Origin: Gluconacetobacter takamatsuzukensis
Lineage (GTDB): Bacteria; Pseudomonadota; Alphaproteobacteria; Acetobacterales; Acetobacteraceae
Reading direction: 5' to 3'
Length of the DNA stretch: 64,000 nt
NCBI RefSeq assembly: GCF_014174275.1
Contig: NZ_JABEQK010000011.1
Coordinates: 62,001-126,000, forward strand
Part shown: positions 1 to 64,000 of the stretch, one piece after another
How the letters are laid out: each line of letters opens with the position of its first letter
Numbering within the stretch: position 1 is the stretch's first letter
Program-made: the position numbers and the translations under genes
The notes under the pieces: model-generated
What the model saw: the letters and a program-made list of their open reading frames with translations, nothing else
Databases searched by the model: none
Told to the model about the DNA's origin: nothing

Positions 1-1
1 C

Positions 2-991
2 TGCAAGAGCGGCAAGCCCGTCTCGGTCGGCCTGCTGGGCAATGCCGCCGAAGTATTCCCCGAACTCGTCCGGCGCGGCATCCGCCCGGACGGCGTAACC
101 GACCAGACCTCGGCGCACGATCCTCTCAACGGCTATCTCCCCGCCGGATGGACGCTCGACAAGGCGGAGAAGATGCGCATCACCGACCCTGCCGCCGTCG
201 AGAAGGCCGCCAGGGAGTCGATGCGCCTGCATGTCGAGGCCATGGTGGCGTTCCACCGCATGGGCATCCCGACCTTCGATTACGGCAACAATATCCGCCA
301 GATGGCTTTCGAGGCCGGGTGTGAGGACGCGTTTGCCTTTCCCGGCTTCGTACCCGCCTATATCCGCCCGCTCTTCTGCCGCGGCATCGGCCCGTTCCGC
401 TGGGCGGCGCTGTCGGGCGATCCGGAGGACATCTTCAAGACCGACGCCAAGGTCAAGGAACTGCTTCCCGACGACAAACACCTCCACAACTGGCTCGACA
501 TGGCGCGCGAGAAGATCCATTTCCAGGGCCTGCCGTCGCGTATCTGCTGGGTGGGTCTGGGAGACCGCCACCGGCTCGGCCTCGCCTTCAACGAAATGGT
601 CGCCAAGGGCGAACTCAAGGCACCGATCGTCATCGGGCGCGACCATCTCGACAGCGGCTCGGTCGCCAGCCCCAACCGCGAGACGGAAGCCATGCGCGAC
701 GGCTCCGACGCCGTATCCGACTGGCCCCTGCTGAATGCCCTGCTGAACACGGCCTCGGGCGCGACATGGGTCTCGCTGCATCACGGCGGCGGCGTCGGCA
801 TGGGCTTCTCCCAGCATTCCGGCATGGTCATCGTGGCGGACGGCACCGAGGACGCAGCCCAGCGCCTGGAGCGTGTGCTGTGGAACGACCCCGGAACGGG
901 CGTCATGCGTCACGCCGATGCGGGCTACGACATCGCCATCGACTGCGCCCACGAAAAGGGCCTCAACCTCCCCATGATCACCAAAGGCTGA
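2..991 (+). CDS. hutU: Urocanate hydratase, 3' part (5' end outside window)
   Basis: Urocanase hydrates urocanate to 4-imidazolone-5-propionate, the second step of histidine degradation, in the cytoplasm with tightly bound NAD. The frame is open from base 2; about 329 codons of a protein normally near 555 are visible, so this is the C-terminal 60 percent. Family signatures include [17 protein letters not shown] at the left edge, [15 protein letters not shown], and YIRPLFCRG near base 360-385 with the conserved cysteine next to the active site. It ends TGA at 991, only 5 bases before hutH, so the two are almost certainly co-transcribed. The missing promoter and any further hut genes lie upstream of the window. 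Confidence 0.95.
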
Positions 992-996
992 AGGCC

Positions 997-2544
997 ATGA
1001 CGCCGACACTCGTTCTCCACCCCGGTCAGCTCGACCTCGCGACGTTACGCGGTTTCGTCTTCGACGCGCCGCGCATCACCCTCAGCCCCGATACGGCCGA
1101 GACGCTCCATGCCGCCGCGCGTTCCGTCGAGCGCATCGTGGCGGGCGGGGCGGCCGTCTATGGCGTCAACACAGGCTTCGGCAAGCTCGCCAAGACGCGC
1201 ATCCCCGACGACCGCCTGCGCGATCTCCAGCGCAACCTCGTGCTCAGCCACGCCGCAGGCATCGGCAAGGCGATGCCCGAGCGCGTCGTGCGACTGATCC
1301 TCCTGCTGAAAGCCAACGGGCTGGCGCGCGGCTTCTCCGGCGTGCGGCTGGAAGTCGTGCAACTCCTTCTCGACATGCTCGATCGCGGTGTCATTCCGGT
1401 GATCCCGGAAAAGGGCTCGGTCGGGGCATCGGGCGATCTCGCTCCGCTGGCGCATATGTCCGCCGTCGTGATCGGCGAGGGCGAAGCCTTTTTCAACGGC
1501 GAGCGCCTGCCCGGCCGAGCGGCCCTGAAAGCGGCCGGGCTGGAGCCGGTCGAACTCGGCCCCAAGGAAGGGCTCGCACTTCTCAACGGCACGCAGGCAT
1601 CCACATCGCTTGCCCTTGTGGCACTGTTCGATGCCGAGCGCCTGTTTCAGGCCGCCCTTGTCACAGGCGCGCTAACGCTGGACGCCGCACGCGGCACCGA
1701 CGCACCCTTCGACCCGCGCCTGCACACGCTGCGCGGTCAACAGGGGCAGATCGAGTGCGCCGCCGTCTATCGCAAGCTCATGGAAGGCTCGGCCATCCGC
1801 GCCTCGCATCAGGTGGATGACGAGCGGGTGCAGGATCCCTACTGCCTGCGCTGCCAGCCCCAGGTCATGGGCGCGGCGCTCGACAGCCTGCGTCACGTCG
1901 CGCGCGTGCTGCTGATCGAGGCCAACGCGGTCTCCGACAACCCGATTCATTTCCCGGACACCGACGAGATGATTTCGGGCGGCAATTTCCACGCCGAACC
2001 CGTCGCCATTGCCGCCGACCTTCTCGCCATCGCGGTTTCCGAGATCGGCGCGATCGCGGAACGTCGCCTCGCCCTGCTGGTCGATCCGAGCATGAGCGGC
2101 CTGCCGCCCTTCCTCGTCAACGATAGCGGCGTGAACTCCGGCTTCATGATCGCACAGGTGACGGCCGCCGCCCTGGCATCGGAAAACAAGACACTCGCCC
2201 ACCCCGCCAGTGTGGACAGCCTGCCCACCTCGGCCAATCAGGAAGACCACGTGTCGATGGCCACATTCGCGGCCCGGCGGGTCGGGGACATCAACGCCAA
2301 CGTGCGTACCATTCTCGGCATCGAATATCTCGCCTCCGTGCAGGGCCTCGACTTCCTTGCCCCGCTGACCTCCTCCTCGCCCCTGGTGGCGGCGGCAGCA
2401 CTCCTGCGCGAGCATGTCCCGTTCTTCGCACAGGACCGGCTGTTCACGCCGGACATGGAAATTGCGGACAGCCTGATCGCCGATGGCCTCCTGACCCGGA
2501 TCGTCGCCGGCGCGCTGGCACTTCCCGGCGTCGAGGCCGCGTAA
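997..2544 (+). CDS. hutH: Histidine ammonia-lyase
   Basis: Converts L-histidine to urocanate and ammonia, the committing step of the Hut pathway. The 515-residue length is normal for the family. The motif [15 protein letters not shown] contains the Ala144-Ser145-Gly146 triad that cyclises to the MIO electrophile. Other family blocks are [11 protein letters not shown] near residue 53 and [10 protein letters not shown] and SDNPI in the C-terminal half. I chose ATG 997, five bases after the hutU stop; an upstream extension of the same frame to 766 only shadows hutU. The next gene starts 6 bases after the TAA, so hutU-hutH-hydroxyacid dehydrogenase form one operon. Confidence 0.97.
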
Positions 2545-2550
2545 GGGCTC

Positions 2551-3708
2551 ATGATCAAAAACGGCATCGACGACGGCACTTTTTTCGATCTGGCACGAAA
2601 AGCGCGCCGTCGTCTGCCGCGACTCTTCGCCGACTATATCGACGGGGGTGCACATGGGGAACGCACGCTGCATCGCAACCGCCGCGCCTTCACACAATGG
2701 GGCGTCACGCCGCGCGGGCTGCGTGACGTTTCATCCATCGACCTGACGACAACCTGCTTCGGGCGCACATGGCGCCTTCCCTTCTTTCTCGCACCAGTGG
2801 GCTTCGCGGGCATGTTCCACGCCCATGGCGAGGCCGGCGCTGCCAGGGCCGCAAGCCGGCAATCGATCGGCATGGGCGTGTCCACCTTTTCCGTCGCCGC
2901 CATGGAAACCGTGGCCGCCACCAATGCCGATCTCATGGCGCAGATCTACGTGATGCGCGATCGCGCCATCACCCGCGACATGCTGGCACGCGCGAAAGCC
3001 TGCGGCATGTCCTGCATGATCGTCACCATCGACACAGCTCTCACACCGGTCCGCGAACGCGATGTCCGCAACGGTTTCCGCCATCTCGCACGCCCGACGG
3101 TGGCGCAGATGGCCGGACTCCTGAAACGTCCCGCATGGCTGTCGGGCGCCATCACGCATGGCGGCAATACAGTCGCCAATATCGACCGCTACACGACCGC
3201 ACGCGGCGTCATGGCACAGGCGCGCGACGTCGCCGCGCAGATCGACCCGGCGCTGGACTGGAGCGATCTCGCATGGCTGCGCGATCTCTGGAACGGCCAC
3301 CTCATCGTCAAGGGCATCATGCATCCCGACGATGCCCTGCGTGCGGCAGAACGCGGGGCGGACGGCATCATCGTATCCAACCATGGCGGCCGCCAGATGG
3401 ACCCGGCACCCGGCACGCTGGACGTATTACCCGCCATTGCCGGAGCCGTGGGCGAGCGGATCGATATCATCCTCGACGGCGGCATCCGCCGGGGCGGAGA
3501 CGTCGTCACGGCCCTCGCGCTTGGCGCAAAAGCCGTCTCGTTCGGGCGCCCCTGGGCATGGGGGCTGGCGGCGCACGGCGAGCGGGGGGTGGACGCGGTT
3601 CTGGACCGTCTGGAACGCGAAGTGCGGGACGTCATGGCGCTGGCCGGACTGTGCGACATCGACGCCGTGCGCACGGCCGGGCGAGCGGCGCTCTGGCCGC
3701 TCGGATAG
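2551..3708 (+). CDS. FMN-dependent L-2-hydroxyacid dehydrogenase/oxidase
   Basis: A (S)-2-hydroxyacid oxidising flavoenzyme of the LldD/glycolate oxidase/mandelate dehydrogenase family, 385 residues with a TIM-barrel FMN domain. The catalytic base is His278 in SNHGGRQ; LIVKGI supplies the FMN-binding lysine, and DGGIRRGGDVVTALALGA is the phosphate-binding end of the barrel. The family produces 2-oxoacids from lactate-like substrates. Its place directly behind hutUH, opposite an aminotransferase and a D-specific FAD enzyme, suggests imidazole-L-lactate or a similar aromatic 2-hydroxyacid as substrate, but simple L-lactate cannot be excluded. It converges with the next gene across 15 bases, with no clear terminator between. 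Confidence 0.9.
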   Translation: MIKNGIDDGTFFDLARKARRRLPRLFADYIDGGAHGERTLHRNRRAFTQWGVTPRGLRDVSSIDLTTTCFGRTWRLPFFLAPVGFAGMFHAHGEAGAARAASRQSIGMGVSTFSVAAMETVAATNADLMAQIYVMRDRAITRDMLARAKACGMSCMIVTIDTALTPVRERDVRNGFRHLARPTVAQMAGLLKRPAWLSGAITHGGNTVANIDRYTTARGVMAQARDVAAQIDPALDWSDLAWLRDLWNGHLIVKGIMHPDDALRAAERGADGIIVSNHGGRQMDPAPGTLDVLPAIAGAVGERIDIILDGGIRRGGDVVTALALGAKAVSFGRPWAWGLAAHGERGVDAVLDRLEREVRDVMALAGLCDIDAVRTAGRAALWPLG

Positions 3709-3723
3709 GTCCGAACCAACCGC

Positions 3724-4674
3724 TCAGGCAATTTTCGGTTTCTGGGAATCCCGGATCCGGCCAATAATGTAATCCCCCGCCGAGACGGGTGGAAACAGCG
3801 TTTCCACGCCCTCGGGCAGGTTCAGGTCGCGCGGATCGACCATGGCGTCATAATCCGGGTCATAGAACGTCGCGATCGAAAGACGTTCCCTGCCCGAGCG
3901 ATTGGTCACACGGTGCATGTTGGAATTGTAGCGCCGGTTGGACCAGCGACAGAGCAGATCGCCGATATTGATGACCAGCGTTCCCGGAATGGGCGGCGCA
4001 GGCACCCACTGGCCATCCACCCCCTGCACGTCCAGGCCGCCGGTTCCATCCTGCCAGAGCAGCGTGATGCAGCCATAATCCGTATGCGGCGCGACACCGA
4101 ACTGGTCCTTTTCGCGCTCCGGCGGATGCGGCGGATACCAGATCGCCTGCGTTCTTTGCAGCGGACGAACGTATTTGGACACGAAGAAATCCGGCGCGAT
4201 CCCCAGCGAACAGGCCACGGCGCGCAGCAGATGCTGGCCACAGATCCCAGCCGCCTCGAAATAGGCCTCCATCGCCTCGCGGAACGCCCGCCGATCCGCG
4301 GGCCACTGGTTCGGACCGCGGAGAGGCTGCCCGGCCAGCACGACGGGGTCATCCGCAGGCAGCTCCAGACCGATCTGGTAGAACTCCTTGTAATCCGGAT
4401 TCTCCGCGCCATACATCGTCGTGCGATTGAGGGCATTGAACCCGCGCACAGCCTCTTTCGGCTTGCAGGCAAGCTTTTCTTCCATCGGTGCATGAAAGAA
4501 ATCGAGTGCCTCATCATGGGCGCACCGGATCAGCTCTTCCGGAATACCGTGATTGCGAATGTAGCAGAAACCCGACGTGGAAAAAGCGTCACTGATCAGG
4601 GCGCCGGTCGCGGCATAATCGCCGCCACGCGCCGGACCAAGGTCGATGATCGGAAGATAAGCGGCCTCACTCAT
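3724..4674 (-). CDS. Isopenicillin-N-synthase-family Fe(II) dioxygenase
   Basis: A 316-residue non-heme iron oxygenase of the IPNS/2OG-Fe(II) fold. The N-terminal DIOX_N part (residues 6-110) contains SGFCYIRNHGIP. The C-terminal double-stranded beta-helix carries the facial triad His197-x-Asp199 (PHTDYG) and His254 (MHRVTN), with Arg264-x-Ser266 (RLSIATF) for the co-substrate carboxylate. Such enzymes hydroxylate, desaturate or ring-close small acids and amino acids. It is the last gene of the - operon that begins with the HisC-like aminotransferase at 7789, 18 bases after hutD. The substrate is unknown; the neighbours suggest an imidazole-containing acid. Confidence 0.88.
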   Translation of the reverse strand: MSEAAYLPIIDLGPARGGDYAATGALISDAFSTSGFCYIRNHGIPEELIRCAHDEALDFFHAPMEEKLACKPKEAVRGFNALNRTTMYGAENPDYKEFYQIGLELPADDPVVLAGQPLRGPNQWPADRRAFREAMEAYFEAAGICGQHLLRAVACSLGIAPDFFVSKYVRPLQRTQAIWYPPHPPEREKDQFGVAPHTDYGCITLLWQDGTGGLDVQGVDGQWVPAPPIPGTLVINIGDLLCRWSNRRYNSNMHRVTNRSGRERLSIATFYDPDYDAMVDPRDLNLPEGVETLFPPVSAGDYIIGRIRDSQKPKIA

Positions 4675-4692
4675 GAATTGCCCTCATCGAAA

Positions 4693-5238
4693 TCAGGTTG
4701 CGTGAAGAACAGCCGCGACCAGACATCCCGGCCCTCCATCAAGGGATACGGAGATCGGCTGCGCCGCCATCTGTCCCGTGGCAATCGCACCGGGAACGAT
4801 GCTCCGGGTCCCTGCCTCGACACGCCACGAGCCGGAAAGCGGCAGGAGAAAGAAACGCACGCCGGACGGCAGCGTAAACGGATCGCGGTGACATGCGAGG
4901 TCCGCCTGCGCGCCGATTTCCGCCATCAGGTTGAAAGCCTGCACCGCATGGCCATGGCAGCATGCCGATACGGCCGCCTCGCCATCAAAGCGGACGATCT
5001 CGCCCGGCACCTGAAGGCAAACCGGGTCCGGCGACAGACCATGCAGCGTCAGCCGCCCCTCCGAGGCCAGTGCAAGGCGACGCTTCAGCCCGGGAAACGT
5101 GGAAAACGCGCCATCGACGTCAATATCCGCCAGACTGACCCGCCAGCCCGAGCCGGCCGCGATCTCGCGCGTCATGCCACGTCCGTTGCGCCACGGGCGA
5201 GCGGGAAAGGACGTCACGGGCGAGACCACGACCGTCAT
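4693..5238 (-). CDS. hutD: HutD/Ves family cupin
   Basis: A 181-residue protein of the HutD/Ves bicupin family, found with histidine-utilisation genes; in Pseudomonas it has been proposed to tune hut expression, perhaps by binding a pathway intermediate. Recognisable blocks are PWRNGRGMTREI (residues 15-26), WRVSLADIDVDGAFSTFPG (about 32-50) and RFFLLPLSGSW in the C-terminal half. Its start overlaps the stop of the FAD dehydrogenase by 4 bases (ATGA), showing translational coupling. Its presence in the same operon as the aminotransferase and dehydrogenase ties that operon to histidine metabolism. Confidence 0.85.
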   Translation of the reverse strand: MTVVVSPVTSFPARPWRNGRGMTREIAAGSGWRVSLADIDVDGAFSTFPGLKRRLALASEGRLTLHGLSPDPVCLQVPGEIVRFDGEAAVSACCHGHAVQAFNLMAEIGAQADLACHRDPFTLPSGVRFFLLPLSGSWRVEAGTRSIVPGAIATGQMAAQPISVSLDGGPGCLVAAVLHAT

Positions 5239-6626
5239 GACGCGAGAGGCGGCAGCATCTTGCCAGGATTGAGAATATTGTTGGGATCAAGCGCCTTCTT
5301 GATCGTACGCATGATATCGAGTGCAACCTCATCGTGCTCATCGGCCATGAACTCCATCTTGGCCAGCCCCACACCATGCTCGCCACTTGCCGACCCGCCG
5401 AGAGACAAGGCGCGAGCGATCAGCTTCCGGTCGAGTTCATGGGCTTTCTCGATCCCGTCCGCCCCCGGCGGCACAAGCATGACCGTATGAAAATTTCCGT
5501 CACCGATATGGCCAACGATGGGCGCCGTGATGCCCGAGGCTTCGATATCGCTCTTCGCCCCGAGAATCATGTCCGTCAGGGCCGAGATCGGCACGACGGC
5601 ATCGGTGGAAATACCCGTATAGCCCGGCCGATAGGCCAGGCAGGCCCAATAGACGGCATGGCGCGCCTTCCACAGCGCGGCCCGCTCCTCGAACTGCGTG
5701 CTCCACTGGAAGGCCGAGCCGTTATTTTCCGCGACGATGGCTTCAACCGTCTCGATATGCTCGCGCACCGACGCCGGACCACCCGCGAACTCGAAGAACA
5801 TCGTGGGCACAGAACGATAGCCCTCCAGCTTCGAATAAGCGATGCAGGCATCCATCTGCACGTCGTCGAGCAGTTCCATGCGCCCGATCGGCACACCCAT
5901 CTGCATCACCTGCACCGCCGTCTCGACGCAGTCCGCCAGCGTCTCGAACTGGCAGACGGCGGCGGCCATCATCTCGGGAATGCCATGCAGCCTTAGCTGC
6001 ACCTCGGTGATGAGGCCAAGCGTCCCTTCCGAACCGATCATGAGATGGGTCAGATCATAGCCCATGGCCGATTTGCGCACGCGACGGCCGACCCGCATGA
6101 CACGCCCGTCCGCCAGCACGACGGTCAGGCCCAGGACATTCTCGCGGATCGTGCCGTACCGCACCGCCCCGGTGCCCGATGCGCGCGTCGCGCACATGCC
6201 ACCGATCGTCGCCTCCCCGCCCGGATCGACGGGAAAGAACAGCCCCTCGTCACGCAGATAGGCATTGAGCGCCTGCCGGGTGACTCCGGCCTGCACGCGG
6301 CAGTCCAGATCGCCCACATTGACCTCGAGCACCGCCGTCATGCGTGAGAGATCGACGGAAATCCCCCCCGCAACCGCATTTAGCTGCCCTTCCAGGGAGG
6401 TACCGCCGCCAAAGGCGATGACCGGCGCGCGATGGGCATTGCAGATCTTCAACGCGGTGGAAACCTCATCCGTACTCTCGGCAAAGACCACCGCATGCGG
6501 GAAATGCTGCGCGTGATAGCCTTCCCCATGGGCGTGCAGTTCGCGCACGGACATGTTACGCGACAAGCGGTCCCCGAAATGCAGCGCCAGTTCCGCAATG
6601 GCGGCTTCGATCCTGTCCGTGCTCAT
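5235..6626 (-). CDS. FAD-linked D-2-hydroxyacid dehydrogenase (GlcD/D-LDH type)
   Basis: A 463-residue flavoprotein of the FAD_binding_4 plus FAD-oxidase C-terminal family, which includes glycolate oxidase GlcD and cytochrome-type D-lactate dehydrogenase. The FAD-binding motif is VIAFGGGTSLEGQ around residues 69-81, followed by DPGGEATIGGM. The C-terminal part holds IVGHIGDGNFH and GEHGVG, the metal and substrate histidines. It oxidises D-2-hydroxyacids to 2-oxoacids, passing electrons to the respiratory chain. With the FMN enzyme at 2551 it gives the island both stereospecificities, and the aminotransferase 8 bases upstream suggests that the 2-oxoacid is then aminated. Confidence 0.9.
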   Translation of the reverse strand: MSTDRIEAAIAELALHFGDRLSRNMSVRELHAHGEGYHAQHFPHAVVFAESTDEVSTALKICNAHRAPVIAFGGGTSLEGQLNAVAGGISVDLSRMTAVLEVNVGDLDCRVQAGVTRQALNAYLRDEGLFFPVDPGGEATIGGMCATRASGTGAVRYGTIRENVLGLTVVLADGRVMRVGRRVRKSAMGYDLTHLMIGSEGTLGLITEVQLRLHGIPEMMAAAVCQFETLADCVETAVQVMQMGVPIGRMELLDDVQMDACIAYSKLEGYRSVPTMFFEFAGGPASVREHIETVEAIVAENNGSAFQWSTQFEERAALWKARHAVYWACLAYRPGYTGISTDAVVPISALTDMILGAKSDIEASGITAPIVGHIGDGNFHTVMLVPPGADGIEKAHELDRKLIARALSLGGSASGEHGVGLAKMEFMADEHDEVALDIMRTIKKALDPNNILNPGKMLPPLAS

Positions 6627-6634
6627 GATGTCTG

Positions 6635-7789
6635 TCAGGCCTCCACGGTTTCTTGTGCGGCGACACTCTCAAGGACGACAGAAAGAACCGCAAGAAAGCG
6701 TTCGTTTTCTTCGGGCAACCCAATGCTCACACGCGTCCAGTTCGTGTAGCCCGTCTCCTTCCATGGCTTGACGATCACGCCATGGCGCAGAAGACGCTCG
6801 GCAAGCTCACCGGACGACACGGCGGTGCGGAAAAACAGGAAATTGCCCAGAGACGGCGCAACGGCCAGACCCAGCCTCTCCAGCCTTTCCCGCACCGCTT
6901 CGCGGTCCCGCACCGTCCGCTCGACGCCTTGGCGGACATGCTCCATGCCCTGCAAGGCCCCGATGGCAGCAAGCTGTGCGGCGATATTGGTATTGAACGG
7001 ATCCCGCACCGTGCCCAGCGTGCGGGCAATCTCTTCGCAGGAGGCGACGGCATAGCCGATACGAAGTCCCGCCAGCCCGTAAGCCTTGGAAAATGTCCGC
7101 AGAACGATCCAGGGACGACTCTGGGCACGCAGGATCTCGCGGGCCTGAGGATAGGCCGGGTCGATCTCGGCATATTCGCGATAGGCTTCATCCACGACGA
7201 TCAGGCAATCCTGCGGGCACGCATCGATGAGCGCACGCAGATCGGCCTCGCCCATCATACAGCCAACAGGATTGGATGGATTGGCAAAGATCAGCATCTT
7301 GAGCGGCTTCGATACCGCCTCGATCAGGGCGGTCAGATCGAATGCGCAATCTCTGGTCACGGGCACAGCCTCGACCACGCCCCCCATCGCCTCGGCATCC
7401 AGAATATGCAGCCCGAATGACGGGACGACCGTCACCACCCGATCTCCCGGCGAGACATAAGCCTCCGGAATCATGCGGATGATCTGCTCGGAGCCATTGC
7501 CCAGCACGATCCGCGCCTCGGCTTCTCCCAGTTCCGCGGCAAGCAGGCTGCGCAGCTTCACATCGGCCTCGGGATACAGCGCGACCTGCTCCACCAGACC
7601 GGCCAGCGCGGCCTTGACGCCCGGCGGCGGTCCATAGGGATTTTCGTTGCTGCCGAGCTTCACCACGGAAGCCACCCCATATCGCGCCTTGACGGCCTCC
7701 GTGCCCAACCCCGCATTATAAGGCGGCAACCGCGCGATTTCCGGGCGACATGCAATCGGCGTGTGCAAAGACGGGGGGGCGGACGGCAT
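6635..7789 (-). CDS. Histidinol-phosphate aminotransferase-like PLP enzyme
   Basis: A 384-residue fold-type I aminotransferase of the HisC family. Visible motifs are SNENPYGPPP (47-56), NPSNPVG (170-176), Asp200 for the pyridine nitrogen and the PLP lysine Lys235 in TFSKAYGLAG. I chose ATG 7789 because AGGAG lies 8 bases upstream; the frame stays open to 8260 only as an unsupported extension. It leads a - operon with an FAD D-hydroxyacid dehydrogenase, HutD and an oxygenase rather than histidine-biosynthesis genes. A catabolic role interconverting imidazolepyruvate and histidine is therefore more likely than biosynthesis; aromatic aminotransferase activity is another possibility. The site at 7810-7823 lies in its short leader. 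Confidence 0.88.
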   Translation of the reverse strand: MPSAPPSLHTPIACRPEIARLPPYNAGLGTEAVKARYGVASVVKLGSNENPYGPPPGVKAALAGLVEQVALYPEADVKLRSLLAAELGEAEARIVLGNGSEQIIRMIPEAYVSPGDRVVTVVPSFGLHILDAEAMGGVVEAVPVTRDCAFDLTALIEAVSKPLKMLIFANPSNPVGCMMGEADLRALIDACPQDCLIVVDEAYREYAEIDPAYPQAREILRAQSRPWIVLRTFSKAYGLAGLRIGYAVASCEEIARTLGTVRDPFNTNIAAQLAAIGALQGMEHVRQGVERTVRDREAVRERLERLGLAVAPSLGNFLFFRTAVSSGELAERLLRHGVIVKPWKETGYTNWTRVSIGLPEENERFLAVLSVVLESVAAQETVEA

Positions 7790-7809
7790 GGCCGTATCTC
7801 CTGTGCAAT

Positions 7810-7823
7810 CACGTATATACAAG
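7810..7823 (-). promoter_or_regulatory. HutC-like operator before the aminotransferase operon
   Basis: Read on the - strand the site is CTTGTATATACGTG, with the core GTATATAC at 7813-7820. This fits the GTnTAnAC half-site pattern of HutC-subfamily GntR repressors and the CTTGTA..TACAAG form described for Pseudomonas HutC. It sits about 20 bases before the ATG at 7789, where bound protein would block transcription. No GntR gene is visible here. Confidence 0.55.
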
Positions 7824-7925
7824 CACAGGAATACGCAGAGGTCGAGCATGATCGAAACGTTTTCGCATGTTACGATGAGACATATCGACACGAAACAAAA
7901 AGTGCGCCCTCGTTTCGAAAGACGA

Positions 7926-7954
7926 TTGACCTCTCTTGTACAGACAACATAGGC
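7926..7954 (+). promoter_or_regulatory. Promoter with embedded HutC-like operator (PhyH/ABC operon)
   Basis: TTGACC at 7926-7931 is a good -35, and ATAGGC (7949-7954) lies 17 bases downstream where a -10 is expected. CTTGTACAGACAAC (7935-7948) sits between them and resembles the HutC operator form CTTGTACATACAAG. Over 36 bases it matches 26 positions, without gaps, of the promoter at 12658, including exact conservation of the -35 to operator distance. Confidence 0.6.
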
Positions 7955-7992
7955 TCGAAGCTGGTTTCCGCCATGCAGGAGTTGCCAGGACG

Positions 7993-8808
7993 ATGTCATC
8001 GACCGAACTGACGCCTCTCTCGGCCTCGCAGATCGCGGCCTTCCGCCGCTATGGCGCCGTGCTGCTGCGTGGCGCGTTCGCCCCCTGGGTGGACACATTG
8101 CGCGCCGGGATTGACCGCCTGATGGCCGATCCCAGCCCTTTGGAACGCTCTTACAAGCCCGAAGGCTCCGCACCCTTCTTCCAGGACCTGTGCAACTGGC
8201 AACGCATTCCCGAGTTTCGGACCTTTGTGGAACGTTCCGATATCGGCCTGCTCGCCGCACAGCTCATGGGCGCCCATCAGGTCCGGTTCTTCCATGACCA
8301 TGTGCTGGTCAAGGAACCCGGCACATCCCTGGTGACGCCATGGCATCAGGACCTGCCCTATTACTGCGCTCGGGGGCCGCAGACAGTCAGTTTCTGGATC
8401 CCGCTCGACCCCGTTCCCGCAGCCAACGCGCTGGAATGTGTGGCGGGCTCCCATAAATGGGGTCGGGACCACAAGCCCATGCGCTTTGACGGCACCCCGC
8501 TCTATGCCGATGACGACAGCAAACCGATGCCCGACATCGATGCCAACCGGGAAAATTACCGCATTCTTGCATGGGACATGGCACCCGGCGACGCCGTGGC
8601 GTTCGATTTCGGGACCATACACGGTGCTGCCGCAACGATCGGGGCAATCGACCGCCGCCGCGTCTTCTCCGCGCGCCTTGTCGGAGACGACGCCCGTTTC
8701 GCCGACCGGGGCGGCAAAGGCTCACCACCCTTCTCCCATCTTGCCCTCCAGGATGGCGATCCGCTCATCGGCGACGATTTTCCCGTCCTGCATCCCGCGC
8801 GCGCGTGA
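7993..8808 (+). CDS. Phytanoyl-CoA dioxygenase (PhyH) family oxygenase
   Basis: A 271-residue Fe(II)/2-oxoglutarate oxygenase. The iron triad is His118-x-Asp120 (WHQDLPYY) and His210 (GTIHGA), with a downstream arginine (RRRVFSARL) for 2-oxoglutarate. PhyH enzymes hydroxylate carbons next to carboxyl or amide groups; EctD is a relative. I chose ATG 7993, with AGGA just upstream, because the longer frame starts inside the operator. The stop overlaps the GTG of the ABC binding protein by 4 bases, so the oxygenase leads a transport operon. This suggests that it acts on the imported compound; the substrate is not known. Confidence 0.85.
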   Translation: MSSTELTPLSASQIAAFRRYGAVLLRGAFAPWVDTLRAGIDRLMADPSPLERSYKPEGSAPFFQDLCNWQRIPEFRTFVERSDIGLLAAQLMGAHQVRFFHDHVLVKEPGTSLVTPWHQDLPYYCARGPQTVSFWIPLDPVPAANALECVAGSHKWGRDHKPMRFDGTPLYADDDSKPMPDIDANRENYRILAWDMAPGDAVAFDFGTIHGAAATIGAIDRRRVFSARLVGDDARFADRGGKGSPPFSHLALQDGDPLIGDDFPVLHPARA

Positions 8809-9707
8809 CCCTGTCCCCCCTCTTCTCCGCGCTGGCCATATCTGCCGGCCTCCTGTCCCAACCCGCCGTGGCGGGTTGTCTCGACAATGTCCGGGCAGCC
8901 GGCGTCATGCGCGTGGGCAACGGCCTGCTCGGCGCGCACCCCTCGCTCTGGCAGGATCGCGACGGCGTCTATCACGGGATCGACGCGGACATCCTTCAGG
9001 AACTGACGCGCCGCATGAACCTGCCGCGTTCGGAGTTCATGATCACCGAATGGTCGACCATGGTGCCGGGCCTCAAGGCCGGACGGTGGGACATCGTCCT
9101 GTCGGACGTAAACATCACCCAGGAACGTCGGGTGATGGGGCACGTCCTGTTTTCGTCGCCCTATTTCATGCTGTACGATTATATCATCGTACCCGAGAAT
9201 TCGCCGATCCACTCCCTTGCCGACATGAAAGGCAAGATCATCGGCTCGGTTCTCGGCACCAACGATTCCGCCACGGCGCATCGCCTTGTGGAGCACGGCA
9301 TCGGCGCGGCCGTCGCCGATTACGACACGTTCGGCGATCCGTTCCTCGCGCTGCATAATGGCCAGATCGATGCGGTCGTTGTCGACCAGGGTACGCTCCA
9401 CGCCCAGCAGGCGCATTTCAAGGGGCTGCGCACCGTCGGCGGCCCGGTTTTCTACACACCCAAGCCGCGCTGGGCCACGGCGGAAGCCGGCGCCTCCTAT
9501 CGCCTCGGCAGCGAGGGCGTGGTTGTGCCCGAGCACTGCCCCGACCTGCTCGCGGCCGTCAACGTCGCACTGGACAGTATGCGGGAAGATGGCACGATCA
9601 GAACGATCCTCAAGCGTTACGGCGTGTGGGAGCCGCAGCAGGATCACCTCATCAAGACGCCCCCCGCCCCGCCGGACGAAAAAATCGGAACCGGCGAAAA
9701 AGGTTGA
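8805..9707 (+). CDS. Amino-acid-type ABC substrate-binding protein
   Basis: A 300-residue periplasmic binding protein of family 3 (SBP_bac_3), the type that binds polar amino acids, histidine among them. The GTG start overlaps the PhyH stop (GTGA). Residues 1-24 form a hydrophobic signal sequence ending PAVAGC; VAGC fits a lipobox, so Cys25 may be lipidated. Family landmarks include VMRVGNG, GIDADILQELTRR, SDVNITQERR and GSVLGTNDS. The C-terminal tail is proline- and lysine-rich. Permease and ATPase genes follow at once. Given the operator and hut neighbours, the ligand is probably histidine-like. Confidence 0.88.
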   Translation: MTLSPLFSALAISAGLLSQPAVAGCLDNVRAAGVMRVGNGLLGAHPSLWQDRDGVYHGIDADILQELTRRMNLPRSEFMITEWSTMVPGLKAGRWDIVLSDVNITQERRVMGHVLFSSPYFMLYDYIIVPENSPIHSLADMKGKIIGSVLGTNDSATAHRLVEHGIGAAVADYDTFGDPFLALHNGQIDAVVVDQGTLHAQQAHFKGLRTVGGPVFYTPKPRWATAEAGASYRLGSEGVVVPEHCPDLLAAVNVALDSMREDGTIRTILKRYGVWEPQQDHLIKTPPAPPDEKIGTGEKG

Positions 9708-9716
9708 GCCTGCCGT

Positions 9717-10427
9717 ATGTATAATTTCTTCTTTTTCGAGGTTCCCGAACACCTGCCGTTCCTTCTCAAGGGCGCGCTGGTCACGATCGAACTTTCACTC
9801 ATCTCGATGGTTCTCGGCACCGCTCTGGGCTTTTTCCTTGCTATCGGGCGCCTGTCGTCCCGGCGCCTGCTTCGCCTGCCGATGGACATTTTCGTCGAAA
9901 TCATGCGTGACACGCCGCTGATCGTGCAGCTTCTGCTCATCTATTTCTCGCTGCCTGAAGCCGGGATCGTCCTCAGCGCGTTCTGGGCCGGCATTGCGGG
10001 GCTGACACTCAATCTGGCAGCCTATCTCTCCGAAGTGTTCCGGGCCGCCATCTCGGCGGTCGATCCGGGCCAGAAGGCCGCCGCCATCTCGCTCGGCATG
10101 TCGCCCGTCGCCGTCTATCGACGCGTCGTCATTCCCCAGGCCGGCCTGGCCGCCCTCCCCACGCTCGGCGGTTATTTCATTGCCCTGCTCAAGGACTGTT
10201 CGCTCGTCTCGTTCATTTCGGTCAACGAGTTGCTGCGCCACGCGACGATCGTCATTTCCGACACGTTCGACAGCATGAACACCTATATCATGGTGGCGAT
10301 CATCTATTTCGTGATGAGCTTCGTCAGCGCACGCATCATCCGTCACATCGAGGTCCGGCTGGCACCCACCAACCGGCGCGGCACGATCAGCGTCCCTCTG
10401 ACCATGGACAAGGAGGGCGCACGTTGA
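9717..10427 (+). CDS. Amino-acid ABC transporter permease (HisMQ type)
   Basis: A 236-residue inner-membrane permease with about five hydrophobic segments, typical of the HisM/GlnP family. The EAA loop is visible as the segment around AAAISLGMSPVAVYRRVVIPQA (residues about 120-141), which contacts the ATPase. Only one permease gene is present, so it probably works as a homodimer. It starts 9 bases after the binding-protein stop and overlaps the ATPase start, which is part of the same tightly packed operon. Confidence 0.9.
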   Translation: MYNFFFFEVPEHLPFLLKGALVTIELSLISMVLGTALGFFLAIGRLSSRRLLRLPMDIFVEIMRDTPLIVQLLLIYFSLPEAGIVLSAFWAGIAGLTLNLAAYLSEVFRAAISAVDPGQKAAAISLGMSPVAVYRRVVIPQAGLAALPTLGGYFIALLKDCSLVSFISVNELLRHATIVISDTFDSMNTYIMVAIIYFVMSFVSARIIRHIEVRLAPTNRRGTISVPLTMDKEGAR

Positions 10428-11203
10428 CCTCCTTCTCGCCATCCTCTCCCGTCCTGCTGGTACGCCAGCTTCGCAAATCCTTCCGCGGCGCACCCGTCCT
10501 CAAGAGTGTCGACCTGGCCATCCACCAGGGCGAGATCGCCTGCCTGATCGGGCCGAGCGGCGCCGGCAAATCGACGATCCTGCGCTGCATCAACTTCCTC
10601 GAACGCCCCGATTCCGGCGAGATCACCTTTTTCGGCGAGCGCCTGTGCTCGGAAGATGGAAACATCTTCCACATCGCGCCGGAACGCACCCTCCAGCATG
10701 CCCGCGCCCGGATGCCGATGGTGTTCCAGCACTTCAATCTGTTCTCGCATCGCACGGTCATCGGAAATGTCATGGAAGGACAGATGGTCGTCCTGCACCG
10801 CAATAGGGACGAGGCGCGAGACCGCGCCCGCGCCTGCCTCGCCCGGGTCGGCATGCTGGAACGCGCCGAGTTCTACCCCGACCAGCTTTCCGGCGGCCAG
10901 AAACAGCGCGTGGCGATCGCCCGCGCACTGGCTATGTCTCCAGCCCTCATCCTGTTCGACGAACCGACAAGTGCGCTCGACCCGGCACTCGTGCAGGAGG
11001 TGCAGGGCGTGATGCGCGATCTGTCGGCCGAGGGCATGACCATGCTGATCGTCACCCATGACATGCGTCTCGTGAAGAGCATCGCGACGACGATCCATTT
11101 CTGCGCCGACGGCCATATCGCCGAAAGCGGATCGCCCGCGCTTCTCTTTGGCGACACAGCCCCGTCCCGCATCCAGTCCTTCATGGACGCGGCCGCACAT
11201 TAA
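10424..11203 (+). CDS. Amino-acid ABC transporter ATP-binding protein
   Basis: A 259-residue ABC ATPase of the HisP/GlnQ class. Walker A is GPSGAGKS (43-50), the Q-loop lies in MVFQHFNLFSHRT, the signature is LSGGQKQR near residue 155, Walker B is LILFDEPTSALD, and the switch histidine is in VTHDM. The start is TTG 10424, supported by AAGGAGGG at 10410-10417 and a 4-base overlap (TTGA) with the permease stop. It powers the importer encoded just upstream. Confidence 0.93.
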   Translation: MTSFSPSSPVLLVRQLRKSFRGAPVLKSVDLAIHQGEIACLIGPSGAGKSTILRCINFLERPDSGEITFFGERLCSEDGNIFHIAPERTLQHARARMPMVFQHFNLFSHRTVIGNVMEGQMVVLHRNRDEARDRARACLARVGMLERAEFYPDQLSGGQKQRVAIARALAMSPALILFDEPTSALDPALVQEVQGVMRDLSAEGMTMLIVTHDMRLVKSIATTIHFCADGHIAESGSPALLFGDTAPSRIQSFMDAAAH

Positions 11204-11246
11204 GCACCATGCCGCCCCCCTTCCCGAGACTTCGACGCAGGTGAAC

Positions 11247-12635
11247 ATGACCGAGTGCCCGACCATGACCGTCCCCCATCATCTCCCGGAAGCAGGGGTG
11301 GAGTTCCAGACGATCTACCCCGTGGCAGCCTCCGAGCGTCACGGGCGGGCGAAGGATCTGTTCGGTCTGTGGTTCGGCGCGAACATGACCATGCTCACCG
11401 TGACCACAGGCGGAGTGATGCGCGGCACCTTCCATCTGACGCCCCTCACCGCACTGGTCGCCGCCATCGTCGGCAATCTCGTCGGGGGTCTTTTCATGGC
11501 GCTCCATGCCGCCCAGGGGCCGCATCTGGGCATTCCGCAGATGGTGCAGTCCCGTGCGCAATTTGGCATGCTCGGCGCCGCTCCGATGACGGCGCTGATC
11601 GTCATCATGTTCCTCGGCTTTTCGGCATCCAACCTCGTCCTCGGCGCCCAGGGCCTGTCCACGATCGTTCACGGACTGGATGGCACGCCGGGCATGGTCG
11701 CCGTAGCCCTGCTCTCGCTCGCCCCGGCGGTCCTCGGCTACCGCGCCATCCACAGCGCCACACGCCTCGCCGCGTTTTTATGCGGCGGGGCCGTCTTCGC
11801 CTGTCTCGGCGTCGCGTTCATGAGCGTCCCGCATACCGCCGCGTGGTGGCTCTCCGATGGCGATGACACGATCCCTGGTTTTCTCGGGGCCATGTCCATC
11901 GCCGCGCTATGGCAGATCGCATACGCCCCCTACGTCTCGGACTATTCGCGCTATCTGCCCAGCAGCAGGGCCGGAGAGCGTCAGGCTTTCCATGCAACCT
12001 ATTGGGGCTGCGTTCTGGGCTCCTTCATCGCCATGCTTGTCGGCGTCGTGACGGGCGCAAACGTCACGACGGTCCTGACGCGCGCCTTTGGCGCATGGGG
12101 CGCCCCGGTGCTCGGCATCCTTTCGCTTGGCATCATCGTCGCCAACGCCATGAATCTCTATTGCGGCGCGCTTTCCTCCATCACGGTCTTCCAGACGGTC
12201 GTGCCATCAAGACATTTCGGCCGTGGCTGGAGAATCGGCGTAACGACCGGCCTCCTCATCGTCTCGCTGGTCGTCGCGATCGCGATGGCTTCACAGTTCG
12301 ACGCCGCCTACGCGGGTTTTCTGGAATTGCTGATGGCCATCATGGTGCCATGGTCCGCCATCAATCTGGTCGATTATTATATCCTGCGCCACGGCAGCTA
12401 CGATATTCCCTCCTTCTTCGCCGCAGACGGTGGCATCTATGGCCGCTTCAACATCCCGGCGCTCGCGGCCTATGTTTTTGGCCTGGTGGTCCAGATCCCC
12501 TTCCTGGCCAACGCGCTGTACGAAGGCCCTGTCGCAAGATTTTTCGGGGGCGCCGATCTGTCATGGGTCTTCGGCCTGTCCCTGACGGGCCTCGCATACG
12601 CGGCGGCCGTACGTCTCGCACCGAAATCCACCTGA
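11247..12635 (+). CDS. NCS1 family permease (cytosine/purine-type)
   Basis: A 462-residue membrane protein with about twelve hydrophobic helices, matching nucleobase-cation symporter 1 (CodB/HyuP-like). Landmarks are FGLWFGANMTMLT in helix 1, YAPYVSDYSRYLP in the middle and VPWSAINLVDYYILR near the end. Members carry cytosine, allantoin, hydantoins or other small heterocycles. ATG 11247 was chosen over the upstream frame at 11148, which overlaps the ATPase, and over ATG 11265. As the last gene after the ABC operon it would give a second uptake route for an imidazole-type compound. Confidence 0.85.
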   Translation: MTECPTMTVPHHLPEAGVEFQTIYPVAASERHGRAKDLFGLWFGANMTMLTVTTGGVMRGTFHLTPLTALVAAIVGNLVGGLFMALHAAQGPHLGIPQMVQSRAQFGMLGAAPMTALIVIMFLGFSASNLVLGAQGLSTIVHGLDGTPGMVAVALLSLAPAVLGYRAIHSATRLAAFLCGGAVFACLGVAFMSVPHTAAWWLSDGDDTIPGFLGAMSIAALWQIAYAPYVSDYSRYLPSSRAGERQAFHATYWGCVLGSFIAMLVGVVTGANVTTVLTRAFGAWGAPVLGILSLGIIVANAMNLYCGALSSITVFQTVVPSRHFGRGWRIGVTTGLLIVSLVVAIAMASQFDAAYAGFLELLMAIMVPWSAINLVDYYILRHGSYDIPSFFAADGGIYGRFNIPALAAYVFGLVVQIPFLANALYEGPVARFFGGADLSWVFGLSLTGLAYAAAVRLAPKST

Positions 12636-12658
12636 TTTCATTTCCGATACGAATATCA

Positions 12659-12687
12659 TTGACTATACTCGTATAGACATCTTAGGC
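12659..12687 (+). promoter_or_regulatory. Promoter with embedded HutC-like operator (TonB receptor)
   Basis: TTGACT (12659-12664) is followed 17 bases later by TTAGGC. The core GTATAGAC at 12671-12678 starts 12 bases after the -35, exactly as at 7938. CTATAC-TC-GTATAG (12664-12677) is a perfect 6-base dyad. The match with the 7926 promoter suggests control by the same repressor. Confidence 0.6.
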
Positions 12688-12701
12688 TCCAAACGAGCAG
12701 C

Positions 12702-12722
12702 AAAGCCGCCTCGGCGGGCTTT
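12702..12722 (+). promoter_or_regulatory. Leader hairpin before the TonB receptor gene
   Basis: AAAGCC (12702-12707) pairs with GGCTTT (12717-12722) around a GC-rich GCC-TC-GGC loop. It lies in the roughly 100-base leader between the promoter and ATG 12792. No T-run follows, so it is a weak terminator at best; it could be the relic of a terminator for the upstream operon or an mRNA-stability element. Confidence 0.3.
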
Positions 12723-12791
12723 CGGGAATTGCACCAGCTCATCACAGCAAGGCTCGTGAAGCCGATTGCATGACCTATTGGGTGGATAAAT

Positions 12792-15245
12792 ATGCAAATA
12801 ATGCCATTATCGAAATTATGCCTGTTCTCCACCATGCTCATTTCGATCGGTACGGCAGCAGCCTCCGCGCAGACCGATGCTTCGACGAAAGCCGGAACCG
12901 CTGCGAAGCACAGCCCGGTCGCCCAGACCACGAAGACACAGGCCGCCCCCGCCCCGACGAAACCTCCCGCGTCCGCGCAGACGCCGGCGATCTATCTCAG
13001 CTCGACGTCCGAGACCTACGACGTCCGGGCCCCGCACATCACGCGCGGCGCGCTGGTCACGGTCAGCCAGAAGCTTCTCTCGCAGGCACCCGCCGGCACG
13101 AATCCGCTGAAAGTCCTCTCGCAGCTTCCCGGCGTCATGTTCCAGTCGGCCGAACCACAGGGCATCGACATCTGGTCCCAGCAGCTCTTCATGCATGGTT
13201 TCCAGCAGCAGGAAATCGGCTTCACGCTGGACGGCATGCCCCTCGGCGAACAGTCGCTGCGCAATTACAACGGCCTGAATACGCTCCTCGCGATCTCGTC
13301 CGAAAACGTCGCACGCATCGACGTGTCGCAGTCTGCCGGCGCCGAAGAGGTTGCCTCCACAAGCAATCTCGGCGGCTCCCTGGCCTATGTCTCGCGCGAT
13401 CCATCGCACAAGCTGGGCGGCACCATCAGCCAGGGCTTCGGCAGCTATGCGAATTACCACACGTTCCTGCGCTTCGACAGCGGCGACCTGAACCGGACCG
13501 GAACCCGCTTCTACACATCCTATAGCCGCCAGGACGGCCAGATCTGGAAAGGCACCGGCGACCAGTTCGTCCAGCAGGTCAACGCAAAGCTCATCCAGCC
13601 CCTCGGCGCCGAGAGCTTCCTCTCCGCCTATTTCGACTGGGCGGACGAACATCAGTTCTCGACCCCCGACGCCTCTCCCGAAGTCATCCAGAAGGTCGGC
13701 TACAACGTCACGAACTACTATAACGGCAAGCAGAGCGGCCTTCAGGCCGCCATCAACGCCGCAAACGGCATTTTCCCGTCCTCGTTCGCAGGCCTGGAAG
13801 ACCCCGAGGATTCCGCTTATTACGACGCGACCCTCAACAGCGCAGATTACATGGGCGGCATCCGCGCCCATCTGCAACTCACGGACCACCTCCTGTGGGA
13901 CACGACGGCCTATGGACACGGCGAAACCAACCAATCCACATGGACGACACCCTACTACCCATCCCCCAATGGATCGCCTCTTTCGGAACTGAGAAAGGCA
14001 CCCGCGATCCAGCGTTTCGGCATCCTGTCACGTATCCATTATGATACCGAAAATAACCAGCTCGGCGGCGGCGTGTGGTACGAGAACAACAATTACCGTT
14101 CTCCCCAGTATGATTTCTCAATGCCAAATATCGTCGACGGCAAGCTCACTTCGGTCCTGCCCAATCCGCTGGATTATTGGAAGAACCCGTTCGCGGAAAT
14201 CTTCAATCAGGACTACAACACCAATACGTTCACCGCTTTCGTTCAAGATACCTATCATCCGATCGAGCATCTCGCGCTGCATTTCGGTTTCAAATCCGTT
14301 CTCAGCACGACGCGCGTCGGCAACGGCTATGCCAATCCCGATTATTATGGCGCAGGAACGCAGCTCGCCAGCGGCGTCGGCCTGACCACCGCAAAGCCCT
14401 TTCTGCCGCATATCAGCGCGGACTGGCACTTCATGAAACATAACGAGCTTTTCTTCGACATTTCCGAGAATGTTCATACCTACGCGCAATGCGGATACAA
14501 GCTGTGCGCCTCACCCTTCGCCGTCACGCAAGGCGCCTTCGATGCCGGAAAATCGTCCTTCCGGCCGGAAACGGACTGGACCTACGCGGTCGGCTATCGC
14601 TATTCCAGCGAACGCGTGGGCCTGTCGCTCTATGGCTACCGGACCAACTTCAATAACCGTCTCCAGCAGGTAACCTCCGGTTCCGCGGTCAATCCGTTCT
14701 CGACAGTGGCCAATGTCGGCGGCGTAACGATGAACGGCGCGGATGCCGCGCTGACCCTCATGCCGATCCGCAACCTGATGTTCACCAACAGCTTCAGCTA
14801 TAATCACGCGACCTACGACAACAACATCACCGAAGCCGGCACCGTCTACCATCTCAAGGGCGCGCAAATCGTCAATTACCCGCGCTACATGTACAAGACG
14901 CGCCTGTCCTATGACTGGAACGGCCTGACCGCCTATATCGACGCGAGCTACAACAGCAAGCGGAATTTCAGCTATACGGGCGACGTGAAAGCGCCGGCCT
15001 ACTGGCTCTCCAACCTCGGCATCCAGTACAACCTCACCAGGCTGAAACCCGTCCAGCGGAGCATCCGGTCGGTCAAGGACCTGACACTGTCCTTCAGCGT
15101 GGCCAACCTGCAGAACAACCACTACATCGCGACGATGGGCGAAAACGGCAACCCGCTGAACATAGACAGCGGCGCCTTGGCCTATCAGTCGTTCCTGGTC
15201 GGCGCACCGCGCATGTTCTTCGGCTCGCTGACCGCCAATTTCTGA
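12792..15245 (+). CDS. TonB-dependent outer-membrane receptor
   Basis: An 817-residue receptor. Residues 1-26 are a signal peptide ending ASAQ. A long Ala/Pro/Thr/Lys-rich linker follows, then the plug (about residues 70-215, with PLKVLSQLPGVMFQS, QQEIGFTLDGMPLG and ARIDVSQSAGAEE), then a 22-strand barrel ending in phenylalanine (LTANF). It would bring a scarce or bulky substrate across the outer membrane using TonB/ExbBD encoded elsewhere. Its promoter carries the same operator as the upstream transport operon, so a histidine-derived or imidazole ligand is more likely than a siderophore. A strong terminator follows. Confidence 0.9.
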   Translation: MQIMPLSKLCLFSTMLISIGTAAASAQTDASTKAGTAAKHSPVAQTTKTQAAPAPTKPPASAQTPAIYLSSTSETYDVRAPHITRGALVTVSQKLLSQAPAGTNPLKVLSQLPGVMFQSAEPQGIDIWSQQLFMHGFQQQEIGFTLDGMPLGEQSLRNYNGLNTLLAISSENVARIDVSQSAGAEEVASTSNLGGSLAYVSRDPSHKLGGTISQGFGSYANYHTFLRFDSGDLNRTGTRFYTSYSRQDGQIWKGTGDQFVQQVNAKLIQPLGAESFLSAYFDWADEHQFSTPDASPEVIQKVGYNVTNYYNGKQSGLQAAINAANGIFPSSFAGLEDPEDSAYYDATLNSADYMGGIRAHLQLTDHLLWDTTAYGHGETNQSTWTTPYYPSPNGSPLSELRKAPAIQRFGILSRIHYDTENNQLGGGVWYENNNYRSPQYDFSMPNIVDGKLTSVLPNPLDYWKNPFAEIFNQDYNTNTFTAFVQDTYHPIEHLALHFGFKSVLSTTRVGNGYANPDYYGAGTQLASGVGLTTAKPFLPHISADWHFMKHNELFFDISENVHTYAQCGYKLCASPFAVTQGAFDAGKSSFRPETDWTYAVGYRYSSERVGLSLYGYRTNFNNRLQQVTSGSAVNPFSTVANVGGVTMNGADAALTLMPIRNLMFTNSFSYNHATYDNNITEAGTVYHLKGAQIVNYPRYMYKTRLSYDWNGLTAYIDASYNSKRNFSYTGDVKAPAYWLSNLGIQYNLTRLKPVQRSIRSVKDLTLSFSVANLQNNHYIATMGENGNPLNIDSGALAYQSFLVGAPRMFFGSLTANF

Positions 15246-15266
15246 CTCCTGTGATCGTCAATCGGG

Positions 15267-15302
15267 CCTGGGCGCGTCCATCAAACGCGCCCAGGTTTTT
15301 TT
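15267..15302 (+). terminator. Rho-independent terminator after the TonB receptor
   Basis: CCTGGGCGCGT (15267-15277) pairs perfectly over 11 bases with ACGCGCCCAGG (15285-15295) across a 7-base loop, followed by seven T residues (15296-15302). This is the clearest terminator in the window and closes the operator-controlled TonB unit. Confidence 0.92.
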
Positions 15303-15324
15303 GACCCAAGAAGGTCCTGAATGC

Positions 15325-16494
15325 ATGAGCCAGATACCACGCGACGCAACCCTCGACTGGCTTGCCTGCCTGATCGCCCATCGCAGCGTGTCCTCTCTGT
15401 CGAACATGACACTCATCGACGACGTGGCGGCTCATTTTCACACCCTCGGCCTGGACGTTCGGCGCACGACGAACGACGAAGGCACAAAAGCCAATCTGTT
15501 CGCCACGTTACCGGGGCGCGCCGGGGCATACGAAAACGGCCTGGTCCTGTCGGGTCACACCGATGTGGTTCCCGTCGAAGGCCAGGACTGGGCGTCGGAT
15601 CCGTTCACGATGAGCATACGCAATGGCCGCGTCCATGGACGCGGCGCCTGCGACATGAAAGGCTTTCTTGGCGTGATGCTCGGCCTTAGCCAGGAACTGG
15701 GCGAGCACCCTCCCCTTCACCCCGTCCATTTTGCCTTGTCTTTCGATGAGGAACTGGGCTGCCTCGGCGCCCCGCTGATGATCCGCGACATCGTGGCGAA
15801 AGGCTATCGCCCACGCGCCTGCATCGTCGGCGAACCGACGGAGATGGGCCCCGTTATTGCGCACAAGGCGTCGCGGGTATTCGAATGCCACGTCCGGGGA
15901 AAAGCCTGCCACTCCTCGCGGCCGCAGGATGGCGTCAATGCCATCACCTACGCTTCAAGGATCGTCGCCTTTCTTCACACGCTCGGCGACCGTATCCGAC
16001 TTGAGGAAGGTGAAGATCCGGCCTTCGATCCGCCCTACGGCACGCTGGTGGTCGGCACAATCCGGGGCGGCGTTGCGACGAACAGCGTCCCGGAAGCCTG
16101 CACACTCACCTTCACGTTCCGCACCCTGCCCCCAACGAACGCCGCCCGCATCGAAGATATCATCCGCACATATATCACCAACGACATCCTGCCCGACATG
16201 CAGCAGGAAGATCCCACGGCCGACGTCACCCTTCATCGCCGCGCCTCGGTCCCGGCAATGCAGGCTGACCACTGCGAAGCCGTCACTTCAATGATCGCGT
16301 TGCTGGACAAGACGCAAGAAAGTTGCGTCTCCTACGGGACCGAGGCCGGACTTTTTCAGGAAGCGAGCATCCCCACTCTCGTCTGCGGCCCGGGCTCCAT
16401 CCTTCAGGCCCACAGGGCCGACGAATATGTAACGCTGGATCAACTGGCCCAATGCGAAGCCTGGCTCCGGAAAGTCATCGCCCGAGATAAGTAA
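15325..16494 (+). CDS. ArgE-like M20 metallo-deacylase
   Basis: A 389-residue M20A peptidase-family enzyme most like acetylornithine deacetylase. Metal and catalytic residues are visible: His78 and Asp80 (SGHTDVVP), Asp110 (GACDMKG), Glu142-Glu143 (DEELGC), Glu170 (GEPTEMG) and a late histidine in ILQAHRADE. Such enzymes remove N-acyl groups from amino acids. AAGAAGG precedes ATG 15325; a TTG at 15301 is possible but lies in the terminator tail. No arginine genes are nearby. Next to the histidine island it could release a free amino acid from an N-acylated import substrate, but a housekeeping arginine role is possible. Confidence 0.85.
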   Translation: MSQIPRDATLDWLACLIAHRSVSSLSNMTLIDDVAAHFHTLGLDVRRTTNDEGTKANLFATLPGRAGAYENGLVLSGHTDVVPVEGQDWASDPFTMSIRNGRVHGRGACDMKGFLGVMLGLSQELGEHPPLHPVHFALSFDEELGCLGAPLMIRDIVAKGYRPRACIVGEPTEMGPVIAHKASRVFECHVRGKACHSSRPQDGVNAITYASRIVAFLHTLGDRIRLEEGEDPAFDPPYGTLVVGTIRGGVATNSVPEACTLTFTFRTLPPTNAARIEDIIRTYITNDILPDMQQEDPTADVTLHRRASVPAMQADHCEAVTSMIALLDKTQESCVSYGTEAGLFQEASIPTLVCGPGSILQAHRADEYVTLDQLAQCEAWLRKVIARDK

Positions 16495-16849
16495 GATCAT
16501 TGCGGAGAAATGCGGGAATTACGATTCATTCCAGAACGGGAATTGCATTCAATGGCAAGGTCCGCGTCTATGACGCCTGACCGTAAATGTGGGCTGGTGA
16601 GCGAGAGCGGCCTGCCGGGTCCTGCACTCCTCCACCTTGCAATAAAATGTTGTAAAATTCGAAAGAGAGCACGTATGATTGAATCAACGTGACATCTCAC
16701 CCGCATGCCCATACGGCGGTTGCATGTCGACGTCCGATCACACGGGAGGGAGCCGGGCAGCTAGCCCTCCTCTGCCATCGCATCAGATGGAAGCCGTTTA
16801 TAGCGCATCGTGATAAATCGGCCATAGATCAGGCAAAGAGGGCGGCTGC
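16495..16849 (+). other. Intergenic region between region 1 and the EPS locus
   Basis: About 355 bases with no convincing ORF or terminator. It probably contains the promoter of the oxygenase gene at 16850. It marks the boundary between the imidazole island and the EPS locus. Confidence 0.5.
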
Positions 16850-17704
16850 ATGGTTCCGGATATCGAAACACGATCGGAAAACCCTTATGCTGTCCGGGAT
16901 CTCCATCTTATGGACCAGCCGGACCAGCTGAAAGCACAATATCTGGCGGCCAGACCCTTCCCCCATCTGATCATCGACGACCTGTTTCCCGCCGCCTGGC
17001 TGCTTGGCATTTTGAAGGAGTGCCACGAGGACCGCAATTTGCGCTGGAAATCCTTCGATACAGCATTACAAAAGAAACGCGGCACCGAACCGGACTCCGA
17101 TTTCCCACCATATCTTCAAAGATATTTCGATTTCGTCAATTCCGGTCCGTTTCTCCGGCTCCTGACGCGATTGACCGGGATTGAATCCCTGCTTCCCGAT
17201 CCCACGCTTTATGGCGGCGGCCTGCATGTCGTCTCGGGGCAGGGATTTTTCGACCTGCACGTCGATTTCCAGCATCATCCCAGGACGCTACTGACCAACC
17301 GCCTGGCGATCATAACCTATCTTAACGAAGAATGGGATCAGGCATGCGGTGGTAATCTGGAGTTATGGGAAATCGCGCCGGCACGGCGCGCGGTCGAGAT
17401 CATTCCGCATTTCGGACGGACCGTTCTGATGGCGCAATCCGCAATCGCGGCGCATGGCCACCCCACGCCGATCCTCCCGGGACGCGAACGTATCGCGGTG
17501 ATCGCCTATTTTTATACCAGCGATCCCGCCACCCTGCGCATCGATCGGCGCCGGACGTCCACACTCTACGTCCCACGAACCGGCCGATCGGCCAATGCAC
17601 GCCTGCAGGCAGCCCTCCATAACGTTCTGCCCCAGCCAATCATCAGGGGTCTGAGAACCGTCCGCCATAGCCTGCGCGCGCCACGGCGCTCCAGCAAGCG
17701 TTAG
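16850..17704 (+). CDS. Prolyl-4-hydroxylase-like 2OG-Fe(II) oxygenase
   Basis: A 284-residue oxygenase. The C-terminal half has the P4Hc pattern: His137-x-Asp139 (DLHVDFQHHP), NRLAIITYLNEEW, CGGNLELW, a distal histidine in AAHGHP (202 or 204), and Arg214 in RIAVIAYFY for 2-oxoglutarate. The N-terminal half begins with FPHLIIDDLFP, usual in Tpa1/P4H-like proteins. No signal peptide is seen, so it acts in the cytoplasm. It converges on the flippase gene with 38 bases between, at the edge of the EPS locus. Such proteins recur near cell-surface polysaccharide genes, but no substrate can be assigned from sequence. Confidence 0.82.
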   Translation: MVPDIETRSENPYAVRDLHLMDQPDQLKAQYLAARPFPHLIIDDLFPAAWLLGILKECHEDRNLRWKSFDTALQKKRGTEPDSDFPPYLQRYFDFVNSGPFLRLLTRLTGIESLLPDPTLYGGGLHVVSGQGFFDLHVDFQHHPRTLLTNRLAIITYLNEEWDQACGGNLELWEIAPARRAVEIIPHFGRTVLMAQSAIAAHGHPTPILPGRERIAVIAYFYTSDPATLRIDRRRTSTLYVPRTGRSANARLQAALHNVLPQPIIRGLRTVRHSLRAPRRSSKR

Positions 17705-17742
17705 CCGCCCGGTCCTGAATTCAGCCCCGGACAAACGAATGA

Positions 17743-19305
17743 TCATCCCCCCGTGGCGACCGGCTGAGGACCACGGACGCTGACGCGCCGCGCCTTGCCA
17801 AGTATGCCACCGAACCGCTCGGCAAGCTGGTCGAACACATCCCGCCGCAACACGAACAGCATGGCCGGATACAATCCTGTCCCCACCACCCCGATCACGA
17901 TGATCCGCGACAGATCATGCGCATTGATGACCGGCAGCAGGGATCCTGCATATCCCAACCCCATGGCACATGCCGAAATGACAAAGGGAATGACGTAGAG
18001 TTCCACGACCCGCCAGGCCGACACGCCGCAGCGCTTTAGAATCAGCAGCGAGCAAAGCGGAGGATAGGTGAAATAATAGAGAGCCACGGTCACCGCGACA
18101 CCCATCGCATTACCGGCCAGTCCTCCCGCGATCACCATGCCGAAAAAGACCGGTGCCGAAATCATGGCAAAGATCAACGCCAGCCGGAACTCGCGCCGGG
18201 CACTAAGCAGCGATCCGGTAATCCAGGATACCGCGTCGAACGGAAGCCCGAGACTGAGAATCTGAACGAACGGAACCGCCGCCATCCAGCGCTCGCCGAA
18301 CAGAAAATGCAATCCAGGCCCCGCGAGGACGGCTTGGAGGAAACAGAACGGAACGACGATATAAGCCAACAGACGGCATGCCTTCAGCGCGGCTTCAGTC
18401 TGGCGTTGCGGGTCGGTACGCAGTTGCGCGAATGCAGGCAGCAGAACATTGATGAAATTCCCGGCCAGCATCCGCACCGGCTGCGCCGAAAAACGGAAAG
18501 CGAAGAAATAGAGGCCGACCACGGAATGCGAGGCAATCAGCCCCAGGACGATATAGTCCCCCTGATTGATGATTTCGATGATCGTCCGCGTAGCAAAGAC
18601 AGTGGTGCTGCTTCCCAGAATATATTGCAACTGGACCCTGCGGAACCCACGGCCGATCCGCGGAGCCGCCTTCCACCAGAACAGGGCAGCCTTGGTCACG
18701 GCCAGCAGCGGGATCGGAATCGCGAAACTGTAGGCCCCGCATCCCAGCCACGCCAGCAGGATCGTCCCCAATTGCAGGGCAAAGATCTCAAAAGTGTTGT
18801 AGGCAGCCAGAAAGCGGAAATTCATGTCGGCGCGGATGCGGACCGACGGCACGGTGGCCAGGGTCTTGATCGGCGTCGCTACCGCCAGCGCCGCAATCAG
18901 GCCGACCAGTTCCGGCGAATGGTACCACCGGGCAGCGAAGGGAGCCGCCGCCAGCATGCCCACCATTCCCAGTAGACCCAATGAAAGGCAGATCCAGAAT
19001 GCCGGCGCAGACCATAACGCCATGGCCTTCTGCCGCTGCAACAGGACATCGTCTACCCCGAAACTGACCAGCGCATTGGCGATACCGAAAACCGTATAGG
19101 CCAGTCCAATAACCCCGAAATCGGCCGGCGTCAGCAGCCATGCCAGCGCCAACTGGGAAACGAAGCCGATCCCGCGCGCGGCCAGGCTCTGCACCATCAG
19201 CCATAACACACCGCTCGTCGCCGCCCGGCCCAGACCATGTGGACCTGCCGCCATGCCCCGCCCCTGTTCCGCCATGCCATTTTCCTTCCTGTCTGCTGCA
19301 TTCAC
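17743..19305 (-). CDS. Lipid-linked oligosaccharide flippase (Wzx/MOP type)
   Basis: A 520-residue polysaccharide-synthesis membrane protein with about 12-14 hydrophobic helices starting near residue 30 (LWLMVQSLAARGIGFV). It fits the WzxC/MOP exporter family that moves undecaprenyl-linked repeat units to the periplasmic face. LLTPADFGVIGLA and LLSARREF are typical. It is the distal gene of a - operon running acyltransferase, polymerase, GH5, GT2, flippase. ATG 19305 gives a short polar N-terminus; ATG 19275 is an alternative. Confidence 0.87.
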   Translation of the reverse strand: MNAADRKENGMAEQGRGMAAGPHGLGRAATSGVLWLMVQSLAARGIGFVSQLALAWLLTPADFGVIGLAYTVFGIANALVSFGVDDVLLQRQKAMALWSAPAFWICLSLGLLGMVGMLAAAPFAARWYHSPELVGLIAALAVATPIKTLATVPSVRIRADMNFRFLAAYNTFEIFALQLGTILLAWLGCGAYSFAIPIPLLAVTKAALFWWKAAPRIGRGFRRVQLQYILGSSTTVFATRTIIEIINQGDYIVLGLIASHSVVGLYFFAFRFSAQPVRMLAGNFINVLLPAFAQLRTDPQRQTEAALKACRLLAYIVVPFCFLQAVLAGPGLHFLFGERWMAAVPFVQILSLGLPFDAVSWITGSLLSARREFRLALIFAMISAPVFFGMVIAGGLAGNAMGVAVTVALYYFTYPPLCSLLILKRCGVSAWRVVELYVIPFVISACAMGLGYAGSLLPVINAHDLSRIIVIGVVGTGLYPAMLFVLRRDVFDQLAERFGGILGKARRVSVRGPQPVATGG

Positions 19306-19329
19306 TGGCCCGACATCGCGACTGCGCCG

Positions 19330-20487
19330 TCAGGCTGGCTGGGCCCGCCCGACCAGGCGCTTGAACATCTCCCTTACCCCCTGCGGCAAAGCCAGCCGGA
19401 ACGAGATGCGCCCCAGCAGCACCGGATAGCGCGCGGGCGACACCAGCCCCAGCGCGTCGCCGAACCGCCCGTGAATGGCCAGTCGCGTCGCCGTCCCCAT
19501 CAGATGGTCCGCCATCTCCGCCCGATTTTCCGCCCGAACCGCGACGGAAGGATCCCGAAGCGCACGGCGGATAAAGCCACAATCCGCATTATCCAGTTCA
19601 AAAGGACGGTAGAAAGCCAGTGCGACCAGCTTCATCCCCATGGCCAGCGCCAGCCATGACCGTTCGTCCGCGCTCAGAACCGTCGCGCCCGCATGCAGAA
19701 AATCCTCCAACGAAACCGCCTGCGCGCAACGCCGCAATTCATCCGCGGAAAAAGCCAGATCGGGCTGTCCCGACCGCCGCCGGCGGGCAGACACCGCCGC
19801 CATCTGCGACCAGAACGCCATCGACCGCCCATTGCGGATCGAGGCACTGGAAATGGAATGCGCATGCACCCGGTACGCACCGAAATCTTCCGGAAGATTC
19901 AGTATGGTGCCGACTTCCTGCAACCGCCAGCACAGGTCGCTGTCCTCCGCCACCGTCAGACTGCGATACCCCCCCACCCGGTCGAACGCCGCGCGCCGCA
20001 TCATCAGGAAGGGCTGGGGCAGATAGGGCTCGCGCGCCGGCAGCCATGACGGATCGGCCCGGTCTATCAGGGCGGCGCGCACCCTGCCACCGGTCGGATG
20101 CCCCTGGGCATCGATATGCCGCCCGCTACCGGACAGGGCGATGCAGTCCGGATGCGCCGTCATGTATCCGAACTGCCGTTCCAGCCGGTCAGGCGCTGCC
20201 AGATCGTCCGCATCCAGCCGGGCAATGAACGGCGCGCGACACTGCGATACCCCATGGTTCAGCGCGGCGGTGATGCCGCCATTCGGCTGCGTCAGAACCA
20301 CGATCCGCGGGTCCTGCGACGCCATCTCGGCCAGAATCCGACCTGTCCCGTCGGTCGAGCCGTCATCGACGACGACGATGCGGATCGCGGCGATGGTCTG
20401 GCCACGCAGACTATCGATGGCCTCGCGAATGGTCGATTCCGCATTATAGGCCGGGATCAGGATATCGATCAGGGGATCGGCCACCAT
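19330..20487 (-). CDS. Family 2 glycosyltransferase
   Basis: A 385-residue GT-A enzyme. The domain starts DILIPAYNAESTIREAIDSL, then VVDDGSTDGTG and the metal-binding DADD in ARLDADDLAAPDR; the later WRLQEVG segment fits inverting GT2 enzymes. ATG 20487 is preceded by a strong GGAGGAGAGG, so I reject the frame extension to 20760 over the GH5 gene. It probably adds one residue to the EPS side chain at the cytoplasmic face. Linkage and sugar are not predictable from the sequence. Confidence 0.88.
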   Translation of the reverse strand: MVADPLIDILIPAYNAESTIREAIDSLRGQTIAAIRIVVVDDGSTDGTGRILAEMASQDPRIVVLTQPNGGITAALNHGVSQCRAPFIARLDADDLAAPDRLERQFGYMTAHPDCIALSGSGRHIDAQGHPTGGRVRAALIDRADPSWLPAREPYLPQPFLMMRRAAFDRVGGYRSLTVAEDSDLCWRLQEVGTILNLPEDFGAYRVHAHSISSASIRNGRSMAFWSQMAAVSARRRRSGQPDLAFSADELRRCAQAVSLEDFLHAGATVLSADERSWLALAMGMKLVALAFYRPFELDNADCGFIRRALRDPSVAVRAENRAEMADHLMGTATRLAIHGRFGDALGLVSPARYPVLLGRISFRLALPQGVREMFKRLVGRAQPA

Positions 20488-20527
20488 ATTGTTCCTCTCC
20501 TCCTCCGCGCCATTCCGGATAGGGCGG

Positions 20528-21547
20528 TCATCCCTCATGATGGCCCAGATGCCGTCCCAGAACCTGCATCTGCGGCCGATCCTGCCCGTCGCGCGTCGGC
20601 TCCAGCGTGTACATGTATTCGCCCCATAGCGGGCCGGCCGCCCAGTAGGTCCAGCCACGCCAGACCGACCGGTTCGCTGCGAGATAGGCGGCAACCCTGT
20701 CCAGTACATCGAGGCACGCCGCATTCCGCCCCACGCCGAACTCCCCCAGGAAACCGACATTCCCTGTCTGGTGCAGCCAGGTCGTAAAGGATGTCAGGCG
20801 CCCGATCGCCTGGTCTGCCGGGACGCATTCCGCGCTGCGGCCGCTGCTATCCGTGTCGAAATATTCATGCACCTCGAAGATCAGGGCATGAACCGGGTCT
20901 CTCAACGCCGCCATCTCCGGCCCGTTCTGCGTCGCGAACCCATGCGCGGAATCCCAGCCGATACCCGACACCAGGATCGGATTGTCCGCTCCGGCACTGC
21001 GGATGCCCGAAATCGCCTCTTGGGTGATGTCGCGCCACTGGCGGGCCGAGCGCTGCTGAGGCTCGTTCATCAAGCCGAACCAGATCTCGTGCCTGTCGTG
21101 CAGCGCCGCGCCCAGGCGCGTCCACAGGTCGCGGAAATCATCCGCCGAGACCGTGTCGCTCCCGATCAGGTTCCCCCGATAGCGGCCATAATCGTGGACA
21201 TCGAGGATCACGGTCCCCCCCACCGCCCGCACCTGGTCGGCGAAGGCCAGGATGCGCTTCATATGGTCGGCATCCAGCGCGGCGCCTGGCGTGGGCTGCA
21301 ATCGTTCCCACAGCACTGACAGGCGAAAGATATTCATGCCCTTGTCGTGAAAATACGTCACCTCGCCCGACTTGGGAAACAGATAATCATAGCCATAGCG
21401 GCCGGGAATCTTGTTCGAGGAATAAGCCGCCCCTGCCAGGTTTACACCCTTGTATTCCTGTGCCGGCGCCGGCGTCCCTCTCCCGACAACCGACAGCGCC
21501 AGCAAGGCCGGAAAGAGGATTGTCAGACTGCGCATGGGCTTTTCCAT
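20528..21547 (-). CDS. Secreted GH5 endoglucanase
   Basis: A 339-residue glycoside hydrolase family 5 enzyme. A signal peptide covers about residues 1-30 (ends APAQ). The catalytic acid/base glutamate is in FGLMNEPQQ and the nucleophile in VGFLGEFGVG; DVHDYGR and WTYWAAGPLWG are further family blocks. It would cut beta-1,4-glucan in the periplasm or outside. Between the polymerase and a glycosyltransferase gene it may trim or edit the cellobiose-backbone EPS during assembly. Translation may begin at the internal ATG 21535, which has GGAAAA just upstream. Confidence 0.9.
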   Translation of the reverse strand: MEKPMRSLTILFPALLALSVVGRGTPAPAQEYKGVNLAGAAYSSNKIPGRYGYDYLFPKSGEVTYFHDKGMNIFRLSVLWERLQPTPGAALDADHMKRILAFADQVRAVGGTVILDVHDYGRYRGNLIGSDTVSADDFRDLWTRLGAALHDRHEIWFGLMNEPQQRSARQWRDITQEAISGIRSAGADNPILVSGIGWDSAHGFATQNGPEMAALRDPVHALIFEVHEYFDTDSSGRSAECVPADQAIGRLTSFTTWLHQTGNVGFLGEFGVGRNAACLDVLDRVAAYLAANRSVWRGWTYWAAGPLWGEYMYTLEPTRDGQDRPQMQVLGRHLGHHEG

Positions 21548-21557
21548 ATCGTCTTGG

Positions 21558-22847
21558 TCAGGACGGCACGGCCATGCCGGCCGGCACCCGGATCATGCGG
21601 GGGCGGATACGCAGGGCAGCAGGCCCCATCGCATCGGTGACGCCATAGAGGAACCACAGCAACGCCGCCGTCTTGATCGTGAAGACCGACGCCCCGATGC
21701 ACAATGATGTCGCGAAATAGACCGAGATCATGGTCTTCATCGTCGCCCCCTGGGGCGTGCGGGACGGGTGAAACGCGAACAGTCCCAGATAGAACAGCGT
21801 CAGGACCGCCCCGAGATTGTTCAGTACATAGGCATAACCGGTATCCAGGGTGTACACAGGCGAGGGCGCCAGCCCGAACCACTGGCCGGGGCCCCAGTAA
21901 TCCAGCAGCCGGCCCGAAAAGATCAGCCGCCCGGCCAGATCGTCCTTGATGATGGCGGGCAGGACACCCGGCAGTTCATGCATCGTGCCCACGAGGGTCA
22001 GCAGCGTCCCGACCAGGATCGGGAATAGAAATGCCGCCAGCGCCGACCGGCGAAGCGGGCTGATCCGCACCAGCAGCATCAGCAGGCAGCATCCCGAGGC
22101 AAAACGGGAATCCGCCAGCACGAAGCACAGTACAGCCATGGCGTACATCACCACGCAACGCCGGCCCGGCTGGTTGCGCGACACGCTGAGGCACCACGCA
22201 AACAGCACAGCCGAAAAATTCCCCAGCGAGTCCGGCTCCAGAAAGATCGAAGAGATGCGATGCGGCCCGAAGATCGACTGGAAGAAGGTACGGCTGGCCC
22301 CGGCACCCCGATTGCCACTGAGAAACAGGTTGCTGTTGCTGTAATTGACCGTGTCCTTGGCGATCACGCCCTTCTGCACATAATAGTCCCAGATATTGAA
22401 GAAACTGGCATAGATGTTCGTAAAGACCAGCTCGACGAACCCCACCCCCAGCACCAGCACGATCAGGATCCGGAGCGCCGACCAGGCGGTTCGCTCACTG
22501 GCCATGCGCCCTAGCATGTAGAAGATGTACATGATGCCGACATCATGCAGGATCTTCACGCTGAGGGACGGATTGACCAGCCGGGCCCCGACCACGAAGC
22601 TCGCCGTCAGCGCCATGAGCCATAGGGCGGCGAGGTCGATCCTGTGCCGGATCAGATACAGACCCGCCGCCATGATCCCGATTTCAACCACGGCAATCTG
22701 TGAATTTCCGACCATCATCCAGTGCCGTGTGGAGACGAAGCACAACACCAGGTTGAACATCGCCGCCGCGATGACGAGGTACAATCCTCCCAATCGCTCC
22801 TCGGCCGCAACGACCACCCCTCCTGCTCCGATATGCCCGCCTCTCAT
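21558..22847 (-). CDS. EPS polymerase, Wzy/GumE-like
   Basis: A 429-residue integral membrane protein with about ten hydrophobic segments and a larger periplasmic loop (residues about 150-200). It is in the position and size range of Wzy/GumE O-antigen polymerases, which join repeat units at the periplasmic face. Sequence motifs in this family are weak, so the call rests on topology and neighbours. Its start overlaps the acyltransferase stop by 4 bases. Confidence 0.7.
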   Translation of the reverse strand: MRGGHIGAGGVVVAAEERLGGLYLVIAAAMFNLVLCFVSTRHWMMVGNSQIAVVEIGIMAAGLYLIRHRIDLAALWLMALTASFVVGARLVNPSLSVKILHDVGIMYIFYMLGRMASERTAWSALRILIVLVLGVGFVELVFTNIYASFFNIWDYYVQKGVIAKDTVNYSNSNLFLSGNRGAGASRTFFQSIFGPHRISSIFLEPDSLGNFSAVLFAWCLSVSRNQPGRRCVVMYAMAVLCFVLADSRFASGCCLLMLLVRISPLRRSALAAFLFPILVGTLLTLVGTMHELPGVLPAIIKDDLAGRLIFSGRLLDYWGPGQWFGLAPSPVYTLDTGYAYVLNNLGAVLTLFYLGLFAFHPSRTPQGATMKTMISVYFATSLCIGASVFTIKTAALLWFLYGVTDAMGPAALRIRPRMIRVPAGMAVPS

Positions 22848-24040
22848 CCGTCACGCTCGGTGCAGGCAGCCACCGGCGTCGCCAGCACGACCTCCCCGCC
22901 CCGCCCGCCGGCCTGCGGCCGACCATGATCCGGCAGGCGGCTGGCCAGGAGGCGGCCCAGATTATGGAGGGGCAACTCCACAAGATGATAGGTCACACCC
23001 GATATCGCCAGCGTCACGCAGATGGTGCCCAGCGCCAGCACGGTCTGCGTCACGTCCGGATCGGACAGCAGCGGACGCAGCCCGACATGGCCCTGCATCA
23101 GGTCGAACAGCAGCAGCAGGATCGGCAGGTGCAGCAGATAGACGCTGTAGGACAATTCTCCTACCCATATCGTGACCCGATGCGTCAGCACCCCGTAAGA
23201 CCGTCCCGATGCATAGAGGTCGCGCACGATCACAAAGGCGGCCACAGTCTCGACGACGTCATAAATCTGTTCGGGCACCGCATGCCCGCCCAGCGCCAGC
23301 CGGTCGTACAGCAGCACGACAACCCCCACCAGCAGCAGGGCCGGCGATGCCGCCCATGCCGGAGACGGCAGCATGGGGATGAGCGCCCCGAGCGCGAAAG
23401 CGAGCCCGAAATTCAGCCCAACCTCCGACGGCATGGGCACCAGCGCCAGCATGAAGAAACCCACCAGGGCCCAGGGCCGTGTGGTGCGGCTGCGCATCAA
23501 CAGAAGGACAAGAGGAAAGAGCACCGAAAAGATCAGCTCGACCCGCAGCGACCACATGGGGCCGTTATAACGTGTATAGGCCCCCGTCAGCGCCAGACCC
23601 ACATGCACGGGCGAAACCGGCGCGTGCAGGTTGCGGGACAGCCAGTCGACGAAAACCTCCACATCCATCGTACCGCGCACATGCAGCGTCACCATAACGG
23701 CAACCAGCACCGAGACCCACAGCAGCGGATAGATGCGAAAGAACCGCTTTATATAGAATCGCGCCAGCACCGCCCCGTCAAAGCGCCCGACCCGTCGCAA
23801 CGACAGCGACAGCACGCAGCCACTCAGTACAAAGAACAGCAGGACCGCCGCCTGGGCATTGAAGAAATAGGTGAGCAGGTCATGGGCCGCCCGTCCCCAC
23901 GGTCCGCGCGTTACCGGATCATATCGGATGACCTGGATGACATGCCCGACCAGTACCAACAGGCAGGCGACCCCGCGCAGCGAGGTTAGTTGCAGCAGAT
24001 AGGATCGTTCCGATCGTGCTTCGAACAGATGGTCCGACAA
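22844..24040 (-). CDS. Acyltransferase 3 (OafA/GumF-like)
   Basis: A 398-residue membrane acyltransferase of the AT3 family. The catalytic histidine region LTSLRGVACLLVLVGHV lies near the start, RFYIKRFFRIYPLLW around residue 95, MWSLRVELIFS near 160, and SYSVYLLHLPILLLL near the C-terminus. About ten transmembrane helices are expected. Such enzymes O-acetylate EPS sugars, as GumF and GumG do for xanthan. It is the first gene of the - operon and probably starts from the 543-base divergent region. Confidence 0.88.
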   Translation of the reverse strand: MSDHLFEARSERSYLLQLTSLRGVACLLVLVGHVIQVIRYDPVTRGPWGRAAHDLLTYFFNAQAAVLLFFVLSGCVLSLSLRRVGRFDGAVLARFYIKRFFRIYPLLWVSVLVAVMVTLHVRGTMDVEVFVDWLSRNLHAPVSPVHVGLALTGAYTRYNGPMWSLRVELIFSVLFPLVLLLMRSRTTRPWALVGFFMLALVPMPSEVGLNFGLAFALGALIPMLPSPAWAASPALLLVGVVVLLYDRLALGGHAVPEQIYDVVETVAAFVIVRDLYASGRSYGVLTHRVTIWVGELSYSVYLLHLPILLLLFDLMQGHVGLRPLLSDPDVTQTVLALGTICVTLAISGVTYHLVELPLHNLGRLLASRLPDHGRPQAGGRGGEVVLATPVAACTERDG

Positions 24041-24583
24041 GCGACTGTCCCCCCGCTGACGAATTCCGGCCGCGCCATCATGACATCAATGCCGACGGCC
24101 CCGACCCGCATGAGACAATATCGAGACAAGAGGACACAGACCTGCCCGGAAGGGAGGAACGGTCCGTTTTCATGCCCTGGCGCCCGAAGCGCCTGATAAT
24201 GCGTGTATTTCCTGTAAGGATCCGGAAAATCAGCCACCGTCAGGCAGGCATGGCGGATCGTCCTGGCACATACCTATCCTCGTCCAACGCGACGTTGCAA
24301 GCAATAAGATGTGCCAGTGCCAGCATTTTTCGCGTTCCTTCAACAAGAGGGACCTCGTCTTCGCAAAAACACGATCCTGCCAAAAAACCGCCTTATTTGC
24401 CCCCCGATTAGAAGCACGCTTTTTCGAACGAAGGATTTTCATTCATCTTGCAATCCCAACGTTCCTCCCTTACAGATTCGGGTTGCCATGCGCTGGACCA
24501 ACACAGAGCGCCTGGCTTTGATCCCAGATCGGTAATGCATTCTTCACGACGTTGTCCGTAATAACGGCGAGGCAGGTAGTGGC
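24041..24583. other. Divergent control region of the EPS locus
   Basis: A 543-base gap between the - operon starting at 24040 and the + operon starting at 24584. No ORF in it has a coding look. It should hold the promoters for both EPS transcription units; I do not see a strong consensus promoter or operator. Confidence 0.45.
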
Positions 24584-25690
24584 ATGACCGGGTCATTGGT
24601 TATATCGGTGCATGACTATCGTTCGCGAAGAAAGGCGAGCGTACATTTCATCACCTCCGAACTGGCCCGGCGCGGCCGGACGCGGTTCTTTTCCATCGGC
24701 CTCAGCCGCATGTCCGAACATCGCGGCGACACCCGGGCCGATCTCGCTTTTTGTGCAAATCGTGTGGAAACTATCAACGGTGTCGAGTGTTTCCTCTGGC
24801 GAACCCTCTGGCACCCGTTCAACATCCGTCGACCGGCGCTCGCGCCGGTCGAAGAGATGCTGTTCTGGTTTTACCGTCGTATAACACCAAGGATTCCAAA
24901 GCAGTGGCTACGTGAAGCCGAAACGGTCTTCATAGAATCCGGCATGGCCCCGGTGTTCATCGAGGACGTCCGGCGGCTGAATCCCAATGCCCGGATCGTC
25001 TATCTGGCGTCGGACGATCTGGATGTCATCGACTGCGCGGAAACCATCAAGCGTCGGTTTCGCGCCTATTTCGACAGTATCGATACCGTCCGCCTGCCTT
25101 CGCGCCTGTTGCGCCATGGTATGCCGCATGACCGCAATGCCTATTATATTCCACAGGGTATCGACCGCACGCTTGCCGAACGTACCTATCCCGATCCCTA
25201 TGGCAACCGGCGCTGCGGCGTATCGATGGGGTCCATGCTGTTCGATGCGTCATTCTTCACCATCGCGGCGGAAGAGTTTCCGGATATCGATTTTCATGTC
25301 ATCGGCGCGGGCAAGGCAGCCAATGGCCTGACGGCACCCAATATCATCGTTCACGCGGAGATGCCCTTCGCGCAGACCCTGCCCTATGTCCAGCATGCGG
25401 CGTTCGGCATTGCACCTTACCTGGATCGCGGCACGCCGCGCTACCTGCTCGATACATCCCTGAAACTGGGCCAGTTTGGCTTGTTCGGCATCCCGGCCGT
25501 CTGCCCGGAATTCGCCCTGGGCGACCAGCCGGGCCGCTGCGGCTATGTACCCGGAGACCGCGCCTCTATCCGGCAGGCCATCCAGAACGCCCTATCCCAT
25601 GACGAGCCGATCCGCCCCCCAATGCTGGCGTGGGACGAAGTCGTGGATCGTATCCTGACGCCCGACCTGTACGCCGATACCAGGCTCTAG
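24584..25690 (+). CDS. gumK: GumK-like glucuronosyltransferase (GT70)
   Basis: A 368-residue glycosyltransferase close to Xanthomonas GumK, which adds beta-1,2-linked glucuronate from UDP-GlcA to the mannose of the lipid-linked trisaccharide at the inner membrane. Shared blocks are SVHFITSELARRGRTRFFS, VECFLWRTLWHPFN, GVSMGSMLFDASFF, FHVIGAG, FGIAPYLDRGTPRYL and FGIPAVCP. The ugd gene downstream would supply UDP-glucuronate. It is the first gene of the + EPS operon. Confidence 0.87.
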   Translation: MTGSLVISVHDYRSRRKASVHFITSELARRGRTRFFSIGLSRMSEHRGDTRADLAFCANRVETINGVECFLWRTLWHPFNIRRPALAPVEEMLFWFYRRITPRIPKQWLREAETVFIESGMAPVFIEDVRRLNPNARIVYLASDDLDVIDCAETIKRRFRAYFDSIDTVRLPSRLLRHGMPHDRNAYYIPQGIDRTLAERTYPDPYGNRRCGVSMGSMLFDASFFTIAAEEFPDIDFHVIGAGKAANGLTAPNIIVHAEMPFAQTLPYVQHAAFGIAPYLDRGTPRYLLDTSLKLGQFGLFGIPAVCPEFALGDQPGRCGYVPGDRASIRQAIQNALSHDEPIRPPMLAWDEVVDRILTPDLYADTRL

Positions 25691-25836
25691 AATCGTTTCA
25701 ACTTCGATATTCCGGATTCTTTATATCGCAGCACCTCTACCGGGCCAGCATATGGACAGCGCCCCATTACGTTGCCGACGGCCGAAAACACGGATGCAAC
25801 GCCCGTCCGACAGGAAGATGGAAGCGGAGAACAGCG

Positions 25837-27021
25837 ATGTTACAACGGACAGGCACGATGACGGCGGCTCCGATCGTCGGCATCTATCGGACCGAGCTTC
25901 TGCCGTTGTCCGAAACCTTCGTGCGCGATCAGTCTCTGGCACTCCGGCGCTGGAATCCGGTCATGATCGGCGAACGACTGATCGACCGCCTGCCACTGGA
26001 AGGCCTGTCCGCATGGGCGGCCTATCGCGGCCCGGCCACCGTGCCCCAGCGGCTGCGCAGCCTGGTGGCCCGCACGCTCGATCGCGCGCCACCGGGCCTC
26101 ACCCGCATCGCCCGCCATGTACGCCCGGCACTGATTCACGCCCATTTCGGTTTTGACGGGGTCGAAGCCTGGCACCTAGCCCAGCGCCTGTCCGTCCCGC
26201 TGCTGGTCACGCTGCACGGGGCGGACATCACCACCCACATGGACTGGTTCGCAGCCGGCCGAAGCGGCAGGCGCTGGAAGCGCTATCCCCACCGCCTGCA
26301 CAGGCTGGCTCGCCAGCCGGGCGTCAGCTTCATCGCCGTCTCCGGCCATATCCGCGAAGCGGCGATCGCCGTTGGCCTGCCTGCCGCGCGGATCCACGTC
26401 CACCATATCGGCATCGATCCAGCCCGTTTCGTCCCCGGCCACACTCCGCCCGGCTCCCGTCCACCGACGATCCTGTTCCTCGGCCGGCTGGTCGAAAAAA
26501 AAGGCTGCCGTTTCCTGATCGAGGCCTTCCGTACCTTACGCCAGACAATGCCTGAGGCCCGCCTGGTCATTGCCGGCGACGGTCCCGAACGTCCCGCTCT
26601 GGAAACGATGGCGGCATCGCTGGACGGCATCACCTTCCTCGGCGCCGTCCCGCGCGACCAAGTGCTGGCGCTGATGCGCGAGGCCCGAATATTCTGCCTC
26701 CCCAGCGTGACAGCCACCAGCGGCGACGCTGAAGGGCTGCCCTTGGTGCTACTGGAGGCCCAGGCCAGCGGCCTGCCCGTGGTCACATCGGCCCGCGGCG
26801 GCGTGACGGAAGGAATCGTCGACGGCGAAACCGGCTTCGCCTTTGCCGAACGGGATGTCGCGGCCCTGACCCGGCATCTGGAAACGCTTCTGCGCGACGA
26901 CATGCTGGCCGACCGGATGGGGGCGGCCGGGCGGCAGTTCGTCCGCACCCATCACGATATCCGCCACTGCACCGCCGCGCTGGAGGATCTGTACGACCAT
27001 CTGGTGAGGGTCGACGCATGA
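25837..27021 (+). CDS. Family 4 glycosyltransferase
   Basis: A 394-residue GT-B retaining glycosyltransferase. The C-terminal nucleotide-sugar domain shows ILFLGRLVEKKGCRFLIEAF, VIAGDGPERPALE and the EX7E region SGDAEGLPLVLLEAQASGLPVV. The N-terminal half has LIHAHFGFDGVEAW and HGADITTH. GGAGA 8 bases before ATG 25837 decides the start; the frame stays open to 25630 without support. It is coupled to the following GT2 by a 4-base overlap and probably extends the EPS side chain. Confidence 0.88.
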   Translation: MLQRTGTMTAAPIVGIYRTELLPLSETFVRDQSLALRRWNPVMIGERLIDRLPLEGLSAWAAYRGPATVPQRLRSLVARTLDRAPPGLTRIARHVRPALIHAHFGFDGVEAWHLAQRLSVPLLVTLHGADITTHMDWFAAGRSGRRWKRYPHRLHRLARQPGVSFIAVSGHIREAAIAVGLPAARIHVHHIGIDPARFVPGHTPPGSRPPTILFLGRLVEKKGCRFLIEAFRTLRQTMPEARLVIAGDGPERPALETMAASLDGITFLGAVPRDQVLALMREARIFCLPSVTATSGDAEGLPLVLLEAQASGLPVVTSARGGVTEGIVDGETGFAFAERDVAALTRHLETLLRDDMLADRMGAAGRQFVRTHHDIRHCTAALEDLYDHLVRVDA

Positions 27022-28040
27022 CGGGCACATTCTCGGTCCTCATCCCGGTCTACAACGCTGCGGATTTCGTGGCGCGCGCCGTGGCATCGGTCACGGCGCA
27101 GAGCCTGCCGGCCACCGAAATCCTGGTCATCGACGATTGCTCTACCGATACGACCTGCGCCGTGGTCGAGGATCTGGCGCGGCGCCATCCCACCATTCGC
27201 CTGCTGCGCACCGACCGCAATGGCGGCCCGGCAGCGGCCCGCAATACGGGCATCGCATACGCCACAGGTGACTGGATCGCCGTCCTGGATGCCGACGATG
27301 CCTATGCGCCGGACCGGCTGGAGGTCATGGCGAACGCGATGGCGCATGATCCCGGCGCCGATATCCTGGCCGACGATCTGCTCTATTACGACGCAGTCGC
27401 CGGCCAGGTGACCGGCCGAGCGATGGGTCCCGGCGCAACGCCGACGGGTGCGGTCACGGCAAGCGATTATGTGGCTCACAATCTGGCCGATGGACGAGGC
27501 CTGGATTGGGGACTGCTCAAACCCGTCATCCGACGCAATCTCCTGGTCCGTTCGGGCATCCGCTACCCCACCGGCCAGCGCCATGGGGAGGATTTCACCT
27601 TCATGCTGCGCCTGCTGCTGCAAGGCGCGCAACTGCGGATCCTGAACTCCGCCCATTACCTCTACACCCAGCGCGAAGGGGCGGTCAGCCGCCAGACATC
27701 GGGCATGACCCGCACCACCATCGCCTATGGCGCCCTGGCCCAGTCGGCGCTCGACTTGGCGAGCGATCCGGCGGTGCGCGGCGCACCGGCCCTCGCGGCC
27801 CTGCTACGCCGGCGCGCCGAAGGCCTGCGGCGACTCGACGACGCGCATTTCTTTTCCCAGGCGGTCCGGCGTGGCGCGGTCGGTGCCCTGGCGAGGCGTG
27901 CGCTGCGGCGCCCGTCATTCATACCGCGCGTGGGCTGGCAGGTCGCCCGCGCGATGCGGCGCCGGGCCCTGCAATGGCGCTCGGCACGTACCCCAACGGC
28001 CCGCCTCCCGTCCGATCGACAAGGAATGTCCCCGTCGTGA
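27018..28040 (+). CDS. Family 2 glycosyltransferase
   Basis: A 340-residue GT-A enzyme: SVLIPVYNAADFVARAVASV at the N-terminus, VIDDCSTDTTCAVVED, NGGPAAARNTGIAYATGDW and the metal site LDADDAYAPDR. The C-terminal 60 residues are strongly basic (RRR repeats), which may bind the membrane surface. It overlaps the previous GT4 by 4 bases. It is a second GT2 for EPS side-chain synthesis; sugar and linkage are unknown. Confidence 0.88.
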   Translation: MTGTFSVLIPVYNAADFVARAVASVTAQSLPATEILVIDDCSTDTTCAVVEDLARRHPTIRLLRTDRNGGPAAARNTGIAYATGDWIAVLDADDAYAPDRLEVMANAMAHDPGADILADDLLYYDAVAGQVTGRAMGPGATPTGAVTASDYVAHNLADGRGLDWGLLKPVIRRNLLVRSGIRYPTGQRHGEDFTFMLRLLLQGAQLRILNSAHYLYTQREGAVSRQTSGMTRTTIAYGALAQSALDLASDPAVRGAPALAALLRRRAEGLRRLDDAHFFSQAVRRGAVGALARRALRRPSFIPRVGWQVARAMRRRALQWRSARTPTARLPSDRQGMSPS

Positions 28041-28068
28041 ACGAGATCCCGTACCAGAGGAGTTGACC

Positions 28069-29394
28069 ATGCAGATCGCAATGATTGGCGGCGGTTATGT
28101 CGGCCTCGTATCCGGTGCCTGCTTTGCCGAATTCGGCACCGACGTGGCCATCGTGGAAACCGATCCCGTCCGGCTGGCAGCACTCCGCGACGGCCGTATC
28201 CCGATCTACGAGCCAGGGCTGGACAAGCTGGTGGCAGACAATGTGGCGGCAGGGCGCCTGACCTTCGGCGACGATATCGAACAGGCCGTCCAGGCAGCCG
28301 AGGTGATCTTTATCGCCGTCGGCACACCCAGCCGTCGCGGCGACGGACATGCCGACCTCCGCTATGTCTACGCGGCAGCCGAACAGATCGCCAAGAGCAT
28401 GAAAAACTATGCGGTCGTGGTCACCAAATCGACCGTGCCCGTGGGCACCGGCCGGCAGGTGGCCGAACTGATTCGCCGCGTCCGGCCCGAACTGGATTTC
28501 GATGTCGCCTCGAATCCCGAATTCCTGCGTGAAGGCAATGCGATCGGCGATTTCATGCGCCCCGACCGGGTGGTCATCGGCACCGACACCACAAAGCCCG
28601 GCGGCACCGGGCGCGCCATGGAGATCATGCGCCAGCTCTATCGCCCCCTCTACCTGATCGAGGCACCTGTCCTGTTCACGAGCTTGGAAACGGCGGAACT
28701 GGTGAAATATGCCTCCAATTCCTTCCTGGCGATGAAGGTAACCTTCATCAACGAAATCGCCGATCTGTGCGAACGGGTGGGGGCCGAGGTACATGACGTG
28801 GCACGCGGCATCGGACTGGACAACCGGATCGGCCGCAAATTTCTCCATCCCGGCCCGGGCTTCGGTGGATCGTGCTTCCCCAAGGACACGCTGGCGCTGG
28901 TTCGCATCGCCCAGGATGCCGGCTCGCCCATGCGGCTGATCGAAACGACCGTCGACATCAACGACCAACGAAAAATCCACATGGCGGAACGTGTTATCGC
29001 CGCCAACGGCGGATCGGTAGCCAACACGACGATCGGCGTCCTGGGCCTGACCTTCAAACACCAGACCGACGACATGCGCGAGGCCTCGTCGATCCCCATC
29101 CTGCATCGCCTGGCACGGGAAGGGGCGCATCTGCGCGCGTTCGACCCCGCCGGCATGCAATCCGCGCGCCCCCTTCTCCCCGAGACCGTACACTATTGCG
29201 AGGACGCGCTGGATGCCGCAACAGGCGCCGACATTCTGCTTGTTCTGACGGAATGGAACGAATTCCGCGCCCTGTCGCCGGAACGCCTGCGCAAGCTGAT
29301 GAAGGGAAATGTGATCGTAGACCTGCGCAATATCTGGGAACCCAGGGCAATGCGCGATCTTGGCTTTCGCTACCAGTCGGTCGGGCGCCTCTGA
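28069..29394 (+). CDS. ugd: UDP-glucose 6-dehydrogenase
   Basis: A 441-residue NAD-dependent enzyme that oxidises UDP-glucose twice to UDP-glucuronate. The Rossmann motif GGGYVGLVSGACFAEFG lies at the start, the catalytic cysteine is Cys269 in GFGGSCFPKDTLAL, and VTKSTVPVGTG and EFLREGNAIGDF are family blocks. AGAGGAG 6 bases before ATG 28069 fixes the start; the open frame back to 27727 overlaps the GT2. It feeds the GumK-type transferase in the same operon. Confidence 0.95.
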   Translation: MQIAMIGGGYVGLVSGACFAEFGTDVAIVETDPVRLAALRDGRIPIYEPGLDKLVADNVAAGRLTFGDDIEQAVQAAEVIFIAVGTPSRRGDGHADLRYVYAAAEQIAKSMKNYAVVVTKSTVPVGTGRQVAELIRRVRPELDFDVASNPEFLREGNAIGDFMRPDRVVIGTDTTKPGGTGRAMEIMRQLYRPLYLIEAPVLFTSLETAELVKYASNSFLAMKVTFINEIADLCERVGAEVHDVARGIGLDNRIGRKFLHPGPGFGGSCFPKDTLALVRIAQDAGSPMRLIETTVDINDQRKIHMAERVIAANGGSVANTTIGVLGLTFKHQTDDMREASSIPILHRLAREGAHLRAFDPAGMQSARPLLPETVHYCEDALDAATGADILLVLTEWNEFRALSPERLRKLMKGNVIVDLRNIWEPRAMRDLGFRYQSVGRL

Positions 29395-29886
29395 CATGAG
29401 CCGCCCATTCCCAATGCGCGGCGTCCCCGCGCACGACCCCGCCATCGTGGGACGCGACACGGAAAGCCACGGGAAAAAACGTATTTTATCAAAATTCGAA
29501 AAAAGTCATAAAAAAACTGGACAGAAAATTAACTATTTTCTTATTCTCCCTCCAGCCCCGGACAAGCCTCCTTCCCCTTATGGAAGAGGACATGCCCAGG
29601 CCATTGCGTGTAGCGTTTGGCATATCCATGACGGATATGCGGATCTCTCGGATCCGTCGCTGGTATTTTATCGAAGAATCAATAGAATACGCTCCGGTCA
29701 CTCGGAAATTCCCAGACAGCCTGGGCAGATTTCCCGCGCCTCCATTGTTCGTGCCACACCGTATGACATTTCGATGACGGCATATTTTCCGTCGTCCATG
29801 ATCTTAAAAAAGTCTTTTTTCAGACTCTAATGTTTCAGGACCATATGAATGGTTTTGAATGAACCCGTGTCCATGGAGGTCTTTGT
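29395..29886 (+). other. AT-rich promoter region before gumD
   Basis: About 490 bases of noticeably lower GC than the flanking genes, with A- and T-runs near 29475-29540 and 29808-29822 and a short AGTCT...AGACT hairpin around 29812-29826. No ORF is convincing. It probably carries the promoter for the gumD-to-gumB operon and separates it from the gumK-ugd unit. Confidence 0.5.
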
Positions 29887-31372
<1,486 letters not shown>

Positions 31373-31383
<11 letters not shown>

Positions 31384-32239
31384 AACCCTGTCCGCTCCCC
31401 CGCCCCCCGGCGCCGCAATGCCGCCATCCAGGGCCGTCGGCCCGACGCCCCGTGCCGAACTGCCCTATGACGAATTGCAGGTCATGGGCCTGCGCCTGCT
31501 GGATATTCCCCGTCATGAACTGGCCGACCATGTGGCACAGGCCGCCCGCCGCCAAGCGCGGATGCTGGTCGTGAACGCCAATGCCCATTGCATGGTCCTG
31601 GCCCAGCGCGCGCCCTGGCTGCGCGACCTGTTCGACCGTGCCGACATTGCCTTCTGCGACGGGGCAGGCGTACAGCTTGCCGCTCTGTTCCTGATCGGCC
31701 GGCGCCCGCACCGCACCACACCCCCCGAATGGATCGGCCCCGTCCTGCAGGATCTGGGGGCCGACGCCCGCATCTTCTGGCTGGGCGGGGAACAGTCGGT
31801 GGCGGAAGAAGGCGCCCGCGCTTTCGAAGTCCGATACGGCGTACAGACTGCCGGTATCCGCAACGGCTTCTTCGACGCCATCCCCGGATCGACCGATTCC
31901 GAGGACATCATCCGGCAGATCACCGCGGCCCGCCCGAACCTGCTGCTGGTCAACATGGGCATGCCCCGGCAGGAACGCTGGCTGTACGACAATTGGGACC
32001 GCCTCCCGCCCACCGTCGCCATCACCGCCGGCGCCCTGGTCGACCACGCCGCCGGGCGCGTCCGGCGGCCACCGCGCTGGGTCGCCAACATGGGTGTGGA
32101 ATGGCTGGTTCGCCTTTGCCGCGAACCGAAACGGTTATGGCGTCGTTATCTGATCGGACTGCCGATCTTCGGTTACCATGTCCTGCGCTGGCGTTTCCAC
32201 CTGGGACGGAGGTCCACATCTTGCCCCACCGAATCCTGA
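31373..32239 (+). CDS. gumM: WecG/TagA/GumM family glycosyltransferase (GT26)
   Basis: A 288-residue GT26 enzyme. MLVVNANAHCMVL, CDGAGVQLA, RIFWLGG and NLLLVNMGMPRQERWL are the family blocks; the last 60 residues are basic and hydrophobic for membrane contact. GumM of Xanthomonas adds the second glucose to give lipid-linked cellobiose, and that role fits directly behind a GumD-type enzyme. Its start overlaps the end of gumD by 11 bases, and its 3' end overlaps the TTG start of the Wzc-like gene. Confidence 0.87.
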
Positions 32240-34464
32240 CCAATCGCACCGATCTCTGGCCCTCGATGGGATCGCCCTCCGGCATGAACGATTTCAGCAC
32301 GACCGACGCTCTGGCAATGGCTCCCCCCGCGCGCGACAACCGGGCCATCCTCATGCATGGCCTGCGCCTTGTCCGCCGCTATCGCACGCTGTTCCTGGCC
32401 GTCGGCGCCGGCACGTTCCTCGTGGGTTGCGGCGTGACCCTCTCGCTGAAACGCACGTTCATGGCCACGGCAACCGTCGTGGTCTCTCCCACCAGCACGG
32501 ATCAGGCCGCCCTTCCGAACGCCCAGCCGACAGACCGGCTCGAGGATGACGAACTGGCCACCCAGGCCGGGCTCCTGCAATCGCGCGACGTAGCCGCCAC
32601 GGTATTGCGCGCCCTGCCCCCATCCCCGGCACCGCAGACCTTCAGCCTGCGTGGCGCATTGTGCGCCCACACCCACCTGCTATGCGCAAAACCGGGCCCC
32701 ACACACCCGGACTCGGTCTTCCAGGCTCAGGTCGACCAGTTGCAAGCGGCCGTGACGGTCGCGCCGGCCGTCCACTCGCGCATCATCAGCATCAGCGTGA
32801 ACGCCGCCGATGGACAGCGCGCGGCGGACATCGCCAACGCCTTCGTCACCGCCTATCAGCAGATCGCGCTGGACCGGCGGCGCGCGGACCTGAACCGCAC
32901 CGCCGCATGGGTGGATAACCGGACGGCCCAGTTGCGCGAACGCTGGCTGGAAGCCGCGACCAAGGTCAGCCTGTTCAACAGCGCCCATCATCTGACCAAT
33001 ACCGGCGACGATGCAGGAAACGGCCCCCTGATCGACCGGCAGATATCCGAAACCGCGATCAGCCTCACGCAGGCCCAGAACCGCCTGGCCGCAGCCCAGG
33101 CGCGGGCCGACGCCTTGGCCCGTGCCGGCGCCCAGGGCCAAAGCCGCGCGCTCATCGCCCTCGCCCAGCAACCAATTCTGGTGGCGGCCGCAAATACGCT
33201 GACGCAACTGGAAAGCACTCGGATGCAGAGGGCCAGCACGATGGGCCCGCACCATCCCGAACTGGCCGGTCTGGACCGGCAGATCGCGGCCGCCCGGGCC
33301 AGCCTGGCGCAGGAAACCGGCGCCGCCCTCGCCTCCATCAACGCCGAAGTCGACGCGACCCGCGCCGAAGTCACGCGCCTGACCCGCAACCTGGACACGC
33401 TGCGCGAACAGGCCGGCACCCAGAGTTCACCGCAGGCCGAATACCGCATGCTGGTGCAGGAGGCACAGAGCGCCCGCGAGGTCTATGAAGCGTTCCTCGG
33501 CCGGTCGAAGGAAATGGTCGACCGTGTCGAACTGCTGCAACCCCCGGTGGCATTCGTCTCGCATGCTACGGCACCGGACGCCCCGACTTTTCCCAACCGC
33601 AAGAAACTGTTGATGGGCGTAGTCATTCTGTCCCTGACGGCGGCAGCCGGTGCCGTCTTCCTGCGCGACCTGCTGTCCCCCGGCTTCGGCGAAATCGAGC
33701 AGTTGCGGACCATGATCGGCATGCCGCTGCTGACCGCCATTCCCCGCATTTCCCGACGCGACGGGCGCCTGATCCGCCGCCATGTCGTCGATGCCCCCTT
33801 CTCGCCCGCCAGCGAGGCCGTGCGCAGCCTGCTGGCGCAACTGTCGCTATCCGCTCCGATGACAGAGCGCGGCCGGGTGGTGGCTATCACCTCGGCCTCG
33901 CCGGCCGAAGGCAAGAGTTCCCTGGCCAACTGGCTGGCAACACTGGCGCGGACAGGCGGCCAGCCCGTCCTGGTCATCGACGGCGACCATCGCGAGAACC
34001 GCCAGCGGCGCGATACCGCTCCGACCCGGCGGGGCCTGAGCGAGCTTCTGTCGGGCGCAGCCTCGGTCGCCGACGTCGTGCAACACGATCCCGAAAGCGG
34101 CGTCGATTTCATCCCGGCCGGCGCACCAGGCATGTTTTCGTTCGACACGGCCGAAATCGCCCGCCTGCGCAGCCTGTTGAAGGATCTCGGGCGGTCCTAC
34201 AACCTGATCATCATCGACAGCCCTCCCTTGCAGAGCATGCCGGACGGGCTGGTGTACGGCGCGGTGGCCGATCAGACCGTGTTCGTCTGCCGGTGGCTGC
34301 AAACGTCCCGCACCGCCATCCTGTCGTCTCTCGAACGGCTGCGTTCCTATGGAGCGCAGGTCGCAGGGGTCGTCGTATCGATGGCCGAGGATTCGGCCGC
34401 CGCCTTCCCCGGTCCGTCGCATTACCTGCGGCGCCGCCCCATCGCCCTTCCTTACGATTCGTGA
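32221..34464 (+). CDS. Wzc/GumC-like chain-length regulator with P-loop kinase domain
   Basis: A 747-residue inner-membrane protein. A Wzz domain lies between helices near residue 60 (LFLAVGAGTFLVGCGVTL) and 465 (KLLMGVVILSLTAAAG), with long coiled coil between. The C-terminal BY-kinase-like domain has Walker A SPAEGKSS (about 560), Walker A' VLVIDGDHR and Walker B LIIIDSPPLQ. It sets polymer length and bridges to the export channel. I chose TTG 32221 because GGAGGT (32208-32213) is 7 bases upstream; ATG 32266 and 32284 have no such site. The C-terminus lacks the usual tyrosine cluster, having only Tyr in HYLRRR and LPYDS. Confidence 0.87.
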   Translation: MPHRILTNRTDLWPSMGSPSGMNDFSTTDALAMAPPARDNRAILMHGLRLVRRYRTLFLAVGAGTFLVGCGVTLSLKRTFMATATVVVSPTSTDQAALPNAQPTDRLEDDELATQAGLLQSRDVAATVLRALPPSPAPQTFSLRGALCAHTHLLCAKPGPTHPDSVFQAQVDQLQAAVTVAPAVHSRIISISVNAADGQRAADIANAFVTAYQQIALDRRRADLNRTAAWVDNRTAQLRERWLEAATKVSLFNSAHHLTNTGDDAGNGPLIDRQISETAISLTQAQNRLAAAQARADALARAGAQGQSRALIALAQQPILVAAANTLTQLESTRMQRASTMGPHHPELAGLDRQIAAARASLAQETGAALASINAEVDATRAEVTRLTRNLDTLREQAGTQSSPQAEYRMLVQEAQSAREVYEAFLGRSKEMVDRVELLQPPVAFVSHATAPDAPTFPNRKKLLMGVVILSLTAAAGAVFLRDLLSPGFGEIEQLRTMIGMPLLTAIPRISRRDGRLIRRHVVDAPFSPASEAVRSLLAQLSLSAPMTERGRVVAITSASPAEGKSSLANWLATLARTGGQPVLVIDGDHRENRQRRDTAPTRRGLSELLSGAASVADVVQHDPESGVDFIPAGAPGMFSFDTAEIARLRSLLKDLGRSYNLIIIDSPPLQSMPDGLVYGAVADQTVFVCRWLQTSRTAILSSLERLRSYGAQVAGVVVSMAEDSAAAFPGPSHYLRRRPIALPYDS

Positions 34465-34474
34465 GGCACGAGCC

Positions 34475-35644
34475 TTGAAAATCCTGCATGTCGTCCGTCA
34501 GTTCAGCCCCTCGGTCGGGGGAATGGAAGATTCGGTTCTCAGCCTTGCACGGATCCAGCGAGACCTGCTGGGACACGATGCCCGCGTGCTGACGCTCGAC
34601 CGTGTCTTCGGCCAGACCGACCGCCTGCCGGCAACCGACACCGTCCAGGGCGTGCCGGTCCGGCGGATCGCCTGGCGGGGCTCGTCGCGCTATCCCCTCG
34701 CACCGAGCGTCTTGCGGCACCTGGGCGATGCCACGATCGTCCACGTCCATGCCATCGATTTCTTCTTCGATTTCCTGGCTGCGACACGCTGGCTGCATCG
34801 CCGTACGCTCGTGGCCTCCACGCATGGCGGCTTCTTCCACACGCGCGCCCTGGGGGCGATCAAGGCCGTCTGGTTCCAGACACTGACACGCCTCTCGATC
34901 CGTGGGTACGAACGGATCGTGGCCTGCAGCGACAGCGATGCCCAGATGTTCGCACCGATCGCCGGCCGTCGCCTGCTGACAATCGAAAACGGGATCAACC
35001 AGCAGAAATTCCATGCCGCGTCGGCCGAGGCCCCCACGCGTACCCTCATCAGCTTCGGTCGGTTTGCCCGCCACAAGCAGATCGACCTGCTGTTCCCCCT
35101 CCTCGCCCGCCTGCGCGCCTCCGGCGACGACTGGCGCCTGATTGTCGCCGGGCGCCCGGCCGACCAGTCCCAGGCCGACCTGGCTGCCGCCGCCCGCGCC
35201 GCCGGGGTAACGGACGCGGTACGCTTCGTCATCGCCCCCTCGGACGAGGAGTTGAAGGCCCTGTTCGGCCAGAGCAGCTATTACGCATGCCTGTCGGAGC
35301 ATGAAGGTTTCGGCATTGCCGCGGTCGAAGCCCTGTCCGCCGGTCTGCTTCCTGTCCTGAGCGACATCGTGCCGTTCCGCCGTCTGGCCGACCAGACACG
35401 CATGGGCATCGTACGAACGGCTACCGACCTGGACGCCATCGCACGCGACATCCTGGCACTGCATGATCGCGGCGAGACCGCACTGCATGCCCTGCGCAGC
35501 CGCGCCATCATGGAATCTTCCCGATATGACTGGAACGATGTCGCCCGACGTTATATGGACCTGTACGAGGCTATCCACCCTTCATCGGGCCGTCCAGCCA
35601 CGCACGTTCCGCTCGATACGGTGCGGGAGGGCAGTCCATCCTGA
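34475..35644 (+). CDS. gumH: GumH-like mannosyltransferase (GT4)
   Basis: A 389-residue GT-B enzyme strongly resembling GumH/AceC, the GDP-mannose:cellobiosyl-diphosphopolyprenol alpha-1,3-mannosyltransferase. Shared blocks include HVVRQFSPSVGGMEDSVL, RGSSRYPLAPSVL, STHGGFFHT, WFQTLTR, ENGINQQKF and EHEGFGIAAVEALSAGL with the EX7E residues. The start is TTG 34475 with GAGG 8 bases upstream; a longer frame back to 34349 runs over the Wzc-like gene. The stop overlaps the next ATG (TGATG). It would act between gumM and gumK. Confidence 0.9.
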   Translation: MKILHVVRQFSPSVGGMEDSVLSLARIQRDLLGHDARVLTLDRVFGQTDRLPATDTVQGVPVRRIAWRGSSRYPLAPSVLRHLGDATIVHVHAIDFFFDFLAATRWLHRRTLVASTHGGFFHTRALGAIKAVWFQTLTRLSIRGYERIVACSDSDAQMFAPIAGRRLLTIENGINQQKFHAASAEAPTRTLISFGRFARHKQIDLLFPLLARLRASGDDWRLIVAGRPADQSQADLAAAARAAGVTDAVRFVIAPSDEELKALFGQSSYYACLSEHEGFGIAAVEALSAGLLPVLSDIVPFRRLADQTRMGIVRTATDLDAIARDILALHDRGETALHALRSRAIMESSRYDWNDVARRYMDLYEAIHPSSGRPATHVPLDTVREGSPS

Positions 35645-36975
35645 TGCCCACCCGCCTCGCCGCGATCATCCGGCGCCTGGGCCCCATGGTCCCCCTGGCC
35701 GTGGCATCATGGACCCACCCGGCACGGGCCCAATTGATTGCGCAATATTTTCCGTCCGACCTGCCGGGATACGCATCGCCGGAGCAGGCTGATTCCGTCA
35801 TCATGCACCAGTTGATGAGCCATCAGCCGGCCGGCATCCATGTCGGCGACTTCCTCGTGCGCCCCTCGGCCGCCCTCAGCGCCGGCTACAATACCAACAC
35901 ATTGGCTACCCCCGATACGCAGAGCCCGCAATTCGTCATGGATGGCGGCCTGAAGGTCAATTCGGACTGGACACGCCATGCGTTCGGCCTGTTCGCCTCG
36001 GTCAGCGACCGGCGGTTCTCCCGGATTCCCATTGCGGACTATACCAACTGGACCACCGGCGCGGGCGGCTCCCTGTCGCTGGGACAGGACACCCTGGCGC
36101 TGGGATATACCCATTACCGGCAGCATCTGTCCTCGATGGATCTGGGCAATTTCGGCGTCTCGCGCCCCGTGCCCTATTCCGCCGACGATGTACGCCTGAC
36201 CTATACCAAGCTGTTCGGGCGCTTCAGCGTGATTCCGTCGGCGATCTACGAGGATTATTCCTTCGGCCGGGCGACCGGCGGCGGCATCGACACCGACTAT
36301 GGCAGCCTGAGCCATCACCTCGAAACCGGCTCCCTGACCTCGCGTTTCGAGCTGTCGACCGGCAATTCCGCCGTGATGATCCTGCGCGGATCGGCTGCGC
36401 AATATCAGAGCACACAGGGCGGGACACCCAACGATTATGTCGATGGCGCAGCCTTCGCCGGCCTGGACCTGGATACGAATTCGGTCATCCGTTACCGCCT
36501 GCTGGCAGGCGGCGAAACACGTCATTTCACCCGCAGCGCGGCACCGTCCGTCACCACGCCGACCTTCGAGATCGACACGATCTGGTCGCCGTCACGCATG
36601 GATACGGTCAGCATCTTTTTCTATCGCCGCATCCTCGATCCCGCCTCGCCCTTCGCGCGCAATCAGACGGTGACCGACGGACGCATCCAGCTCGATCACG
36701 AACTGCGCCGCAATGTCTTTCTGCGCGGCTTCGCGGAAGGCGGCATGAGCCAGACCGGCCGCACGGTGGCGGGCACGCGCTCGCGCACGCAGACCCTGTT
36801 CAAGTTCGGCGTTTCGGCCAACTGGGCGATCAATCGCTACGTCACGGCCGACCTGTCCTTCAGCCATGTCAACAACTACTCTCATGGCGGCCTGCCGCTC
36901 GACACGCTGTATGCCGGACGCAGATCGACCTTTGCCAGCAATTATATCGCGCTGGGCGTGAGCTTTGCCGAATAA
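35644..36975 (+). CDS. Outer-membrane beta-barrel protein of EPS locus
   Basis: A 443-residue protein with a signal peptide (about 1-29, ending ARAQ), then repeated alternating hydrophobic/aromatic strands and a final phenylalanine three residues from the end (GVSFAE). It resembles the beta-barrel porin 2 family often next to Wza-type genes. It may help EPS cross the outer membrane or anchor it there. It is coupled to gumH by a 1-base overlap. The specific role is inferred only from position. Confidence 0.75.
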   Translation: MPTRLAAIIRRLGPMVPLAVASWTHPARAQLIAQYFPSDLPGYASPEQADSVIMHQLMSHQPAGIHVGDFLVRPSAALSAGYNTNTLATPDTQSPQFVMDGGLKVNSDWTRHAFGLFASVSDRRFSRIPIADYTNWTTGAGGSLSLGQDTLALGYTHYRQHLSSMDLGNFGVSRPVPYSADDVRLTYTKLFGRFSVIPSAIYEDYSFGRATGGGIDTDYGSLSHHLETGSLTSRFELSTGNSAVMILRGSAAQYQSTQGGTPNDYVDGAAFAGLDLDTNSVIRYRLLAGGETRHFTRSAAPSVTTPTFEIDTIWSPSRMDTVSIFFYRRILDPASPFARNQTVTDGRIQLDHELRRNVFLRGFAEGGMSQTGRTVAGTRSRTQTLFKFGVSANWAINRYVTADLSFSHVNNYSHGGLPLDTLYAGRRSTFASNYIALGVSFAE

Positions 36976-37003
36976 CGACCAGTATCCGCCAACGGAGAAC
37001 GCC

Positions 37004-37621
37004 ATGACCGCCGCACCATCCCGCCTGCCTCATGCTTGCCACATGTCTGCTCGTCGGGTTCGTCCATTGGCCGCCTGCATGCTGGCAACGCTGCTCGCTC
37101 CCCTCGCCGGCTGCGCGCCCGGCAGCAGCCTGCCGCCCCTGCCGCCTCCGTCCAACACGGCCTACCGTCTGGGTGCGGGCGACCAATTGCGGGTGATAAC
37201 CTATAACGAATTGCAGCTCAGCAATACATTTACCGTCGGCGATAACGGACAGATTGCCTTTCCGCTGATCGGCACGATTCCGGCCATGGGATTGACAACG
37301 AACCAGCTGGAGACCGACATCGCCAGCCGCCTGGCCGGCAAGGGCATCCTGAATCACCCCAGCATCTCCGTCGAAGTCACACAATACCGGCCGATTTTCG
37401 TGCTGGGCGAAGTAAGCCACCCAGGCCAATACCCATACATGCCAGGCATGACAACGCTCAGCGCCGTGGCCCTGGCCGGCGGCTATACCTACCGCGCCGT
37501 CACCGGCTACGCCGGCGCGGTACGCAACAATGGCGACAGCCAGACTGTCGAGGGTCGGCTGAAGCGCGACTCTCTTCTACAACCGGGCGATGTCATAACA
37601 ATCTACGAACGATATTTCTGA
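37004..37621 (+). CDS. gumB: Wza/GumB-type polysaccharide export lipoprotein
   Basis: A 205-residue outer-membrane export protein. The signal sequence ends in a lipobox LAGC, so the cysteine near residue 36 is lipidated. The Poly_export domain (YRLGAGDQLRVITYNE, QIAFPLIGTIPAMG, ISVEVTQYRPIFVLGEV) is followed by an SLBB segment (PGQYPYMPGMTTLSAVALAGG). GumB is similarly short compared with E. coli Wza. ATG 37004 with CGGAGA upstream is preferred to 36965, which overlaps the barrel gene. It forms the outer-membrane exit with the Wzc-like protein and ends the EPS operon. Confidence 0.87.
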   Translation: MTAAPSRLPHACHMSARRVRPLAACMLATLLAPLAGCAPGSSLPPLPPPSNTAYRLGAGDQLRVITYNELQLSNTFTVGDNGQIAFPLIGTIPAMGLTTNQLETDIASRLAGKGILNHPSISVEVTQYRPIFVLGEVSHPGQYPYMPGMTTLSAVALAGGYTYRAVTGYAGAVRNNGDSQTVEGRLKRDSLLQPGDVITIYERYF

Positions 37622-38390
37622 GCAAAAAACATCCGACATCATGCCACAGAGCACGCGGCCGCGAGCAAGCGCTGCCCAGAAAGCCTTCGCGTGGCAACTG
37701 TTCCGAGCGTTGCCCCGGTGCGATGGACAACAACAGGACTCTCATTTTCCGGTCAGGGTCAGCGAGCATGCCTTCCAGCGTGATCCTCACCGGTGATGAA
37801 GGCGTACTCCGGGAACCAGAGCACATGGCCGTACGCAGCCAAAGGACGAATGTCTGCTCTCTGCAAACCGACATCAGTGAGATGACAAATACGGCGGTCC
37901 ACGCATAGTCGGATTCAGGGAAAACAAAACTCATCTGAAATCTACTTTCTTCGGATAGAATTTGAGATTTATATACTACAAAACCTCGATATTGCGTGCG
38001 TTGAGGCGCGGCCGGCATACCGCGAGATGACCCAGCGCTCTCGGCACCAGGTTTCGAGCCAGACGTTCAAGACGACCAGATCAGGAAAATGGGGCATCTC
38101 CTGCCAGGCCTGCCGACAGGCATCCTGGACGGTCTTCTCGATCTGCCTTTTCTCGATATCTCGGGGTCTTGAACCGAAACAGCTTCACCAGGCCGTCGAT
38201 CGGCAGCGCCTTTGCCGAAGATCTGGTCGCGCTGCGTCCAGGCGATGACGTCATCATCATGGTCAATGGGGCGATAAATCGCGAAATCGTAATCCTGTTT
38301 CGCGAATCCCGGCGCATGCGCCGGCCGGCTGTGCGGGAAACGATTCCAGGGTCCCGTCTCAAAAGCTCTGCTAACGCCGTGCCACAATGG
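37622..38390. other. Degenerate region downstream of EPS operon
   Basis: About 770 bases with no intact gene. On the - strand, peptide fragments in all three frames between about 38390 and 38030 look as if they belonged to one broken gene (AWTQRDQIFGKG, ALPIDGLVKLFRFK, then WQEMPHFPDLVVLNVWLE). The last piece faintly recalls an IS21-type transposase, but I cannot confirm it. GC falls near 37920-37990. I see no clear terminator for the EPS operon. Confidence 0.35.
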
Positions 38391-39806
38391 TCATGATCCA
38401 GATGACTGATCGGCCAGGATACGTGCCCTGTTCTCGCATGGAAGCACGATCAGGGAGCGCAGGCCGGGCCTGTTATCGTTCAATGTGATGGTGCCAGCAT
38501 GCAGATGCACGATCGCGCGGACCATGCTGAGCCCCAACCCATTCCCCACTTCTGAACGGCTGTTATCAAGCCGCACGAAACGGTCAAACACCCGTTCAAG
38601 ATCGCCTGCGGGAATACCGCCGCCATTGTCGCAAACGACAAGCTGCACAACGCCTTTCCCGATCGCGATCTCAATCGTGATGGTGCTGCCCGACGGCGTA
38701 TGATGAATCGCGTTTTCCACGAGATTCGCCAGCATCTGGCGCAGCAGTACCGGCTGACCCGTCACGATCGCCTCAGGCGGGTGGCGCACGCGAAGAACCT
38801 GCCGATGATCTTCGACGATCGGCTGATAGATCTCCGCCATTTCGGTAACCAGGACGACAAGATCCACCGTGCAGAACTCGTCACTCTGTGTCCGCGCCTC
38901 GATCTGTGCGAGGTCGAGGAGAGAGGCGAAAATCTCCAGCGCCTTGTCGAGTTCATCGATCGACAGGTCGATCTGTTCTTTCAGCGCATCGACCGTATCC
39001 TCGCGATCCTTCGCCCGTTCAAGCCTGTGCCGCAGGCGCGAAAGGGGGCTTCGCATGTCATGCGCGATATCGTTCGATACCTGGCGCAGGCTGACAATCA
39101 GGGTTTCATTCTGACCCAGCATCGCATTGAGGCTCTGCGACAGATGGTCGAATTCGTCTCCCGTCCCGCGCAGCGGAATACGGCGCGCGATATTGCCGCG
39201 CATGATGCTCCGCGCCGTCATGCTGATGCTCTCGATCCGTTTCAGAACGGCATTGCTCAGCAGCATGCCACCGGCCAGGCCCAGGATCATGAAACCGAGA
39301 AAACTCCAGGCGACCGTATTCCACAGATCATGCCTCAGTTGTGTCAGCTGAGACGCATCGATCCCGACAAAGTAATAGCCACCATCGGACAGTTGGTATC
39401 CTTCGCCGTAGATCGTGACCTGATGCGTGTCACGGGGGATCCGATGCGCCCATGACAGCCATCGTAGTCCGGTGACCGGCCTCAGATGCAGCATGTTGCC
39501 CGCGACAACGCTCTCTGACCTGTCCTGCAAAAGATAGAAGAAACCGGGTTCATTGCGGACAAGGGCTTTAACTACAGGTAGAAAATGCGCGACATCGGGC
39601 TGTCCCGCCGCGGCAAGGGTCTCCTTGCCCTCATTGGTGATGGCGCGACGGATCTGGCGCTCGAACAGATGCTGGTTATGAAATCCCGTCAGGACGGTGA
39701 TCAACATGCCGGAGAGCAGGAAGAAGCCGACAAAGCCGGTCACGATCCGGAAGGAAGATGTTCCGGCAATCCGCCCGATCGCGACAAGCCAGTGCCTACG
39801 GGTCAA
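38391..39806 (-). CDS. Sensor histidine kinase
   Basis: A 471-residue membrane kinase. Transmembrane helices lie at about 20-42 and 164-186 with a periplasmic sensor between. HAMP follows (NAVLKRIESISMTARSIMRGNIARRIP), then the phosphoacceptor His249 in DIAHDMRSPLSRLRH and the ATPase with N-box NLVENAIHH, DNGGGIP and GNGLGLSM. It overlaps the response-regulator gene by 11 bases. The signal is unknown. Kinases of this type often control RND pumps, and a broken RND pump gene lies just upstream of the pair. Confidence 0.92.
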   Translation of the reverse strand: MTRRHWLVAIGRIAGTSSFRIVTGFVGFFLLSGMLITVLTGFHNQHLFERQIRRAITNEGKETLAAAGQPDVAHFLPVVKALVRNEPGFFYLLQDRSESVVAGNMLHLRPVTGLRWLSWAHRIPRDTHQVTIYGEGYQLSDGGYYFVGIDASQLTQLRHDLWNTVAWSFLGFMILGLAGGMLLSNAVLKRIESISMTARSIMRGNIARRIPLRGTGDEFDHLSQSLNAMLGQNETLIVSLRQVSNDIAHDMRSPLSRLRHRLERAKDREDTVDALKEQIDLSIDELDKALEIFASLLDLAQIEARTQSDEFCTVDLVVLVTEMAEIYQPIVEDHRQVLRVRHPPEAIVTGQPVLLRQMLANLVENAIHHTPSGSTITIEIAIGKGVVQLVVCDNGGGIPAGDLERVFDRFVRLDNSRSEVGNGLGLSMVRAIVHLHAGTITLNDNRPGLRSLIVLPCENRARILADQSSGS

Positions 39807-40497
39807 GATCGGCCTCTTTCATCACATAACCGGAACCCTTGATGGTATGGATCAGCGGCTGGCCGTGCCGCCCCAGCTTCTCTCGCAGCCGGGAGAGATG
39901 CGTTTCGACGATATTGGTGCGAACGGGAAAATCCATGTTCCACACGTCCTTCAGCAGCATTCGGCGCGAGATAATCGTTCCATGATTGCGCATGAAATAT
40001 TCAAGAAGCTTCATCTCCTGTGGCTGCAGGTTGATCTTGTCTCCATGCCTTGTGACCTCCCGGGTCAACAGGTCGATCGTGACGTCGGATACACACAGCA
40101 TTGTCACCTGCTGGCACGGCATGAACCGGCGCAGCAAGACCTGCACCCGCGCGACCAGCTCCCGCAACGCAAACGGCTTGGTCATATAATCGTCGGCGCC
40201 ATGGCGAAGACCACGGACGCGGCTGGACACACCGTCCATCGTCGTCAGAAACAGGACAGGCGTCATGATGTCGTGTTCGCGCATGTGGGTCAGAATCTCC
40301 AACCCGTCCATCCCCGGAAGCATCCGGTCGAGAATCACGAGGCTCCATCGCTCCGAAAGGGCACGCCGTAACCCATCCGGCCCGTTCGCGACAGCGAAGA
40401 CATCGATATCGTGTTCCGCCAGGCCTTCGTGCAGATATGCTGCCGTCGCGCAATCATCCTCGACCAGAAGCAGACGCGCGCGCGCGGTCAGGGCCAT
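39796..40497 (-). CDS. OmpR-family response regulator
   Basis: A 233-residue regulator. The receiver domain has the acidic pair in VEDD, phosphoacceptor Asp57 (LVILDRMLPGMDG) and the conserved Lys in YMTKPFALREL. The C-terminal winged helix carries LQPQEMKLLEYFMRN, ISRRMLLKDVW, NIVETHLSRLREKLG and IHTIKGSGYVM. It partners the kinase that overlaps its 3' end. Its target promoter cannot be deduced; the pump genes that it may have controlled are decayed. Confidence 0.93.
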   Translation of the reverse strand: MALTARARLLLVEDDCATAAYLHEGLAEHDIDVFAVANGPDGLRRALSERWSLVILDRMLPGMDGLEILTHMREHDIMTPVLFLTTMDGVSSRVRGLRHGADDYMTKPFALRELVARVQVLLRRFMPCQQVTMLCVSDVTIDLLTREVTRHGDKINLQPQEMKLLEYFMRNHGTIISRRMLLKDVWNMDFPVRTNIVETHLSRLREKLGRHGQPLIHTIKGSGYVMKEADLDP

Positions 40498-40700
40498 GGC
40501 AACAGAAAGATCATTTGGCTCGTCCCTCCCCCTTGTCCGTCAGGCCGGCGCCAGACGGAATGCGCGGCATCCTAGCAGCAGAACCCACGGCGAAAGCACC
40601 GGCAATGGCCCGGAGATGGTTCTGATTGGCATTTGTTAATTTTCGGATTGCAACCCTTTGGTAGAAGATGCGGCACAAGCTTATGTCATCGGAAACAACA

Positions 40701-40790
40701 ATGGACCTCCGTCTCGCCGCATCCCTGGCATCGCTTTTTTATGCTATCTTGACAGGTGTGGTCCTTATTGTCTGGTACGGTGTGTTTTGA
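40701..40790 (+). CDS. Possible 29-residue single-helix membrane peptide
   Basis: ATG 40701 opens a 29-codon frame ending TGA 40788-40790, with GGAAAC 6 bases upstream. The product is MDLRLAASLASL followed by FYAILTGVVLIVWYGVF: one basic residue near the start, then a continuous hydrophobic helix with aromatic ends. This is the pattern of small bacterial membrane subunits. It lies isolated between the regulator and the RND relic, so it may be chance. I do not recognise a family. Confidence 0.3.
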   Translation: MDLRLAASLASLFYAILTGVVLIVWYGVF

Positions 40791-40937
40791 ACCGGCTGTT
40801 GCAAAAGCCCGGCAGGCGACCATCAAGGCCGCTCCGCTTCGGTGCACCGGAACGCACGCCGGGCGCGACCCTGTCGGCCTGCTCCCGTTCGGCCACCCAC
40901 ATGTCCAGCCAGGCTCTCGAACAGTATGCCGTGACAA

Positions 40938-41730
40938 TTATCGCATCATGCTCATCGGGGAATCTTTTTGTCGGACCGGCGTGATGGATGAGCAATATCG
41001 CGCCACCCTGCCCAGATAAAGATAGATGATCGGCGTGGTATAAAGTGTCAGTGCCTGACTGACAGCCAGGCCTCTGATAATCGCGATGCCAAGCGGCCGC
41101 CGCAGTTCGGCTGCCATAGCCATTGCCAAGGATCAGCGGCAACGCCCCCAGCGCGGCGGCGAATGTCGTCATCATGATAGGAAGGAACCGGAGCAGGCCC
41201 GCTTCACGCATTGCCTGTTTCGCCGGAACGCCGCGTTCGCGCTCGGCATCCAGGGCAAAATCCACCAGCATGATGGCGTTCTTCCTGACGATTCCGATCA
41301 GGAGAATCACGCCAATCATGGCCATCAGCGAGAAATCCTCCCCGAATACCCACAAGGCCACAAGCGCACCCACCTTGGCCGAGGGCAGGGTTGACAGGAT
41401 CGTCAGAGGATGGACGTAGCTTTCATACAGGATGCCCAGCACCATATAGACCGCCGCCAGCGCGGCCGCGATCAGCAGCGGCTCGCTGCTGGAGGAATTC
41501 TGAAGTTGCGCGGCATTGCCGACAAACGCGCCATGGATCGAAGGCGGCAGATGCAGGGCCAGAACCTGTGCCTCCACAACCTGCATGGCCCCGCCAAGGG
41601 GCATGCCCGTCGGCAGGTTGAAGGATATGGTGGTCGCGACTTCCTGCCCTGATGGTTGATGGCAAGCGGTGTCAGACCCGCCATGGTACGGGTGACGAAA
41701 GGCAGCGGCACCATCGTTTCCGCACCGGTC
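40938..41730 (-). pseudogene. RND efflux pump (MdtC-like) fragment, frameshifted
   Basis: Only the last third or so of an RND inner-membrane pump remains, split over three frames. The first piece (about 41725-41650) reads ETMVPLPF...TPLAINHQG. The second (41604 down to about 41130) has PPSIHGAF, YMVLGILYESYVHPLTILST, IGVILLIGIVRKNAIMLVDF and LPIMMTTFAAALGALPL. The third (about 41120-40938) has [17 protein letters not shown] and [14 protein letters not shown]. At least two frameshifts separate them and everything upstream is lost at the junction with transposase DNA, so no working pump is made. Confidence 0.85.
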
Positions 41731-41739
41731 GATGCGGCT

Positions 41740-42058
41740 GACCTATCGGCCGACACGCAGATCAAGGATCTCGCCCGAGCGATCAAGGCACAATGGGTCT
41801 GCGAGCAGGCCCGTCAGCAACTGAAGGAGGAACTCAGTCTCGATCACTTCGAGGGGCGATCGTGGATCGGGCTGCATCGGCACGCTCTGCTGGGCAGGAT
41901 GGCGTTCGCGTTTCTCCAATCCTGCCGCCTCAAGGCAGCAGGCCGGAAAAAACCATCACAGGCCAACCGCCCCAGCCCAGCCTGCCCGTAATCCGTCAGG
42001 CCATTCTTGATCGCGTCCTTCCACCACCATGCCGGCAGTCCCCTCACTGCGGTAGGAC
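41740..42058 (+). pseudogene. IS701-family transposase C-terminal relic
   Basis: The + strand encodes the end of a DDE transposase: LSADTQIKDLARAIKAQW, QQLKEELSLDHFEGRSW, GLHRHALLGRMAFAFLQ, which match the IS701-type pattern of a catalytic ELK...LDHFEGR.W..H.H. The frame then shifts near 41950 and continues as PPQPSLPVIRQAILDRVLP. The N-terminal two thirds is absent; the left edge abuts the RND fragment on the opposite strand, so a deletion joined two broken genes. Confidence 0.75.
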
Positions 42059-42166
42059 GCTCAGCCCACCCTCATCACAGCAAATGCCAAAGCAGTGCTA
42101 TGGGCTACTCACAGATCACCTATATCAAGCCCCATGCTGGCGCGCGACGCTGACGGGAGTTTCTGC

Positions 42167-43255
42167 TCAATACCGCACCAACCCTGCCTCTTCAGCCAAT
42201 CTCTTTATCATGCCCAGGGTTTCTCCAAGCAGGGGGATGCCGTCGCGCATCCGGCGCCCGAATTCCGCCTGCGAACGCTCGCCGGGAAAGAAAGTCTCGC
42301 CGACGCCTTCCACTTTCGGCGAGGCCTTGATGCGCTCGATCATGTCTTCCATCGTCGACTCGAACGTGACTGGGTCCTGAAAGGCTGCGATATCGATCGC
42401 CAGCATGGTGAAGGCGGTGTTCATCGCCCCGTCGTACGGCTTGAATCCGCTGGAACCGCCGCCGAAGATCTTGCCGTCGGCCAGGACCGACGTCAGGATT
42501 TCATGCACCACGCCGAGATTGAAGGCCTTCTGGCCACCGAACGGCAGCAGCGACATCGCCTCCAGCGCTCGGGCCGGGTCCGTGGTCTCCTGTCCCGCGC
42601 GATCCAGCGCCCATCCGTGCGGAATCGCCTCGCCTTTTTCCTTCGCCTTGATGATGCGCTCGATCGCCGCCGTGGTGCAGGCCATATCCAGCGCGAAGCA
42701 GCCATACCGGCCCGCCGGGGCGGCATAGGCCACCGGATTGTTGCCGACGACCGGAACAGTACCGCCCGGCGGCGCCATCAGCCTGCGGCTGGTATTGGTG
42801 AAGGTGACGCCCACCATACCCTGCCGCGCGGCCAGCAGAGGATAATATTTCGCCGACGTCAGCGAATTGCCGTTGCGGACCGCCACCAGCCCAATCCCCG
42901 CGATGCGTGCCTTCTCGATCGCCCGCCGCATCGCGCGCCCGGCGACCACCTGGCCGAGGCTGCGGTTGGCATCCCAATGCGCAACCGCCGCGCGGTCGCT
43001 GAGCACGGATATGAACGTCTGCGCCCGGTCGCCGCCGCCCTTGATCCGTTCGACCACTTGGCAGAACAGGCGCAAGCCGTGCGACTCCTCACCCATCATC
43101 TCTGCCTGCATGAAGACATCGGCCGTGACGGCTGCGTCTTCGGCGCTGACGCCGTGGAAGGCCAAGATGGATTCGCACATCGTGCGCACCACATCCTGGC
43201 GAATCTGGACTGTGTCGCTCATCAGAAAATCCCGTTCCTTCAAGACCTGCGCCAT
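42167..43255 (-). CDS. Ldh_2 family NAD(P)-dependent 2-hydroxyacid dehydrogenase
   Basis: A 362-residue enzyme of the malate/L-lactate/ureidoglycolate dehydrogenase family (YlbC/AllD/ComC). Visible blocks are EESHGLRLFCQVVE, SLTSAKYYPLLAARQGMVG, TFTNTSRRLMAPPGGTVPVVGNNP and GGQKAFNLGVVHEILTSVL. It reduces or oxidises 2-oxo/2-hydroxyacids in the cytoplasm. ATG 43255 has GGAGG 6 bases upstream; ATG 43222 (MSDTVQ) is a possible alternative. It is the last gene of the - ABC operon, 28 bases after the ATPase stop. AllD membership of this family matters for the ureide-like context. Confidence 0.87.
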   Translation of the reverse strand: MAQVLKERDFLMSDTVQIRQDVVRTMCESILAFHGVSAEDAAVTADVFMQAEMMGEESHGLRLFCQVVERIKGGGDRAQTFISVLSDRAAVAHWDANRSLGQVVAGRAMRRAIEKARIAGIGLVAVRNGNSLTSAKYYPLLAARQGMVGVTFTNTSRRLMAPPGGTVPVVGNNPVAYAAPAGRYGCFALDMACTTAAIERIIKAKEKGEAIPHGWALDRAGQETTDPARALEAMSLLPFGGQKAFNLGVVHEILTSVLADGKIFGGGSSGFKPYDGAMNTAFTMLAIDIAAFQDPVTFESTMEDMIERIKASPKVEGVGETFFPGERSQAEFGRRMRDGIPLLGETLGMIKRLAEEAGLVRY

Positions 43256-43283
43256 CATACTCCTCCACCGCGACGGGAGCCTT

Positions 43284-44375
43284 TCAATGGCAGTCGGCAA
43301 TCACTGAAACACTCTGTGGGGACAGGACGAGCTCGATCTGCTCGCCCACGGACACCTCCGGCACCACCGGCAGCGATGCGGCGATCGCCATGCCGCTCGC
43401 CCGCAGGCCGCACTGGATCGCGCCCCCCAGGAAGCATGCGCTTTCGACGGTGGCACGCAGCACCGTCGCCCCCTCCTCCTCCGCAGATCCATGCCGCAGG
43501 GCCTCAGCGCGGAAAAAGACCAGCGGATCAGGCGGCAGGGCTTCGACCGGCGAGCCCCGCAGCATCAAGCCGCCCGTGGTCACGAACTGGCCCTCTACCG
43601 GGACTGACCGTTCGACATCAAGAGGAAAAAGATTTGCTCCACCAAGGAATTCCGCGACAAAGCGGCTTTTCGGGCGCAGATAGATTTCGCGCGGGCTGCC
43701 CTGCTGCACGATCCTGCCGCTCTGCATGATCATGATCCTGTCGGAGACGACCATCGCTTCCTCATGATCGTGGGTGACATAGACCGAAGTGATGCCGGCA
43801 TCGTTCATGATCGTCCGGATCTCGAAACGCATCTTCTCGCGCAGCGAGACATCCAGATTGCTCATCGGCTCGTCGAACAGCAGGCATGTCGGCTCCAGCG
43901 CGAGCGCCCGCGCCAGCGAGATACGCTGCTGCTGGCCACCGGAGAGGGAGGACGGAAAACGGCTCTCGCTTCCCGGCAGACCCACGATATCCAACGCCCA
44001 GCGCACCCGGGCCGCGATATCCGCCTGCGGCATCTTCTTCAGCCGGAGCCCGAGACCGATATTCTCGAAGATCGTCTTGTGCGGCCACAGGGCATAGGAC
44101 TGGAAGACCATGCCAATCCCGCGTTTCTCGGCCGCCAGGTGGACACGCCCATCATGCGCCAGTTCCCTGCCGCCCAAGGCAATCCGCCCCCGGTCGATCG
44201 TTTCCAGCCCGGCCAGCGCGCGCAGCATCGTCGTCTTGCCGCAGCCCGACGGACCCAACAGGGTGACGACCTCGCCCTTCTCCACGGCAAAGGAGACATC
44301 GCGCAGGGCGTGATAGTCACCGAAATCCTTCCTTACGTTCTCAACCTCAAGAAATGACACGCGATGGCTCTCCAC
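43284..44375 (-). CDS. FbpC/PotA-type ABC transporter ATPase
   Basis: A 363-residue ABC ATPase. Walker A is GPSGCGKT (41-48), Q-loop GMVFQSYALWPHKT, signature LSGGQQQR, Walker B LLFDEPMSNLD, switch histidine VTHDHEEA. A C-terminal TOBE regulatory domain starts near residue 240. The subfamily drives importers for iron, thiosulfate, polyamines, phosphonates or small organic acids. It follows the two-domain permease and belongs with the Tat-exported binding protein. Confidence 0.92.
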   Translation of the reverse strand: MESHRVSFLEVENVRKDFGDYHALRDVSFAVEKGEVVTLLGPSGCGKTTMLRALAGLETIDRGRIALGGRELAHDGRVHLAAEKRGIGMVFQSYALWPHKTIFENIGLGLRLKKMPQADIAARVRWALDIVGLPGSESRFPSSLSGGQQQRISLARALALEPTCLLFDEPMSNLDVSLREKMRFEIRTIMNDAGITSVYVTHDHEEAMVVSDRIMIMQSGRIVQQGSPREIYLRPKSRFVAEFLGGANLFPLDVERSVPVEGQFVTTGGLMLRGSPVEALPPDPLVFFRAEALRHGSAEEEGATVLRATVESACFLGGAIQCGLRASGMAIAASLPVVPEVSVGEQIELVLSPQSVSVIADCH

Positions 44376-44457
44376 GTCAGGCCAGCCCAGATGGCTTGAT
44401 CCAGACCGGTCATGGCATTCAAACGCTTTTCGAAACAGAACGGAACAGTGCCGCGCC

Positions 44458-46137
44458 CTAGCTGGTGGGCGGCGCGACCTCGACGCGGAACAGGCACGAG
44501 GCCGCGATCAGCACCACCGTGATCAGCATGATCTGGATCGCGGCCATCGCCGCCAGCATGCCGTAGTCACCATCCTCCCATCGCGAGAAGATCAGCACGG
44601 ACAGGACCTCGTTTCCTGGTGAATAGAGCAGCACCGGCACATCGAGTTCGCGCACGCAGATCACGAAGACCAGCACCCAGCCCGAGGCGATGCCGGGCTT
44701 CAGCAGCGGCAGCGTGACGTGGCGCAGGCGCTGCAACGCATTGCCCCCGGCCATGCGCAGCGCGTCTTCCAGCACCACGTCGATCTGCCGGTGGACGCTG
44801 GAGACCGCGCGCACCGCAAAGGGCATGAAGCCCACGATATAGCCGATGAACAGCAGCCAGCCCGTGCCATAGACCGGCAAGGGGACGTCGATCCATGTCC
44901 ATAGTAACGCCACGCCCAGCGTTACCCCCGGAATGGCCGCGGGGATCGTGACCATGAAATCGATGAGCCCACGCAGCGGCGAACGGGTACGGTTCATGAT
45001 CAGGCTGATCCACACCGCCAGAAGCAGGGAGACCGTCGCCGAGATGCCGGCGAACCACAGGCTGTTCCACACCGCGCTCTCGACCAGATGGTTCGAGAGG
45101 AAGATCTCGCGATAATGGGCGAAAGTGAGAAGATGGAAAGCGAGGCTGCCGTCATAATGGGGCACCAGCGAGGCATAGAACAGCATCACGATCGGCAGCA
45201 CCGTGGTGGCGAGCACGAAGACCATGAGCACGCCGAACAGAGGCAGACGCAGCCGGCCCAACGGCACGACCGTATGCTTGCGGGCGCGGGCTGAAACCGT
45301 GACGAAGCTTCTGCCGCCCAGAAGGATCTTCTGCACGACCAGGCCGGCGGCGGCGATCACGACCAGCAGCAGCGACAGAACGGCTGCCAGCCCGAAACGG
45401 GGTGGGAACATGTTGGAAAGATCGTAGATGTAGGTTGTCATGGTCCGGATACGGACCGGTGCGCCCAGCAGGGCGGGCACGGCGAACTGGCCGGTGGCCG
45501 CAACGAGCGTGAGCAGCAGTGCCGAGATCAGCGCCGGAGAGATCAGCGGCAGGGTGATACGCCAGAACGTGCCCATCGGGCACAGACCGCTGATCGCGGC
45601 GGCCTCCTCGACCGATGGATCGAGATTATGCAGCGCGCTCTGCACGAAAAGATAGACATAGGGCGCGTAATAGAGCCCCGTGACCCAGATGATGCCTAAA
45701 CTGCTGTAGATATCGACCGGTCCGATGCCCACCAACATGAAAAGGCGGTTGAACAGCCCGACATGCGGCGACAGCAACATGCCCCACGCGACGGCACCGA
45801 GGAACGGCGAGAGGAAGAACGGCACAATCGAGGCCATGTGCAGGAAACGCTTGCCCGGCAGGTCCGAGCGGACGATCAGCCACGCCTGGCCTAGTCCGAT
45901 CACGCCGGCCAGCGCCGTGGCTGGTATCGCCAGCAGAAGCGTATGACCGATTGCCCGCAGGTAGCGCGCGGTGCCGAGCACCTCCGCCCAGTAGCGCCCT
46001 GACAGGCCACCCTGCGGCGTGGTGACCGAGTTGCAGACCATCGCGAGGACCGGCACGACGACCAGACCAAACAGGATGATCACCGTGGCCAGGACAGGCG
46101 CTTCCCGCCGGCCGACGCGCCCGAGACGACGGGCCAT
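44458..46137 (-). CDS. Two-domain ABC permease (FbpB/AfuB-like)
   Basis: An about 559-residue inner-membrane permease that is a natural fusion of two permease units, each with roughly six helices and an EAA loop (EEAAAISGLCPMGTFWRITLPL in the first half, LEDALRMAGGNALQRLRHVTLPL in the second). Such fused permeases belong to the iron(III)/thiamine/2-aminoethylphosphonate-type importers. The frame also offers ATG 46188, one base after the binding-protein stop, which would suit translational coupling; neither start has a strong ribosome site. It works with the neighbouring binding protein and ATPase. Confidence 0.88.
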   Translation of the reverse strand: MARRLGRVGRREAPVLATVIILFGLVVVPVLAMVCNSVTTPQGGLSGRYWAEVLGTARYLRAIGHTLLLAIPATALAGVIGLGQAWLIVRSDLPGKRFLHMASIVPFFLSPFLGAVAWGMLLSPHVGLFNRLFMLVGIGPVDIYSSLGIIWVTGLYYAPYVYLFVQSALHNLDPSVEEAAAISGLCPMGTFWRITLPLISPALISALLLTLVAATGQFAVPALLGAPVRIRTMTTYIYDLSNMFPPRFGLAAVLSLLLVVIAAAGLVVQKILLGGRSFVTVSARARKHTVVPLGRLRLPLFGVLMVFVLATTVLPIVMLFYASLVPHYDGSLAFHLLTFAHYREIFLSNHLVESAVWNSLWFAGISATVSLLLAVWISLIMNRTRSPLRGLIDFMVTIPAAIPGVTLGVALLWTWIDVPLPVYGTGWLLFIGYIVGFMPFAVRAVSSVHRQIDVVLEDALRMAGGNALQRLRHVTLPLLKPGIASGWVLVFVICVRELDVPVLLYSPGNEVLSVLIFSRWEDGDYGMLAAMAAIQIMLITVVLIAASCLFRVEVAPPTS

Positions 46138-46189
46138 TGCTTGCGTTCCCGTGCCGTATTCCGCACGGGTTACCGGAATGCCGCGCATC

Positions 46190-47215
46190 TCAGAGGTCGA
46201 AGATCTGCATGAACTCATCCTGCATGGCCTCCCTGCTGTTGGTGTAATCGACCGGATCGATCCTCACGACCGGCAGCGTGGCGAAGGCAGGCTTGCCCGG
46301 CAGGGGCGGCACATCGTCACGCAACGAGTAGGTGCCATTGATATGGGACAGCATGACCTGCCCTTCCCTGGACAGCAGCCAGTCGAACACGATCTTCGCG
46401 CCGCGCGGGTTGGGCGCCTGCTTCATGATGGCAAGCGGCGTCATGCAGTTGGCAACCACATCCGGATAGACCGCAACCACGGGCGCATCGGCGCCACGGG
46501 TCATCGCATACGCCACATAATCGAGTTGTTCGCACAGAGCGAGTTCGCCCACCACCAGCCGGTTGGTCAGCGCGCCGTGGCCACGGAAGATCTCCGGACG
46601 GTTTTTGGCATATTTCTTCCAGAACCCGACCCCTTTCGCGAGGCGCAGCGAATAGTACCAGTTCAGCGCCCCGCCATCGACGCGGGCATCCGAATTGCCT
46701 TCCCGGCCCACCCAGCGGCTGTCGGCATACTCATCCCACGTGCGCGGCATTTCGCGATCCGGCACCTCGTTGCGGTTGCAGGCGAAGATATTGAGGATGC
46801 TCCGCGAATTGACCCAGGTGCAGTCCGGATCGCGATGGCCCTCGGGATAATGCGCATAGACCCCGGAATCGTAGGACATCAGGGCGCCGTCGCGCTTCAG
46901 TTCGACGAAGGAACTGATATCGGAAACCTGGAACAGATCGGCCTTGAGCCGCCCCGTACGCAGTTCCGACCGCAGACGCTGGTATATCTGGAAGCTTCCC
47001 GCACTCAGGATCCTGAGCTGCACGTCCAGACCGGCCGCATTGACGCGTTCCGCGATTCGGCTGAGATACAGGCTGGGCACCGAAGAATAGACCGTGACCA
47101 CACCTGCGTCTGCCGCCCGCGCACCCCTCGCGAGAAAAGGAAGCGCGAGCCCGGCGCCGACGGCATGCGTCAGTACCTGGCGCCGCGTAGGATGATCAGG
47201 CAGCGGATCCGTCAT
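46190..47215 (-). CDS. Tat-exported ABC substrate-binding protein (family 1)
   Basis: A 341-residue solute-binding protein of the Fbp/AfuA class. The N-terminus TRRQVLTHAVGAGLALPFLARGARA, with Arg11-Arg12, is a twin-arginine signal, so it is probably exported folded. The mature part has VVTVYSSVPSLYLSRI and KADLFQVSDISSF. The YxYY-type tyrosines of true iron binders are not obvious, and the neighbours are organic-acid and amide enzymes, so the ligand may be an organic compound. GGGGAG upstream of ATG 47215 is a good ribosome site. Confidence 0.87.
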   Translation of the reverse strand: MTDPLPDHPTRRQVLTHAVGAGLALPFLARGARAADAGVVTVYSSVPSLYLSRIAERVNAAGLDVQLRILSAGSFQIYQRLRSELRTGRLKADLFQVSDISSFVELKRDGALMSYDSGVYAHYPEGHRDPDCTWVNSRSILNIFACNRNEVPDREMPRTWDEYADSRWVGREGNSDARVDGGALNWYYSLRLAKGVGFWKKYAKNRPEIFRGHGALTNRLVVGELALCEQLDYVAYAMTRGADAPVVAVYPDVVANCMTPLAIMKQAPNPRGAKIVFDWLLSREGQVMLSHINGTYSLRDDVPPLPGKPAFATLPVVRIDPVDYTNSREAMQDEFMQIFDL

Positions 47216-47228
47216 TCACATTTTCTCC

Positions 47229-47267
47229 CCGGCGATGCGCAGACTTGCAATCGAGGTCTGTCGCCGG
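47229..47267 (-). promoter_or_regulatory. Intercistronic hairpin before the ABC binding-protein gene
   Basis: CCGGCGA (47229-47235) pairs with TCGCCGG (47261-47267), and CAGAC (47240-47244) with GTCTG (47256-47260), with a four-base bulge on one side. On the - transcript it lies between the TonB stop and the ribosome site of the binding-protein gene. There is no T-run, so mRNA processing or differential expression is more likely than termination. Confidence 0.5.
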
Positions 47268-47312
47268 CCACCAAGATACGAAACAGGAACAATATCGACA
47301 AATTAACAATTT

Positions 47313-49802
47313 TTAGAAATCGAGATTTGCCCGCACATAATACATTCCACCATTGAATCCGTACGGGGAGTTTCTGTTGTAGATATTCGCCCCCGTGGAA
47401 CTGCTCAGTGCGCTGGCCGCCTGACGGGTCGGGTATTTATTGAACAGGTTATCGGCGCCCACGGCCAGATAGAGTCTGGGGATCACCCGGTATCCGACCT
47501 CGAGATCGGTCAGGAAAGCCGGCTTCTGCAGCTGCCACTGCGATGCGTCGGTCGTGGGGGATTCGATATTGACCACAGAACCGTAGCGCATTTCCTGGAC
47601 GAAGAGGGAGAATTTTCCGAACCGCCAGTCCATGGAAAGATTTTCCCGGTTCTTCGGCGCGCTACGCAGCATGACTTCCTGCACATAGGAATTGAAGTAA
47701 CTCAGGCCCATGTTCTGGATTACCTGCGGCGCCTTGGCATGACTCCGCATCTCGTTATCCGTCAGATTCACGCCGAGCGAGAATTTGAACGTTCCGGCGC
47801 GCGGCGTATGCAGCATGTAGCTGGCCTGGAGATTACCACCGAACGTATTGGTATTTCCGATATTCGCGAAATAGGTGGCGTTCGTCACCCCCGTGAGGCC
47901 GGCGGCCGCAAGGATGGATTCCACCTGCGTACCGGCGAAGGTCGTCGTGCTGTAGATGCGGTCATTGATGGCGATATAATAGAGATTCCCGGTAATCTCG
48001 AAATCGTCGATCGGGTTCATGTCTACCCCGACGCTGAAGCTGCGCGAATATTCGCCCTTCAACGGCTGCGCGCCCAGCGCGCGCGCTGCGGCACTGCTGC
48101 CCGGCAGCGTATCCACGGAATAGCCGACATGCGGCGACGAATAGAAATAATTCTCTTGGCCCAGGGTCGGCGGCCGATATCCCGTGTTGATGCTGGCCCG
48201 GATGGCATAGCGCTTGGAGAAATTATATCGCGTACCGACAGAGCCGGTGACTACGGTTGGTAGGCGGCTATATCCCGTGGCATGACCGCCCAGCGTCCAT
48301 TCCCATTTTTTTGTTACAAAAAAATCGAGATTGACGAAGCCGTCATAGACGTCGCGGTTATTATTGGTCGCGGAAAGGGGCGGATTACCGGCATGGTCGG
48401 TCGCGCCCGGATTAGCGGCCTTGCCGGCACTCGGTCCCGCGAGGATCGGTACGCCTCCATCCGCCCAAGAGGCATATTCGCCCTCGCCCATCTGGAACGT
48501 ATCGTGCCGGTATTCGGTACCGAACGAAAGGCCCACCGGGCGGGGCAGGAAGCCCAGATCGATGCTCTTCGAGCCCTTGAAGCCCGCGCTCAGTTCGCTG
48601 ACCGTCGTCTGACCATCATAGAAGTTCGTCGGGCTGTCCAGGCCGTATGTCGGGTTGTTCGAGTGCATATTGTAATATTGCTGTTCGTCCCTCGCATAGT
48701 TCACATAGGCATCCCATGCGATGTCATGAAAGGACTTGCCCTTGAACCCCGTATTGACCTGAAAATCGTTCTCCTCCATGTCGAGATAAGGCTGCATGCC
48801 GTATGGATACAGGGCCTCCACCGTCTGCGCGTCGGCAGGGCTGCGATACGTGTTGGCCACATGCACATTCCGATGACCGTATGTCGACGTATTATAAAAC
48901 GAGACATTGTCGGTAATAGGAATGCCGATATTGTCGCCGATGGTCTCGGTGGTCGTCTTCGGCAGGCCGAGATTGCGCTGAACGTCACGACCCACCACTG
49001 CGGCACGCGGGTCGGGCTGGCCGTTCGCCAGCGGGTAATACATGGTACCGACATAATCGCCGCTGCGATTGGTCGGAAGCTGATGCAGGATCTGGAATCC
49101 GAGGTCCGCATAGCCCCCCTTGCGGCCAATCGCAAAGGAATAATTTCCCGTCGCATCGATGCTCTGGCCGTCACCCGCGTAATATCCACTGTTCTTGAAG
49201 TTTATTGATCCACCATGCGTGTTTTTTTTCAAAACGATATTGATGGCGCCGGCGATCGCATCCTGTCCATAGAGCGCGCTGGCGCCCTCGGTGATCACTT
49301 CGACATGATCCACCAGCGAAATGGGAATCAGCGAGATATCTGTCGGTTCCGACCCCCAGTTCGGCGCGGCGAGCGCATTGAGGTTGGCGCCGATATGCCT
49401 GCGGTGACCATCGACCAGGATCAATGTGTGATCGGGCGAAAGGCCGCGCAACTGGATGGTCTGGGTTAGCGAACTCGCGCCGCCGCCGCCGAGCGGTGGG
49501 GACGAGACATCCGGCGACATCTGGGCCAGCGCCTGCGTCAAATTGGATTGCCCCGTCGCGAGAAGCTGGGCACCGGAGACGACCGTGACCTGGACGGTGC
49601 TGTGCCGCTTCGTGGAGGTCGAGATCGCCGAATTGCCCGGCAGCACCGTGCCGGTGACCGTGACATTCTCTTCCTTCTCGGTCAGGTCCTTGATGGCGGC
49701 GGCGGCGGTATCGGCCCATGCGCTCCGCCCTGCACCGAGGCCACAGAAGAAGACGCTACAAAGCAAAGTGGCACGATAGGCACGGGAATGTTTCATGATC
49801 AC
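47313..49802 (-). CDS. TonB-dependent outer-membrane receptor
   Basis: An 829-residue receptor of the larger CirA/BtuB-like organic-substrate type. The signal peptide ends near residue 30 (SAWAD). The plug contains NVTVTGT, QALAQMSPDVSS, IQLRGLSPDHTLILVDGHR and LYGQDAIAGAINIVLKK; the barrel ends YVRANLDF with the terminal phenylalanine. The start is taken as GTG 49802, 6 bases after AAGGAGA; ATG 49796 is also possible. It sits in the middle of a catabolic operon, between an M20 amidohydrolase and an ABC importer, so it probably imports the organic substrate of this island. Confidence 0.9.
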   Translation of the reverse strand: MIMKHSRAYRATLLCSVFFCGLGAGRSAWADTAAAAIKDLTEKEENVTVTGTVLPGNSAISTSTKRHSTVQVTVVSGAQLLATGQSNLTQALAQMSPDVSSPPLGGGGASSLTQTIQLRGLSPDHTLILVDGHRRHIGANLNALAAPNWGSEPTDISLIPISLVDHVEVITEGASALYGQDAIAGAINIVLKKNTHGGSINFKNSGYYAGDGQSIDATGNYSFAIGRKGGYADLGFQILHQLPTNRSGDYVGTMYYPLANGQPDPRAAVVGRDVQRNLGLPKTTTETIGDNIGIPITDNVSFYNTSTYGHRNVHVANTYRSPADAQTVEALYPYGMQPYLDMEENDFQVNTGFKGKSFHDIAWDAYVNYARDEQQYYNMHSNNPTYGLDSPTNFYDGQTTVSELSAGFKGSKSIDLGFLPRPVGLSFGTEYRHDTFQMGEGEYASWADGGVPILAGPSAGKAANPGATDHAGNPPLSATNNNRDVYDGFVNLDFFVTKKWEWTLGGHATGYSRLPTVVTGSVGTRYNFSKRYAIRASINTGYRPPTLGQENYFYSSPHVGYSVDTLPGSSAAARALGAQPLKGEYSRSFSVGVDMNPIDDFEITGNLYYIAINDRIYSTTTFAGTQVESILAAAGLTGVTNATYFANIGNTNTFGGNLQASYMLHTPRAGTFKFSLGVNLTDNEMRSHAKAPQVIQNMGLSYFNSYVQEVMLRSAPKNRENLSMDWRFGKFSLFVQEMRYGSVVNIESPTTDASQWQLQKPAFLTDLEVGYRVIPRLYLAVGADNLFNKYPTRQAASALSSSTGANIYNRNSPYGFNGGMYYVRANLDF

Positions 49803-49906
49803 GGAAGATCTCCTTGTTCTCGGAACCGACTCTCGAACGGCTGACAGTCACCTTTATTTTCAATTCGTAACGTTAAGAACCAACCGCGTTCGCAGCCGGT
49901 CTCCTT

Positions 49907-51196
49907 CTATTCATGCATCTGACCGATATGCGCGATGGCGAAGGCCACGACCTCGATGGCGCGTCCCAGATCATCGATCTCCATCATCTCGTCCGGATTA
50001 TGGCTGCCGTGCGCATTGCGGATGAAGATCATGGCAGTCGGGATTCCGACCTCCGCGAATGTTGCGGCGTCGTGACCCGCGCCGCTGGGCATATCCTGGG
50101 TCGGGATGCCGTAATGGGCGCAGCCCTCGCGCAGGAGCGCCATCAGGGGGGGAGACATCAGCGCGGGCGTGCTGCCCGTGCGCTCTCCCAATTCGAAGCG
50201 CGCACCCGTCTGCGCCTCGATGGACCGGATGTTCGCCATAAGCGCCATCTCCGCCGCGTGGAGCGCTGCCTCGTCCTGGCTTCTGACATCGATGCACAGA
50301 TCGACCTCGCCGGCGACCTTGGAGAAGGAATGCCGATCGGGATGGGTCGAGACCTGGCCGAACGTGACGGTCAGGTCCGCGCCGGATTCCTGCGCCTGCT
50401 GCCAGTAATCGTCCATCGCGCAGATCAGGCGCCCGGCGGCCAGGGCGGCGTCGCGGCGGTCGGCACGCGGGGTAGCGCCGGAATGGGCATACTCCCCGAT
50501 GCAGCGCATGTTCCGGTATCTGAAGCTGCCGCGGATACCGGTTACGATCCCGACGGGCAGCCCTGCGTTCAGCAGGCCGGATGTCTGCTCTATGTGCGGC
50601 TCGATATAGGCGACGATCTCCTCGCGGGACAGCAGCGTTCTGCCCGCGCGCACCGCATCGGGCACGAAGCCCAAGGCGGCCATGTGCGCCGCGAGGCTCA
50701 TGCCCGTATCGCTGCGCCGCACGCGGTCCAGCGCCTCGGGCGCCAGTTTGCCCAGTGCCGTCCTGCTGCCGATATAGCTGTGGGGAAACCAGCAGCTTTC
50801 CTCGGCGCGCAGGGCGACGACCGTGAGATCATGAACCGGCACGATACCACGGGCGACCAGCATGGACTGCAGCGCGATGCCGAGGATGACCCCGGCCGCG
50901 CCATCGAAATTGCCCCCGTGCGGGACCGAATCCATGTGCGAACCGATCAGGACGTGGCGCCCGCGCACCCGACCTGGAATGGTGACGAACATATTGCCTG
51001 CCGGATCGTGGCGGACTTCGGCGCCGAAGGCACTGCCTGCCTCGGCGACGATCTGGAACGCCAGGCATTCGCCCTCCCCATACGCCACGCGCGTCACGCC
51101 CGGATCGGCCTGCGTTCCGAGGGCAAGCGCATCGAGAAGCCTGCGCGCGAGATCGACGGCCGGCGCGAAATCGGTGGAATCAGGGAAGGTCGTCAT
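49907..51196 (-). CDS. M20 amidohydrolase: N-carbamoylase/allantoate amidohydrolase family
   Basis: A 429-residue binuclear zinc amidase of the AllC/HyuC/beta-ureidopropionase group. Metal residues are visible: His87 (GSHMDSVPHGG), Asp98 (NFDGAAGV), Glu132-Glu133 (RAEESCWFP) and a late histidine in NAHGSHNPDEM; the dimer-lid block is YAHSGATPRADRRDA. The usual EEGSRF following the acidic pair is ESCWF here, which may alter substrate choice. Family members split N-carbamoyl amino acids or allantoate. ATG 51196 lies 2 bases after the aldolase stop, so the two are coupled. Confidence 0.88.
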   Translation of the reverse strand: MTTFPDSTDFAPAVDLARRLLDALALGTQADPGVTRVAYGEGECLAFQIVAEAGSAFGAEVRHDPAGNMFVTIPGRVRGRHVLIGSHMDSVPHGGNFDGAAGVILGIALQSMLVARGIVPVHDLTVVALRAEESCWFPHSYIGSRTALGKLAPEALDRVRRSDTGMSLAAHMAALGFVPDAVRAGRTLLSREEIVAYIEPHIEQTSGLLNAGLPVGIVTGIRGSFRYRNMRCIGEYAHSGATPRADRRDAALAAGRLICAMDDYWQQAQESGADLTVTFGQVSTHPDRHSFSKVAGEVDLCIDVRSQDEAALHAAEMALMANIRSIEAQTGARFELGERTGSTPALMSPPLMALLREGCAHYGIPTQDMPSGAGHDAATFAEVGIPTAMIFIRNAHGSHNPDEMMEIDDLGRAIEVVAFAIAHIGQMHE

Positions 51197-51198
51197 CG

Positions 51199-51987
51199 TC
51201 AGTCCCGGTTCGCCAGCTTGTGAAGCTGCGGTACGGCGGCCCGCGCCGCGTTGAGCACCATCGCCGCATCGTTCTGGTAGGGAATCCAGGTAGCGCCGGC
51301 CGCCAGCCATCGGGCCGCCATCTCCGGGCTCTGCGCGCTAATGCCGAACGGCACGCGGTGCTCGCGGCACCGAGCGAAGACTTCCTCATAGGCGGCTAGA
51401 AGCTTCGGGTTTTGCAGGTCGCCAGGGATGCCCAGATCCTGCGACAGATCGTCCGGACCGATCATGATGCCGCTCAGCCCCTCGACCTTGAGGATCTCGG
51501 GCAGGTTGTCGATCGCCCTGCGGCTTTCGATCATGGCCACGCTCAGCGTCTGGTTGTTCAGGATCTCGATGATTTCCCTCGGCGTACCCGCCCAGTAATC
51601 GGTATGGGGGCCCTTGAGATTCATCGGCCGGTTGCCGAGCGGATAATATTTCGTCGCCTCGATGATCGTCCGCAGTTGATCGGCCGTTTCGATCGACGGC
51701 AGAAGCAGGCCCTGCGCGCCGGCATCGAGCGCCCGCGTCAGATCATGCGGCTTGAGCGTTCCCGGCGGCCGGACGATCGGCGTAAGGCCCGAGGCGCGGG
51801 CCAGCATGGCCAGCGCGCCGACCGTCTCCAGCGAGAAATCGGTGTGTTCCATCTCGATGATGACGAAATCAAAATCGGCGGATGCCAGGATGCCGACCAC
51901 CCGGGGGTGCGGGCACAGGGTGATCCATGTTCCGAAAGCAGGCTTTTTCTGCGCCCATAGATCATAGACCGGATTTTTCCTGATCAT
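51199..51987 (-). CDS. HpcH/HpaI-family class II aldolase
   Basis: A 262-residue metal-dependent aldolase that splits 2-keto acids into pyruvate and an aldehyde (or oxaloacetate/glyoxylate variants). The catalytic His48 lies in IIEMEHTDFS, metal ligands are expected in MIESRRAIDNL (Glu) and GPDDLS (Asp), and GLLLPSIET is the usual barrel block. ATG 51987 is preceded by GAGAGAAGA; the frame extends to 52011. It lies between a D-2-hydroxyacid dehydrogenase and an M20 amidase in one - operon and probably performs the carbon-carbon cleavage step of the pathway. Confidence 0.88.
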   Translation of the reverse strand: MIRKNPVYDLWAQKKPAFGTWITLCPHPRVVGILASADFDFVIIEMEHTDFSLETVGALAMLARASGLTPIVRPPGTLKPHDLTRALDAGAQGLLLPSIETADQLRTIIEATKYYPLGNRPMNLKGPHTDYWAGTPREIIEILNNQTLSVAMIESRRAIDNLPEILKVEGLSGIMIGPDDLSQDLGIPGDLQNPKLLAAYEEVFARCREHRVPFGISAQSPEMAARWLAAGATWIPYQNDAAMVLNAARAAVPQLHKLANRD

Positions 51988-52034
51988 TCTCTTCTCTCTT
52001 TCTTCAAGCACGTTGCAGGCAGGCCGGACGACGT

Positions 52035-53000
52035 TCAGTCGCCGCGCCAGACCTGCGGATTGACGAGATATTCCGGCCGCCGGCCGTTCAGCACGTCGAC
52101 TACCTGGCCGGCCACCTGGCTGGCGGTGCGTTCCATGGCTTCCTCGGTCGCCCCGCCGGTATGCGGCGAGAGCAGGATGCCGGGCTCCGCCACGAACGGG
52201 CTATCGGCCGGGAGCGGCTCCTTGTCGAACACATCCATCGCCGCGCCGGAAAGCTGGCCCGAGCGGACGGCGGCGATCAGCGCCGGGCCATCCACCAGCG
52301 CGCCACGCGCCGTATTGACCAGGATCGCCCCCGGCTTCAGCGCCGCGAGGCGGGCGGCATCGAACATGCCGCGCGTGCGGTCGTTCAGCACCTGATGCAG
52401 CGAGACGATATCGACCTGAGCCAGGGCCTGCTCCAGCACGGGCGCCGCCACGAAGCCGGCCGCCGCGATCTCCTCGACGGGAACGCTCGGGCTATGCACC
52501 AGAATCTTCATGCCGAATGCTGCATGCGCCATCTCCGCCGTCAGGCGGCCGATGCGCCCGAAACCGACGATCAGCAGGGTCTTGCCGCTGATTTCGTGGA
52601 ATTCCCGGCTGTAGCGATAATCGAAGCGCCCCTCGCGCGTGGCGGTATCGCAACGGCAGACCCGCTTCGCCAACGCCAGCATCTGGGTGATCGCCAGTTC
52701 CGCTACCGAGCGCACATTGGCATAGGGCGTGAACACGACGGGCAGGCCAATCGACGTGGCATAGGCGACATCGACCGGATCGAGCCCGATGCCATGATTG
52801 CCGACGACCTTCAACTGCGCCCCGGCCTCGATCGCCGCGCGGTTCAGCCCGGCATTACGGGTAATCACGGCATCCGCATCGGTGATTTCACGCGCCACGA
52901 CCTGCATATCGGAGGAGGACGCTGACACGACTTCTATGCCACCAGCACGCAGGATTTCCACGCCGCGCGGATGGATCGGCTGAATCAGAAGACATTTCAT
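52035..53000 (-). CDS. D-isomer-specific 2-hydroxyacid dehydrogenase
   Basis: A 321-residue NAD(P)-dependent enzyme of the SerA/GhrA/DdlH type. The Rossmann motif is VGFGRIG (145-151). Catalytic residues are Arg in NTARGALVDG, Glu in DKEP and His in LSPHTGG. It interconverts a D-2-hydroxyacid and its 2-oxoacid in the cytoplasm. Six bases separate it from the deacetylase-like gene upstream. The downstream aldolase needs a 2-oxoacid, which this enzyme could supply. Confidence 0.9.
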   Translation of the reverse strand: MKCLLIQPIHPRGVEILRAGGIEVVSASSSDMQVVAREITDADAVITRNAGLNRAAIEAGAQLKVVGNHGIGLDPVDVAYATSIGLPVVFTPYANVRSVAELAITQMLALAKRVCRCDTATREGRFDYRYSREFHEISGKTLLIVGFGRIGRLTAEMAHAAFGMKILVHSPSVPVEEIAAAGFVAAPVLEQALAQVDIVSLHQVLNDRTRGMFDAARLAALKPGAILVNTARGALVDGPALIAAVRSGQLSGAAMDVFDKEPLPADSPFVAEPGILLSPHTGGATEEAMERTASQVAGQVVDVLNGRRPEYLVNPQVWRGD

Positions 53001-53006
53001 GAGACT

Positions 53007-53927
53007 CTACTCCGCTGCCTCGAACCGTTCATGCAACCCGCGCGCCTCGACCGAGGTGACGAACTGCCCTTTGCGAGCCGAGACTTCTTCGAGAAAGCGG
53101 CGATATCGATCGAGCCATGCCGCATCCTGGACCGATGCCGTGTGAAAGAGGCAATGGACGATCTGCGGCGTGCCGGACTCTTCGGCCCGATTCACGATCA
53201 CATTCCATATTCTCAGCAGATTTTCCAGATCTGACTGCTCCACATGCAGGATATTGCCATAGGCGCTCCCCAGACCATCGGAGCCGATCGGAATTTCGAG
53301 GACATTCGATACCGGCTGCCCACGCCACGGCGCGCGCGGGGCGAGCGGCAGCATGGCCGCCGTAGTGGGCGCCTCGGTCCACACGCTTTCCCGATCCGGA
53401 CGGTCCAGGCCGGGGCAGCATGAATAATCGACCAGCAGGCCAGCCTGTTCCAGCAGCGCGTTCATGAAGGGCGCGTAGGCATAATGGCCGCCACGATAGG
53501 CCACCGGACTGATGCCGGAGCGCTCCAGCAGAAGGCGGCACTGCTCCATCACCTCAGTGACGTGGGCACGCTCGCCGAAACGGACCCCAGCGCCCTTGAT
53601 TTCCTCATGAAGATGGATCGCCACATCGGCACCACCCGCGCAGGCCTCACGATACAGATCGGCAAGCGCCCCCTCGTAAAAGGCCGCACGGCAATATGTG
53701 CCACTATGCGGCGTAAGGACATATTTTCCGTCCGTCAGGTCACGCATGATCGGCATCAGCGTGCGCAAATCCACGAGCGCCTGATCGGGGTCGGGAGGAT
53801 CGATCCGGAAATCGCGGCCCGGGTCGAAGGGCGCAAAAACCAACCAGTTCACATCGACAACAGGGACCAGATAGACGCGGTTGTCATCCGCACCAAACAC
53901 CATGTTCGTCACCATAAAATCTGACAA
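53007..53927 (-). CDS. NodB-fold (polysaccharide deacetylase-like) hydrolase
   Basis: A 306-residue protein with features of the carbohydrate-esterase 4/NodB fold: Asp25 in VPVVDVNW, His105-x-His107 in IHLHEE, Arg145 and His148 in YRGGHYAYAP, and a late histidine in CLFHTAS. No signal peptide is seen, so it acts on a cytoplasmic metabolite. Some members, such as PuuE, hydrolyse allantoin or other cyclic amides rather than sugars, which suits the amidohydrolase and creatininase-like neighbours. It is the first gene of the long - operon. The reaction is not proven by sequence. Confidence 0.6.
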   Translation of the reverse strand: MSDFMVTNMVFGADDNRVYLVPVVDVNWLVFAPFDPGRDFRIDPPDPDQALVDLRTLMPIMRDLTDGKYVLTPHSGTYCRAAFYEGALADLYREACAGGADVAIHLHEEIKGAGVRFGERAHVTEVMEQCRLLLERSGISPVAYRGGHYAYAPFMNALLEQAGLLVDYSCCPGLDRPDRESVWTEAPTTAAMLPLAPRAPWRGQPVSNVLEIPIGSDGLGSAYGNILHVEQSDLENLLRIWNVIVNRAEESGTPQIVHCLFHTASVQDAAWLDRYRRFLEEVSARKGQFVTSVEARGLHERFEAAE

Positions 53928-54140
53928 TGCCTATTTTTATATAGGACGATGCCGCATCGGAACAATTCGGTTGTCGTTATGCATTGATAAGGCAACCCGG
54001 ATAATGGGAAAAAGCGGCGCCAGATTCGTCAGGAAGGGAAAACATGGTTTTCCTGACGTCTGAAATCAGGGAACATATGGTTTATCCCGGACGGGAAGGC
54101 ATCATAGAATTCCACAGGCACAGAAACCCGGAGCCATGAC
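53928..54140. promoter_or_regulatory. Divergent control region of catabolic island 2
   Basis: A 213-base gap between the - operon (starting 53927) and the + VOC/OPT pair (starting 54141). AT content rises near 53925-53945. It should hold both promoters. I do not recognise a specific operator; the HutC-like core GTnnAnAC is not seen here. Confidence 0.45.
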
Positions 54141-54554
54141 ATGCCTTCTCCTTTCCATCTCGCCTTTCCTGTTGACGATCTGGAATCCACACGTTTCTTC
54201 TACGGAACCGTTCTCGGTTGTCCGGAGGGGCGAAGCACAGATAAATGGATCGATTTCGATCTGTTCGGGCACCAGATTGTCGCCCACCTCCTCCCCTCCA
54301 CCCAATCGGGAACCAGTCCGGTGGATGGGCATAATGTTCCCATCCCGCATTTCGGCGTCGTGATGGGAATGGATGAATGGAACCAGTTGGTCGACAGACT
54401 GAAGAGCCACAACATTCCGTTCGGGATGGAACCCCAGATCCGCTTCGGTGGCCTGCCCGGCGAGCAGGCCACCACCTTCGTGCTCGACCCTTCCGGCAAC
54501 GCGCTCGAATTCAAGGCCTTCCGCGACATGAACAAGCTGTTCGCGAAGCAATAG
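54141..54554 (+). CDS. VOC/glyoxalase-family protein
   Basis: A 137-residue vicinal-oxygen-chelate protein made of two beta-alpha-beta-beta-beta modules. Likely metal ligands are His6 (SPFHLAFPV), His70 (IPHFGVV) and Glu123 (NALEFKAF), the pattern of extradiol-dioxygenase-like VOC enzymes; NALEFKAF with DPSGN is typical of the C-terminal module. It could be an isomerase, lyase or dioxygenase on a small acid. It precedes the OPT transporter by 88 bases on the same strand. Confidence 0.82.
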
Positions 54555-54642
54555 GCCCCAAGGCCGCCCGCTCCACCACGGACAGGCGCGGGCGGCGCGT
54601 GGCCCGTGCCCCAGTGCCGCCCGGCATCCGGTGACACCAGCC

Positions 54643-56244
54643 ATGACAGAGCCCGACGCGCGGACTCCCAAGGTTTTCTCGCTCGCAATTCTTCCCCTGA
54701 TCGTCGTTCTTTCCGCGCTTGGGGCGATCGTGGGACTTCAGTTGATCACCACCCTCGGGGTAACGACCAATACGGGCCTGATCGGCGCTCTGGTGGCCAT
54801 GGGTGCCGGACGTATCCCATTCGCCCTGTTCCGCACCTACCGCTCCAAGCAGGTTCAGAACCTGGCCCAGAGCGCGGTCTCTGCCGCTTGTTTCGGCGCG
54901 GCCAATGCCATGCTACTGCCGATCGGCATTCCCTATCTCCTGGGCCGCCAGGACCTGATCATGCCACTGTTCGCGGGGGTTTCCTGCGCCACCTTTCTCG
55001 ATGCCTTCATGCTTTACCGGCTTTTCGGCACCACCGCGTTTCCCGAGAGCGGCGCCTGGCCCTCCGGCGTGGCCATCGCCGAGACCATCCGGCTGGGAGA
55101 CAGCGGAGGGCGCAAGGTCGCCGTCATGGTCGGCGGCATGGCGCTGGGGCTCGCAGGCTATGCGGCGAGCATTCCAATGGCCGCCTTCGGCACCGCGCTG
55201 ATCGGCAATGCCTGGGCGCTCTCGATGTTCTCCGCCGGCCTGCTGGCCGCCGGCTACGGCGTCGCCGCGCGGCTCGGCCACGCCATCGCCGCCAGCTTTC
55301 CCGACGTGGCCCCGGACCCGCATTTCCTGCCCCACGGCATGCTGGCGGGGGCCAGCATCGTCGCACTCATACAGGTCGTTCACACGCTGCTGCGCCGGGA
55401 CGCGAGGGCGGACCTCTCCGGGCGCCGCAAGCCGGGGCGGACGTTGGCCATGGGGCTTTCGGCGTTCCTGGTGCTGGTCGTCGGCCTCTCGGCGGTCAGC
55501 GGCGTCGCCTCGGGCATGTCGCCAAAGCTGCTCATTGTCTTCGTTCTCTACACCGCCTTCTCGGCTTTCGTGCACGAGGTGGTCGTGGGGCTCGCGGCCA
55601 TGCATTCGGGGTGGTTTCCCGCCTTTGCCATCGCCCTGATCACGCTCCTGCTCGGCGGCCTCGTCGGTTTTCCGCTGCCGGCGCTGGCCATCCTGGTGGG
55701 CTTCACCAGCGCGACCGGGCCCGCCTTCGCGGACATGGGCTACGACCTGAAGGCGGGCTTCCTGTTGCGCGGCAGCGGCGCCGATCCGGCCCTGGAACGC
55801 GAAGGCCGACATCAGCAGTTCCTGGCGGCCTGCGTCGCCTTCGTGACCGCCGGCGCGGTGGTGATGCTGACCTGGCGGGGCTATTTCAGCCATGACCTGT
55901 TTTCGCCGGCGACGCGGGTGTTCGCCGCCACCATCCATGGTAGCGTTCACGCTTCCGTCGCCCGCTCCCTGCTGTTCTGGGCCTTGCCGGGCATCATGTT
56001 GCAGACACTCGGCGGCCAACGGCGGCAGCTCGGCGTGCTGCTCGCAACCGGGCTGCTGATCGGCAAAACTCATGCCGGCTGGGCCGTGCTGGCAGGCCTG
56101 GTTGTGCGCGCAGTCTGGACCCGGCTGAACCGAAGCGGCGATCATAGTGCCATGCGGATTTTCGCCGGAGGCGCCATAGCCGCCGATGCGCTGTCCTCCT
56201 TCCTCACCTCCTTTACGGGCGCCTTCCATCAGGATCGAAAATAG
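54643..56244 (+). CDS. OPT-family membrane transporter
   Basis: A 533-residue protein with about 14 hydrophobic helices. SALGAIVGLQLITTLGVTTN at the start and DMGYDLKAGFLLRG in the middle match the oligopeptide transporter (OPT/YSL) superfamily, whose members import small peptides, metal chelates or modified amino acids. ATG 54643 was chosen; GTG 54631 in frame is possible. It ends 11 bases before the convergent LysR gene. Together with the TonB-ABC route it gives the island two inner-membrane importers. Confidence 0.75.
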   Translation: MTEPDARTPKVFSLAILPLIVVLSALGAIVGLQLITTLGVTTNTGLIGALVAMGAGRIPFALFRTYRSKQVQNLAQSAVSAACFGAANAMLLPIGIPYLLGRQDLIMPLFAGVSCATFLDAFMLYRLFGTTAFPESGAWPSGVAIAETIRLGDSGGRKVAVMVGGMALGLAGYAASIPMAAFGTALIGNAWALSMFSAGLLAAGYGVAARLGHAIAASFPDVAPDPHFLPHGMLAGASIVALIQVVHTLLRRDARADLSGRRKPGRTLAMGLSAFLVLVVGLSAVSGVASGMSPKLLIVFVLYTAFSAFVHEVVVGLAAMHSGWFPAFAIALITLLLGGLVGFPLPALAILVGFTSATGPAFADMGYDLKAGFLLRGSGADPALEREGRHQQFLAACVAFVTAGAVVMLTWRGYFSHDLFSPATRVFAATIHGSVHASVARSLLFWALPGIMLQTLGGQRRQLGVLLATGLLIGKTHAGWAVLAGLVVRAVWTRLNRSGDHSAMRIFAGGAIAADALSSFLTSFTGAFHQDRK

Positions 56245-56255
56245 AAATCGCGCTT

Positions 56256-57224
56256 TCAGCCAAAAGAAATATTCTGCAGCGCCTTGATATCCCACGAAAT
56301 ACTGTGAAACGCGGTTCCTAGCTTCTGGTTGGCGATCGCTACCTGCAACGACGAGACGATCGCCGCCGCAGCGGGCGAAAGCCCTCCTTCACGACGCCAG
56401 AACAGGCGGATGGTGCGCGATACCTGAGGGTCGATCAGCGGCCGGCACCGGATGAAGGGGTGATTGGGATGCGGCAGCGACAGACCGGGCAGGATGGCCA
56501 TGCCCAGCCCTTCTTCGACCATCCCGCTCAGTGTGGAGAGGTTCGACACCTCGCTCACGATATTCAGCGGTATGTTCCGCGCCCGGACGACCTCATCGAT
56601 GATCTCGCGCATCCCGGTCTCGTGCGACATCGCGATGAAGGACTGGGATGCGATTTCATCCCATGCCAGCTTGCGCTTGCGCGCCAGCGGATGCGACACC
56701 GGCAGTACCGCATGCAACTGATCACGGGCGAAGGCGACTGAAGACAGTTCGGGAAAGCCCGTAATGGTGCTGCCGATTGCCAGTTCCACCATGTTCGACA
56801 ACAGAAGGGATGCCACGCCTTTCATGTTCGCATCCATGATCGTGACGCGGACACCGGGGAAATGCTGCTCGTTGACTGCCAGCACGCGGGGCATCAGCCG
56901 CGATGCCACCGATGGCAGGCAGGCGATGGCTACATGCCCATGCTTGCGTGACACCGCATCGTGCATGTCCAGCATCAGCTTGTCAAAATTCAGGAGCAGA
57001 TCGCGCAGCGGGGGCAGGAAGCTGGTGGCGAGTGGCGTCAACGCGACATTGCGCGTAGTACGTGAAAACAGGGAACTTCCAATGGAATCCTCAAGCTGTC
57101 GGATGCACTGGCTCAATGCCGACTGCGACATGTTGAGCGTGGCGGCCGCCCGTACAAAGCTGCCCTTCTCGGCGACCGTAACGAAAGCCCTGACCTGCCG
57201 GAGATTGACGTTATGGCTCGACAT
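56256..57224 (-). CDS. LysR-family transcriptional regulator
   Basis: A 322-residue LysR regulator. The N-terminal helix-turn-helix is VNLRQVRAFVTVAEKGSF...AATLNMSQSALSQCIRQLEDSIG (residues about 5-50), followed by the effector-binding domain. ATG 57224 is taken as start, since the frame out to 57374 adds a basic tail with no family counterpart; ATG 57236 is also possible. It is divergent from the maleate-isomerase-like gene across a 243-base gap and probably controls it, in the usual LysR layout. Confidence 0.9.
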   Translation of the reverse strand: MSSHNVNLRQVRAFVTVAEKGSFVRAAATLNMSQSALSQCIRQLEDSIGSSLFSRTTRNVALTPLATSFLPPLRDLLLNFDKLMLDMHDAVSRKHGHVAIACLPSVASRLMPRVLAVNEQHFPGVRVTIMDANMKGVASLLLSNMVELAIGSTITGFPELSSVAFARDQLHAVLPVSHPLARKRKLAWDEIASQSFIAMSHETGMREIIDEVVRARNIPLNIVSEVSNLSTLSGMVEEGLGMAILPGLSLPHPNHPFIRCRPLIDPQVSRTIRLFWRREGGLSPAAAAIVSSLQVAIANQKLGTAFHSISWDIKALQNISFG

Positions 57225-57467
57225 GGGCACCACCATGTCCGCATTTGTTCCGGATTTCAATCGAAATAAGCGACCCGGTACGGGCCCCTTCCTGCTTTTC
57301 CGCGCCCCTTTTTCCCCATTATCCTGTTTTTTCGATGAATTGATCACACCATTGAATTTGTTGTCTGACCGCATCGACCGCTACGCTCCAGTCCGAAATC
57401 CACGGCCTGATATGGCAGAACGCCAGCCGGAAGACAGGGCAGGCCCGCACGATGACGGGAGAGTCGG
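57225..57467. promoter_or_regulatory. LysR/isomerase divergent promoter region
   Basis: The gap contains AATTGATCACACCATTGAATT-like sequence near 57337-57358, with ATTG and TGAAT arms that could be a LysR binding site. Promoter boxes are not obvious. The assignment is from layout only. Confidence 0.4.
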
Positions 57468-58244
57468 ATGAAAGCAGTTGCGAATTACAGCCCTTATGGC
57501 TGGCGCGCCAAGATCGGTTTGATCGTGCCGTCGACCAATACGGTTGCCGAGCCGGAATTCTGGCGCGTGGCCCCCAAAGGCGTCAGCATCCACAGCGCAC
57601 GCGCCACCCTGCTGGGGAACGCGACGACCGAGAGCTACTACAAGATGGCCGAGGCCGTCATACGCTCGGCCGAGGATCTGGCCACGGCCGAGGTCGATAT
57701 CGTGACCTATGGCTGCACCTCCGGCTCGATCATCTGCCCACTGCCGGAACTGCTGTCGAACATGCAGGAGAAGGCCGGCGTACCGGCGATCGCGACGGCA
57801 GGCGCCGTGGTGGCCGCGTTGCGGGCGCTCGACGTGAAGAAGGTCGCGGTCTGCACGCCATATGTCGATTTCGTCAATGAAAGCGAGATCTCGTTCCTCA
57901 ATGATTACGGGTTCGACGTGCTCTCGATGCATGGGCTGCAACTGGGCGAAACGCAGGCAGAGCGGCGCGGCATCGGCCGCGTGCCGCCGCAGCATGTGTG
58001 GCGCATGGCCCGGCAGGCCGACCGGCCGGATGCCGATGCCATCTTCATCTCCTGCACCAATCTCGCCACCTTCGACGTTCTGCAACAGATCGAGGACGAT
58101 CTGGGCAAGCCGGTGATCATCAGCAACCAGGCCTCGATCTGGGCCTGCCTGCGCATGCTGGGCCTGCCGGACAGAATCGAGAATCTCGGCCGGCTTATGA
58201 CCGATTTCCTAGCACCGATCACGACGAAGGACATGCTCGTCTGA
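57468..58244 (+). CDS. Maleate cis-trans isomerase/arylmalonate decarboxylase-family enzyme
   Basis: A 258-residue member of the Asp/Glu/hydantoin racemase superfamily. The two catalytic cysteines are Cys83 (VTYGCTSGS) and Cys196 (FISCTNLAT), the pair used for proton transfer in maleate isomerase and racemases; a decarboxylase would usually keep only one. IGLIVPSTNTVAEPEF at the start is typical of NicE/AMDase. It could isomerise maleate to fumarate or racemise a carbamoyl or hydantoin-like acid. It starts the + unit with a LysR and creatininase-like gene. Confidence 0.85.
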   Translation: MKAVANYSPYGWRAKIGLIVPSTNTVAEPEFWRVAPKGVSIHSARATLLGNATTESYYKMAEAVIRSAEDLATAEVDIVTYGCTSGSIICPLPELLSNMQEKAGVPAIATAGAVVAALRALDVKKVAVCTPYVDFVNESEISFLNDYGFDVLSMHGLQLGETQAERRGIGRVPPQHVWRMARQADRPDADAIFISCTNLATFDVLQQIEDDLGKPVIISNQASIWACLRMLGLPDRIENLGRLMTDFLAPITTKDMLV

Positions 58245-58278
58245 ACGGTTGCCGCCGGAAGCGGAAGAAGGAAGAGGC

Positions 58279-59181
58279 ATGGACACGCGCTTCCTCGAAA
58301 CATTCGTGGATGTGGTGGAACTCGGCTCGATGGCGGGTGCTGCGCGCAAGACCGGACTGAGTTCCGGCAGTGTCGCGCAGCGGATTCACACGCTGGAGCG
58401 CGATCTTGGCGTGGCGCTGATCGAGCGCCATGGCCAGACCGTGAAGCCGACGGCCGCGGGGCGATCGATCCTGATACAGGGCAGGCGAATCCTCAGGGAG
58501 ATCGAATCACTCATGCGTTTCGCATCTCACCTGAACGATGAAGGGGAAATCACGGTCGGTGCCATCTCGACCGCGCTGACCGGCCTATTGCCCGACCTGC
58601 TCAATGCCTTCCTCTCCGCCCATCCCCGCATCAGCCTCTATACAGTTCCGGGAACCTCCCTCGCACTCTACGACCAGGTGCTCAACCATCGCCTGGATGC
58701 GGCGATCATCGTAGAACCACCCTATGACCCACCCAAAACCTGCGGCTGGCGGCCGCTGCGGGACGAGGCCCTGACATTGGTGGTGCCAACCGGCTGGGAA
58801 GGGGCCGATCCGCTCGACCTGCTCCGGACACGGCCGTTCGTTCGCTATGATCGCAACCATTGGGGCGGCAGGATCGTCGATCGCTATCTGAAAAAACACT
58901 CGATCACGCCGTACGAGCAACTGGAGATGGATTGCCTGGAAGCGATCGTTGCTATCGTCGCCCAGAAGGGCGGGATTGCGCTGCTGCCCGCATGGACCAC
59001 GCCCTGGCCGCCGGCACCCGGCATCGTCTCCATGGCACTGGGCGACACGGCGCCCGTCCGGAGGATCGGTGTCCTGTGGCACCGCGCCTCGCCGCGATCC
59101 CATCTTCTCAAATATTTCCTCAGACTTCTCGACGCGACCACCTATGGGCAACCGATCGCCTACGAGCCGCTCGCGCCCTGA
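58279..59181 (+). CDS. LysR-family transcriptional regulator
   Basis: A 300-residue regulator. The DNA-binding part is FLETFVDVVELGSMAGAARKTGLSSGSVAQRIHTLERDLG, and the effector domain begins near residue 90 (GEITVGAISTALTGLLPDLL). AAGGAAGAGG before ATG 58279 fixes the start over 58249. Unlike the first LysR it lies in the same direction as its neighbours, 34 bases after the isomerase and 43 before the creatininase-like gene, so it may be co-transcribed and autoregulated. Confidence 0.9.
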   Translation: MDTRFLETFVDVVELGSMAGAARKTGLSSGSVAQRIHTLERDLGVALIERHGQTVKPTAAGRSILIQGRRILREIESLMRFASHLNDEGEITVGAISTALTGLLPDLLNAFLSAHPRISLYTVPGTSLALYDQVLNHRLDAAIIVEPPYDPPKTCGWRPLRDEALTLVVPTGWEGADPLDLLRTRPFVRYDRNHWGGRIVDRYLKKHSITPYEQLEMDCLEAIVAIVAQKGGIALLPAWTTPWPPAPGIVSMALGDTAPVRRIGVLWHRASPRSHLLKYFLRLLDATTYGQPIAYEPLAP

Positions 59182-59224
59182 AGGATCTGGAACATCCCAT
59201 CATCACGCACGGAAAGATCCTCTC

Positions 59225-60010
59225 ATGAGAATAGACAAGGTTCCCCATCACGATGTGTCCAGCTATCTGGAGCGGAAGGACACGATCCTGATTCCGATCG
59301 GCGCGGTCGAATGCTATGGGCCGCATCTGGCCACGGGCACCGAAAACGCGATCTGCGACGCCTGGGCGGACGCCGTGGCCACGCGCGCGGACCTGGCCGT
59401 GGCACCGATCATGCCGTTCAACTACTCCGCGATGTTCCTCGATTACGCCGGCACCTGCTCGATCGAGATGACGACGATCGAGCAAACGCTTCTTCAGCTT
59501 TGCTCTGGGCTGGCCTGTCAGGGCTTCAGGCGCTTCCTGTTTGTCAATATCCATGCCGGCTCAATCGGACCGATCGAGAGCGTGTGCCGCGCCCTGCGCA
59601 GCCGCTTTGGCGCCTATGGCGGCCTGATCGACATTTTCTCCGTCATGCGCGACACTGCCGAGGTGACCTATGCCGCCAGCAAGGCGCCCACTGGCCATGG
59701 CAGCGAGATGGTTACATCGGTGGCGATGCATGTGTGCCCAGATCTCGTCTTCGCGGACCGGATGCAGAAGCCGGGCTCATTCACCACCTTCTCTCAGGGC
59801 GTGACGACGTTGACCTCCGGCAAGGTGAAGCTGGGCGCATCCAGCTACATGATCTTCTCCAATATCTCCGATTACTCTCCCCTCGGCATCCAGGGCGACC
59901 CGACCGGCGCCACTGCCGGAAAGGGACGACAGATCTGGGAGAGTTCGGTCGATTACGGCGTGGAGGCCGCGACATCCTTCGCGCGGGCGGTGCTGCAATC
60001 GCAGCGCTGA
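59225..60010 (+). CDS. Creatininase-fold protein with altered metal site
   Basis: A 261-residue creatininase-family protein. The family pattern ExHGPHLPxxTD appears as ECYGPHLATGTE (29-40), NGHGGN appears as NIHAGS (108-113), and GHGSEMVTS matches the GHAGExxTS block. Glu29 and His110 are kept, but the usual ligand histidine two residues after Glu29 is Tyr31, and the aspartate at the end of the block is Glu40. The family opens cyclic amides (creatinine, other lactams) or hydrolyses formamides. Changed ligands suggest a different metal load or reaction. It ends the + unit. Confidence 0.8.
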   Translation: MRIDKVPHHDVSSYLERKDTILIPIGAVECYGPHLATGTENAICDAWADAVATRADLAVAPIMPFNYSAMFLDYAGTCSIEMTTIEQTLLQLCSGLACQGFRRFLFVNIHAGSIGPIESVCRALRSRFGAYGGLIDIFSVMRDTAEVTYAASKAPTGHGSEMVTSVAMHVCPDLVFADRMQKPGSFTTFSQGVTTLTSGKVKLGASSYMIFSNISDYSPLGIQGDPTGATAGKGRQIWESSVDYGVEAATSFARAVLQSQR

Positions 60011-60082
60011 CACAATGTGATACCCGGCCGGATCAGGATCATGGCGTGAACTGGCATGGAAGATTGATCCTGCTGGAGGGGT

Positions 60083-60213
60083 AATCGGCACTGAAAACTG
60101 ACCCCTCTGATGCATGGTTTCTCCCTTGCGCCTACGGCTTCAGGGAGAAACCCGATCTCGATTCCAAGGGGTCATTTTTGGATGCCGATTGGGGTCGAAT
60201 TTCAATGCCGATT
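60083..60213. repeat. IS21-like terminal repeats with internal hairpin (relic)
   Basis: A 24-base sequence at 60083-60106 occurs inverted at 60167-60190 (imperfect) and again at 60191-60213. All contain the GGGGTCA...TTT...TGCCGATT pattern found at IS21-type ends. Between the arms is a perfect 11-base hairpin, GGTTTCTCCCT (60116-60126) with AGGGAGAAACC (60142-60152). No transposase lies inside, so this is a collapsed element or a MITE-like derivative. Confidence 0.55.
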
Positions 60214-60233
60214 GACGTCTGGACACAAAAACT

Positions 60234-60253
60234 GCCTCAGCGAGGCGTTTTTT
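60234..60253 (+). terminator. Terminator-like hairpin after creatininase-like gene
   Basis: GCCTC (60234-60238) and GAGGC (60242-60246) form a stem with an AGC loop, flanked by AAAAAC before and GTTTTTTG after, so the stem can be extended by A-T pairs. It could terminate transcription in both directions and may end the creatininase-like unit, although the IS21-like relic now lies between. Confidence 0.6.
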
Positions 60254-60282
60254 GTTTTATATCAATATGTTAATTCATTGTT

Positions 60283-60297
60283 GGGGGGGGGGGGGGG
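60283..60297. repeat. Homopolymer tract of 15 guanines
   Basis: Fifteen consecutive G residues follow TTCATTGTT. Such tracts slip in replication. No gene begins close by on either strand, so a phase-variation role is not shown; the length count itself may be a sequencing artefact. Confidence 0.9.
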
Positions 60298-60796
60298 AAT
60301 GCAGTCAACAATACTTGCGATTGGTGAGTTATAAGATACTATACCTCCGCCTAAGATGATTATTCAAGGTTCCCATCTGGCACGGGCGCGCAGCAGCCCA
60401 ACGCAAGCCTCCGGCGTCAAACCATTGTACCGACCGATCGGCCATCGACGCGAAGCACTATACCTGTCGTGACAGGCGGCCTGTGCCGATACCAGATAGG
60501 CAATTGTTGCAGCGACTTCCATGGCCTTACCGCGTCGCCTGACGATCACAATCGGCCTTTCATTATTCAGAAATATTGTTATATATTCATGGAAAGACTC
60601 GCCGTAACGTTCATCCCGACATTCAGGATTCCCATTCCATTTCGAGGCAACGTCTGAAAAACGTCATAATTACCAAGATCATTTCGCTCAAGGTGAAAGG
60701 ATCATCACGAAAATCTTCACCAGAGCATGAACTCATCGTGTCGACAGGGGTTAACCCCAGCTAACCCGTATTCAGACACAGGTAAGGAAACCGGTC
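60298..60796 (+). other. Low-coding intergenic region
   Basis: About 500 bases without a convincing gene, AT-richer than average around 60560-60700. It probably carries the promoter of the small secreted protein gene at 60797. Confidence 0.4.
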
Positions 60797-61096
60797 ATGC
60801 GCGCGTTCCTCTCGTTCTCTCTTTCCGCCGCCCTGCTTGCAGGAAGTGGCACAGCATGGGGTCAATCAGCCCCAGCGTCCTCCTCCCGCACAAATGACCA
60901 GAGTTCCCCCTCCCAGACCTCCACGCCTCCCGCCCACAAGCCGGTTGAATCTCCAGACGGCCCTAAACATGCAGGGCATCCTCCCGCCACGAAGACACCG
61001 CCTTCACCCTCGTCCTTGAGTGTATCCCGGGGTAGGCATGAGGCAGACCGGATGCTGACACCGCCGATCCTGAAATCCGATCACGACCCGCAATAG
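60797..61096 (+). CDS. Small secreted Pro/Ser-rich protein
   Basis: A 99-residue protein. Residues 1-23 form a clean signal peptide (MRAFLSFSLSAALLAGSGTAWGQ, cut after WGQ or nearby). The mature part is low-complexity, rich in Pro, Ser, Thr, His and Lys (PSQTSTPPAHKPVE, HAGHPPATKTPPS), with no known domain. AAGGAA before ATG 60797 supports translation. It is probably periplasmic and intrinsically disordered. I do not recognise a family. Confidence 0.6.
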   Translation: MRAFLSFSLSAALLAGSGTAWGQSAPASSSRTNDQSSPSQTSTPPAHKPVESPDGPKHAGHPPATKTPPSPSSLSVSRGRHEADRMLTPPILKSDHDPQ

Positions 61097-61109
61097 CCGC
61101 AAGGGCATA

Positions 61110-61143
61110 AGGAGCGGCCGCCAAATCCCCTGCGGTCGCTCCT
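61110..61143. terminator. Bidirectional terminator between convergent genes
   Basis: AGGAGCGGCCGC (61110-61121) pairs with GCGGTCGCTCCT (61132-61143) over 12 positions including one G-T pair, with a 10-base loop. It lies between the stop at 61096 and the convergent MFS stop at 61142, whose last bases it overlaps. No T-run is present, so it may rely on Rho or only block read-through. Confidence 0.6.
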
Positions 61144-62392
61144 AACGTGGCCCAGTCAAGGCGAGCCGCCGCGTTGATGCGAGTCGGGCTTCACGCGTTT
61201 CCGGCATGGCAAACAGAAAGAGAAAAAAGACGGCGGTTCCGCTGCCTGCCAGCGCCAGGAACGCGAGATTGAAACCATAGGCAGACGTCAACAGGCCACC
61301 GGCGAAATTCGAAAGCAGGGCTCCCACCGTACCAACGGCAAGCCCCACGCCGATGAGGAGATTCCGCCGGCCGCCATGTGCCGCCAAATCCGACATGATG
61401 GCATAAAAGAGCACTAGAATAATACCCGAGGAGATACCATCCAGGATCTGGGCCAGGCACATGGTCGGCCAGCCGGCGCTCCGGATGATCATCAGGTCGC
61501 GCAACGGCTGCACCGCCAGCGCAACCAGAAAGAGCGGCTTGCGCGGCCATTGCCCGGCTGTCCGCCCGACCAGGAATGCCACCGGTACCATGGTCGCCTG
61601 CGCAACGACGATGCAAACGGCCGTCATGAAAGACACACTGCCGAAATGATAGACGGCATGCCGTTCGATCATGAGCGGAACGGTCGCTCCATTCGCCAGA
61701 TTGAACAGCAGGTAGCAGATCAGAAAGACCAGAAAGGACGCATCCGTCAGCACGCGGACAACCTCCCGTCCCTTTGCAGCGCCGGATCGAGAATCCTGCG
61801 ATCCGCCTTCTTGCGCATCCGCGCGGCGTGTCAGCCCCACCACCAGAAAGAGGCTGATGGCCGCCAGCCCGCCGATGGCCCATAAGGGCGTGAGAGGCCC
61901 TGCCGTGCTGCCTACAACGCTCATGAAGCAGGCAACCAGTGCGTTGCCCATATGGTTGAAGGACTCATTGCGCCCCATCCGCGCCATGTAGCCGCCGTCG
62001 CCCGCAGTCTGCCGACTGATGGCCGCCAGCAACGGCGAGAACAGTGCCCCCGCACCGCCGGCGAGGAAATGGACGCAGACAATCTGCCAGAAGCCGGGAA
62101 ACAGGGCTGCGACCGAGACCGAGAACGCCGTCACGACGCTGCAGCCGGCCAGGATCGCCCTGCGGGAGGACAGCCGGTCGAGCGCCCACCCACCCAGCAG
62201 GCGCGCGGTCACCGCCCCCGCTCCACCGGCCGCGATCGTCATGCCGATATCGGCCGACGGCCATCCATATGCCGCAAGCAGGCCGGTCAGAAAGGCGCCC
62301 AGATTGTCCTGTACGTCCGCCAGCAGAAAGCTGAGCCCATCCAGGGCAATATTATCCCGACGGCAGCGCGTGTCTGTCTCATGGCTGGTCAT
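61142..62392 (-). CDS. Major facilitator superfamily transporter
   Basis: A 416-residue MFS protein with about 12 helices in two halves joined by a polar loop (residues about 190-215, RRADAQEGGSQDS). The loop-2 region GGWALDRLSSRRAI and the matching loop of the second half support the fold. Substrate is unknown; MFS of this size cover sugars, organic acids and drugs. It starts from the region near 62393 and runs towards the terminator at 61110. Confidence 0.88.
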   Translation of the reverse strand: MTSHETDTRCRRDNIALDGLSFLLADVQDNLGAFLTGLLAAYGWPSADIGMTIAAGGAGAVTARLLGGWALDRLSSRRAILAGCSVVTAFSVSVAALFPGFWQIVCVHFLAGGAGALFSPLLAAISRQTAGDGGYMARMGRNESFNHMGNALVACFMSVVGSTAGPLTPLWAIGGLAAISLFLVVGLTRRADAQEGGSQDSRSGAAKGREVVRVLTDASFLVFLICYLLFNLANGATVPLMIERHAVYHFGSVSFMTAVCIVVAQATMVPVAFLVGRTAGQWPRKPLFLVALAVQPLRDLMIIRSAGWPTMCLAQILDGISSGIILVLFYAIMSDLAAHGGRRNLLIGVGLAVGTVGALLSNFAGGLLTSAYGFNLAFLALAGSGTAVFFLFLFAMPETREARLASTRRLALTGPR

Positions 62393-62601
62393 CGGCCCTC
62401 ATCGTCATTGTATCTGGACCGCGTCGGGCCGCTCGATACCGGCATGCTCGCATGAGGTGACGGCATGTCGGCACGTCTCCCCGGCGCGGTCTGTTTCAGG
62501 AGCGAAAGCGGGACCGGCTGGCCGAATCACCACGCTGATCAGCGTTGCCCTTCGGCTCCCCCAGGGGATTCAGACGATCGATTGAAAATGAAAAATGCTT
62601 G

Positions 62602-62739
62602 TCAGTTCAGAGGATTCCCCGGATCTTCGGGCATCGGCGGCGGCCGCTCCGGCGGCGGGGCAGGCGCCGGTCGTTCCGGCGGGTAGGGTGGCGGCGGATT
62701 CGTCCCCCCGGCGTGATTCCATGCGACGGCTGATTTCAT
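62602..62739 (-). CDS. Possible small proline-rich protein
   Basis: A 45-codon frame from ATG 62739 to TGA 62602. The product is MKSAVAWNHAGGTN followed by PPPPYPPERPAPAPPPERPP: almost half is proline with repeated PPERP. No signal or helix is evident. It lies 50 bases downstream of the PQQ dehydrogenase stop on the same strand, so it could be its last operon member; it could also be a chance GC-rich frame. Confidence 0.3.
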   Translation of the reverse strand: MKSAVAWNHAGGTNPPPPYPPERPAPAPPPERPPPMPEDPGNPLN

Positions 62740-62788
62740 TGGGTGCTTTATCCTTCGGCTGATACGGGTGACGGCCTTCTCATGCCGC

Positions 62789-64000
62789 TCATGCGGGGTG
62801 CTCCGGCAATGCGAAAGCGACGACCTCGTCGCCGTTCCGGGTCTGGAGGCCGCCATGGCCGCCCACCGCCAACACCACATACTGGCGCCCGTCCTTGCCC
62901 ATATAGGTCATCGGGGTTGCGTTCCCACCCGCATCGAGCGTGGTTTCATACAGAACATGACCGTCGCGGCCATCAAGGACGCGAAAGGCCTGATCGGCCG
63001 TGGCGCCCATGAAGACCAGACCCGTCGGCGTGGTCAGCGTGCCGCCCATGCTGAAGATGCCGGTCGGCAGTCCGATGGGCATGCGCAGGGCATTGGTCGG
63101 GCCGACATTCCTGGTCGTGCCCAGGGCACGCTCCCAGATCCTGCGATGATGCACCAGGTCGATGGCCTGCGTCCTGCCCCAGGGGGGCGCCAGGCACGGG
63201 GCCCCGAAGAAGCCCAGCCAGGGATTGATGACGGCGGCATAAGGCAGGCCATGCTGCGGATTGTTCGTGAAGATCGGCTGGGGATAAGGCTGGTTCCAGT
63301 CGTCCCACGGTTTGAACAGACCTTCCTTCAGCGCCTTTTCGCGCGGAATCAACTGCATCGTGAAGGGGATGTAGGTCGTATTGACATATAATACCCCCCG
63401 CGTGGGATCGATCGTTGCGCCATACCAGTCGTCCACGCCGTCAAAAGCCGGGAAGCCGATCGTCCCCTGAAGACTGGGGGGCGTGAACAGGCCATGAAAG
63501 TTCATGCGCCTGAAAGCGATGCGGCAGGCCATCTGGTCGAAGGGTGTGATCCCCCACAGATCGTCCGTCGTCGGGTCGGACCGGCGCAGGTTCGGCATGT
63601 CCGGCGAATAGGGCTGCGTCGGCGAATAGCGTTCGTCCGCAATGGTACCGCCCGGAACCGCGCGTTCCTCCACCCGATAGAACGGTTTGCCGGTGCGGCG
63701 GTCGAGCACGAAGAGTTCGCCCTGCTTGGTCGTCTGGACCAGTACCGGCGTCATCTGGCCGTTGCCGTCGGGCAGATCGACCAGTGAAGGGCCGACCGGC
63801 AGGTCGAAATCCCACAGATCGTGATGGACCGTCTGGAAATGCCAGCGCTCTTCGCCCGTCGTGATGTCGAGCGCGACCAGAGAACTGTCATACTGCTCGT
63901 CGAAGCCACGGCGCTTGACGCCATAATAGTCGGGCGTGGCGATGCCGAGCGGCACATAGACCAAATTCAGGGCAGGATCGGCGGTATAGACGCCCCAGCC
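62789..64000 (-). CDS. Membrane PQQ-dependent dehydrogenase, glucose/quinate type (5' end outside window)
   Basis: The C-terminal ~403 residues of a quinoprotein like Gcd and QuiA, which oxidises sugars or cyclitols in the periplasm and passes electrons to ubiquinone. The full protein is about 800 residues, with N-terminal membrane helices expected beyond base 64000. Visible blocks are VYVPLGIATPDYYG, VHHDLWDFDLPVGPSL, TKQGELFVLDRRTG, WGITPFDQMACRI, FTPPSLQGTIGFP and ATPMTYMGKDGRQYVVLAVGGHGG; the tryptophan-docking beta-propeller repeats are clear. Whether glucose or quinate/shikimate is the substrate cannot be told from this half. Confidence 0.9.
   Translation of the reverse strand, partial: GWGVYTADPALNLVYVPLGIATPDYYGVKRRGFDEQYDSSLVALDITTGEERWHFQTVHHDLWDFDLPVGPSLVDLPDGNGQMTPVLVQTTKQGELFVLDRRTGKPFYRVEERAVPGGTIADERYSPTQPYSPDMPNLRRSDPTTDDLWGITPFDQMACRIAFRRMNFHGLFTPPSLQGTIGFPAFDGVDDWYGATIDPTRGVLYVNTTYIPFTMQLIPREKALKEGLFKPWDDWNQPYPQPIFTNNPQHGLPYAAVINPWLGFFGAPCLAPPWGRTQAIDLVHHRRIWERALGTTRNVGPTNALRMPIGLPTGIFSMGGTLTTPTGLVFMGATADQAFRVLDGRDGHVLYETTLDAGGNATPMTYMGKDGRQYVVLAVGGHGGLQTRNGDEVVAFALPEHPA

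Follow-up and report, generated by a model that had tools for sequence, protein, structure and literature searches.

The hut locus of Gluconacetobacter takamatsuzukensis probably includes a branch, governed by HutC, through which a further compound, most likely imidazole-lactate, enters histidine breakdown. This conclusion is drawn from gene set, gene order, conservation, operator sites and recurrence in other lineages, all read from the DNA; the window analysed is a stretch of 64,000 nucleotides (contig NZ_JABEQK010000011.1, positions 62,001 to 126,000). The module is best read as a route from a 2-hydroxyacid through a 2-oxoacid to histidine, within which we infer imidazole-lactate as the substrate. 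The starting compound would be a 2-hydroxyacid that resembles histidine, most likely imidazole-lactate; an FMN enzyme would oxidise its L isomer and an FAD enzyme of the LDHD type its D isomer, both to imidazolepyruvate. A HisC-like enzyme would then aminate imidazolepyruvate to L-histidine, which would be degraded by HutH and HutU and subsequently by HutI, HutF and HutG. ABC, NCS1 and TonB proteins may take up imidazole compounds, and two 2OG/Fe(II) oxygenases may convert other imidazole compounds into forms that can enter the same route. Flavin enzymes of the FMN and FAD hydroxyacid families run in the oxidising direction, while the aminotransferase reaction is reversible. The features are as follows, in window coordinates:

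1-991, plus strand: hutU, 3' part (the gene starts upstream of the window); 88-98% identity to four relatives
997-2544, plus strand: hutH, histidine ammonia-lyase; TIGR01225 700 bits, above 539
2551-3708, plus strand: FMN-dependent 2-hydroxyacid dehydrogenase/oxidase family enzyme, expected to be L-specific; PF01070 419 bits
3724-4674, minus strand: hut-linked isopenicillin-N-synthase-like 2OG/Fe(II) oxygenase; PF14226 and PF03171
4693-5238, minus strand: HutD; PF05962 84.5 bits
5235-6626, minus strand: FAD D-2-hydroxyacid dehydrogenase, LDHD type; FAD_binding_4 and FAD-oxidase_C, mouse LDHD match
6635-7789, minus strand: HisC-like class I/II aminotransferase, PRK05166 type (start chosen at 7789); PRK05166 480 bits, TIGR01141 279 bits
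7812-7821, no strand: predicted HutC operator CGTATATACA, 1 mismatch to the consensus
7937-7946, no strand: predicted HutC operator TGTACAGACA, 1 mismatch to the consensus
7993-8808, plus strand: PhyH-family 2OG/Fe(II) oxygenase; PF05721 102 bits, closest solved structure MysH
8766-9707 (start approximate), plus strand: ABC transporter substrate-binding protein, family 3; PF00497, conserved
9717-10427, plus strand: ABC transporter permease, named from sequence and position; 68-93% conserved
10424-11203, plus strand: ABC transporter ATP-binding protein, named from sequence and position; 71-86% conserved
11148-12635 (start approximate), plus strand: NCS1-family permease; PF02133 143 bits
12792-15245, plus strand: TonB-dependent receptor after the transporter genes; TIGR01783 70 bits, under the cut-off of 223.5

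An earlier note on this DNA had placed an FMN 2-hydroxyacid enzyme directly behind hutU-hutH, and the FMN_dh gene (Pfam, 419 bits) indeed starts 6 bases past the hutH stop on the same strand. The FAD enzyme, HutD and the HisC-like aminotransferase are likewise where it had put them, as profile matches confirm: HisC-like gene, FAD enzyme, HutD and 2OG/Fe(II) oxygenase follow one another on the minus strand from 7789 to 3724. Its inventory was right for the genes it named but missed both oxygenases (2OG and PhyH), the ABC transporter, the NCS1 permease and the TonB receptor. The order hutG-hutF/hutI-hutC-hutU-hutH-FMN/oxygenase-HutD-FAD-HisC/PhyH-ABC-NCS1 is found in 8 named acetic acid bacteria, one of which, Asaia W19, has no NCS1 match. 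The same hutG-to-NCS1 order occurs at 4 of the 9 loci fetched around FMN matches (two of the four, Brytella and Asaia lannensis, are also among the 8), and the other five (L042-L046) are without hut genes. Recurrence of this order across loci indicates that the grouping is not due to chance. Five further Acetobacter keep the module genes in a different arrangement (three were read). Copies of the TonB receptor, 79-91% identical and mostly partial, adjoin the module in loci L047-L054. An acetylornithine deacetylase-like gene at 15301-16494 was not counted in the module, because the neighbours of the TonB gene differ in three Acetobacter.

Control by HutC is well supported by predicted sites, bearing out what the earlier note had supposed. 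The operator consensus is TGTA-N2-TACA (PMC12977541). An exact match occurs once in the 3.78-Mb genome, upstream of hutU, and two 1-mismatch sites lie within the 203-bp gap between the HisC and PhyH genes (7790-7992), so that predicted operators stand at promoters of the module as in a HutC regulon. Sites with at most one mismatch number 118 across the whole genome, and two sites in this gap were attained in 28 of 20000 shuffles. The gap carries HutC sites at every one of the 13 loci from named acetic acid bacteria, and at 9 of them an exact site. According to the part of PMC5343134 available, HutC, HutD, COG1457-family (NCS1-like) permeases and TonB receptors are established members of HutC regulons of Proteobacteria, and the present locus has their counterparts. 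Hydroxyacid enzymes and oxygenases, in contrast, are not described for those regulons in that part of the paper, where HisC figures only within the histidine synthesis operon, reportedly co-regulated in two species.

The FMN enzyme belongs to the FMN-dependent alpha-hydroxyacid dehydrogenase superfamily, having an FMN_dh domain and the active-site Tyr/Tyr/Arg/Lys/His/Arg set; the hut copies carry Y29, Y133, R168, K254, H278 and R281, which we take to be the residues in these roles. It scores below the curated LldD cut-offs (NCBIfam NF033901, 284 against 550; PRK11197, 323 against 376), as does the Novosphingobium hut copy (312 and 340 bits), whereas five neighbouring FMN paralogues exceed the LldD cut-off. 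Hut FMN enzymes form a clade (SH-aLRT 97), and those of acetic acid bacteria and Novosphingobium share an F113/T165 pair where LldD-type paralogues have V113/P165; two non-hut FMN enzymes have the pair as well. In a single search of 11 acetic acid bacterial genomes, picked for carrying the oxygenase, and two sphingomonads, the enzyme lies directly behind hutH in all 11 and in neither sphingomonad. A class-wide search for the hut type (E ≤ 1e-95) matched 20 of 385 genomes, none of which, bar this genome, exceeded 357 bits, against 414-768 for members; a plasmid search at 1e-85 matched nothing.

The FAD enzyme matches mouse LDHD (8jdc) at E 5e-130 and is of the LDHD type: R322, H373, H380, E416 and H417 are identical to the five catalytic residues (Arg/His/His/Glu/His) of this mammalian mitochondrial FAD enzyme for D-2-hydroxyacids (in part, PMC10589216). 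It falls under the cut-off for the glycolate oxidase subunit GlcD (TIGR00387, 321 against 568). As far as that source goes, mouse LDHD accepts hydrophobic and not hydrophilic side chains, does not use L isomers, and imidazole-lactate is not among the compounds described for it. The two enzymes differ at the pocket residue W351 of the mammalian protein, which is Y/F here (position 326). This comparison was dropped as evidence on the substrate, since Y or F also occupies the position in 24 of the 26 non-hut bacterial relatives compared. The earlier proposal is supported in the logic of its route, with imidazole-lactate as a candidate substrate that the FAD enzyme pocket does not favour. The HisC-like enzyme passes TIGR01141 marginally (279 against 276.6) and stays under the PRK05166 equivalog cut-off (480 against 540); a second HisC elsewhere in the genome has the higher TIGR01141 score (294). 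Relatives without hut genes are about equally similar (41-47%). A plasmid search gave 140 records with HisC relatives, and among six neighbourhoods read four are hut- or HutC-linked and two are not. The present set suggests that HutC-linked PRK05166-type aminotransferases, named histidinol-phosphate transaminase, are catabolic.

The other part of the earlier proposal, that the set feeds histidine into Hut, gains from the recurrence of the hydroxyacid, oxoacid, amino acid and HutH logic in Novosphingobium, Caballeronia and enterobacterial plasmids. The Novosphingobium cluster has its own HutC (263 bits, above 220), an oxygenase, a D-enzyme, HisC and an FMN enzyme, and that of Caballeronia reads HutH-HutC-oxygenase-FAD enzyme-HisC. 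An enterobacterial plasmid hut operon (L204; L203 in part) resembles the present set in having HutC, HutD, a PRK05166-type HisC and an FMN hydroxyacid enzyme in the order hutH-hutU-HisC-FMN enzyme; it ends with hisC, an alpha-hydroxy acid oxidase and an iron-containing ADH and, unlike the locus here, shows neither an FAD D-enzyme nor an oxygenase over the 23 kb read. Its FMN enzyme is 40% identical to the one here, lacks the F113/T165 pair and sits on another branch, and the FAD enzymes of Novosphingobium and Caballeronia (the latter with 34% identity) likewise belong to branches other than that of the FAD enzyme in the window. Flavin hydroxyacid enzymes have thus been recruited or replaced more than once.

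Could the two flavin enzymes be L- and D-lactate (or glycolate) dehydrogenases of the usual kind, whose only tie to hut is a neighbouring position and shared promoters? The FAD enzyme pocket resembles that of common relatives. In this genome and those of K. xylinus, A. thailandicus, A. syzygii and A. pomorum, 5 of the 11 acetic acid bacteria, the hut FMN enzyme is the sole strong family match, so that it might also serve lactate. However, this genome holds a second LDHD-type gene, LldD genes over the cut-off, differing from the hut enzyme at V113/P165, coexist with it in four relatives (Asaia krungthepensis, Asaia W19, A. cibinongensis and Novosphingobium), and other flavin enzymes are again found paired with HutC and HisC; we consider this explanation quite unlikely. 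Far less probable still is that the aminotransferase works the other way round and turns histidine into imidazolepyruvate, for histidine disposal or nitrogen exchange. Aminotransferases are reversible, and this one is of the class I/II family, but both flavin enzymes would remake the oxoacid, and HutC control is common to HutH and HutU.

A more serious alternative, which we nevertheless hold to be rather doubtful, makes the oxygenases central: the food would be another imidazole compound (imidazolepropionate, or N-methylated or betaine histidine), and the hydroxyacid enzymes would process the product of hydroxylation or demethylation. Among the accessory parts, the oxygenase at 3724-4674 shows the widest linkage to hut: in 11 of the 17 top-scoring Acetobacteraceae it lies no more than 10 kb from hutH. 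In an Azospirillum hut cluster an exact HutC site precedes the oxygenase by 100 bases, the oxygenase adjoins hutU in Sphingosinicella, and the Caballeronia operon starts with it. On three plasmids, PhyH relatives lie some kb from ethanolamine/amine, carnitine/Rieske or formaldehyde genes. Against this, no oxygenase appears over the 23 kb read of the enterobacterial set, and PaIPNS, the closest natural solved relative, is without known function in the accessible part of PMC12329707. In favour of the hydroxyacid route, the hut-type FMN enzyme and the closest oxygenase, searched in 150 Acetobacteraceae, turn up in the same 5, and all five have the full set. Against that route, six Acetobacteraceae loci have one of the oxygenases in a hut cluster without a hydroxyacid enzyme within the stretch read; a HutC-like site of the TGTA-N2-TACA consensus is absent from five of these six. 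Plasmid searches matched 23 records for each oxygenase: four were fetched for the hut-linked enzyme, two hut-linked and two not, and eight for PhyH (five annotated with full flanks, two ending at the record edge, one unannotated), none hut-linked. A literature search on methylhistidine demethylation gave nothing relevant, and an AlphaFold model of the 2OG oxygenase was put aside (mean pLDDT 42). Under the preferred hydroxyacid route, the two oxygenases are part of the unit yet not required; the hut-linked family may act on some imidazole compound.

To judge by titles, the biochemistry of imidazolyl-lactate degradation in Pseudomonas acidovorans and P. testosteroni was described more than fifty years ago (Coote & Hassall 1969, Biochem J 111:237; 1973, Biochem J 132:409); no genes for it were found in open papers. 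The earlier note's view that no such gene set was described holds in that we found none in open papers whose flavin enzymes seem to serve the two isomers, but the route itself is in these titles. The 1969 title has a nicotinamide-nucleotide oxidoreductase, whereas both candidate oxidising enzymes here are of flavoprotein families and neither is of that pyridine-nucleotide-linked type; the 1973 title concerns the L compound, whereas the enzymes here are probably for both isomers. For the histidine-2-oxoglutarate aminotransferase of that pathway, the HisC-like gene is a candidate. Where the titles point to a biochemical route, the present set and related assemblies in four lineages offer named candidate genes and a regulator.

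Imidazolepropionate is a gut-microbial product of histidine. It is conceivable, if unlikely, that the hut-linked 2OG/Fe(II) oxygenase alpha-hydroxylates it to D-imidazole-lactate, which the FAD enzyme and the HisC-like enzyme would turn into histidine and HutH into urocanate; if true, imidazolepropionate would be removed by a route that depends on oxygen. In Caballeronia the genes follow one another as oxygenase-FAD enzyme-HisC, which is the order of these reactions.

The gene positions proposed in the earlier note are borne out, each named gene being present at its assigned place. The minus-strand run that starts at 7789 with the aminotransferase gene ends in an oxygenase gene that the earlier note lacked. 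The set is as follows.

2551-3708, same strand as hutH: FMN_dh enzyme, starting 6 bases past the hutH stop
3724-4674, minus strand: DIOX_N/2OG-FeII oxygenase, isopenicillin-N-synthase-like
4693-5238, minus strand: HutD
5235-6626, minus strand: FAD enzyme, LDHD-type
6635-7789, minus strand: HisC-like aminotransferase
7993-8808, divergent from the aminotransferase gene: PhyH oxygenase
PhyH side, also divergent from the aminotransferase gene: family-3 ABC transporter, NCS1 permease and TonB receptor

On the same contig, hutG, hutF, hutI and hutC lie upstream of the window. Right behind the TonB receptor is an acetylornithine deacetylase-type gene (15301-16494; PRK07522, 477 bits, cut-off 412). 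A further HisC-like aminotransferase gene (G000:C11:50098-51096, locus L122) precedes the window by about 10.7-11.9 kb, and the start of its protein resembles, by eye, a twin-arginine signal.

Among 150 Acetobacteraceae genomes drawn from the family, hutH was above cut-off in 72, and the hut-type FMN enzyme (>490 bits; next 324) and the closest oxygenase (>680 bits; next 435) were found in the same five. The hutG-to-NCS1 order is repeated in four of nine loci fetched around FMN matches in this draw, namely the best matches (58-83% identity, three other genera), and not in the other five. Scanning genome contigs with the oxygenase yielded 23 loci. Eight of these, all from acetic acid bacteria, hold the set: Brytella, two Komagataeibacter, four Asaia (that of Asaia W19 has no NCS1 match) and Acetobacter garciniae; these samples overlap, two of the four order-sharing loci being also among the eight. 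The module is present in five further Acetobacter as well, and the remaining ten loci hold at most parts. Three of these five Acetobacter (L117-L119), followed over a longer stretch, have the block turned round, with the TonB gene facing FMN-hutH-hutU. The FMN enzyme adjoins hutH in all 11 acetic acid bacterial genomes searched, which were picked for carrying the oxygenase, and does not in two sphingomonads in the same search.

FMN enzymes from 11 hut loci group in a single clade (SH-aLRT 97). At positions 113 and 165 they carry F and T, against V and P in five paralogues; the LldD cut-off is passed by these paralogues and failed by the window and Novosphingobium FMN enzymes. The F113/T165 pair is not strictly hut-specific, since two non-hut relatives (A. 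garciniae, genome G123) also have it. For the FAD enzyme, the nearest solved structure is mouse LDHD, whose five catalytic residues are kept; the window's genome contains a second LDHD-type gene. In the pocket, W351 is replaced by Y or F, a change that is uninformative as a substrate clue because it is common to 24 of 26 non-hut relatives. Substrates with hydrophilic side chains are not used by mouse LDHD (PMC10589216). The aminotransferase is of the PRK05166 type, though under that cut-off, and barely exceeds that of the HisC profile; another HisC is encoded on contig 7.

The consensus of HutC operators is TGTA-N2-TACA (PMC12977541). One exact copy occurs in the whole genome, before hutU. With up to one mismatch there are 118 HutC-like sites genome-wide and four in the stretch made up of the window and the 17 kb before it: that at hutU, two in the 203-bp HisC-like/PhyH gap and an unrelated one at 39567. 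At least two sites arose in this gap in 28 of 20000 dinucleotide shuffles. Each of the 13 named loci from acetic acid bacteria (L047-L054, L056-L060) has at least one predicted site in the gap, exact in nine. Of six Roseomonas-like hut loci, five (L101, L103-L106) showed no site of this type, nor did the Sphingosinicella hut promoters, which counts against generality.

Comparable assemblies occur elsewhere. Novosphingobium nitrogenifigens has an oxygenase, an LDHD-type enzyme, HutC (263 bits, cut-off 220), an amidohydrolase, NCS1, a HisC-like protein and an FMN enzyme, on a different contig from its hut cluster (L188), with a one-mismatch predicted operator before HisC. Its FMN enzyme falls near the hut FMN clade; in a quick tree, its LDHD-type enzyme sits on a long branch apart from the clade of the acetic acid bacteria. 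Caballeronia sp. SBC1 combines HutH, HutC and an ABC transporter with a run of oxygenase, FAD enzyme (34% identity to the window's) and HisC; the 19 kb of this locus showed no FMN enzyme. An Enterobacter plasmid (L204:4818-14371, NZ_CP058155.1), with insertion sequences alongside, carries hutG, hutI, hutC, hutF, hutD, an ABC transporter and hutH-hutU-HisC-FMN enzyme-iron ADH, the last five genes being the same on a Klebsiella plasmid (L203); the FMN enzyme there has 40% identity to the window's and lies on a separate branch (95%). The HisC-FMN-ADH stretch was matched in 28 of 5426 E. coli genomes (22 over at least 80% of its length), all 29 places being on plasmids. In Sinorhizobium meliloti and Shinella, a PRK05166-type HisC is clustered with HutC and preceded by operator-like sites, with no flavin hydroxyacid enzyme annotated nearby. 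HisC proteins of the six sets share 43-61% identity mutually and 29-35% with the window genome's other HisC. They are not a hut-only group, as two relatives from Rieske clusters that lack hut genes have 41-47% identity to them. The following two proteins may be misnamed by NCBI.

L205:7980-9092: PRK05166-type "histidinol-phosphate transaminase", preceded by HutC-like sites, in a cluster that includes HutC, a transporter of the PotD type and a hisD-like gene
L208:7980-9077: the same type, with the same neighbours and likewise preceded by HutC-like sites

A common aminotransferase type joined to differently derived flavin enzymes, under HutC and in most cases next to HutH, fits the conversion of a histidine-like hydroxyacid to histidine. 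We hold with moderate confidence, judging from sequence, that the flavin enzymes would oxidise such a hydroxyacid and the aminotransferase would aminate the product to histidine; our confidence is slightly reduced because the hut FMN enzyme is the sole strong family match in five of 11 genomes. Imidazole-lactate, both isomers of which the earlier note suggested could pass by this route to HutH and HutU, would be the simplest candidate substrate. By the titles of their papers, Coote and Hassall already treated its degradation (1969, 1973), and no gene set for it was found in our searches of the open literature, where most subscription journals are missing.

The oxygenases fit this simple route poorly. 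The one at 3724-4674 is more broadly hut-linked than the hydroxyacid enzymes: of the 17 Acetobacteraceae that score best for it, 11 have it no more than 10 kb from hutH, and in the other six hutH is on another contig (five) or has no match (one). In one of those five (L113), the oxygenase has hutF- and hutC-like genes next to it. Over the stretches read, six of the 11 clusters contain no hydroxyacid enzyme, and the same holds for an Azospirillum plasmid hut cluster with the oxygenase. Among its natural relatives with a solved structure, the closest has no function assigned to it in PMC12329707. Outside acetic acid bacteria, PhyH was seen next to hut genes at a single locus (L104) and otherwise with other neighbours. 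We therefore think it probable that the module handles more than imidazole-lactate.

The loci with a 2OG/Fe(II) oxygenase in or beside hut genes, and no hydroxyacid enzyme over the stretch that was read, are those of Acetobacteraceae labelled Roseomonas-like by eye (L101-L106), Azospirillum (L194) and Sphingosinicella (L063). At L111 (genome G014; 851-1798 and 11297-12249), a relative of the oxygenase is near what look by eye like agmatinase-type ureohydrolase genes and ABC transporters, as if suited to guanidino compounds. Plasmid PhyH relatives (L196, L198) lie some kilobases from genes for carnitine dehydrogenase and Rieske proteins, or from genes of formaldehyde oxidation.
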